From positions 30,818,958-30,882,957 of the forward strand of contig NC_089722.1 of NCBI RefSeq assembly GCF_035083965.1: DNA of 64,000 bases, given 5' to 3'. Positions within the stretch are counted from its first letter, which is position 1, and the number at the start of each line of letters is the position of its first letter. Of this stretch, positions 1-64,000 are shown in pieces. The notes beneath the pieces are model-generated. The model was not told the origin of the DNA and ran no database searches. It saw nothing but the letters and a program-made list of their open reading frames with translations. A program made the translations under genes and the position numbers. This DNA is from Branchiostoma lanceolatum. Lineage: Eukaryota > Chordata > Leptocardii > Amphioxiformes > Branchiostomatidae.

Positions 1-480
1 AGCTCAAGTTCAAAAATGGGTCACATGGCATTTTCCTGCGGTACTGCAGTGGGCTGTTTATGTATGCGTGTTTGTTTGTTGACAGGATAACTCGAGAAGC
101 TGTTGATGGTTGTGCATGATATTTAGTGAATAGGTAGATTTATTAAAGGGGAAGGTCAAGTTCGATGATGGGCCTCCTAGCGGGTACTTTGGGTACTGCA
201 GTGTAGCTTCAAAGTTTGAGGTCGAATTTTCTGCAAGTGCTACGATCATGATTTTTGTGTGGTGGATAGTCCATGCCACATGAAGTAAGTTGTGCACGTT
301 TGGGCCCTCTAGCGGCTTGTTTGGAGCTGCAGCGGGTGCTTTTAATTTATTTGTTTTGACCTTTGGACATGAATAACTAGACTTATGGTCAACGGATCGT
401 CTTGATTTATAGTATGTAGATAGCTCGATTAATGATTTACATAATTGAATATTCATTATGCAAATCAGGAGCTAATTTGC
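1..480 (-). repeat. dispersed repeat, fragmentary copies
   Basis: This stretch holds three blocks with the signature ctgcagtg or ctgcagcgg next to ctagcgg, for example near 45, 175 and 303. They are the reverse complement of a family seen on the plus strand at 37,728-38,150 and 41,240-41,600 (cgctaggggg, then a paired ATGCAAAT/ATTTGCAT unit). No coding capacity was seen; the open frame across it is a by-product of the repeat. Confidence 0.55.
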
Positions 481-534
481 ATAATTAGCAAGGAAAGTTT
501 ATAAATCTGCTGCCTTTCAAAATAGGACTCTCAA

Positions 535-1558
535 ACATGTGACATATATAGCTGAAAAAGAGAGAGGTATCGATAGATACCAATAATGCTAATAGCTACC
601 AATGTTGCATAATTAATGAGAAAATACTAATTGAAAATACCACAATAGTAAATGATTGGAATTTCATTCTTGTATCATTAGGAAGCTAAGTAAAGGTGAA
701 CAATATCAGACAAAAATCATGCATGACAAGGCCTCATTAACGTAATTTATAAGGAAATGTCTACAATTCCCTTTCAATTTGCTATTTTAAGTCTATCTAT
801 TCAGGTTAAATTGCACTGACAGGTGACCTAGTTTATCGGAGCAGGCTCCCTGTGAGACGTCCCTGGAGGACACATGTGATACTTTACTTGCCTGGTGCAG
901 GGCTCTGTTTTGGGGTCAGGGAGGTCACACGGGCTTACGATCTAACGCTCTCCCTGTTGGAAGGTATAGGTTTGATAAAAACTGATTGATATGTCGACTA
1001 TGAAAATATGGGCATAATTGAAGCAAATACATTGCCAACAAATTGCCTTATTTTCTGTAGTAAAGATAAAAGTTATGATACCAATTAAGCAAAAATATTC
1101 TTACAGTGATTATTTTTATAACTCTTGGGAGAACTCGTGTAGGTATAGGTATGGGTTTGTTTTAAACTTTGAAAGAGAATACTAGTAACTCAAGAAGGTG
1201 ATGACGGATCGTCATGATTTGTAGGGATGCACGTAGTTTGAGTGATGATTTATATGATCGTATAAGAATCATGCAAATCAGGATCTGTGATGTGAAAAAG
1301 TATACAAACCCTTGCATTCCATTGTAGTCAAACACGTGACATGTAACCGAGAAAGAGAGGAATATTGATAGATATCATGTATGCAAACGAATACCTAATT
1401 TGCATAATTTATGACAAAATACTATAATTCCAGAGTGGTAAATGATGGGATTTCATTCTTGTGGCGTTTGGGAGATAATCAAATGTGGACGTTATCAGAC
1501 ATAAATCATGATGGCCTCATTCACATAATATATGAGGAAATGCTACAATGGCCCTCTT
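535..1558. repeat. two diverged direct copies of a ~230 bp repeat
   Basis: 535-775 and 1,333-1,558 align in the same orientation. Both run from a tgacat...gaaaaagagag block through aatttgcataatt, then gtaaatgat(t/g)gg(a/g)atttcattcttgt, and end near aaatg(t/c)ctacaat. The 560 bp between them and the bases after 1,560 up to about 2,090 are AT-rich and show no recognisable gene. Confidence 0.6.
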
Positions 1559-2129
1559 TTCTAAGATTTTACTTTAATGCTGTGTTTTGTGTAGAGAAAA
1601 GGATCACTTGAAATTCATGCAATCGAGGACCTTATTTACATACAGAGTGATAAGCATTCACTCGAAAAGGCTAACATCAGTCGGCGAAGGTATGAGGTCG
1701 TGGAACTCTAGTTTAACATAATCCAAGTATAGAATAAAAGTTAACATCCTAATTACTAATGCAATACAATAAGGGCTAGTAAACTTTTTTGATGCAGTTT
1801 TATAATCGAGTGGGGCTAATCACTAGTTTCGGTATTTTTTCCAATGATAAAGCAGTAAAGTCGTTTAAATATTACCGTTTTTTGCACTGTGGGGATTGTT
1901 ACATTCAAGCTTCCGTTGCCTCTTCATCCTCAACAGCGGTGGTCAACAAGTTTTCAATTGAAAGTACCATGTAAACTAAGACGTAAACACGTGATGGGTG
2001 ACTTCCATGGTCACCTTATAAAATATTGGTCAGCTAGAGCACGTCGGCAGGACATATAAAATAATAGCCATATTATGTTTTCCGTTATTTCAGTTGATCG
2101 CTGACCTCTCGCACTTAAAATTGAGTTTA

Positions 2130-2280
2130 TGACATTTCATTTTTAATTTACTATTTAACAATTGTGTAAGTTTTGTTTTTGTAATTGATTTAATTGTATA
2201 TAATGTATATGGACTCCAGGAAGAATAATGTAGGATTGTATACACTAATGGGAATCTGAATAAAACAAACAAACAAACGT
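2130..2280 (+). mobile_element. 3' end of a non-LTR retrotransposon
   Basis: The segment ends in gaatctgaataaaacaaaca, a polyadenylation-like AATAAA followed by a short CAAA tail repeat. It is preceded by ggactccaggaagaataatg, a layout typical of CR1/L2-type LINE 3' ends in deuterostomes. No reverse transcriptase sequence is left, so this is a 5'-truncated copy. Family assignment is inference. Confidence 0.55.
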
Positions 2281-3540
2281 AAGGTTTAAGGTGGTGTTTT
2301 CGTATTTATCTCGTTTATAGGTTCATATAGTTGTGTCCAATGACATATCTCATGCAACATTGACCAAAGAGAAAAAAAAAGGATTTGGAAGCTATTATTA
2401 ACTAGGTTCAAATAGAAGGCTAATTTCCGTATACGCAGTACGTTCTGCCGACGTGCTGTCAACTAGCTATATCTATCATGTGCGCAACTTCAGGTGGCAC
2501 TTCGACTGTTAAGAAGTAACATTCTTACATTTTTATCAATTAAACTGTTTGGTTTTCTATTTTATTTACTATTGTCTTTTCCTGTCAGTTTGGGTGGATG
2601 TTGAGGTAAGGTCAGGTAAAAACGAACGCTAGACAAGCCTGGCACACCGAACAGCGCATAGTAATTAACAAATGACACTACATCAGACCTGATACAAATG
2701 CGAAGTCCTTAAAAATGCTTCTCAATAAGGTTCTAGGTGATTTTCTTGTCAAATTGATTGATTGGATAAAGCGTGATAAATGTGCCCCTGTTGGTAAAAT
2801 CTTCAGCACAAAAGAAGGGTAGAGAAAAATATTAGATGATCGGCCATGTCCTGTTCTACACCAAAGACTTACGAAAGTCTTGTAAAATGATTTCGAAGGT
2901 TTGACCTAAACGATATCATTAAAGAAATGCCCTTTAAGAAATAATCAATGATATGGATGAATTACGACTTTTTAAGAAGTAGTGAAGTAAACTCCGAAGA
3001 GAACTTAATTTTTCTGTCTTTTCACAAACTGGATAGAAACGGTATTGGGTAGTCGTGCGCACGTCACCCACCATACGATATAGCAGTAACGAATGAGGCA
3101 GGGCATAAGGAACAAGTAAGGAGTAAATATGAGAGCCAATGAGGGAGGTCGTTAAGGATTTGTAGACATCCGTCTAATTTGTGAGGCGATCGGAAACGTG
3201 ACATATAAGTTAAGTCACTAGTTTCTGTTCACACTGTTTAGCAGCTGTACACAAAAACAAACTACGAGTTTTGAAACTCTAGGGATTGTCCTTACACTAT
3301 TTGTTTTACCTTAAAAATTGTATTATTAGTTTTGATAAAGTAAACATATAGTTGTAAAGTATTTTACAATAAAAAGGTGACTTTGAAACAACGATATACA
3401 TCTAATCTAAGTTCTCTGCAAATTGAAGACGTTTTGAAATACGCATGGCCGGCTTATGTCCATTTTCACCCTGGACCCAAGTGTTAGCTCATATATGCTC
3501 CGGAACGCCTTTGCTATAACCTTAGAAGGGCGAAGAGAAT
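2281..3540. other. no recognisable feature
   Basis: AT-rich sequence without a supported gene, splice-flanked exon or clear repeat. Confidence 0.6.
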
Positions 3541-3544
3541 TAGG

Positions 3545-4860
3545 TCAACCAAGTAGATCATTCATATCAACAAAGATCAATCGCACAATGTCACTAATCT
3601 GATAAGCACAGGAAAGCCTAGGATCGTAAGATAAGAAGCAATGCGCTTCAAATTCGCGCATTTCCTTAGAACAGAGGTGTCGTAACGCGTGATCGTCTTG
3701 AAAAGCTTTCAATCCAGCACATATATCAAATTCAAAATCTTTCATTCCAGTGTATATAGCAAAGCCTAGAAACGGAGCGGACAGGGTAGGACGGTACGTG
3801 ATGAAGTGAAGTTGTTGTAATTGACCACAATGACACGGCAGTGGCTATTGGTAACCTTCCTGATCGTTTTCGCCTCTCCTGATGACACTTGTTTCTCGTA
3901 GTGCGATGTCGCACAAAAAACCCTCAAAAGTCCAGCAGAGTCTACAATCTGTACCTTTCCTTGTTTTGTTGACTTAATCTCGCGCAAGAACCTCAACCAG
4001 ATTGAATTGTTGTATGCCGTCTAAAACTTATTTTGCAGTAAAAGAAAAATCTAGCAAATTATGGGAATGTTTATCTAATTGTTCTAACCGTCCAGCAATC
4101 GTGTTTTCGAAATCTGTGTTAAAATTTTTGTGTTATATAGGATTATTCAATCCTTTGGAGTGTTCTGTCCATTCGTGGTTGTGATAAATCGGGGTCTGTA
4201 GGATTTTGTGTGATCTCCCGTTAACTTCGTTTTCTATAAAATCTAATGAGGACCAAGATTCTTTTTTTTTCATTCGTATGCTCTAATTTGGACAATATTT
4301 TCGTTTACACTGTTTGATAAGTGTTTTGTGTCAGACTGTTCGAGTTCAACAAGTTAAACCCAGTCTCCCTGTTCTGTAAAGGATCTAAAGTGCTCTTCAG
4401 AGTTTGGTCTTCCGACTGACGACTATGGGCTGGCTTTAACCTACTTGCACAGATTTTTCTTCGTTTGGTGGTGGTGGTGGGGTGTCTTGCAACAGTGCTT
4501 GGGCATCTTGTGGAATGGGACTGGATGTTGTTGTAAGGGTTTCATTCACAAGTGTGTGACAGTCCAAGTTGTTAATGGATTTGCGCCTGAAGGATTCCTC
4601 CCGATCCCTTTCTATTTTTGCTTCTAGGGCATTCTGGACACTTGCGTCACCTACTGTAACAGATGATGTGATGACGATAGCATGTCATTACGATCTGGGC
4701 CAATTCAACCGGGAAATGTAGGGTTAATTGACTCACAGCCTGGTGTGGATTATACCCTAATCTCCTTAGTAGTCACGGGGAGCAACAATACTTGTATTTA
4801 TCGCTAGGTAGCGTTGTGCCCATACAAGATCCCTGGTCTGACGTTTTCTCTGTAATACCA
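3545..4860 (-). pseudogene. decayed unidentified reading frames
   Basis: On the minus strand several protein-like stretches follow one another in different frames. Near 4,690-4,440 there is a 70-80 residue acidic/basic stretch ending in a run of prolines (DTPPPPPNEEKS) and a stop. Near 4,180-4,080 there is a piece reading ENTIAGRLEQLDKH. From 3,996 to 3,545 two overlapping frames end with KDFEFDICAGLKAFQDDHA and MREFEAHCFLSYDPR before a stop. Composition (charged, amphipathic, few rare residues) is more natural here than on the plus strand. The breaks look like frameshifts and stops in an old gene, perhaps a transposon-borne one. I do not recognise the family. Confidence 0.4.
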
Positions 4861-5047
4861 CTAAATCCCCCGGTCCCAAGAACCCAGCCCTGAGCACATG
4901 TGCGCTGCAAAGCAGACATCAACTCTAAGATCACTGCCTCAGATCACTGCCTGTACACATATTTTCCAATCTCCTTCCAATCACAACAATGTTCCCATAC
5001 GGCAGCGATTTTCTTTGTGAAAAAGAGTTTGCCAAGTTTTTTTTTAG

Positions 5048-5783
5048 GCGGACTCGTAGAAAACCGCCAAAACTGTACAACGTGGAAGATGTTATTGGAG
5101 AGCAGCTAAGAAGAGGAGAGGTTTGGGTAAGTTTAATAGTTGTTGCTGTTTTCTTCAATGTTTCGCCAATTGCAGTATTTCTAAGTACAAGTATCTCTGA
5201 AAACATCTTAAAATACAACCCTCGTGTAAGATGTCATAATTTACTAGTATTGATGGTGGTTCTTGGGGGCACCACACAAGTAAAGCAGAGGGAAGAGACT
5301 AGAGTAGTACATCCTGTCACGTAATCATATGATCCATAGTGCATGTCTTGTAGGGAAACTGTACTTCAATAATACATTCACCAATTTCCTAATGACCAAG
5401 TAGACAACTTGCAGGGATGGAAGCATATATTTAATGCCAATATGCTTTATGCATATCTTAACCTTTGAAAATGGGGATATCAAATTTATTTCTGTACTAC
5501 ATTAAGTGAACATGATCATTGACTTCAGTGTTCAACAAGACACATTATCTAATATATTTCATTGAATTTACAGGTGAAGGTAAGGTGGGCAGGTAGTTGG
5601 CCCGGCCAGCAGCACCCCTGGATCCCCCTGAAGGAGAACCCTGAGCTGCAGTCCTACCTGTATCAATCCAGGGAGGCCACTGCACTTGGCCAGGGGGGTA
5701 GTCAAGATGAAGACCCAAGTACACAGTACTTGAAGACTACCTTGGGGCAGGGGAGCCACAGGGCAGGCCAATATACCACCTGA
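5048..5783 (+). CDS. chromodomain-like C-terminal exons, partial gene
   Basis: Two exons with matching phase: 5,048-5,126 (after a T-rich acceptor, before gtaagt) and 5,574-5,783 (after ttacag, ending TGA). Joined, they read through YNVEDVIGEQLRRGEV and VRWAGSWPGQQHPW, then a hydrophilic tail. A Y-x-VE-x-V strand, a basic turn, V-x-VRW-x-G and a later W resemble the start of a chromodomain, but the usual aromatic cage cannot be confirmed. Upstream exons were not found, so the 5' end is missing or lies in sequence I could not read. The gene converges on the minus-strand transposase-like gene. It could be a host gene tail or part of a transposon. Confidence 0.4.
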
Positions 5784-6369
5784 GCCAACCTAACCATCCC
5801 TGTCCCACGGACAAACATTCATTTAAATTAGTATTTCTGCAACATCAAGGAACATAACTTTATAACACACTAGTAAAATCATCATTCCATTGTAAGTATA
5901 TATACAAATGTACATTTGGTTCCTCAGAATTTCTGACCTAGCCAGACTAACACCTTCCCTGCTACTTCCGAGCAATCAGAGGCCCTTTTCGCAGGGAGGG
6001 TTTGCAAGGCCTACAACTGTATTAGGATATGTTTAAATAAACTGTACAATACTGTATAATACTTAACTATAACAAATACTCTTGCATTTTACATTTTTCA
6101 GCATTTTCGTCCACTGAAAGTTGTCGGGTGGGAGGCAGGTACCCCAGGCTAACCCTAGACCTTCACATGCCATCTCATTGAACTTTACCCAGTTCTTGGC
6201 AGAGGGTGGCATCGGAAACCACTCAAGTCATCCTCTGCCATCCTGGTGACAGAAGTCGTGTCACCTGGGGCTAGAGGCCATTTGTCAGATTTGACCATTC
6301 TGAATGCCCCAGGTGCACACACAAGCACAATTGAGCACAAATGAGCACAATTCTTTACTAGAGATATAC
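5784..6369. other. no recognisable feature
   Basis: No splice-flanked exon with a convincing peptide was seen on either strand. A minus-strand frame around 6,110-6,290 is open but unremarkable. Confidence 0.5.
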
Positions 6370-9300
6370 CAGGTGCAGAACATCGGGGACGATTCGATCA
6401 AACTCAAAGGTTATCAGGAGATGATTGACATGGCCGTAGTATTCTCTCTGGGCGATGTAGCGGTTGTGGTCGCCTGTTCTTCTCTTTATATATGTTCCAG
6501 CTCTGTTCTGTAGACAAGCAAAAAATATCAAATGTGCGGTAAGTCATTATCTTTCGTTGCTGTACACTATCATCGTATTATGAAGGCGGTCACGTGGTAC
6601 TAAAACAACATATGAATAACAAGTAGGTTGTATTACAGCAAGGTGTTGTTAGCCCATCTTGTGTCTCATTGTATACAAATTTTGAAATAAGTCAACATTT
6701 AGCCGACACTATTTAGCTTTTCATATAAAACTCTAAGATTGTGGTACAGCTACATCTAACGTAACATGACCTATCTACGTGAGGGAGCAGTTCACGTCCA
6801 GTTTGGGTCATGTCCACATGTCGCAATGTATTATGCCAAAGCCTGTTCTCATGAGCAATAAAGAACGTCATAAGTATGATCCTTAGCCATCTCTCTCTTT
6901 TATTCAAAACAATGAAAAAGGTTTACGTTCAGCGACATGACAGAATAAACTCCTGGACCAGTAACAACAAGTTGCACGGAATCGTCATGCATGATGTATT
7001 TCATATGTAATTCGACACCGCGTACTTCATCATGTTTTTCTAACCTACACGATAGATAGTATCTTTTAAACGTAGCTGACGTTAGACCTTTCTTTGACCG
7101 TCCGACTATCCATGGTGATTCGAGGTTTGAAAGTCTTGCCAGTTTTAGGAAGATTTAGTACAACCTAGCGACCCCCGCTCAGATGATACATTTTTGCACG
7201 GCATAACATTATGGCCATGCGTTTATCACGTGAACGCCACGTGCTGCTGATGTCGGGGAAATTCACAAAACAAATGTTGTTTTCTTCCATTGCGTCGGGC
7301 AAGCGGAGGGACAAACATAGTGACTTTACTGTCATTTGTCCGTAGACTGCTTTCGACAGTTACTGTGCATTTTTTCTGGTCTATGTTCTTCAAGCATAGC
7401 GCTAGAAGGGAAAATACTGAGGTGGACGATAATGGGTTAGCCTAGCACAATTATACATCATATACCCCAGTATAGATACATGCTCGCACGGCATTAAACA
7501 GAAGGAGAAAAACTTACAGACCATGCATTTTCTTTTTAGAAGAGCTTATCCATCTGCCCATGGGTTTATTATTTGGCTCTGTCCGCGCGGTTTTAAGATA
7601 AATAACGTTTTGAATAAATCGGACGTTAAATGGTCATGTTACGTTACATGTTGTATTCTTCTTTTTTCTGCATTGCACAGCATATTCCTTTTCTTAAATC
7701 GTCTTTTAAAATTTCTGCATGGCTACTTACTGTCAAAGTCACAGATTTCTTCCTTCTTGCAATGGCACCACAGGCAGAATGATTTACTGCTGGCTCCGTT
7801 GATGCCCAGCATTGTCGACAAGAATTTCCAGTCTGCTGTCAGATGCCTAGGTGTTCATTGGTGCAAAGAAATCAAATGATGTTAACACAACAAAAGTGAA
7901 TTAAACCTTTCCCAACACTTAGACAATGTAAACTAACCTTATTTTACCTATGCTAGCATAAGTTTGATTGAGTATACAGTGCACCTTTAATATGTATGTC
8001 TACTTATAGATACATCAATAAATAGTGTTCTGCATACCATTTAACTTTCAGCGTTTTGTCTCCGATGGACAATCCATTCTTCTGAATGTCCTCCATTTCT
8101 TCATACACTCGCCTTGCAGACTTCCTTTGGATCTCATAATCCTCTCCTGCTATTTATAGAAAAAATAAACACCTTTGTTCATATTCCTTGGTGTATGTTC
8201 TTTGCATTTTATATTTAGTCTGAAAACTCAGCTAGAAGCTGGGATGCGGACGTGATCACCCCCAAAACAGTAACTTGCAGAAGGTAATCAATATTGCAAC
8301 AATTATACACTGCACGAAATGGTCTCGTTTCCCGGCGTATACGTACCGGGATTTTTCTGTATTTTTGTCGGATACTGACGGATACTGACGGATACATGCG
8401 GATTCGTGTAACGTATCCGACTATTTCCGCACCGGTATATGGAATATTTCCTGAAGAATCCGAAAGTAAGGGATTTTCGACGAATACGGAGCCGTACACT
8501 GTACGGAAATGCCACCGATCCTGACGGATACGAACAGGAATTTTTCTGTATTTTTGGCGGATACTGACGGATACATGCGGATTCGTGTAACGTATCCGAC
8601 TATTTCCGCACCGGTATATGGAATATTTCCTGAAGAATCCGAAAGTAAGGTATTTTCGACGAATACGGAGCCGTACACTGTACGGAAATGCCACAGATCC
8701 TGACGGATGCGTACAGGGATTTTTCTGTATTTTTGGCGGATACTGACGGATACTGACGAATTCCAACCTAACGGATCCGAAAATGAGGTATTTTCGACGG
8801 ATACGGAGCCGTACACTGTACGGAAATCCTGACGGATACAAGCGGACTGTGATCCGGAACCTCAGATCCGGAGGAATACAAAAATAGGAATTTTCGACGG
8901 ATATGGGGCCGTACATTGCACGAAATTGCCCAAGATCCTGACAGATACGTACAGTATGTATTTGCCACGGATACAGACTGATCCAACATACAGACTTTCT
9001 ACAATCTTTGACATATTGTGACTCTGAATATGTTTGTATTTGCCACGAATATGTACAAATCAAACACACAAAGTTTGATAGAATGGTTGATTATTCATAA
9101 ATACGCGTGCATTCTTAATTTAACGATACCCAAAACATTATTATTCAATGACAGGAAGTTTTGGGAAAGCCTGAATGTAACATTATTTCATATTTCAACA
9201 TATATGCATTTCTAAGTTCAAAAACTATCAAATACAATACGGAAGTTCTATGTGGCTAAATAATCCATTTCGTTTAAGACAGGCCGAGGGACATCCACAT

Positions 9301-12043
9301 ACTCAAAGCACCTCTGCATATGCAGGTTAATGTCGGTAAATTGGGGTTGTGTAAGCACAATTGTTATAAAATGTATTACAATTAACAACCATCACATCAT
9401 GGTGGTAATATTTACTGCCGTATAGTGCACTTGGACCAAAGATTTCTACATGTTCTACATATTCTACTAAAGTAATGAAAGCCTTATTTGTGGCCAGTTC
9501 TTCGTCTAAAAGATATCAGATACAAATAATTTCAAATACAGAGGTTGAAAATAGAAACTTCAAAGTAACATTATACTGTCTGAAAAACTCCCATGATGAC
9601 ACGCCACATTTTACACTTAAGCAGAATATGCCGTGGAACTGCATGTGTATAATCGTCCTCTCCCCATCTGAGTTCACTTCTTCCATGCACTCTTGGTAAG
9701 GTACAGGCAAGGCTGATTTCTTCTGTATCTAGCATGTTGGACTCAGCTTGGAGTTCATCTTGTGATGAACCAGTTCCTATATGATAAAACCAAATGATGA
9801 ATAAATATCAATTCACATACTTAGTATTTAAGTAACATGTCACATGATTTTGACATAACTGTGATCAAGGAGGTTATATAGACTATATAACCTCCTTGCT
9901 GTGATGGGCTTCGTTTCATCACAGCAGCTAACAAAAAACAAGGGACAATGGGTATCCATCATGCCTGTCTCAGCTAACATTGAAGTGTACCGATGAAGGA
10001 CTTAAGCCTTACCGAAGGAGCCTGAGGTACTCTGAGCATCTGACAGCTGATTGCTTTGTTCCAAGCCAAGCTAAGGTCCTCACAACATGCGCTGCATTTG
10101 TGAAGGAAGTATCTGCCGATGCTGTATAGGATATATATATAAAGGGAAACAATGACAAATATTAAACATATCACATAATCACATTTGTAAAAAATGAATC
10201 TGGCATCGTTTAATTGAATACGTAAAACTTACATTCATAACTTGAATATGATATTGATCAAACATGTGCAGCTATAACTGAATGCAATAATCACTGAAAC
10301 ACACTACTACCTCCACATAAGTTCCAGCTCACTATCCACAAACTGTGGGACCTTTGTGGGACAAATACTTATGACATTCTCTTCCGTTACAGGATATCTT
10401 TAATGATCTTTCCCTCAACCGCTTGCTATGTTGTATCTGAAACGTTAACCAGACACAAATGTCTGTTGACCATTGGCAAGAACGAACAAATTGAAAGCTA
10501 TAAATTTCCTAGATCCTAACGGTGTAGAAGTGCAGGTCGACTGGACAATTCTTAATGTCATGCAAATGCGATGATATGTCAAGCCACAATAGGAGGATAA
10601 CTGACGTTCAAACTAGTTAGAAACAGGAATTTTCCAATTTGTACTTACCAAAGGGCAGTCCCTCTAAATGATGAATCGACTCCCTACCAACTTTACAAGG
10701 GGGAGGGGGGCGACGAATATTGCATGCACGAAGAAGACTACTTCGCAATGCCGCGCGTTTGAGTTTACACCGAATCCCCTTCGACTCTCAAGTCACTAAA
10801 AATCACTGGTCGACCATGGTAGACTCTGACGATGCCATGTTAAGCACAGAGAGTGATGAAACGCCGTTCTTGTCTCCGTGCTGTTCACCGACAAAACCGT
10901 TTCTCGCGCCTGACGTCATGACACGCAGTGTCTTGTGGGAGATTGGACACGAATCCGTATGCCGGATACGTCAGGATTTGTAGGAATTGTTGGATCTGAG
11001 GTGCATCGGATCCAATCGGAAACGTTCCGTATCTGCTATGATGCACGATTGCGGATCCGCTGGATTTTTCAGGATCTGAGATCATGCCGTGCAGTGTGTA
11101 TTTGTAAGTTAGGATCCGAAGCAACTACCGACAAACAAACAATCCGATTATCTCTGCCATATTGACAAATATCTGAAAACGAAGGATCCGCGCAAATATC
11201 CTCAGGTATCCGAGGCGCATCACGGATCCAGACGTATACGGCGTCGGAATTGCCGGATCTGAGCTGTACTTAGTATTTGTCTGAATTTGCTCGGAAACGT
11301 TCCGTATCTGTACCCGAAACGTATGAAGGATCCAGAAGTATACGGCGCCGGAATTGTCGGATCTGAGGTGCATCGGATTCAATCGGAAACGTTCCGTGTC
11401 TGCTATAATGCGTAATTTCGGATCTGCTGGATTCGTCAGGAAATGAGAACATGCCGTGCCGTGTGTATTTATTCGTCAGGATCCGAAACAACTACCGACA
11501 TACAAACAATCCGAACATTCCAAATATAAAAAAAAGAGAGATCCGCACAAATATTTTCGGGTATCCGAGGCGCATCACGGATCCAGAGGAATACGGCGTC
11601 GGAATTGGTCGGATCTGCGGGCACCTCAGTATCCGATCAGTGAACTGGGATTTTTCCGGATTCGCTCGGAAACGCCATGAGGCCCGATTCCGGATCCGTC
11701 GGATCCGTCAGGATACGTGGCCATTTCGTGCAGTGTATATATATAGAAATTATAAATGTCCATGTATGTCACATGTATGTAAAATGTACAAAACCCACCT
11801 TCATATGGAAAGATGGACGCTTCTTCATCAATAGTATGGTGCAGCTGGGCACTCTCGGTATCTTTGTCGATGATATCCCGATTCGGGATAATCTGGAGAG
11901 TGCCAATAACTGCACCAATTCTATTGTTTCGGGTGACTTGGCGTCCATCACCAGAAAACCTCACTGAAATCTCGTCTTGGCTGAGATGATCCTTGTACTT
12001 TGGGTGGCACAGGAGGTGGATTAGCGGGTCTCTCACAGATCGA
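6370..12043 (-). CDS. transposase-like multi-exon gene (DDE type with C-x2-C insert), partial
   Basis: Four exons join in phase with GT-AG borders: about 12,043-11,799, 8,149-8,038, 7,846-7,731 and 6,473-6,370. The product runs through VRFSGDGRQVTRN, then WHLTADWKFLSTMLGI, GASSKSFCLWCHCKKEE, and finally FEFDRIVPDVLHL. An Asp in a GDG turn, a second Asp in a hydrophobic strand (ADWKFL) and a C-x2-C about 20 residues later follow the order known for RAG1/Transib and CMC-type (CACTA/Mirage/Chapaev) transposases, and similar peptides occur in uncharacterised invertebrate proteins. The catalytic Glu region downstream of LHL was not found. The first exon start is uncertain. The first intron (11,798-8,150) contains the nested 8,308-11,735 element. 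Function as an active transposase or a domesticated gene cannot be decided. Confidence 0.6.
8308..8965 (+). repeat. left subterminal repeat array
   Basis: A unit of roughly 185-190 bp is repeated: gatactgacggatac, then a stretch reading gcggattcgtgtaacgtatc, cctgaagaatccgaaag, ttcgacg(a/g)ata and ccgtacactgtacggaaat. Two near-identical copies (about 8,370-8,520 and 8,550-8,700) are followed by shorter, more diverged ones. The 284-residue minus-strand open frame over this array is a product of its low stop content. Confidence 0.75.
9729..10397 (-). CDS. spliced exons inside the nested element, partial
   Basis: Three exons keep one frame: 10,397-10,311 (before gtagta), 10,121-10,013 (after tatacag, before gtaagg) and 9,776-9,729 (after atatag, ending TAG). 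The peptide includes PTKVPQFVDSELELMW, then a Cys-rich HKCSACCEDLSLAW, and ends MNSKLSPTC. No family is recognised. The 5' exons are not identified; a possible donor (gtaagt) sits at about 10,650. The exons lie between the terminal inverted repeats at 8,308 and 11,735, so they may encode a product of that element or be captured host exons. The second exon is also open in another frame, which weakens the model. Confidence 0.35.
10930..11735 (-). repeat. right subterminal repeat array
   Basis: At least two long copies of about 390 bp are visible: gaggtgcatcggat(c/t)caat, ggaaacgttccgt(a/g)tctgc, catgccgtgc, then aactaccgaca and caaacaatccga, and gaggcgcatcacggatccag recur at about 11,000-11,240 and 11,360-11,600. 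GGATCC is highly frequent. In reverse complement the vocabulary (gatcctgacgga, gcacggca) matches the left array. Confidence 0.7.
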
Positions 12044-12244
12044 CTGGCCATGTTGTTATCGGTCAACAGGTGTGGTACAAGATGAGGAGTAAGTCAAGTT
12101 CCTTCGTATAGTTCTATCATTCAAGGTTGAAATTTGTTCAGAAATCATGTTGAGATATCCCACCGAACACTCGGGTATTAGAATGATTTTTCTAAAAATG
12201 TATATGCATATATTTCTACTTGTACTGGGAACATTGTGACATAC

Positions 12245-12307
12245 CACTGCACTCTGATGTTTCTGCACTCAATGTCCAGTACATTTTCCCTGATTTCCTC
12301 CATCTTC
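12245..12307 (-). pseudogene. second copy of a transposase-like exon
   Basis: A 63-nt piece between an acceptor (aattag) and a donor (gtatgt) reads KMEEIRENVLDIECRNIRVQ plus W. It aligns with the 3' part of the 8,149-8,038 exon (EEMEDIQKNGLSIGDKTLKV, then KW), with the same exon-end phase and a similar donor (gtatgc). It lies upstream of the exon that should precede it in the protein, so it is a remnant of a second, probably tandem, gene copy. Confidence 0.5.
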
Positions 12308-12590
12308 CTAATTATGGACAGTTAAAGCTGCTGATTACTGTGTCATAGTCCTCTCCACCTTGTCATGTAAGAAAGAAAATGTATGTTAATATACTGCTGT
12401 GTATATATACAGTCACGTTGTATGATAATAAAAACTAAATGTTTGACCCTTAACAAGGTTTGATTTTCCCTATAGAAATATCTTACACCGACAACGGTTA
12501 TTCGCAAAAGGTAGTTAGTGACTCAACATCTCAAGTCCTTCCAATGTCTATGTAAAACATAAGTTGCTTTCATAATAAAGTAACCATTTA

Positions 12591-14262
12591 CAGCTACATG
12601 CAAAATTATTCAACCCCCCTTGCATTTCGGACATTTTGGCAAATTGAGGAACTTTACAGCTGCATAATGTTACTAAATCATATAAGTGATGAACAGATAT
12701 GTTATTACAGTCTGATATTACAGCAAAAGTTAAGATTTTTTTCATAGTCCATCCAAAATAGCAACTTTCACACAAATAGTACGTTGCAAAATTATTCAAC
12801 CCCCTATGAGGGTTTGTCTTTAGTACTTAGTGTAGCACCCCTATTTATCTAAAAGCTGAATTCACTTGATGTAGACGTGAACGATAGCTTGTCACAAGCT
12901 TCTGGCAGTGCTCTTTGGGAATTTCAGCTTATTTCTCGTAGGTAATGGTCTCCAGCTCAGCAATTTTCTGAGGTTTACGTGTCGCAACTGCTGTCTTCAG
13001 ATCCAACCAAAAATTCTCAACTGGGTTAAAGTCTGGAGAGTGTTATGGGTACTCAAGAACCTTCCAGGTTCTTTTTCTGACCAAACATACGTGGATGTCG
13101 ATGTGTGCTGGGGGTTATTGTCTTGCTGGAATGTCCAATGACGCCCCAGCTTCAACTTTTTAACGGAATTGGTAACCTTCCTGGCCAGAATATCCTAGTA
13201 CTGGTTTTATTTCATGATGCCTTCATCACGGTGGATATTCCCAGTGCCATTAGAAGCAAAACACCCCCAAAGAATCTCAGACCCATCACCATGCTTCACA
13301 GTAGGCAGGGTGTTCCTCTTTGCGTATGCTTAGTCTTTCCTGTGCCAAACATACCTCTGACCCGGAGGACCAAAGAGGTCAAGTTTTTTTGTTTCGTCAG
13401 TCAATATAACAGTGTCCAAAAACTACTGTGGCATTAGTAGGTTGTTTTGAGCATGCTGGAGGCAACTTTTTTTGTCGCATGGCTTCAGCAATGGTGTGGG
13501 TCTTGGTTTTCTGGCATTGAGCCCTTCAGCATGAAGTGTGCGGCGCACTGTGTCCACTGAAACAACAGTTTCTCCTTCAGCCAAATTGATTTTCTGGACT
13601 TTTGCAGTAATCATATGGTTCTTGTCCACCTGTCTTCTAAGAAATATCACCGTGGCTGCTGAAATTCTGGCCAAGAATGTCGCCAGGTCAGTTATGGAGT
13701 TGAAGCTGGGGAGTCATTGGACATTCCAGCAAGACAATAACCCCCAGCACACATCGACATCCACGTATGTTTGGGCAGAAAAAGAACCTGGAAGGTTCTT
13801 GAGTACCCATAACAGTCTCCAGACTTAAACTCAGTTCAAAATTTTGGATTGGATCTATTGAAAGCTGTTGCGGTACGTAAACCTCGGAAAATTGCTAGCC
13901 GGAGACCATTGCCCATGAGAAATGGGCCGAAATTCCCAAAGAGCACTGCCAGAAGCTTGTGACAAGCTATCGTTCACGTCTACATCAGGTGAATTCAGCT
14001 TTCAGATAAATAGGGGTGCTGCACTAAGTACTGAAGACAAACCCTCATAGGGGGTTGAATAATTTTGCAACGTACTATTTGTGTGAAAGTTGCTATTTTG
14101 GATGGACTATGAAAAAATCTTAACTTTTGCTGTAATATCAGACTGTAATAACATATCTGTTCATCACTTATATGATTTAGTAACATTATGCAGCTGTAAA
14201 GTTCCTCAATTTGCCAAAATGTCCAAAATGCAAGGGGGGTTGAATAATTTTGCATGTAGCTG
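12591..14262 (-). mobile_element. Tc1/mariner-like element with ~565 bp inverted arms
   Basis: The element is bounded by CAG...CTG with TA on both sides (12,589-12,590 and 14,263-14,264), the classic Tc1/mariner target duplication. Each end has the motif gcaaaattattcaacccc twice, about 186 bp apart (12,600 and 12,786, mirrored at 14,052 and 14,237), an IR/DR end structure. The inverted similarity does not stop there: 12,591-13,155 and 13,700-14,262 are near-complete reverse complements and include transposase coding sequence. Only about 544 bp in the middle is single copy. Confidence 0.85.
12880..13674 (-). pseudogene. Tc1-like transposase, N-terminus lost and frame broken
   Basis: Minus strand, from 13,674: a helix-turn-helix tail with VSVDTVRRTLHAEGLNARKP, typical of Tc1-family DNA-binding domains, followed by the catalytic region in shifting frames. 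The conserved SSKTITPSTHRHP stretch near 13,110 corresponds to the usual QDNDPKHTS block. Frameshifts and stops interrupt it. The expected first half upstream of 13,674 is absent; in its place stands an inverted copy of the C-terminal half (13,700-13,930, plus strand). The source cannot be an active transposase. Confidence 0.75.
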
Positions 14263-14264
14263 TA

Positions 14265-15458
14265 TATGTTGAAAATGAAACCCACTTTTTACTCGATAGT
14301 TCCTAATATGAAGATGAGCGCCAATCGCTGTTTGAGACAATAGAATTAGACCCGAAATGTACAATGAAGTTAAAGTAGGACACTTTCGTATACCTGATGT
14401 CATGTAAGAACGATCATAAAATGGACAATGTATGTAGTCATGATTCCAAATGTTCCAAAAAGAGAGAAGACACAACTAGGTGATCAACATTACTCTAGCA
14501 ATAGTCGACAGCTTGTCTGTTTTTAGTTTTCGATGTTAGAGGCGGAAAACGCTGTGAGACATTTTCACGAATGTACCTTCTGATTTAGTGCTACGCCAGA
14601 TAGGGTGCCTAACTTATTACGCTTTGGTAATTTTGCTCTCTTCGGAAGTTGGTGATGAAGTTAGGGAAATGTAAATAAGGCTTGAAGTCTACTATATTCT
14701 AGCTTTCTTTTGACCGGAAAATTTTGACTGTCTGCACTTTTAACGTCATGTGAGAAGTGCTCTCTCTAGCGCATCCCAGCTCATGTTTTCACGGGAAATA
14801 GGCTACCTCGCACTGTGCGCGCGGCCCGACGTACGTCTTGAATGCGGCCCGACTTACGAAATCATTACGAAAAAACGACACCGCTTACATCAACAATGCT
14901 CCGTCTACTTATTGGGAAATATCTTCGCCATCTCTGTATTCAGTTTCGTTTTCATGGACGGTACCAATCACATGTTAGAGCGTAACAAAGCTATGCGTTG
15001 AATCGTTCCGCCACCATCGCGGCCCAAAAAAATGTCGGGAAAACAAAGTCGCCAGACGACAGCAATGTTTACGTTGTTTTTCTCTGGTCGGTTTTCTTCT
15101 CAACAAACAATTAAAGACCCAAATTTTTAGTGTTTTATGAAGTTATATTTCTTATGCGTATGATAGTTGTGTGACTTGTGTATCTGCTTGGCACAGGTCG
15201 TATATTTAGGTGTCGGGCCGTCTAGCTACGCAGTGACCCTCTACTCAGCGCTACCATCATTATTGTCAAAATACTACTTTTCGACAAAACAAGAAATGAA
15301 TATGTACATGTATGTTTTGAATGCAAATGACAATTATGTGCATGAACTTGGGTTATTTACCTTCCTTATCAGCATAGTCATTGGACACAAACACGGCGTA
15401 GTTATGGGAAATAAGATCAGTAAAAAATCCGTAGCATGTTAGGGCAGGTCCCGTTACC
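14265..15458. other. no recognisable feature
   Basis: No gene recognised. 14,720-15,120 is richer in CpG than its surroundings, which could mark a promoter or first exon, but no start or splice evidence supports one. Confidence 0.45.
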
Positions 15459-15584
15459 TTAGTCTGTTATGACTGGAATCATCTTGCTCTGCTCCTTTTT
15501 TTCCTGAATAATCCTGTGTAGTGGAGGGATTTTTTCTTGTCCCAGCATCCTGATCTTGTGGAAGGCACTGTCGGACATATCAAA
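15459..15584 (-). pseudogene. possible upstream exon of the transposase-like family
   Basis: After a possible acceptor at 15,585 the minus strand reads FDMSDSAFHKIRMLGQEKIP and continues with basic residues to a TAA at 15,459. An SDSAFHxI-M motif ahead of the GDG block occurs in the same class of uncharacterised CxxC transposase-like proteins, so this could be an upstream exon of the gene at 6,370-12,043 or of its second copy. The stop directly before a gtaacg donor suggests decay. Confidence 0.35.
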
Positions 15585-16009
15585 CTTGTTATTTATTCCC
15601 CACAGGTAAAAAGAAAATAATACACACATATAACTGATCAAAAAACATGGTGCTTGGGAAAGTTGAGACAAAGATGATTTATCATACTCCTTCCTCATGT
15701 TTCTTAAACAAGATGATTTTCAATAATGAATTAAGGTCTAGAAACAAAAGAGTAACTAACAACTTTTAAGAATTATGTATGGAAAAAAAAAACTAACTGA
15801 TCACACAATACAAACAAGAGTCCGAAGACCCAAAATCTCCATGAAATTTGTTTTTATATGAGGTGTGTTTATTTTTTCCTAGTTATTTGTTGTTGCCGCT
15901 GGTTGTTTTGTTTTGTGTGCCAGAGGGTATCCACGTAATAGAACCTAGAAAGGCAACATTTTCGGGAAAATGCAGGATATTCCCCTCCCATTACCTACAC
16001 CTCAAATAT
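15585..16009. other. no recognisable feature
   Basis: AT-rich, with one poly-A run near 15,782. No gene seen. Confidence 0.5.
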
Positions 16010-17010
16010 GACGTCCTTAGCATTTACTGCAGTGGAATTCTGAAGTTTCTGCATAAATTATGCAAACGAGGTTTGTATTAGCATAAGTATGGTCAGGTGT
16101 GTTCAGCTTTCCTAAAGGTACCTACATCTGAAATATATCATCAGTAGCTTTTATGGTAAGGGTAATGCATATATATAATGCAAAAACTCCTCATTAGCAT
16201 AATTTATGGCCAGGTTTTCTGACCTTTCATAAAGGTACCTACATGTCAAATATGAAATCCGTAGCCTTTACATTAAGGGAAATACAAGGTTATACCTAAA
16301 TTATACAAATGAGGTCCGCATCAGCATATTTTATGGACAGGTGTATTCACCTTCCCTAAAAGTACCTACATCTAAAATATGACATCCGTAGCTTTAACGG
16401 TAAGGAAAATACACGTTTATGAATAAATTATGCAAGTGAGGTATTCATTAGCATAATTTATGGCCATGTGTGTTCACCTTTCCTAAAATTACCTACATCT
16501 GAAATATGACATCCGTAGCCTTTATGGCAAGGGATATGCCTAAATTATGCAAATGATGCCCTCATTAGCATAATTTATGGCCAGGTTTTTTTACCTTTCC
16601 TAATGGTACCTACATCTCAAATATGACATCCATAGCCTTTACGGTAGGAGATATACACATTTACGCATAAAATATGCAAATGAGGTCCTCATTAGCATAA
16701 TTCATGGACAATTGTGTTTACCTTTCCTGAAGGTACCTACATCTCAAATATGATATCTGCAGCTATTATGGTAAGGGAAATACAATTTTCTGCATACATT
16801 ATGCAAATGATGTCCTCATTAGCATAATTTATGTCCAGGTGTATTCACCTTTCCTACTGGTACCTACATCTTAAATATGACAGCCACAGCTTTTACGGTT
16901 AGGGAAATACACGATTATGCATAAATTATGCAAATTGGGTCCTCACTAGCATAAATTATTGTCAGGTGTATTGACCTGTTCTAAAGGTACCTACATTTTA
17001 AATATAACAT
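16010..17010. repeat. tandem array, unit ~110-125 bp, about eight copies
   Basis: Each unit contains ggtacctacatct, aaatatgacatcc, gtagcctttacggtaaggga, aaattatgcaaatgaggtcc and cattagcataatttatggcc followed by ttcacctttcct. Units begin near 16,115, 16,228, 16,350, 16,488, 16,605, 16,730, 16,858 and 16,986. The copies are 75-90 % alike by eye. Each carries one or two ATGCAAAT octamers. Confidence 0.85.
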
Positions 17011-17235
17011 CCGTACTATGAAACAAAAGGTACATATTACTTTTTGCAACACCATTAGTAGAGTTACCACCCTTACATCTACTTGGTTTTGGGCAGCGGA
17101 ACCACCAGCTGTTGGGAATTGGGGAATACTCGCCCTAGATAAGAGACCAATGGATTCAACAGGTGTGACCTCAAAGTCCATACCCACAATGGAGAAGTAG
17201 ATATTCCTCATTACTTATGCAAATTCAGTCAAAAT

Positions 17236-18130
17236 TTGTATAATTACCACTTCAGTTTGTACATCTCTGCCCAACCCACTTGCGTACCAAATAACATGAA
17301 AATTTGTCGTTCCTTCCTTCAGTTATTCTACTTGGAAGATTTTTACAAATACGCCTCTGCAGCTCCAGTGACACAGACCAGGGGGCCCATAATCGACCTT
17401 GACATTCCTCCTCCTAACACCTACCCACATACTAAATATCATTACAATCCATCTACACGTTCTTCAGTTATGCTGATTTTACGCATCCGGTGACACATAC
17501 ATACACACACGGTGACACAAACATACACACACGCAAACACACACGCAAACACACTAACTTTGCATGATTTGCACTTCAGTGTGTACATCTCTGTCCAACC
17601 TATCTGCGTACCAAATAACATGAAAATCTGTTGTTCCTCTCTTCAGTTATACCCCTTTAGAACATTTTTACAAATAGGCCATTGCAGTTCCAGGGACACA
17701 AACCAGGGGACCCAAAATCGACCTTGACCATTCTCCTCCCAGCGCATACCCACATACCAAATATCATTACAATCCATCTACACGTTCTACAGTTATGCTG
17801 ACTTTAAGCATCCGACGACACCCATGCAAACGATTTACCTCCTTACTTATGCAAATTCGGTCTCATTTGCATAGTTTGCACTTAAGTGTGTACAACTTGG
17901 TCTAACCTACCTGTGTACCAAAAAACATGACGATCTGTCGATCCACTCTTCAGTTCTTCTACATTGAAGATTTTATCAAATATGCCATTGCAGTTCCAGT
18001 CACACATGCCAGGGGGCCCAAAATCGACCTTGACCCCCCTCCTCCTAACACCCACCCACATACCAAAAATCATTACAATCCATGTACAGGTTCTACAGTT
18101 ATGGTGACTTTAAGCGTCCGGTGACACATA
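17236..18130. repeat. tandem array, three ~300 bp units
   Basis: Three copies start near 17,245, 17,570 and 17,875 with tttgcacttcagtgtgtaca. Each continues through accaaataacatgaaaat, cttcagtt(a/c)ttctac, gccattgcagttccag, a ccaggggg or ccaggggac step, atcgaccttgac, ccacataccaaatatcatta and agttatgctgactttaagc. The first two end in short CA-rich stretches. The unit resembles the gctaggggg family elsewhere in the window, so an amplified transposon fragment is likely. Confidence 0.8.
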
Positions 18131-18246
18131 CATACACACAGACACCAAACGCAAGCAAAACAGTATATCCATGAAAAAGCCTTCTTTCATGGAGATAATT
18201 AGATTGAAACCGTTACAATGTGTGTTGTCTGTCACATTCTCCACAG

Positions 18247-18411
18247 GAAATGAAAGGAAATGCAGTACAGACATCGTCATACCTAGAACAAGTTTTAACA
18301 CAAAAATTGGACTTACCCAAATTTTCGACTGTACGACACCAGTCTTTGTCAAGGAATGAGCCATCCACCACTGATATGACGTCACGTTATGCAGATGAGA
18401 CACGTGAATCG
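18247..18411 (+). CDS. possible orphan exon
   Basis: 165 nt (55 codons) open in one frame between a good acceptor (ttctccacag) and a good donor (gtgagc). The peptide is hydrophilic and Ser/Thr/Gln-rich (SSYLEQVLTQKLDLPKF, then SRYADETRES). No partner exon is seen on either side: a tandem array lies upstream and a LINE fragment begins about 85 bp downstream. It could be one exon of a large gene, or an exon carried by a mobile element. No family recognised. Confidence 0.35.
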
Positions 18412-18494
18412 GTGAGCACTATACATTTATTCCAGACGATTTCAAATGCAGCGATTTCAGTCTGTTTGGTGAAGGTAGAGCCTGGAACTGAAAC

Positions 18495-18998
18495 AGGATG
18501 ACACTCAGGCTACCACAGGTATCAATTTTAGGTTCTCTACTATTCTTGATTTACATCGTTGATCTAAAAAGTGTAGTACAGGCCTCCTCAATATATATAC
18601 TTTATTCAACATTATTTGCCGATGATACCAACACAGTCCCTTTTCCCAAATCTTCGATTCTCTGATACAACTGGCTGATCAAAGATTGTCTTAAGCAGCT
18701 ACATGGTTTGAAGAAAATTAATTATCAATAAATACAAGTATCAATAAATTGCAGTATCTTCACATTTTATTTCCTCACAATTATCCCAATATATATGTAT
18801 TTGATATTTCTTAACCCTTATTCACTTGAACACGGCTACTATGGAAATCACCTTCATATTCCTCTGTTCCGCACATCATTAGCACATTCCTCCGCAAAAT
18901 ACGATTGTGTCACGATATGGAACAGTCTTCAAATCAGCATCTCAATTTCTGATGTTTTTAAAATCAATCTCATAAGTCATCCTAGCCTCCAGTCATAG
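18495..18998 (+). pseudogene. LINE reverse transcriptase fragments
   Basis: Near 18,505 the plus strand reads LPQVSILGSLLFLIYIVDL, then LFADDTNTVPFP, the PQGSxLGPLLFxxYINDL and FADD core of jockey/CR1-type non-LTR reverse transcriptases, with stops between blocks. From 18,795 a second frame gives IPLFRTSLAHSSAKYDCVT, IWNSL and DVFKINLISHPS, the usual C-terminal block of the same ORF2. Thumb sequence between them is missing or broken, so the copy is dead. Confidence 0.75.
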
Positions 18999-19920
18999 CC
19001 GCATAATCTGAGTTCTTATCTAATCTTAATTCATATGTAAGCATTTTTGTTTATTATTCTTATTGTTTCTTCATGGTAATTAAGACTAATATAATCATGT
19101 TTAAAAGCGACTTGAAAAGCATTCTCATAAATCATCCTAGCCTAATCCCTTATGATATCCCCATATGTTCAGTTCTTAAATTATAAATCATATCACTAAT
19201 TATTTGATTACCCTTATTGTATTGACATCGCATTCTATGTATTGCCTGTGTTACTTTGTTATAACTCATAGACTATTGGTTATTAATACTAACATAATCA
19301 TGTTAAAAGGGACTTGAACAGCCATCTCATAAGCCACTCATGATCAAGTCACCTTATTTATCCTCATTTGCTCAGTTATCTTAAGTTATATCATTGCTAA
19401 TTTTATCACCCGTATTGTATCGTTACGTAATAACATTCTATATACTGCTTTTACTGCTTTATTATCAAATATAGACTATTGGTAATTAAAACTATAATCA
19501 TGTTTAAAAGTGACCTAAAAAGCCATCTCATCAGACATAAACCATCCTAGTTCCCTTTCATACCCCCATATGTTCAGTTCTTATCTTATCTTATCTTGAA
19601 TTATATCATAATTATTTGATTATCCTTATTGTATCGTCATCACTTCCAATATGTTTCTTGTATCACTTCATCATCATTTATGGATATTGGTCATTAAGAC
19701 TATAATCATGCTTGAAATTGTCCTGGAAAGCCATATCATAAACCGTCCTAGTCCCCTGTGATATCCCCATATGTTCTTATCTTATCGAACCTTGAATTAT
19801 ATCACCAATTATTTGATTAACCCTGTTGTATCGTTCTGACTTCCAATGTATTACCTATATAATTACTTATTTTTATTTATCGACTATTGGCAATAAAGAT
19901 TATTATCAATTTTGATTAGT
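18955..19920 (+). repeat. tandem array of a LINE 3' end, ~200 bp unit
   Basis: The end of the ORF2 (FKSDLKS-like) plus its 3' UTR is repeated head to tail. Copies begin near 18,957, 19,099, 19,297, 19,499 and 19,707 with catgtttaaaag(c/t)gac(t/c)t, followed by catctcataa, catatgttcagttctta, ttatttgatta, tattgtatcgt and actattggtaattaagact. The last ends in aataaag near 19,893. Confidence 0.8.
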
Positions 19921-20244
19921 ATAAGGAGAAGAGCGTAATATAAGCTATATACGTTTATCCTCTCCTTCTGCTTCTGTTTTTTCGTATAGCAATATGTTAT
20001 TTATTGTGCAAATAAATAAACAAAATACTAACAAAATTTTCCAACACAAGCTTCCTCTTTAACATTAGAATATTAAGTCAATGTCTAGTCTAGACAGAAT
20101 AGATTTAACTCAATTCTAGGCGCCATGGGTTGTAGCTTCATTAATTCATTAATGTCAGAATGTATATGTCGAAACATTCGGAAAAAAATAATGGAGAATT
20201 CTTGTCCATATTGTAAAAACACATGAAACTGCCCAGGTTCTGTC

Positions 20245-38905
<18,661 letters not shown>

Positions 38906-39314
38906 GTTCGTCTTCGTGTAAGCAGAGTACCCGTGAGAGACTTCTTCACCAGAGCTAGGATCTATGCAAATAAGGTTTAGGGTTGAAGCAACTAATCATT
39001 ATACAAACCGGAAGGAAGGACGAATGACGCGCTACGAGTACGCAAACAGGTGATGCAGGCTGAATACAATGTGAAAACAGTGAATTGTAGGTTGGAAGCA
39101 GTTAAGAGAGGCATTTCGCACCACTTTGTTTTTATGCTCAATACCTTGACTTTCCACTTGTCTTAAAAGTTATTTAGGATCTAGATTCTGCGAATCTATT
39201 GGAACCCTTAAATGAATGACTCTTTACACTAGCAAAAACAAGGTATACGTTTTGTTTATTCAAGACCTATTAACCTCCGCGCGAATGGGCAGAACTGCTA
39301 CTACTCAAACTACT
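38906..39314. other. upstream flank of the NRF-6-like gene
   Basis: No gene seen. It should contain the promoter or 5' UTR of the minus-strand gene; no TATA box or initiator could be assigned. Confidence 0.4.
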
Positions 39315-39510
39315 GTGGTCGTAGTGTGGTAGATCACTCGGCTGTCAAACAATGGGTCCCCGGTTCGTATCCCGGTGTGCCCAGTGACATGTCCGGACTT
39401 GCGCCCCGACGTTGCGCCCTTGGGAAAGGCACTTAACACGACTTCCCTCACTTCACTCAGGTGTAAATGAGTACCTAGCTCATCTAGGGTTAGGGTTGAG
39501 TTACGAGGTT
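39315..39510 (+). mobile_element. SINE-like copy
   Basis: tgtggtagatcactcggctg, ccggttcgtatcccggt (box B-like), gcgcccttgggaaaggcact, aacacgacttccctcactt and ctcaggtgtaaatgagtacc follow the body seen at 26,315 and 31,133. Confidence 0.6.
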
Positions 39511-40291
39511 TATGCGGTCGGCACCCTGTATGTATAACTGAACACATTGACTTCGTTTTCACTAGAACGCCTCCTTCTGTCTACCCTGAAAACTGCAGTC
39601 AATAACGTAGGCCAAAGTAAAGAGTTTTTTTTTTTTAAAGCATCTTTGAATCCGAAGCCACAGCTTGCACATAGAAGGTAAACCGTACTGTATCTTGGCT
39701 AATTCACCTTTTAGACCTTGGAAAATAATGCCTAACATTACATAACATAGCATAGCATGGTATAACATCATAACCTAGCATTGGATATCATGAAACAACA
39801 TTGCATATATAAGTCCAGTTCATCCTCGGTTAGCATAAACACTACATACATGAAACCTATCTAAAGTATGTTGTATGAATTTTGACTAAAGATTGTATAC
39901 CACGTCGTCCATACAAGTCCAAATTTGCATCAATATCAATGGAAGAAATTAACCTTTATCCGTTAAACCAACTACAGGCGTGGTAAGTACGTTTGCTCCG
40001 AAATCTATGTATATAAACTTCTTATGCATTCATATTTCTTACAATAGAAAAAATTAGATACCAAACAATTTTAGATCTATCATATTGGAAATGTTTTGTA
40101 GGATTTATGGAACCTTTATCAGTTAAACGATATAATATGTACATATGTAATGGTATATGGCATGGTTGTGAGCACAAAGTAATTCAGAGTGAAACCTCAA
40201 AAAATGTAGGTACATTGAAAATACATCAGTGTGTCGGTGACATTGGGTTGCCGAGTCCTGTATACATGTACACTACATTTAGAAATCAAAA
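39511..40291. other. no recognisable feature
   Basis: AT-rich; no supported gene. Confidence 0.5.
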
Positions 40292-40395
40292 CCCCCGCAG
40301 TCACACATCCCGCAGTCACAATCTCCACATTCACAATCCCCACAGTCACAACCCCTACAGTCACAACCTCTACAGTCACAACCCCTGCAGTCTCA
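40292..40395 (+). repeat. 15 bp minisatellite
   Basis: About seven copies of a ccc(t/c)(a/g)cagtcacaa(c/t)-type unit in tandem. Confidence 0.8.
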
Positions 40396-40489
40396 AAACG
40401 TCACTGCGGTTTCTTCCACCGACTACGGTTAGAAAAAATGCCACGAGTATGAAATTGCCATCATTTACCTGTATGTAATCAAAGTAGCT

Positions 40490-41600
40490 TCTCCTTATGC
40501 AAATTACGCCTACAATTGCATATTTTCTATCTATTAACATTCCTCTCTTCCTCAGTTACGAATGTCACATATTTGAAAAGTCAAATCATGGAACACAGTG
40601 GGCTTTTAAAATTGTCTCATTAGTTATGCAACTTAGAATCTGATTTGCATAATTATATCCAATCATACAAAGCATCTGCATCTAAGCTATCTACATACCA
40701 AAAATCAAGACCATCCATCCAGCCCATCTTAAGTAAGTATTTTGTAATTAATTATGCAAATGAGGTCTTCATTTGCATAGTTGATATTTATTAATATTTC
40801 TTTCCTCCTCAGTTACATATATTTTACATATGTTTGAGAGTCCTATCATGGAATTTGGCGGATGTATAAATTTTCCTCATTAATTATGCAAATTAGATAC
40901 TTATTTGCATAATAAGTATCTAATCATGTACATCATCACTCAACCCATCTACTTACCAAAAATGAAGACCATCCATCAAGCCCATCTTGAGTTATAGTAT
41001 TTTCTCATTGATTATGCAAATGAGGTATTCATTTGCATAGTTGATATCTATTAATAGTTCTCTCCTCCTCAGTTACATATGTCACATGTTTGAGAGTCCT
41101 ATTATGGAATTTGGCGGATGTATAAACTTTCCTCAATAATTATGCAAATTAGATACTGATTTGCATAATAAGTACATAATCATGTTAATCATCACTCAAG
41201 CTATCTACTTACCAAAAATCATGACCATCCATCAGGCCCTTCTTGAGTTATTCCATTTCAAAGTCTGAAGCAAAACCTGCTCTCTTGCAGTTCAAAAAAG
41301 CCGATAGGGGGCCCAAACCTAGACCACTTACTCTCTGTCCAAAGAGCTATCTACCACTCAAAAATCAGGACCATAGCATGTCCAGAACACGAGATATCAA
41401 AACAGGAAGTTCCGCTGCAGTACCCTAACAAGCCGCTAGGGGACCCAAAAACTAATCATTTTCATGTCTCATCAAGACCTACCCACCTACCAAATATCAA
41501 GACAATCCATCCAAGCCTTCTCGAGTTATGCTGTACGTTACAAACAAGCAAACACACAAACGCTACCCTCTGCATAACCTTCTCGGCGAAGGTAATCACC
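40490..41600 (+). repeat. array of ATGCAAAT/ATTTGCAT repeat units plus family tail
   Basis: About three units of 180-200 bp (near 40,610, 40,870, 41,130) share a tcattaattatgcaaattag or gatt variant, tgatttgcataa, ctatctacttaccaaaaatc, tcctcagttacatatgtcac and gagagtcctat(t/c)atggaat. The last continues into the gccgctaggggacccaaaa tail and ends at ataaccttctcggcgaaggt near 41,592. Confidence 0.8.
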
Positions 41601-41691
41601 AGCCAACTCTAGATCCAAGATTTGAGAGGGTCATCGAGTAAAGAAAAACGACTCGCTGAGACTTGATTATTTATGAGATTTTTCTTAAATA

Positions 41692-41890
41692 TCTCTTACT
41701 AGTAAATTAATGGGATAAGGGGTGCTATCCTATTAATTTACTAGTAAGAAAATTTTACTCTTATTACTCAATTAATGGAATAAGGGGGTGCTATCCCATT
41801 AATTTAGTAGTAAGAGAATTTCTTTAGATATCTCTTACTAGTAAATTAATGGGATAAGGGGGTGCTATCCCACAAATCTACTAGTAAGAG
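41692..41890. repeat. three tandem hairpins, ~70 bp period
   Basis: Each unit is itself an inverted repeat: ctcttactagtaaattaatg then ggata, a gggggtgc loop, then tatccc(a/t)..aat(t/c)ta and ctagtaagag. Units span 41,692-41,750, 41,758-41,816 and 41,831-41,890. Confidence 0.85.
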
Positions 41891-42373
41891 ATTTTAAAAA
41901 TTGTCCTATAGTGAAATAATGGGATACGTTTGTGACAGCCGTTATCACGTGTAAAAGTAGTTATCACGGTTTTCGATTGAAATACTTTTTTGGAACAAAA
42001 ATTGGGATAAAAAGATTGAGCTACTTGCAGATCTGTTTAAGTAACAGTCATGTGTCAACACATGCGCAATAGTCATACAAGATTGGTTCAACGTCCAGCT
42101 ACAAAGGACGAAGAACAACCTCTGTCCCTTTGTCGGTCGATCACCTGATTAGATTATCGATATGTAGCAAACAGAACAATAGTGTTGGCGAGACTGATCC
42201 CTCCCTGTACGCAAACTGTCCTCGATCTTTGATACCTTATAGTTAACGCAAACAAACGAACAAAAGAAAAGTATGTGTATATGGAGAGAGCAAATAGCCG
42301 CTACTTTAAAACTTTGGACCTGGTCGACAAAAGAAGAAACATGTCATAAACAAGTATAGTATCGAAGTTTAAA
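41891..42373. other. 3' flank of the CARD-only gene
   Basis: No second gene seen. Candidate poly(A) signals on the minus strand were not decisive. Confidence 0.4.
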
Positions 42374-43584
42374 CTACAAATTATCTGAAATGCAAACGGG
42401 AAAAATTCGGCAAGTACCATGAGGACGCCGCCCAAGATCCTTCCACCGTTTCTCTCCTCTCCTCACCGCTGTCTGAAGACGTGCCCGACTCTCCAGTAGT
42501 TGTTTGACAAGGTGATGGTATGGAACTTCCCTCAAACTTTGGACGAAGTCGTCAAAACCGTCGTAGGGTAACTCTGCAACAGCAACACAGTGAATAAGGT
42601 CCATTATAATTTGGTTGCAAAATCACATTTTCATGAATGTTTTATGATGATGAGGAATCCCCCCGTCTCTGGAAATGATGTTCAAGACGGAAAATCTCAG
42701 AGGAATGCATTAGATTTATAATAATACGAAATACGATGCCTGAATTTTGATAAAGATTTTATGACAGACAACGGATAACTTTTTTTAAATGTAGGTTTAC
42801 AGCTTTAGTTTACTTAGTACGGCAAGTATCGCTCATGATTGACAGACTCTTGTGATTGGCTGATTAAGCTATTTTCAGAAGTTGCCGACCAATGGGACGA
42901 AGGGCTACGCCTCAGTGACTGGAACCTTTGGACTTGGGACTAATGGTCACCTACGGCAGTTTTCTGGGTGACAAAACGCCATAAAACAGTGGCGCACAGT
43001 AAGAAACTAATAAAAACACTTGAAATATTGCTTTTGAACCTAGTAACCTTGCACGATTCATACGCATGTTGACCTTCGAGATTAGGGAACTAAAGGGCTG
43101 CTAACTGGCAAAACACTCTTTTTGCTCTGGCTCTGCATATTTATCAAAACCAAGTATAGGAGGTCCGAGTTCAGTTATCCGCCTTGGTTAGGCTTACGTT
43201 ACGTTTGTACGTGTTACGCTTACAGGTAACGGTCACGGAACCGATTATCACAGCAGATCACATGTACAGGCAAACTAAGATGACATTCAGACTAGGTACA
43301 CGGTGAATTGGCCTAATTAACATAACTGTTTTAAACTGAGTTCATTAACTACATGCAGGTAAAAAACTATTACAAAGTTTCGGTAGCGGAAACGTACCGA
43401 GCAGTTTGTCCAGTAGCGCCCTCGCGCCGCAGTCTGGTCCCTCGGTTCTCGCCCTGGCCCGGATGAACCCTGGGTCTCCGTCCCGCCAGTGGACCGTGCT
43501 GTACCGCAGGACCAGGACCGGGTCCATGTCACGGACAACGTCGTCACAGCAGTCCAGGATAACCTGTCGGTGGAGCGGGTCCAT
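42374..43584 (-). CDS. CARD-only protein, 128 residues
   Basis: Two exons, 43,584-43,398 and 42,573-42,374 (TAA), join in phase 1 with gtacgt and ttgcag borders. ATG at 43,584 is chosen because the peptide from there (MDPLHRQVILDCCDDVVRDM, then a VLRYSTV helix) starts like a CARD helix 1; an upstream in-frame ATG at 43,662 would add 26 residues. The core LLDKLLELPYDGFDDFVQSL, REVPYHHLVKQLLES gives the LLD...F..F...L...LL pattern of helices 4-6. A basic tail (RRGEKRWKDLGRRPHG) follows. CARDs are homotypic adaptor domains of apoptosis and innate immunity; a CARD with nothing else often regulates larger CARD proteins. The intron inside the CARD and the near neighbour with another CARD suggest a local family. 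A death-effector or death domain is less likely. Confidence 0.7.
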
Positions 43585-44832
43585 AGCGGCTACAGGCACT
43601 GGGCAGTTGACAAAGTGGTAACTTGGTTCTTTTCTTCTTGGTGTTTTTGTCACGTGCGACAATTTTCGATGACGTCACTATCCAAATTAGTCCCTATTAA
43701 ACTAAGAAAATGAACAAACTTGGAAAGTACTGATTCTTCTTCTTTGCAACTGTAATGCAAATATATGTACAATTTCAGTAGTTGTAGGAGGATTGGACAG
43801 CGAATGGTTGGAATCTTTTGATTTGGTTGTTTAGAAAATAAACAACTTTCATCGATTTTTTAGCCTGTGCGGAGGCCTGTGAGCATTGTCATTTTGGGAT
43901 TTTGTAGTAATGGACATATTCATACATCATAAATAGTGGTTACCTAAACTGCCAATTTGAATCTGTCGTCTCAGATACAATGCTTGGACCCAAACCATTG
44001 CCGATATACATTATGTAATATATATAGGTATTCTTTTCTATTTTGTTGCATGTTTAGCACAGCTACAATTACATGTATTTCTATGAATAGAATGATGTTC
44101 ATTTCGTGCTGCTTGTGTTGTACCATGTTGACAATACAATATCTCACCCTGAAGTTCCCACCTAGAGGAATGGCATAGAATTTTTCAATAGCAAACCTGA
44201 GGTATTTCAAGTATTTAGGAAATACCAACAAAAATATTTTCAAGCAATATCTGACCAAAATGCTGATAAATGTTCCAAAATCTTGACGATAGTAAGCTGG
44301 AAAACTAGTCTAGTGTAGTGAATGAAGTGATATTTTCTGATCAAAGGTTGAGAGGTTGAAGGTTAAATGTCATTTTGTTGAATCTTATTATAAACCCTTA
44401 TTAGAGCCAATGTCTGTAAGGATCAAATAGTGCTCACGGTCAAAAAACCGATTTGGCTTATATTTTGCACAGAGATAGTACTTGGCCCACAACCCCTGAA
44501 AATAGCTTTCTTTCCGCTCAACACCCATCGTTGCCATGGCAACAGCCCAATCAAGTTTTGGGGCCATTTTGACAGATTTTCGTATGGCAATTACATGGGA
44601 ATTGGCAAAGTTTAGAGCACACTCTATTGGGTATTTGCCTACTGTACCATCGTGTCAAATTTCAGGTGATTTGGTCCCAAAATCAAGAAGTTTGATTGGT
44701 AAGAGAAGGAAAAGAAACGCAAAAAAACAAACAATATACGTTATTCCAAAATGATATATCTGTGAATTTACATAGATTTTTGATTAATCGTTACTTTGAA
44801 TAGTATACATAAACATAATGTGTAAAAAAAGA
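43585..44832. other. no recognisable feature
   Basis: Intergenic between the two CARD genes. No supported gene or clear repeat. Confidence 0.5.
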
Positions 44833-44922
44833 TTAAGGTGCCGAGTTGTCCTGGTGCCGAGTTGTCCTGGTGCCGAATCGTCCTGGTGCCGAGTCGTCCT
44901 GGTGCCGAGTTGTCCGGATACC
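44833..44922 (+). repeat. minisatellite, ~16 bp unit
   Basis: Five copies of ggtgccgagttgtcct (with cgaatcgtcct and cgagtcgtcct variants). Same unit as the right end of the 36,840-37,688 element; here no opposing end is visible, so it may be a solo end. Confidence 0.8.
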
Positions 44923-45183
44923 AAATATGCATGTCATCGACGACACAATGGAACGTGGAACATTGTACTCCGACTTCGCCTGACGTCATACAGGTGTTGG
45001 GTAATTTGAGCCCTTTCGTCGATTTTTCTACTCTCAAATACATTGTCTACACCAAAGATTGGTCAAAGAAAGCCACATATAATTTTCACCAAAGAGGTTC
45101 AACTTTATGCAAAATGTTATTTTGTTCATCTCTTCGAATTAAATTCTTATTTAGGTACAAGATTAAAGAGCGCTGTCAAACGT

Positions 45184-45363
45184 ACACAAAAAGTTTATTT
45201 GCAAGTTCAGGCCCGAAGGCAAGTACATTATAGAAACATAGGACACAATGGACAGTGATTGACGCTGTTGTAATAATAGACTACTTAGATTATAGTGTTG
45301 GCTATATCTAGACATCATCGATTTGACATCTTTTTGGGGGCGGACGAAGACGACAAGCCCCAT
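45184..45363. repeat. dispersed repeat, copy 1
   Basis: Shared with 61,579-61,756 in the same orientation: ttgcaagttca(g/t)gccc, gtacatt(a/g)tagaaacat, a gactg/ttgttgtaa step, aatagactactt and gtgttg(g/t)ctatatc. It lies just 3' of the CARD-membrane gene stop and is probably part of its 3' flank. Confidence 0.7.
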
Positions 45364-45367
45364 TTTT

Positions 45368-46994
45368 CTATGATTCGTGGGTTTCTTTGTTTGTGGTAGT
45401 TTTAACATCATAGCTTTGTGCCCTTCTCACTACCCGGTATACCACGAATCGTCTGTTCAAAAGTTTAACTTGAACACAATGGTAGTAACGAGAGAAAATC
45501 CACACATTAAAGATCAAATCACAAACAAATATTGTGAAAACAGCCCCGAAGAAATCTGATTTCATATCGGAATACCACGCGGTAAGGATGTAAAATGTCA
45601 CAGCTATCTCAAGCAGAAGTGTCACCAAGATGGCGTTTCGCAGACTCTGGGCTATCTTTGACCGCAAATAATCTATTTCCTGTAATTCTTTCCTGACAGT
45701 CTCATATCCTTCTTCCAGTAGTTTGTGTTTTTCCTCAGCGGCTCGTGAAAGTTTAGAGTTTGTTTTAACCCTGGGTTCACAGTAGAAAAACTGACACAGC
45801 GATATGAGGAGCATGACGTGTTCGAAGATCGAGAAGTCCGTAATGTTCAGATTAATAGTATACAGAATGTCGTTCAGGAGTAACAGAAAACTTAAGACGA
45901 GTTCAATGTTTGTGATCGTGCAGCTGATTGCTGAGACAACTGATCGATCTGGGGGCCTCCTGAAGATACGGAAGATGACACTGCTGGTGGCCCGCCTGAA
46001 TAGCCTGAATCTCCGTTTTTCTTCACTCTTCCTTGTTGATGGCGCCTCGTACGAATCTATATTGAGCACTGTAGATGTAATAGAAATAGATCAAGCGTCA
46101 CTAAAAGAATTGTAAGACTTGTATGTATTTCTTTGATGATGAACACATTGTCATTACATTAGACATTTATGACCGCTGATAGATAAGTCAATACAGCACG
46201 TTATATGTCTTTTAAGCATACGATGTAAAGGCCAGAAAACACCTTTAACACAAATTGTGCTTGTGTCACCAATGATACTAAGATACATCAGTTCCTGATA
46301 ACAAGCAACTATCATAAGTATTGTTAAATAAAATAAAGTATACTATTATGCTCGCTCCTAAAGCTTCGCTAAAAAAACGCTTGTACATACACCCTTCTGA
46401 TGTTTGGAACCTGGTAACGCGACTCTCGAAAAACCTTCATTTCAGAAGCAAACAGTGCATAATTATGGTTTGTTTATACATACAATTGTAAGTTTCCATT
46501 TTTGTTTGCTTTTCTGCTTCAGAAAAGAACGTTTTTCAAGAGTTGGGGTACCAGGTTCCGAACCGACTGTCCTGTTAAGTATGACGTCATGAGGTATAAT
46601 TAAATAATAACTTGATTACCTGGTGGCAGGAATCAAAAGCTGGAAGAAGGATTTGTAAGATTCGATGTTTGATAACATTAGAAGGGTGTGTGTTGGTGCA
46701 AAAGTCTGTGTTCACTGTATTTTTCACTGTATATTTGCTATGATAGAAAGTGCGTTAGTTTTTGAATCAGCCTCGAACGTGTATCAACAGCATCAACTTA
46801 CCAGTATCTCCAGATTCATCTTCACCCAAAAGGCAAGCCAGCTGCTGATTCCCGGTTTGTCTGAGAGCGGCTCTAAAGGAATTGAATGCAGTGGACCCCT
46901 TCGCATCCAACAAGTCCAACAGTTTTCTGACTTTGTCCTCTGGAATGAGTTGTGCTTCAACATGGTGCGACTCTTCTGGCGACAAGTCCCGAGT
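45368..46994 (-). CDS. CARD plus four-transmembrane protein, 5' incomplete
   Basis: Exons 46,994-46,802 and 46,068-45,368 (TGA) join in phase 1 (gtaagt donor, catctacag acceptor) and give 297 residues. The first exon carries helices 3-6 of a CARD: LSPEESHHVEAQLIPEDKV, RKLLDLLDAKGSTAFNSF, RAALRQTGNQQLACLLG. The second has a basic stretch (KRRFRLFRRATSSVIFRIFR), two hydrophobic segments (around SFLLLLNDILY and FEHVMLLISLCQFFY), a charged predicted coiled coil (EEKHKLLEEGYETVRKELQE), and two more hydrophobic segments (AILVTLLLEIAVTFYILTAW; FGAVFTIFVCDLIFNVWIF). CARD helices 1-2 must come from an upstream exon that I could not find before 49,450. The gene would place a CARD on a membrane, as MAVS does with one segment, but four segments with a coiled coil is a different plan. 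A fold-back MITE sits in the intron. Confidence 0.7.
46402..46565. mobile_element. 164 bp fold-back MITE
   Basis: The ends ttggaacctggtaacgcgac, tctcgaaaaacc and, in reverse complement, cggaacctggtaccccaact, cttgaaaaacg pair for about 50 bp, with tttcagaagcaaaca and cagaaaagcaaaca steps inside. Located in the intron of the CARD-membrane gene. Confidence 0.75.
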
Positions 46995-49451
46995 CTGTCG
47001 GTCAAAGGTGATTTTTTGTCAGAAGGTTTGAAACGCTACGTTGGGTTCTAATCACCGCGCCCAGTATGGGATATGATGCTATGAACTGGTGCAATTCACA
47101 TGCAAAGACAACCTCTGAGCCCCTGACACACCGACGAGCTTCGATTGGTCGCATTTGTTTGTCAACGGATTGTCGCTCGATTCTAAAATCGGCAGAGGGT
47201 CGCATTTTCCCCCTAAAAGTAAAAACCTCTATCGTATGGGCTCAATGAACAACGGACATCAGCCGATGCTAAGTGACAAGGGCTTTTGCAGTTATCTTCT
47301 TCTTAAGTAATCTGTATTGAAATAGAAATGAAATAGACATTTTTACGGGATAAAAATACACCCGTCATTAAAATTTGAAGCATTAAGGGGGGACACCCCA
47401 GTTTATTTGGGGTCTCAATTCGAGTTTGCACACCATCAAGTCTAGCGGCTGTCTCTTCCAGGAAATACTTTTGAGCCAAAAAAATAATGTATTTAGGAAT
47501 GAAGGCTATCCCCATGTTATATAGTTACAGCCGAGTTGATAATCCTAGATTCATTTTGCGGTGAAAACAATACAATGCGATTCAATCGATTACATCGTGT
47601 AGAAATCGATGGTCTTCAAACAAAATACATCATATGCATGGACTATCAACAAGGAAAAGCCTACAAATTGTAAACCAATTTGCTGAATATGCAATTAGAA
47701 GTAAGAAGGTATTTGTTTCTTAGATATCTAGATGCCCATTTTGATGCACACTCACAGTAAACAATGAATTGGTAAAAAGCGGAAGTCCAATATATATGGC
47801 GGAAGTCTTTGATTTCTCCACGCAGCGCAGACTAATTGATAATTCCACAAAAAGACTTAAAGGAGGGCTTCCATTTTACCCCTGGAATAAAGACACACAT
47901 ACCATCTTACTGTCTTAAGTTGATAAATAGAGGCTTTGAGTTGACTTGACTGGACATGCCTTGACTTCACGGATCCTTCTTAATCGGTGACTAGAAGGCA
48001 AAACACATTGAGCCAGAGACCACATGGCGGCCACATATTTCCCTGACGGGAACTTTGATCTGTACTAGTATGCCAGATACAACCACCTGTATTATGGTTC
48101 CACTGAAAGTTTCTGACGTATGAAGTCCCCTCTATCTTCTGTGATCCGTTTAGAGACCCTACTGTCAACGACGCTGTTTTCTTCCGAGGCCACAACCAAT
48201 GATATCACATCAAAGTTTGTATCACATGTATATCACATGACAGGTCGCAAGTATGTTAACTGCCATACTAAGGGTCAAAGTCTATCATTTGGTGCGTTAC
48301 GTCACGTATGTAGTTCAATGGAGAGCGATACGGTGGCCGGGTGGCGCCCGTGGCATCAGATATAACGTTAAGTGTACAATATATATAGATAAGCATTATA
48401 GCGTTACAGCGATATATACCGTATTGCGGTACACAAATTACATTGTTAGATCCGGCACGGACGCGGTGTAAATGGCCACTAACATTTAGACTCGATCAAG
48501 AAGGTTCGTCCCAAGTTAGCTCTCTGATGTTTGAAGATGACTGAGAAGTAACATGAAATGGAATATTCAACGAAAAAATGTGTGTTACTGGGATGGGAAA
48601 GCCTGGTTGACCGCATTTTAGATCTGTTAGCTTTTTTATTGTTTGATTTTTATTCACTGTAGTATTGGTTAAAAGCAATTATCATTGAAGTATAATTTAG
48701 AACTTGAACCTTGTGTGCGACAACTATCTATTCTCAGTAGGCTCCTTGAATACAATTTTTGTTTTGTTCTATGCTTCAAGCTATTACAAGTGATTAGACA
48801 TTAATTTTCTTTTCTTTCAGTGTTCTGTGCAGCCACATAATTGTGAAGCTGACTTACGTCTTACTGAATTTGGACCATGACCCGCCACATGCCAGCTTTT
48901 TAAAGCACTTGTTTGTTTAATGTTTAAACTAAGCAATGAGCCATACATAGATTCATGCAATCATACATGTACTTGTTACATGTATGATTGCTAATGGAGG
49001 AAATAAAGTATCCACCTGCAGTATCCCCATAGACTGAATACATGATCTACCTACAACCATGAAAATACATTCCGAAGTCATCAACAACTAAAAATTACAT
49101 AAAACGTTGCCAGTTTCACGCGTAAAAGTTCCACGGCTTCCGTAAGGTTTACTGACCTTTACTGCAATACATAAAGTGTTTACTATGCGGCGCTTTTGAT
49201 ACATGTACATCCATCACTAGGAGATTTTTCCTACGGTGTGTTAGATTCTGTGTAGTTGGTGTGTAATGTTTTCACAAGGAACACTTTCGCTTCAGTATAT
49301 CTTTGTAAAACTTTAATGTTTGAAAATGATTCAGAATGCAGATACCATAGACGCTCTACGAGTAGATAGACTTGAATGTACTGTATTACAAGAGTGAATA
49401 TACCTAAAATTTTGAAATGGAATCGCCCGAAAAGTGCACAGAAGATCCAAG
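46995..49451. other. intergenic, divergent promoters expected
   Basis: It lies between the minus-strand CARD-membrane gene and plus-strand ARMC5. No gene was recognised. One perfect hairpin is at 48,958-48,992 (gcaatcatacatgta, loop, tacatgtatgattgc). The first exon of the CARD gene should be here or was lost. Confidence 0.45.
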
Positions 49452-52400
49452 ATGGCGACGGCTGAAAATGACCCCGTCTCGCAAGCGATTTGGCAACTAA
49501 AAAGGGGCACAAACAACGCTGTCTACAATTCTCTGGTCAAAATTCGGACGGAATGTATAAAAAGGGAAGGCGGGGTGTCCAAATTCCGCGAATTGGGAGG
49601 GATTCAGGCGTTAATTTTGCTAATTCAGAGGCCTAACCCGAAGATCGCTGACGTAGCTCTCAGCATCCTGGCCAACTGTTGTATGGAGGGGGAAACAAGG
49701 AGAGAGGTATTTTATTTTAAAACTTTTAGGACCTTATTTGTCCCAAATTATCAACTGATTCTTGTAAAATATTATTGTTTAGTACTAACAACTGTTTTAT
49801 TTTTTTTAGGTGCGGAAAATAAAAGGATTGACACCATTGGGTGAGTCAATTTTTTTTACCACATCCCCTTATTGTAAATTGAATCTTCTTATGCCAAATA
49901 TGACCATAGCTATGTCCTTATTTAGGCTGGCAAATTTTAATACATGCATTAGCTAGGCTGTACCACGTTTTGCAGGGGGTTGAAGGTTGTAAGTATGAAA
50001 AACAGGTGCTCTGAGCCTTACTGGTTTCTTTGAGAAACTTTTACGTCCTTAGTTACGTTTATGGACTGAGGGCTAAGAAAAGTAACAACAGCATGATGTA
50101 ACGTGTTATAGAATGTTGTGTATTGTGGAAACAAACACCCCTTGCAAACACCAACATTTAGGAATGTTCTATTGTAGAATTGGGGGGTTTAGGGTCATAT
50201 TTTCTTGACTGGTCTTTCATGATTCAATACCCTTGTCTAACTCTGATATTCTGACTACTTAGGTTAAATCCAAGTAAATGATTTGTGTGGAATTGAATAA
50301 ATTGAATTATACAAGTAAATACTTCCTTGTGTTTGAATAAAATATACTTTTTTTGGCAACACCTCATCTTTCCATAGTCTTCAAGCAGGTGTTGAAAATG
50401 GGGTGGAAGATTGTAATCTTTTCTGGCAACTTAACCATGCACCCACCCAATGCATATCAGACAACATTACGATCTTCAACCCCAATATCTGCTTGGAGAT
50501 ATTAAGCCTCTTCAGTCCTGTAGATTTGCAGAATTGATTAAAAAAATAATTGTTGTATTTTTGGCAACACACCTGTGAAGCATTTTCACAGTTTTTCACT
50601 CTAACATCTGCTTGGAGATGAGCTTTTTCTGTCTTTTAGATTTAACATTACATAATTCCACTTTTCCTTCCCAGTGAACCTATTGAAGGCAGTGAAGTCA
50701 GACAGTCTGCTGAACCGAGCGGCCCGAGCCATCGCCAACCTCGCTCTCGATGCCACCAACGCTCAGGTCATCCACAGTCTCACGGGGGTCCCCGCTCTCA
50801 TCGATATTCTCAACAACACGGAAAGTAGCGAGTGTCGCCAGAGTATAGTCCGGGCTATCCGAAACCTCGCGGACACAGAGGAGCATCGAGATGAGGTGAC
50901 TCGCTGCGAGGGCCTCCAGGCTATCGTGGAACTATTGAAGCTAGATGATGTCCCGTTAGTGACCCAAGCCGTCCGGACAGTCACCCAGCTGACCAAGAAC
51001 TGCACCTTCGAGTGTGCGCGGCAAGTCTCTGAGGGAACTGGGATATCGTCGCTAGTCGAACTGGCCTCGCATGTCAAGCCAGTCATAAAGCAACAAGCCC
51101 TACTCTCGCTTGTAAACCTGACTTCACATGGCAGTATCAGGCCTGATATCGGAAACGCAGGCGGGATACAGATCTTTGTGAAAGAGATCAAAGCCAGTCA
51201 GGACATCTCTAATGTTTTACCTGTGGTGAATGCCTTATGTTTGTGCTGTAGAGAGGCTATCAACAGGCTCAGGGTGAGAGAACTCAAAGGATTGGAACTT
51301 CTAGTCTCTCTTTTGAAGTCTCCGTCTTGTAAAGACGTTCATGAGAGACTTGTTGGGACTTTTCTATGCTTTTTTTACGACGAACCCAGCTTAGAGGTAC
51401 TACGTGGAGAGGGACTTATTCCACTGCTAATGACCAAACTACTGGACAGCGTTAACGTCTCGTCTACAGACGAGGGATCAAAAGGCGGTGGAAAGTCTGC
51501 CCCCTCGTCTGCTTGGTTCTCTGCCTCATGTGACTTCCCGACCGAGTTTAATCGCTTTCCTGATCCGCTAACGCCGTCCAACAAGGCCTCCAGTTTTGTC
51601 AGCATGCAGACTTGGTTACAACAGCAGCCGGAGTATTCCGCTGAGCTCGGCCAGCTTAGTCCCGGGAGCGCCAGCCCGCAGTGGTCACCAGCCAGCAGCT
51701 CCGCGTCCTGCTCCGGCTCGAGCGACGGTAACGAAGAACTCGCGCCACGAGTGTTCAGCCCTCAGATACACTGGACGGAGGAAGACGAGACGTTACTGGA
51801 TACAGAAGATGATGATAATGAGAGCAACTCTGACAACGTGGACAATGTGGCACAATTAGAACCTTCAACACTAGTACTAGATACCAGCATGCAAGAACCT
51901 CCCTGTTCGCCCGTGTCTGTGTCAGAGGACGGTCCAGAGTCGACAACGCTTCAACCTATCAGGACGGGCGCATGCCCCGATTATTCCCCATCTAGTCCTC
52001 CCAGGAAGCGGCGACGCCCAAGCTCTAGCCCAGGTCCTAGGCTTCAGCTAGGCAACAGCAGTCCTCAGACATGTGGCAGCCCCCTTGCACGGGAAGTCAG
52101 AAGGGAAGAAACCAATGAGAGCGTGACTGGGGACGTTGTACCAGGCAGCCCTGTTGGACTCATTCCCTTAACAACGGACCACATGTTAAACCCTTCCTCT
52201 CTATCCTGTGCCCCCCTGGTGATCAGAGTGGAAGAGCCCAAAGACATGGAGCACAACATCCTGCTCCTCCTCTCTAGATACTCCCAGATGGTAGATCCCA
52301 GCGGTTGCCTGGTAACCAAACAGTGTGTGAATGGACTGGTTGACTACATCCATTCAGCCCCGCACCCAAACCCGCGCTGCACACGCATCCTCAACCGCCT

Positions 52401-54054
52401 TACATGCAATCCCAACTGTTTCGAAGCCTTCATAACGGCCCATGCCCTACATAAGATACACAACACTCTCATGGCATCACACACAACATCCACCCATGAA
52501 CATCAAAGTACAGAAGCCTGTGGTCTGAGGGTAACAGTAGATGAAAACACCAGTGGAGAAACAGTCTGTAAAGACAACACAGTTATTAAAGACAAAGAAG
52601 ACCAAGAAGCTATGAACGAGCCAAGTTCTCTGTGCGGTACTCCAAGGAAACAGAAGGCAGAGGAAGGCAATGGAGATGGGAGAGTGGAAAGTCAGTACGG
52701 CGTTGGATTGTCTCTCCTTAGGAACCTGAGCGTACAGGCAGAGTCGTCGTATGGCAACGGGATCCTTACACACCTCCTGTCCGCTGTCACGGATGCGGAG
52801 AGGACTGCGTGTGCTCTGGCACTGCCATATCTCTGCAGGTCAGTAAGATACAAGTTTTGTTCTTTAGAACTGTTGGTGAAGAGTCACTGAAGACTATGAC
52901 TAAAGAAATGGATAAAATCTGGGCATAGATAACTTACAGGAAAGTAATTAACAAGATAGATCCACAAACCTTCCCCTTATCTTATAGATGTACATGCAGT
53001 CAGATACTGAAATATTATTACAATTTTTGATATTCTGACACAAGTAGTCAGAGTCAAAACCAATAGTTGAGTTTTCAACATCTTGTATTTCTAGAATATG
53101 TGCTCTTTTGTGCTAGTGAGCTGCGGAATTTGAATACCTTCTCTTTCTCAGTTCACAACATTTTCTTCCCTTTTCAGGAGCAGAGCGCTAAGAACAAAGA
53201 TGCTGATTGAAGAAAGGGGGCTTCACCGTCTTGTAGATATCGTTCAGAACAGCACAGATGAGCTGCTGTCCCTAGCGGTAGACAGCATTGCCATGACAAA
53301 GTCAGGATGGGACAAGCGGGACCAAGAGGACTCGGATACAGAGGCAGAAGGATCTGACTCAAAGGAAAACTGCAACACAGACACTGTGGAAGACGAGACG
53401 TTAGGAAGTACAAGTGATGTGACCAAAGCTGTGGAGTCTGTACACATACAATCAGGTACGGCTGAGTGTCGTTACAAAACACTGTCGGACCGACACGACG
53501 TCATTTTCAGACTTGAGGACAAGTCTACCGTCTCTGGATGCAGAAGAGTCGCAGCGGAGAAATCCGCGGTCTTTGCCGCCATGTTGGAAGGGCATTACTC
53601 CGAGTCTGCCCAGAGCGAGGTCAACATTACGGGTGTTTCTCACGACGCGTTTTTGTACCTTGTACACTTCATACACGGATGTAGGCATAGCAACTGCGCA
53701 GAAATGCAGATGATTTGTAAGGGGGGCAGTGTAGGGACAAGCCAGTTAGAACAGCCAGTAGAACTCGAGATTTTGGCTGTAGCCAATAAGTACCTTCTGC
53801 CGACACTGCAGGACAGTATGGCTGATGTGATGTTACAGCAAACGTTGTATATATCACCTGGAAGTGTGTTGAAACTGTACCTGTACGCTGTACACCACAG
53901 GTGCGATAGGCTCGTGGAACACTGCGTTCGTTTCGTCACGTGCGGGAAGATGTCGAGAGAGGAGAGAGTGAAGTGTTTCAGGGACTTAGCTCACTGCGGA
54001 GAAGAGAAACCTGCGTTTCAGAAACTCAAAGAAATTCTCAAGGTTTACGTGTGA
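49452..54054 (+). CDS. ARMC5: ARMC5, armadillo repeat and BTB protein
   Basis: Four exons: 49,452-49,706, 49,810-49,840 (31 nt), 50,675-52,838 and 53,178-54,054 (TGA), all GT-AG with matching phases, giving 1,108 residues. ATG at 49,452 (aagATGGCG) is the first ATG of the frame. Residues ~1-360 are armadillo repeats (GGIQALILLIQRPNPKIADV, RAARAIANLALDATN, QSIVRAIRNLADTEEHRDEV). About 365-570 is a Ser/Pro/acidic disordered part with a basic RKRRRP patch, then more helical repeats. About 914-1,030 is a BTB domain (HDVIFRLEDKSTVSGCRRVA, AEKSAVFAAMLEGHYSES). In mammals ARMC5 is the substrate receptor of a CUL3 ligase that ubiquitinates RNA polymerase II subunit RPB1, and its loss causes adrenal hyperplasia. 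The product is somewhat longer than human ARMC5, mostly in the disordered part. Confidence 0.95.
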
Positions 54055-54894
54055 CCAAGATGTGTTAATATCATAGGTTGTATGCTGAAGGATCTGACAT
54101 TTTTATACAGTTTTGTTCGCCCTTGAAGGATCAGTGTTTTTTTGTTCAAATTTGTCTCAAAATTGAAATGGTTTTAGACTAAAGGCTCTTTCGTTGACAT
54201 GAAGGCTTAACACTTTATTTTCACAAAAATCATTAATGGAATTTGCCGAACAGCAAATACTCAAGCAACTGGATGTGATTTTGGAAACGATCAGATGTAG
54301 CATCCACTGATTTTTGTCAGTGACACTGAGCAAGATTTTGATGTCGATCAGCAGGTTTTTAAATACAAACTATGAGTTGACATGAATTAATGGACAATTG
54401 TTTCTGCAATTATTTTCTGACTAAGTGGATTAAAATGACCCAGTATTGTTTGACACCAGTGGTCTGAAGTATTTTATCTTTGACATCGAATGTGTCGTAA
54501 CCAATGTGAATTAACCAATGGTATGTTAAAAAAACTGAGAGAAAAATACAGGCATTCTCAATGCCTTAAAGGCACCCAGAGCATTTTTTGAGGCTTGAAA
54601 ACTTAATATTCTAGTTGCTGAATGAAGTTGACATTTAATGCCACTGTTTACCACATTCGAGTGCGGATTTCTTATCAAAAGTGCTAAAAAGCAGCACAAA
54701 AGTAAACTTCATCATAGTACATGGTGATCTTTTAGTTTCACGCGCCTACTGTAAATAGACCAATACCATAGCCTCGCCCATCTTCGTCCAAACGCAAAAT
54801 TAAAACATAAGAATGCAAATATTTGACGGACATCGAGCCGCTAATTGTGGACAGTCAGGATCAGTCTATTAGGGCTTGGATTTTCTATCAGTTC
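54055..54894 (+). other. ARMC5 3' flank
   Basis: AT-rich region presumed to hold the 3' UTR. No other gene seen. Confidence 0.5.
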
Positions 54895-55665
54895 TCACCA
54901 CACACCGACACCGTATCTTTGCTCCTTTAATGTCGATATGTACTAGTAATGGTATAGTGTTGTTGAAACTTAAGTTTACTATGTGAAGGAATGACTAGAA
55001 ATTAAGTTTTTTTATACAAGTTTCAAGCCTCATAAAATGCTCTGGATGCCAATAAACAAAATGGACACATTCACTTTTGACCCCCTCCCTTCTTAAATTA
55101 CATTTTGGCAACAAATTGCATTGGTTACATATACAAACCTAGGCAGTGAGCTAAGTACATCAGATCTGTATAGCCGGTATAATTGCCCTTTGGCGAAACA
55201 CAACAGCTTACTTATGAAACTCAAAGACAATGATCTAATGTTCTTTTTAACTAGAAATTAACGGTTAAATGATAACAAAATTGTCCATAATTGTAACAGA
55301 AGTAGTTCTCACCACACGACATCGTATCTTTTCTCCTTTAATGTCGATATATGTAATGGTATGAAGGGGTTCATCTAAATCGGGAAAGAGGGGCGCTGCG
55401 CCCTCTTGTTTCAGCCCAGCACCCCCTTGTCGAATTCAGATTTTAGCTTAATCTAGCATACAGGCTTCACTCAGCGATTGATTCTTCCATAAATACATAG
55501 AATTTGCTCCCTCGCCTGTGTGTGCTCCCTCTTGTTTAATTTTTCCAGAAAAAAACCTGGTATGGTGTTATTGAAACTTACTATGTCTAGGAATGATCAT
55601 GTTAGAAATTGGAGTTTTTTTATTCAAGTTTCAAGCCTCATAAAATGCTCTGGATGCCTTTAACA
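54895..55665. repeat. direct duplication of ~170 bp, second copy split by an insertion
   Basis: 54,895-55,055 and 55,300-55,655 share ctcaccacac, cctttaatgtcgatat, aatggtat, gttgaaactta or gttattgaaactta, caagtttcaagcctcataaa and atgctctggatgcc. The second copy is opened by about 200 bp between two tggtatg sequences (55,357 and 55,558). Confidence 0.8.
55363..55562. mobile_element. ~200 bp insertion with tggtat(g) target duplication
   Basis: The insert is absent from the paralogous first copy, so its borders are readable: tggtatg is present once in the first copy and on both sides here. The insert contains ggggcgctgcgccctcttgt, a small GC hairpin, and ctccctcttgtttaatttt. Class unknown. Confidence 0.65.
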
Positions 55666-56538
55666 GACATACAGTACAATGTGATATTTCCTGTTGAATG
55701 TGAATCATGACAGAATACAAAATAATAATTATTTCCTTTACTCAGGCCTCAATAAAAGTACAATTGCAGATCTAGATGTTCTTTTTAATGATGAATAACT
55801 ATGGAAGCCACACATGAAAAGAAATCTTGAGATTGATGACTGTCCAAGGTATAACTAGGCAATTTTAGTGTCATGTGACAGTGTGATGGTTACCTTCCCA
55901 TACCTAATTGAAGAAGCTAAGTGAACAGTATAGCCTACGGATATTGTCATTGTAATATGCTCCTAAACAGTTGGTAAGTGTGGGAAACTTTACTCTTATT
56001 TTAAGAATTGAAACAGCCATTAAAACAGCCATACCACAGGACCATAATCAGCATACACTCATGTATACCCAAAACAAAATCTAAGAATTCACCACTTCGA
56101 AGGTACAAACTATGGATCTACCGGCATACCAGTTTTGGTACTGTTGCTACGTCTTTCTGTTGTCCAACATGGCTGCAAGATATCACGTTTCATATACGCA
56201 CGACTGCCTTACTCTTTTATACATGTATGCCAAAAGAATAACATTGAGAACACCATACTTAAGACAGTGGATGTTAACTAACAGTATTCAAAAGCCCATC
56301 CCAACCATATCTACACAGCATAACATGACTTTGACACAAGTAGGGCCACACCAATTGTTTCCTAGGTTTTGAGATTATAAAATGAAAATCAAGTGAAAAC
56401 TGGCTGGAAGGAATACTTGTATTTGACTATAGGCCCTCCATGAAACTGTCTGTACCAGGGTACAATCTTTCAAGTCAGGCCCTGTCTTCATGTTGCTTTA
56501 ACAGTTTAATACTACATGTAGTTTTATAATACATTTTT

Positions 56539-56886
56539 GCTAAACTTTCTTCCAACACTAAGGTATTCACGGATCAAATTTTCAACGACCACTGTCCCCT
56601 TCTTTAAGATCAATAATGACCAATCACTGCCAAACGTAACCTCGCAAGTTACAGACACGTGACTTTATTGACACGTGTCATTGCGGATACGTGACGTCCG
56701 TAATTCACAGGTCAAACGTGCCAGGAAGTCTATAACGCCCACTGTCTCTGTTGAGTGATGGCTGGAGTGCCCTGATGTATAAGGCCTCCTTTATACCTCT
56801 CATACCATTATTGATCCTGAAGAAGGCGACAGTGGTTGTTGAAAATTTGATCCGTGTTTACTGTTAGTGTTGGAAGCAAGTTTAGC
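56539..56886. mobile_element. 348 bp element with ~78 bp inverted ends
   Basis: The left gctaaactttcttccaacac, cacggatcaaattttcaacg, accactgtccccttctt is mirrored by the right end, which reads cctgaagaaggcgacagtgg, ttgttgaaaatttgatccgt, gttggaagcaagtttagc. The right arm carries a ctgaaga...stem...gaaa arrangement like Penelope-type ends. No coding sequence. Confidence 0.75.
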
Positions 56887-58642
56887 ATTGTATTATGATT
56901 ACTACCAACACAGATGAGCTTTCATTATTATACATGTAGTTTTATTCAAATCCAAGAAACAACGAATGAAATTGGTGTCGCCTTACAGATAATAATATGG
57001 CTGTTCCTTCACGCACCGTATACACATGAACCCAACCCAACATGCAACTAAATGCTAAGTAAGACCCTACCACATTTACTTGGAATTATTCACAATAAAC
57101 AATATTGGAAAAAAAAACAAGATTTTTATACAACATAAATAGCCAACAAACCAAGCAACCAAATGATACATACATATATAATGCAACCTTGTACACATTT
57201 TCTCCTATAGATTTATTATCATACTTAGACATAAGATGCAATACTTGACAATGTGTGATTTTCATTACAAAGCATAGTCAAAGCTTATATATAGAGAATG
57301 TTACTGACAACCAACTTAATACAGTTTTTAGCAATCGTAATAAACCAGTGATATGTGGGTAAGTACAGTATCCTAAGAAGCATACATCTAACAAATTGAA
57401 GTGGCCATATACATAATATGAAACATTGGCTAATGTTAGAGTATAAATGTATAAATAAACAATACAGGTTTGGCTATCACAAACCTGTAATGAGTAATTT
57501 GCAATGAACATTGAATAAGTCAAAGTGGCTCTATAGTACATTTGTCTCAACTTTACTCTGAATACTCTGTGGTACGCTTAGGAAATCATTCTTTATTTGC
57601 TATCAGTAATATCTCGTGTGAAGTAGGCAGGTAATATATACTCTAATGTGAGGTTTATTTGTGTGCAGTTGTTCAAGATCAGAGGATGCAGCTTCAAATG
57701 CGAATCAAAAGTTGAACTTCCACAATAAGCTAGCTCCGGGTTTAAAATGCACATGTGCATCATATGTCAAATTTGAAGACCCCTGGTAATACATAACAAT
57801 GGCCAGCAGTCTTTAACTTTGACATATCAACAAATCAAAATGCACATGCGCAACTCAAACCATGAACTATATTGTAGCCTATTACAGAAACAACCGCAAA
57901 AGTCTATGTCTGCATTAGCTAGCTTTATAGGTATTAAAGATCTGGCCTTCTTTTGGAGTACAGAGCTTTTAGTCAAAGAGTACTCCAGAACTATCATATT
58001 AACCAATCAAAAAACATTTAGATTTGGAAGCCATATTTTGTTAAGAATTACAATAACTAGTCAAAGACCTGTTGGCTTTTCCCCAAAGTCACCACATACA
58101 ATCACCCCTAAAGAAGAAATAGATCCTGGACTAACTTTACCTGAACTATTACAAAAATTAAACCTTCGTGGTGACTCCCTGTCAGGACAGCTTGTTTACC
58201 CATCCTTATAAATATTTGGAATTCTTTTTTTCTTTTTCAATGCTTTCAATATGTTTTCCTGAACAAGTCCTAAGATCATTTCAAGTTCTATGTCTGTCAA
58301 AATTCATACCATATTTGGATTGAAATAATCATTATCATGGTAATCATTGCCCTAAACACAAAGTCGACTTCAAGCAGAATTCCATCTTTTGAATCAAACA
58401 AAATTGTAGCTAAAATATACATGTTTGAAAATAATCTCTCTCATCAGCTGATAGTAACAATGTTTTCTCTTTGCTGATTGGATATTAAGTAGCCAATCAC
58501 TGGTTACATAGGGCTCAATTTGCAATAAGCAGCAGTCTGATTGGTTAATGTTCCAGACTATATTTTACCTCATTAACATACACTATTCAACCATCTCTGT
58601 TTTAATAAGACCCTGTCCTACATTGTACCATCAAACATTAGC
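56887..58642. other. 3' flank of the paxillin gene
   Basis: Probably contains the long 3' UTR of the minus-strand paxillin gene. A 130-residue plus-strand open frame at 57,819-58,211 has no splice or domain support. Confidence 0.5.
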
Positions 58643-61600
58643 CTAACCAAATAGTTTTACGAAGCAGGGGTGACAATACGGTTTATCGTTCTGTTCCTTG
58701 AATGTCCCTTTGTTTAACTGTTTCAAGCAGAAAGCGCAGACGAAGTGTTCTGGGTGGAACTTTTTGGACATGGCTGTGATGCAGCGACCGGTGATCGGCT
58801 TCTGGCACCCCGAGCAGAGCGAGCCGCGCTTCGCGTGGTAGTGGATCTCGCAGTACGGCTGTCCGTCGTGGTCAAAGAAGCTGCCGCCGTGGAAGGGTTG
58901 TAGGCATTCCTGATTCGGAAGGGAAAAATGAACGAATGTTTTATTTTTGGAACTCAATGCAATGCAGTTGTTCGTTTTTTTTTAACAAAGTACAAAAAAG
59001 TCTAAGCCTTGAACGAAATTATTCTTAAAGAGCCAAAGCAACAACACTGATTTCATTACACTTAACATCACTGTACATTCATGCAGATATGTTACAATCG
59101 GCTTATAGCAGAGTAAGAAACCTAAACATATGTAAGAAGGCCACTCAGAGGACCGATAAAATCTGGTCTATGTGGAGAATTGGCCCCTATAGACAGGATT
59201 CTTAATGCTTGTGTCAATGGGAAAAATTACCTAAGAGGCCACAAAAAGTGGTCACATTGGCCAGGTGGTCTTTATGTACAGGTGCTCACAAGTTTGACTG
59301 TAATAAGAATGATGTGTGTTTTTCAAGTAAGAGAAAATGTACCCGCCGGGTTACATAGAATCCACCAGTTTGAAAAACTGGGAGTGAGGGATCTCTAGCA
59401 CAGCCCTCCCAGGTATGCACAGTTTAGATATACAGGAGTGCATTACATGTTTACTGGGGGACGTTGGGTTTGAGATCTGTTTGGACGTATCTTTTCAGGG
59501 TGGCGGAATTATGTACCCTGGTGGAATTATGTTAGTATCTGTATCTGTATCTATATAACTGGTATAACCGCCATTTGGCGTAACACACCAGCTTCGCAGG
59601 CACGTGGCGCAGCAGCAGCTGGTTATATTACGCCGAACGACCTGTCACGTCTAACCTTTGCATATCTAACTGCATGCATTGTTTAAAGCTGTCTAATGAG
59701 GATACTTCCACAGTACTTGGTTGCAACGAGTTCCACTCTACGATCGTTCTAGGAACATACAAATTTTTGAACACATCAATCCTAGGTTGAAAAGTCTGAT
59801 ACTTAAAGGCATGGCAATTGGGGAAGGAGGCACTCAAGCTAACCGACATCTTTCGCACCGCAATCGTCCTTCAGTGAGACATCTGGAGCCGCATAGTTCA
59901 CGTTTGGAACCTTTATTCAGCCATTTGTACTATTTCTTGTCCTTTTCTGAGCTGGTATTAGATACTTATTAGTCGGTACGTCCACCAGTTTATTAGTCAG
60001 TTTGTACATCATGAATAGTAGAAGCACAAGAATGCTCACCCTGCACACAAAGCAGCCTGGATGCCAGTGGCCGTTCAGAGCGGAGATGTAGTTATCCACG
60101 ATGGCCTTGTTGCAGCCCCCACACTTGGGCGCGAACATGTCGAAGTAATCCTCGTAACAGTACGCCTTCCCGTCCTTCTCGTGGAAGCCCTCCTGACCGA
60201 AGGGGCGGCCGCACTGGTTGCAGAAGAAATGTTCGGGATGCCAGGTGTTCTCCAGCGCAGTCACACATTTCTGGGGGAGAGATCAGATGTTTGTTAGTTT
60301 TTGTGTTTGTCATAACTGGTAAACCACCTTTTGGCATAACACAAGAATTTGCTTAAGACCAGACTGTAGATTTGTTCCACTCACAGGGAAGGGAAGGACC
60401 CTACTCTTTTCAATAACTGGTGGGATCTTTAGAACGGTTGAGGTGTGGCTCTCCTCAAACACAGGACCTCCAGCTCTATGTCCCAACACAAGAGGACGTC
60501 CCTAACCAAAGCTAGGCACTCATTTTCGCCCTAGTCAAGTGGGGAAGTAGGTGTAAAAAAGAGCCTTTCCCAAGGTTACAACAATGGGGTCTGCTAAGGA
60601 TTCGAACCCAGAACCCTTAGATTCTAATTCAAGAACCCTAACCACAAGACCATTTGAGATGTTATTCTCATGCCATAGGTTTTGATATACACCGATTCAG
60701 ACTGTTTTCTTTGAAAACAACTTTGAAGCAAAAGCATTTTATTAAAAACACTTTCATTTAGTTCCCTTTGAGCTAATTTCATGTTCCCTGCATACATGTA
60801 TCACAGTTACTTTTGATACATTTCATACCAAATAACTACTTTCCCATCTTCCCCCTAAAAGCTTTTCAAATGGAACAGTCCAGAAGACTTACATCTAGGA
60901 TAGGTCCATTACAGTAGCCACATCTGGGGGAGAACAGGTTATGGTAACACTCCTCGCAGAAGGGAGTCCCGTCTCTCTCGAAGAAGTTCTGGGTGCCCAG
61001 CTCCCCGTTGCAGTTCTTGCAGGTGAAATGTTCAGGATGCCATGTCCTGCCAAGGGCTGTTACAATCTGAGATAGGGACCAAAAGAGGATTGACATTGGT
61101 TCACAAACAAAGCTGTATACATGATATAAGATATTGCTTAAGCCGGCGTCACAATTCATGCGAGCGTCGGCCGACTTTGTAGATCAACCGAAGCTCGCTG
61201 AAATTCAAAATCGCCCCAGCGTCGACTGTATTTTCCAATGAAAATCTCGGGCGACGTCCGTCGAACACTAAAAAACTAAAAATACCCCATGAGATGGTAC
61301 CATCTCTTGGACATGGACGAAGTCAGTATCGACTAAACTGGTAAAAGGCCAATATTTGCATCAACCCGCGTAGACGACAGGACGTCGGCCATACTTCGGC
61401 TGAAAATGCACATTTGAAGCTCGCCAACACGTCAGCCGAGCTGAATTTCTCATTTGTGACGGGGTCTTTAGAATTATCTGGATGCTATAGGTGTTTGCAG
61501 TCAATTACAGTCATATAAATAAGCTCATTTTTGCTGTTTGTATAAAAAGGACAAAAATAGGTTAAAAAAAAAAAGGTTAATTGCAAGTTCATGCCCAAAA

Positions 61601-63374
61601 GCTAACTGCAGGTACATTGTAGAAACATGGAAAAACATGTGACAGTGTACTGTGACTGACATTGTTGTAACAATAGACTACTTGAATACGAGTGTTGTCT
61701 ATATCAAGCTGGATTTGACTCCTTTTTTGGAGGCAGTGGAGGACTAAAAGCCTCACGTTTTCATATATAAAAAAGCCCCACCTGTCCAACAATAGGCTTA
61801 CTGCAGGCAGCACACTGGCCCTTCTGTACCGTCTGCACCCCCTGTCTGGACATGTCCGACTGCAGGTTGGACAGCATGGTGTCCAGCTGGCTCCCCCGGG
61901 GTAGGGCCTCTCCCCCGGGCCCAGGGGAGGTGGGGCTCCTGGCCTTGTTGGGCGTGGCGTAGGCATCCTCAACCACAGCGGGCGGGGCGGGCATGGGCTG
62001 AGGCTGAGGTGAAAAAAAACATGCTCCGTCTGACATTTTTCCAATCTCTGAACTATGAAATGCTATTGACTAATGTTACCTCATTTTTCTTCTACCTGCC
62101 TGAGCTACTGATGCATTTTACTCCTAAGTGCACAGAACAAAGTATGCAAGAGAACTACAAATCTACATCAGCCCTTAAAACATTGGATGTTCCTACATCC
62201 TCAGTGTACTGTGTAGTGGTGTAGAAGGAGTTTAATATCAGCTTGATGATTCTGTTTCTCTCAGCCATGATAAGGTTACAAGTCATTCCATAGGTTCTTC
62301 TACTGTATAAAACAGAACTTTAAGGCAGTTCCTGCATGTACATGTACCTGTACATGCGTGACTTGAGTAGTACTCTGCATCCTGAAGTCAGGTCCTACCT
62401 GTACATGCGTGACTTGAGTAGTACTCTGCATCCTGAAGTCCGACAGCGAGGCCATTAAGTCGTCCAGCTCCTTAGTGGCGGAGGACGCGGTGCGGGGCCG
62501 GGGGGACGACTGGCCGCCGGAGGAGACCGGGGAGGGCGAGGCGTGCTGCGGGGGAGCCTGGGAAATCACGGCGGTGAGGGGCTGGGGCGCGTGGTCGTTG
62601 TATGGCGACGCTCTCTGGCCAGGAGAACTGAAAAAGGTTGATAAGTGAATTTTGTGTGACCCTTACCTCCTCCCTCATGACCTCAATTTTTCAAGACGGC
62701 CTGCAGGCTAACTTAAGTCTCATAAACAAAGGTTCGAACAAACAAACAAACAAAGGCAAGTAGCATAACCCTAACATATTTGTAGACAAAAGGTTTCACT
62801 CTTTAAGAGTTTGCGGGGGGAAAGGGAATTTCTAAATGCACTGATTTTGAGCTGATAAGGCTGATACTTGAAGTCATGGCTCTTTCTTGTTCTTTTGGAG
62901 GTGGGTCAGAGATTTCACTGGCTAGCATGTCTACTTGTAAAGGTCTATCATTCTGTGCATGCCTGGATATCTTTTTCTGTCTTCTAGCACATCTATATTG
63001 TACTGAGTCTTAGGTGCACTTTACACTGAGCGCGCTTCAAATAATCCGAACCGGTTCCGAACCTAGGCCTAGACCGGGGTTGGGATGTGGTCTGGGTCGC
63101 TTCATGGAAAAAACGGATATCCTCTTTAGAGTGGTAACGGTAAGTGGCAGAGATCGGTTAAAGTGAACTACTTTGGTTAAACCGCGCTCAGTCTAGAGCG
63201 CGCCTTACTTTGCTCCTGTTGGAACTGCATTCTGCAGCTCGTCCAGCAGACTGTCTACATCAGGCCTGATGTCCGAGATCCCCTTCTTGGGCTTGGCCTT
63301 CACGGGGGGAGGGATCTTCTTATTGTTGGCAGGGGAGCCGTGGGGAGGGGAGGTGGACACATGTAAGCTTCCTG
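58643..63374 (-). CDS. PXN: paxillin-family focal adhesion adaptor, 5' exons outside the window
   Basis: Six exons: ~63,374-63,209, 62,627-62,399, 62,003-61,782, 61,066-60,893, 60,270-60,040 and 58,909-58,643 (TAG), in phase with GT-AG borders. In order: an LD-like helix ([13 protein letters not shown]), LD4 ([17 protein letters not shown]), LD5 ([18 protein letters not shown]), then four LIM domains with all Cys/His ligands visible ([11 protein letters not shown] to [18 protein letters not shown] to [48 protein letters not shown]), ending [12 protein letters not shown] motifs bind FAK, vinculin and GIT/PIX, and the LIM domains target focal adhesions. The N-terminal LD1-LD2 part lies beyond 64,000. 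Paxillin, Hic-5 and leupaxin are vertebrate duplicates; this is likely the single pre-duplication gene. The end of the LD4 exon is duplicated in frame (see findings). Confidence 0.93.
59628..59858 (-). pseudogene. LINE ORF2 C-terminal fragment
   Basis: Minus strand: [40 protein letters not shown] and [12 protein letters not shown]. The F(F/V)PRTIxEWNxLPxxxV and LDSFK blocks are the usual end of CR1/jockey reverse transcriptases. In the last large intron of the paxillin gene, same strand. Confidence 0.75.
60365..60655 (-). mobile_element. SINE-like copy
   Basis: In reverse complement: caaatggtcttgtggttagg (box A-like), gggttctgggttcgaatcct (box B), ttgtaaccttgggaaaggct, ctacttccccacttgacta, gcctagctttggttagggac and gaggtcctgtgtttgaggag. 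Same body as the four plus-strand copies, with a different tRNA-like head. Confidence 0.65.
61579..61756. repeat. dispersed repeat, copy 2
   Basis: Matches 45,184-45,363 over most of its length at roughly 70-75 %. Intronic in the paxillin gene, just 3' of the 62,003-61,782 exon. Confidence 0.7.
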
Positions 63375-64000
63375 CTGAACGGGAAGGAAAAACAACATAA
63401 GATATTGCTACAGAATTTGAATATACAATTGGGAATCATGTTAGTAATTCAAGAGTAGAATGATGTCTGTATGGCAAATGTGGTTAGTAGTATGTGTTGA
63501 TTCATTCCATACAAAGATATATCCAAAGGGGACGTGAACCTTGCTGTACCTTTTATAACAAAAAGAGAGCAGCACATTTGAGGCAGTACAGTGGAATACC
63601 TGACATGGATATTCTGACTTTCAGAACATGTAAAACCACTACATTCCTAAATAGTAATGTCTATATAGGTGTCACAGAAAAAGTTCTTGGTCTATCACAG
63701 AATGAACCTACATGAGGTGTTGTAGACCTCAAAAGCTCCCCAAAATTTCAACGCAACAGGTTTTATTATTAATAATATGAAAAAAAATAATACAAGGACA
63801 ATGAGCAGTGACCGTCTGACCGATCTACGTAAAGTTCTCCATGCTGCCTAACTCTGTTACCAATAGAGAATTGGGTGCCAAACAGCTACTTCAGTGTGCT
63901 AAAGGTTAATGAAGACCAGTGTGGAATTTCCCCAGAGAAATGGGGTGATGAATTTATAAACCTTCACATAAATGACAAAATAACATGCACGTGTAATGAC
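63375..64000. other. paxillin intron, no further exon recognised
   Basis: No additional splice-flanked LD-type exon is visible before the window ends. Confidence 0.5.

Follow-up and report, generated by a model that had tools for sequence, protein, structure and literature searches.

NOD1, CED-3 and caspase-9 are cytosolic proteins in which the CARD is combined with NACHT-LRR or caspase domains and which have no membrane segments. A precedent for death-fold-like modules on polytopic proteins is provided by the ER proteins BAP31 and BFAR, both polytopic and with DED-like parts, which talk to caspases; the product described below differs from them in that their modules are DED-like rather than CARD and in that the number and the order of their transmembrane (TM) segments are different. 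In MAVS (IPS-1), as described in PMC5557890 and PMC4565553, a single C-terminal TM segment follows a proline-rich or other linker. Unusual death-fold combinations have been reported from amphioxus, and a CARD with several TM segments is not described in the accessible part of that report (PMC2575513). Likewise, among the matches listed in a search of the open-licence PMC literature, no title or abstract opening mentioned the fusion of a CARD with more than one TM segment.

We analysed a 64,000-nucleotide stretch of DNA from Branchiostoma lanceolatum (hereafter referred to as the window), the GC content of which is 41%. Its minus strand carries, from position 46994 to position 45368, a candidate gene represented by two exons, A and B, whose product would consist of part of a CARD followed by four TM segments (hereafter referred to as CARD-4TM). 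Like MAVS, this product has an N-terminal CARD that would be held at a membrane by hydrophobic sequence in its C-terminal part. It differs from MAVS in having not one hydrophobic segment but four, arranged as two pairs on either side of a polar loop, and in that the visible half of its CARD, a half domain only, is of the PF00619 type (NOD1/CED-3-like), with CARD_2 not listed. Because of these four segments and the PF00619-type CARD half, we do not file the product as a member of MAVS; by analogy, it may work like MAVS. The contrast with a single C-terminal anchor, which a preliminary description of this DNA had drawn, agrees with what PMC5557890 and PMC4565553 say of MAVS.

Exon A (46802..46994, minus strand), delimited by its Pfam PF00619 match and its splice sites, encodes CARD helices 3-6 and supplies residues 1–64 of the product plus one base. 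It follows a cgacag acceptor in phase 0 and ends, one base into a codon, at the donor CTG/GTAAGT, the cut preceding GTAAGT. After an intron of 733 bp in phase 1 (46069..46801, minus strand), exon B (45368..46068, minus strand), the last coding exon, leaves 233 codons open after the junction and encodes residues 65–297 and the stop. A candidate polyadenylation signal, AATAAA, is located 168 nt past this stop (45194..45199, minus strand). The phases of the two exons match, and joining them creates an open frame of 297 residues with a terminal stop, in which the junction codon G/TG specifies Val. The exact-phase junction proposed in the preliminary description was thus reproduced, and its donor is a very strong one. 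When scored with a consensus matrix, this donor reached 10.5 bits, which places it at the 100.0th percentile (rounded) of the minus-strand GT sites; it was also the strongest of the 11 donors with at least 5 bits and at least 25 open codons in the region 46130-49400, the next one scoring 8.4. On the acceptor side, the region from about 46740 to 44000 contains 37 AG sites at which 40 or more codons stay open after exon A, and of these position 46068 opens the longest frame (233 codons). Its pyrimidine tract (12/17) is equalled at two of the 37 sites and exceeded at one (13). The intron between the two exons contains a MITE-like 49-nt inverted repeat (84%; 46402-46450 / 46515-46563).

The two exons might instead belong to different genes or isoforms, with the CARD half forming the end of another product and exon B being joined to some other 5′ exon. 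Translation of exon A through its donor meets a stop after 11 codons, so that a CARD-only form could be produced by intron retention. Exon B has no Met ahead of TM2 and is therefore unable to start a protein by itself; an upstream exon is needed. Yet the donor of exon A is the best of the 11 candidates for exon B, with matching phases, and in the upstream region 46995-49700 none of the three minus-strand frames gave a Pfam domain, which makes it very improbable in our view that the two exons belong to different genes or isoforms.

We also assessed the coding status of the two exons. In 60 first-order Markov sequences of 64 kb, the longest open runs averaged 159 codons and did not exceed 229; the stop-to-stop frame of exon B, at 240 codons, surpasses all of them. 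The length by itself is not decisive, because a frame of 291 codons, in an apparently repetitive stretch, occurs in the same window. The third-position GC content, 0.484 in exon A and 0.487 in exon B, was higher than in the intron (0.351), the 3′ flank (0.389) and the 5′ flank (0.413), which lends weak support to the coding status of the exons. With a crude codon score, trained on four pieces of which one was out of frame, exon A (0.12 per codon) surpassed all of the 110 background ORFs. The value of exon B, –0.03 per codon, was the best of its six frames, and at least 10 of the 110 background ORFs scored higher. The coding statistics for exon B are mixed.

Exon A matched the Pfam CARD family PF00619 with an E value of 2.5e-8 and 34.2 bits (cut-off 23.9). 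The match spans positions 31-83 of the 85 in the profile, which correspond to helices 3-6; the exon does not cover the full six-helix bundle. The preliminary description had read these same helices in the sequence and had named a profile search giving no CARD match as one outcome that would contradict it; the CARD family was what the search returned. It had also expected a W/R surface patch, the W part of which is absent from helices 3-6, as tryptophan does not occur in the visible half of the CARD. When PDB sequences were searched with exon A, there were 19 matches at E values up to 10. Fifteen of these were named NOD1/CARD4, CED-3, caspase/caspase-9 or MDA5, and the remaining four were centrin, ferritin, a designed protein and QRICH1. 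The matches were individually weak, with the best E value being 0.042, and the joined product matched CED-3 with an E value of 0.18. The CARDs of NOD1, CED-3 and caspase-9 were the closest to exon A in this list, and the exon A segment DKVRKLLDLL aligns with DKVRKILDLV of NOD1. NCBIfam gave no match for exon A, and PF16739 (CARD_2) was absent from the Pfam list for the joined product at E values up to 10, a comparison for which only half a CARD domain was available. Taken together, these results support the notion that exon A carries a genuine CARD half, which in-phase splicing could connect to a membrane part with four segments.

To evaluate the membrane part, we searched exon B for hydrophobic segments. 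Four non-overlapping segments of 19 residues reach a Kyte-Doolittle value (KD19) of 1.4; four were reached in 20 of 5000 residue shuffles of exon B. The four segments, all on the minus strand, are TM1 (45875..45931; residues 111–129; KD19 1.98), TM2 (45779..45835; residues 143–161; KD19 1.56, the weakest of the four), TM3 (45578..45634; residues 210–228; KD19 2.22) and TM4 (45497..45553; residues 237–255; KD19 2.06). From the N- to the C-terminus, the five loops contain 12, 0, 11, 1 and 9 Lys and Arg residues. This alternation predicts an N-in/C-in orientation, in which the CARD, the TM2-TM3 loop and the tail are cytosolic. The product therefore fits a polytopic membrane protein, as predicted from its several hydrophobic segments and the alternating charge of its loops, and the four hydrophobic segments of the preliminary description stand, with KD19 values of 1.56–2.22. 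The TM2-TM3 loop comprises 48 residues, 11 of them basic and nine acidic; within it lies a charged, weakly heptad-patterned stretch (45638..45760, minus strand; residues 168–208), which is predicted to be cytosolic and is a candidate for a short coiled coil. The best a/d hydropathy of this stretch, 1.19, was equalled in 1.6% of shuffles, so that a coiled coil is possible but not firm. Of the charged coiled coil proposed earlier, the charged loop was thus confirmed and the coiled coil is weak.

Each hydrophobic segment contains one acidic residue (E120, E147, E218 and D248 in TM1 to TM4, respectively). A rough model with 1–3% acidic residues per TM position gives a chance of 0.1–4% that all four segments would have one, and an acid in every segment is unusual for mere anchors. 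This feature would suit a membrane effector, in which the four-TM part is a channel or pore that is gated by CARD oligomerisation and acts on the membrane directly. Several four-TM channel families share the N-in/C-in orientation with a cytosolic TM2-TM3 loop, which also counts for such a role. The profile searches argue against it: Pfam reported no channel family for the joined product at E values up to 10 or for exon B alone at E values up to 0.1, and the profile of S_4TM (PF18159), a bacterial four-TM effector family, does not match. We therefore consider a CARD-gated channel or pore quite unlikely. The likeness to S_4TM, which was present in 7 of 398 genomes searched, ends with the four TM segments that its name implies. 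Comparison of exon B with five members gave an hhalign probability of 0.5 (on a scale of 0–100) over nine columns, the invariant residues of S_4TM (Q7 N8, KIQ..FD, NWY and CQ..N..W) were not seen in exon B, and Pfam did not list the family.

The arrangement of hairpin, polar loop and hairpin resembles reticulon-homology domains. The product might accordingly be a membrane-shaping or ER-resident hairpin protein of the reticulon type, in which a polar loop stands between the hydrophobic hairpins and the CARD is a passenger module for targeting. We assign only a slight chance to such a function, since Pfam reported no Reticulon family at E values up to 10, BLASTP showed no similarity to the human RTN4 domain (E 5.7 in one comparison), and the hydrophobic stretches, at about 50 residues each, are longer than the hairpins of reticulons. 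The Bap31 family was likewise not reported by Pfam for the joined product or for exon B.

Exon B had no convincing match in Pfam, NCBIfam, PADLOC, PHROGs or PDB sequences; apart from Pfam and PDB, the libraries searched with it contain few animal proteins. PADLOC and PDB sequences gave no match. The NCBIfam matches to VirB5 (E 0.1) and YijD (E 0.28) were at chance level, and we took as chance two weak matches in PHROGs to families of unknown function (E 0.018 and 0.25; exon B residues 97–134 and 116–150, respectively). Besides CARD, the sole Pfam entry for the joined product at E values up to 10 was LMP1 (E 1.8), again a chance match. Scans of GTDB and IMG/VR with exon B gave 23 and eight pattern matches, respectively, none of which was confirmed. 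As these collections represent prokaryotes and viruses, absence from them says little about animal orthologues. A bacterial promoter scan and searches for Rfam families and tRNAs yielded nothing useful.

The two-exon product lacks a start codon and CARD helices 1-2, and the preliminary description had supposed a further, 5′ exon. Upstream in the window, no such exon was recovered by Pfam, by chimera and six-frame searches or by inspection of donors. Pfam detected no domain in three minus-strand frames of 46995-49700. For the chimera searches we used a home-made profile of 13 CARDs and fused candidate segments to exon A. The 491 chimeras made in phase 0 with upstream minus-strand donors as far as 64 kb, each with 18 or more open codons, reached at best 36.4 bits, compared with 32.9 bits for exon A alone. 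A further 1548 chimeras combined GT donors up to 58.6 kb with alternative acceptors located no more than 45 bases into exon A; the best scored 35.4 bits, about 2 bits above exon A alone. In 13 leave-one-out controls, the CARD N-half contributed 4.3 to 24.2 bits. A raw six-frame scan of the 2112 ORFs of the window returned exon A, exon 2 of the neighbouring CARD gene (see below) and two chance-level plus-strand ORFs (E 3.5 and 4.1), without any N-half, and inspection of the upstream donors by eye gave no candidate above noise. As a control for power, we ranked held-out CARD N-halves among the same 2112 ORFs; 11 of 13 came third or better, with E values of 0.0008 to 1.6, and those of CED-4 and CARD9 were missed. 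These tests address a helix 1-2 region in one piece, and one that is itself split by an intron would escape them. As no candidate emerged from a search that recovers 11 of 13 controls, the 5′ exon probably lies beyond the window, is split or unusually divergent, or has been lost.

Loss of the exon would be expected of a 5′-truncated partial duplicate, in which a CARD-4TM gene has had its two final exons copied or left without the helix 1-2 exon, as a decaying or non-functional fragment. In addition to the missing N-half and start codon, for which the control has power (11/13), the space for a 5′ end is limited. An ARMC5 orthologue (49452-54054, plus strand; ARM_ARMC5 PF24768, E 5.9e-87; BTB, E 1.6e-9) is arranged head to head with the CARD-4TM gene, and its start at about 49.45 kb on the opposite strand leaves only about 2.5 kb. 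The mixed codon score of exon B points in the same direction. So does a dual-CARD open frame in Branchiostoma floridae that duplicates part of MDA5, such partial duplications possibly being ongoing according to PMC4565553. On the other hand, the open frames of the two exons, their sound splice sites and the polyadenylation signal fit a copy that is live or very recent. Moreover, our searches would give the same picture for a 5′ exon that is divergent, split or distant; the N-halves of CED-4 and CARD9 escaped them as well. We therefore regard a truncated copy as unlikely. Of the polytopic CARD platform envisaged in the preliminary description, the CARD half and the four-segment part in phase with it were found, and the complete CARD with its 5′ exon was not. 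The CARD-4TM locus looks real. As the window did not yield the first exon, we present it as a promising lead rather than a finished discovery.

About 1.8 kb downstream of the CARD-4TM gene, the same strand carries a second CARD gene, which is of the RIG-I type. Its exon 1 (43398..43584, minus strand) begins with an ATG at 43584 and encodes the first part of the CARD; exon 2 (42467..42573, minus strand) encodes the rest and ends at the donor GCG/GTGAGG. When joined, these exons matched Pfam CARD_2 (the RIG-I/MDA5/MAVS type) over positions 2-89 of 93 with an E value of 4.3e-6 and 27.1 bits, just below the cut-off of 28.2, and their best matches among PDB sequences were RIG-I CARDs (E 0.0016); the queries for both searches contained one extra Ala at the junction and extended beyond the second donor. 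There are two candidate third exons on the minus strand, 42319-42149 and 42384-42301, either of which would add a hydrophobic C-terminal tail (KD19 2.16 and 1.76, respectively). In view of these tails, one may speculate that the neighbouring gene encodes a small MAVS-like tail-anchored protein. A 24-nt direct repeat (83%; 42309-42332 / 42534-42557) copies part of its exon 2 about 0.2 kb downstream and is perhaps a trace of partial duplication. Tandem repeat arrays are located near this gene and downstream of it, at 40495-41251 (256 bp), 40286-40396 (15/45 bp), 41690-41896 (74 bp) and 44837-44915 (16 bp).

In B. floridae, according to PMC4565553, RIG-I, MDA5, LGP2, IPS1 and other CARD genes, with likely immune-signalling functions, lie within 100 kb. 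This cluster, together with the second CARD gene of our window, counts in favour of a real CARD-4TM gene. As Pfam detected no helicase in the pieces of our window that were searched with it (including one frame per strand of 1-15000), we do not claim the window as the counterpart of this cluster. The window additionally contains LIM-domain exons (58643-60282, minus strand; E 4.8e-21 and 1.8e-21), a weak match to the NRF (nose resistant-to-fluoxetine) N-terminal domain (33769-34104, minus strand; E 1.3e-4; 22.8 bits with a cut-off of 27), long open frames that by eye encode a LINE-type reverse transcriptase (23789-25689, minus strand), and a remnant of a Tc3-like transposase helix-turn-helix (13441-13638, minus strand; PF01498, E 5.4e-9). 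We take the LIM-domain exons to be probably part of a paxillin/leupaxin gene.

The explanation that we prefer is that exons A and B complete the coding sequence of a real gene, as its two final coding exons, and that this gene specifies a polytopic membrane CARD protein that acts as a scaffold; we give it about an even chance of being correct. The weak hydrophobicity of TM2, the acid in each segment, the modest coiled-coil signal, the mixed codon score of exon B, the absence of a relative of exon B from the libraries searched and the missing helix 1-2 exon count against it. The expressed protein would have an intact six-helix CARD in the cytosol at its N-terminus, and a basic linker would lead from this CARD to a TM1-TM2 hairpin. 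A cytosolic loop of about 48 residues, in which a short coiled coil could form, would connect this hairpin to the TM3-TM4 hairpin, after which the protein would end in a basic tail in the cytosol. Seated in an internal or the plasma membrane, it might be kept dimeric or oligomeric by packing of its TM segments and by the coil of the loop. Binding of an upstream CARD sensor to the CARD, or clustering of the protein, would gather several CARDs. These could then nucleate a CARD polymer on the membrane, to which CARD partners of the caspase, kinase or NF-kB type would be drawn for signalling. We infer this scaffold action from CARD biology, as the sequence provides the parts only.

The significance of the locus depends on which of these explanations holds, and it would be smaller for a truncated copy. 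Should the protein be, as we think very unlikely, a fusion of a CARD to a new four-helix membrane effector, with an acid in every TM segment and a channel that is opened or assembled by CARD clustering, it would unite a sensor adaptor and a membrane effector in one polypeptide, in parallel with the bacterial coupling of death-fold/signalling modules to TM effectors. If the full-length protein of the preferred explanation exists, it would provide a polytopic seat for a CARD, as compared with the single tail anchor of MAVS. With such a seat, a CARD polymer could be nucleated or oriented, or be coupled to the membrane itself, in a different way. Together with the adjoining RIG-I-type CARD gene, the CARD-4TM gene would then form a testable pair in a basal chordate, where, according to PMC4565553, CARD immune genes cluster.
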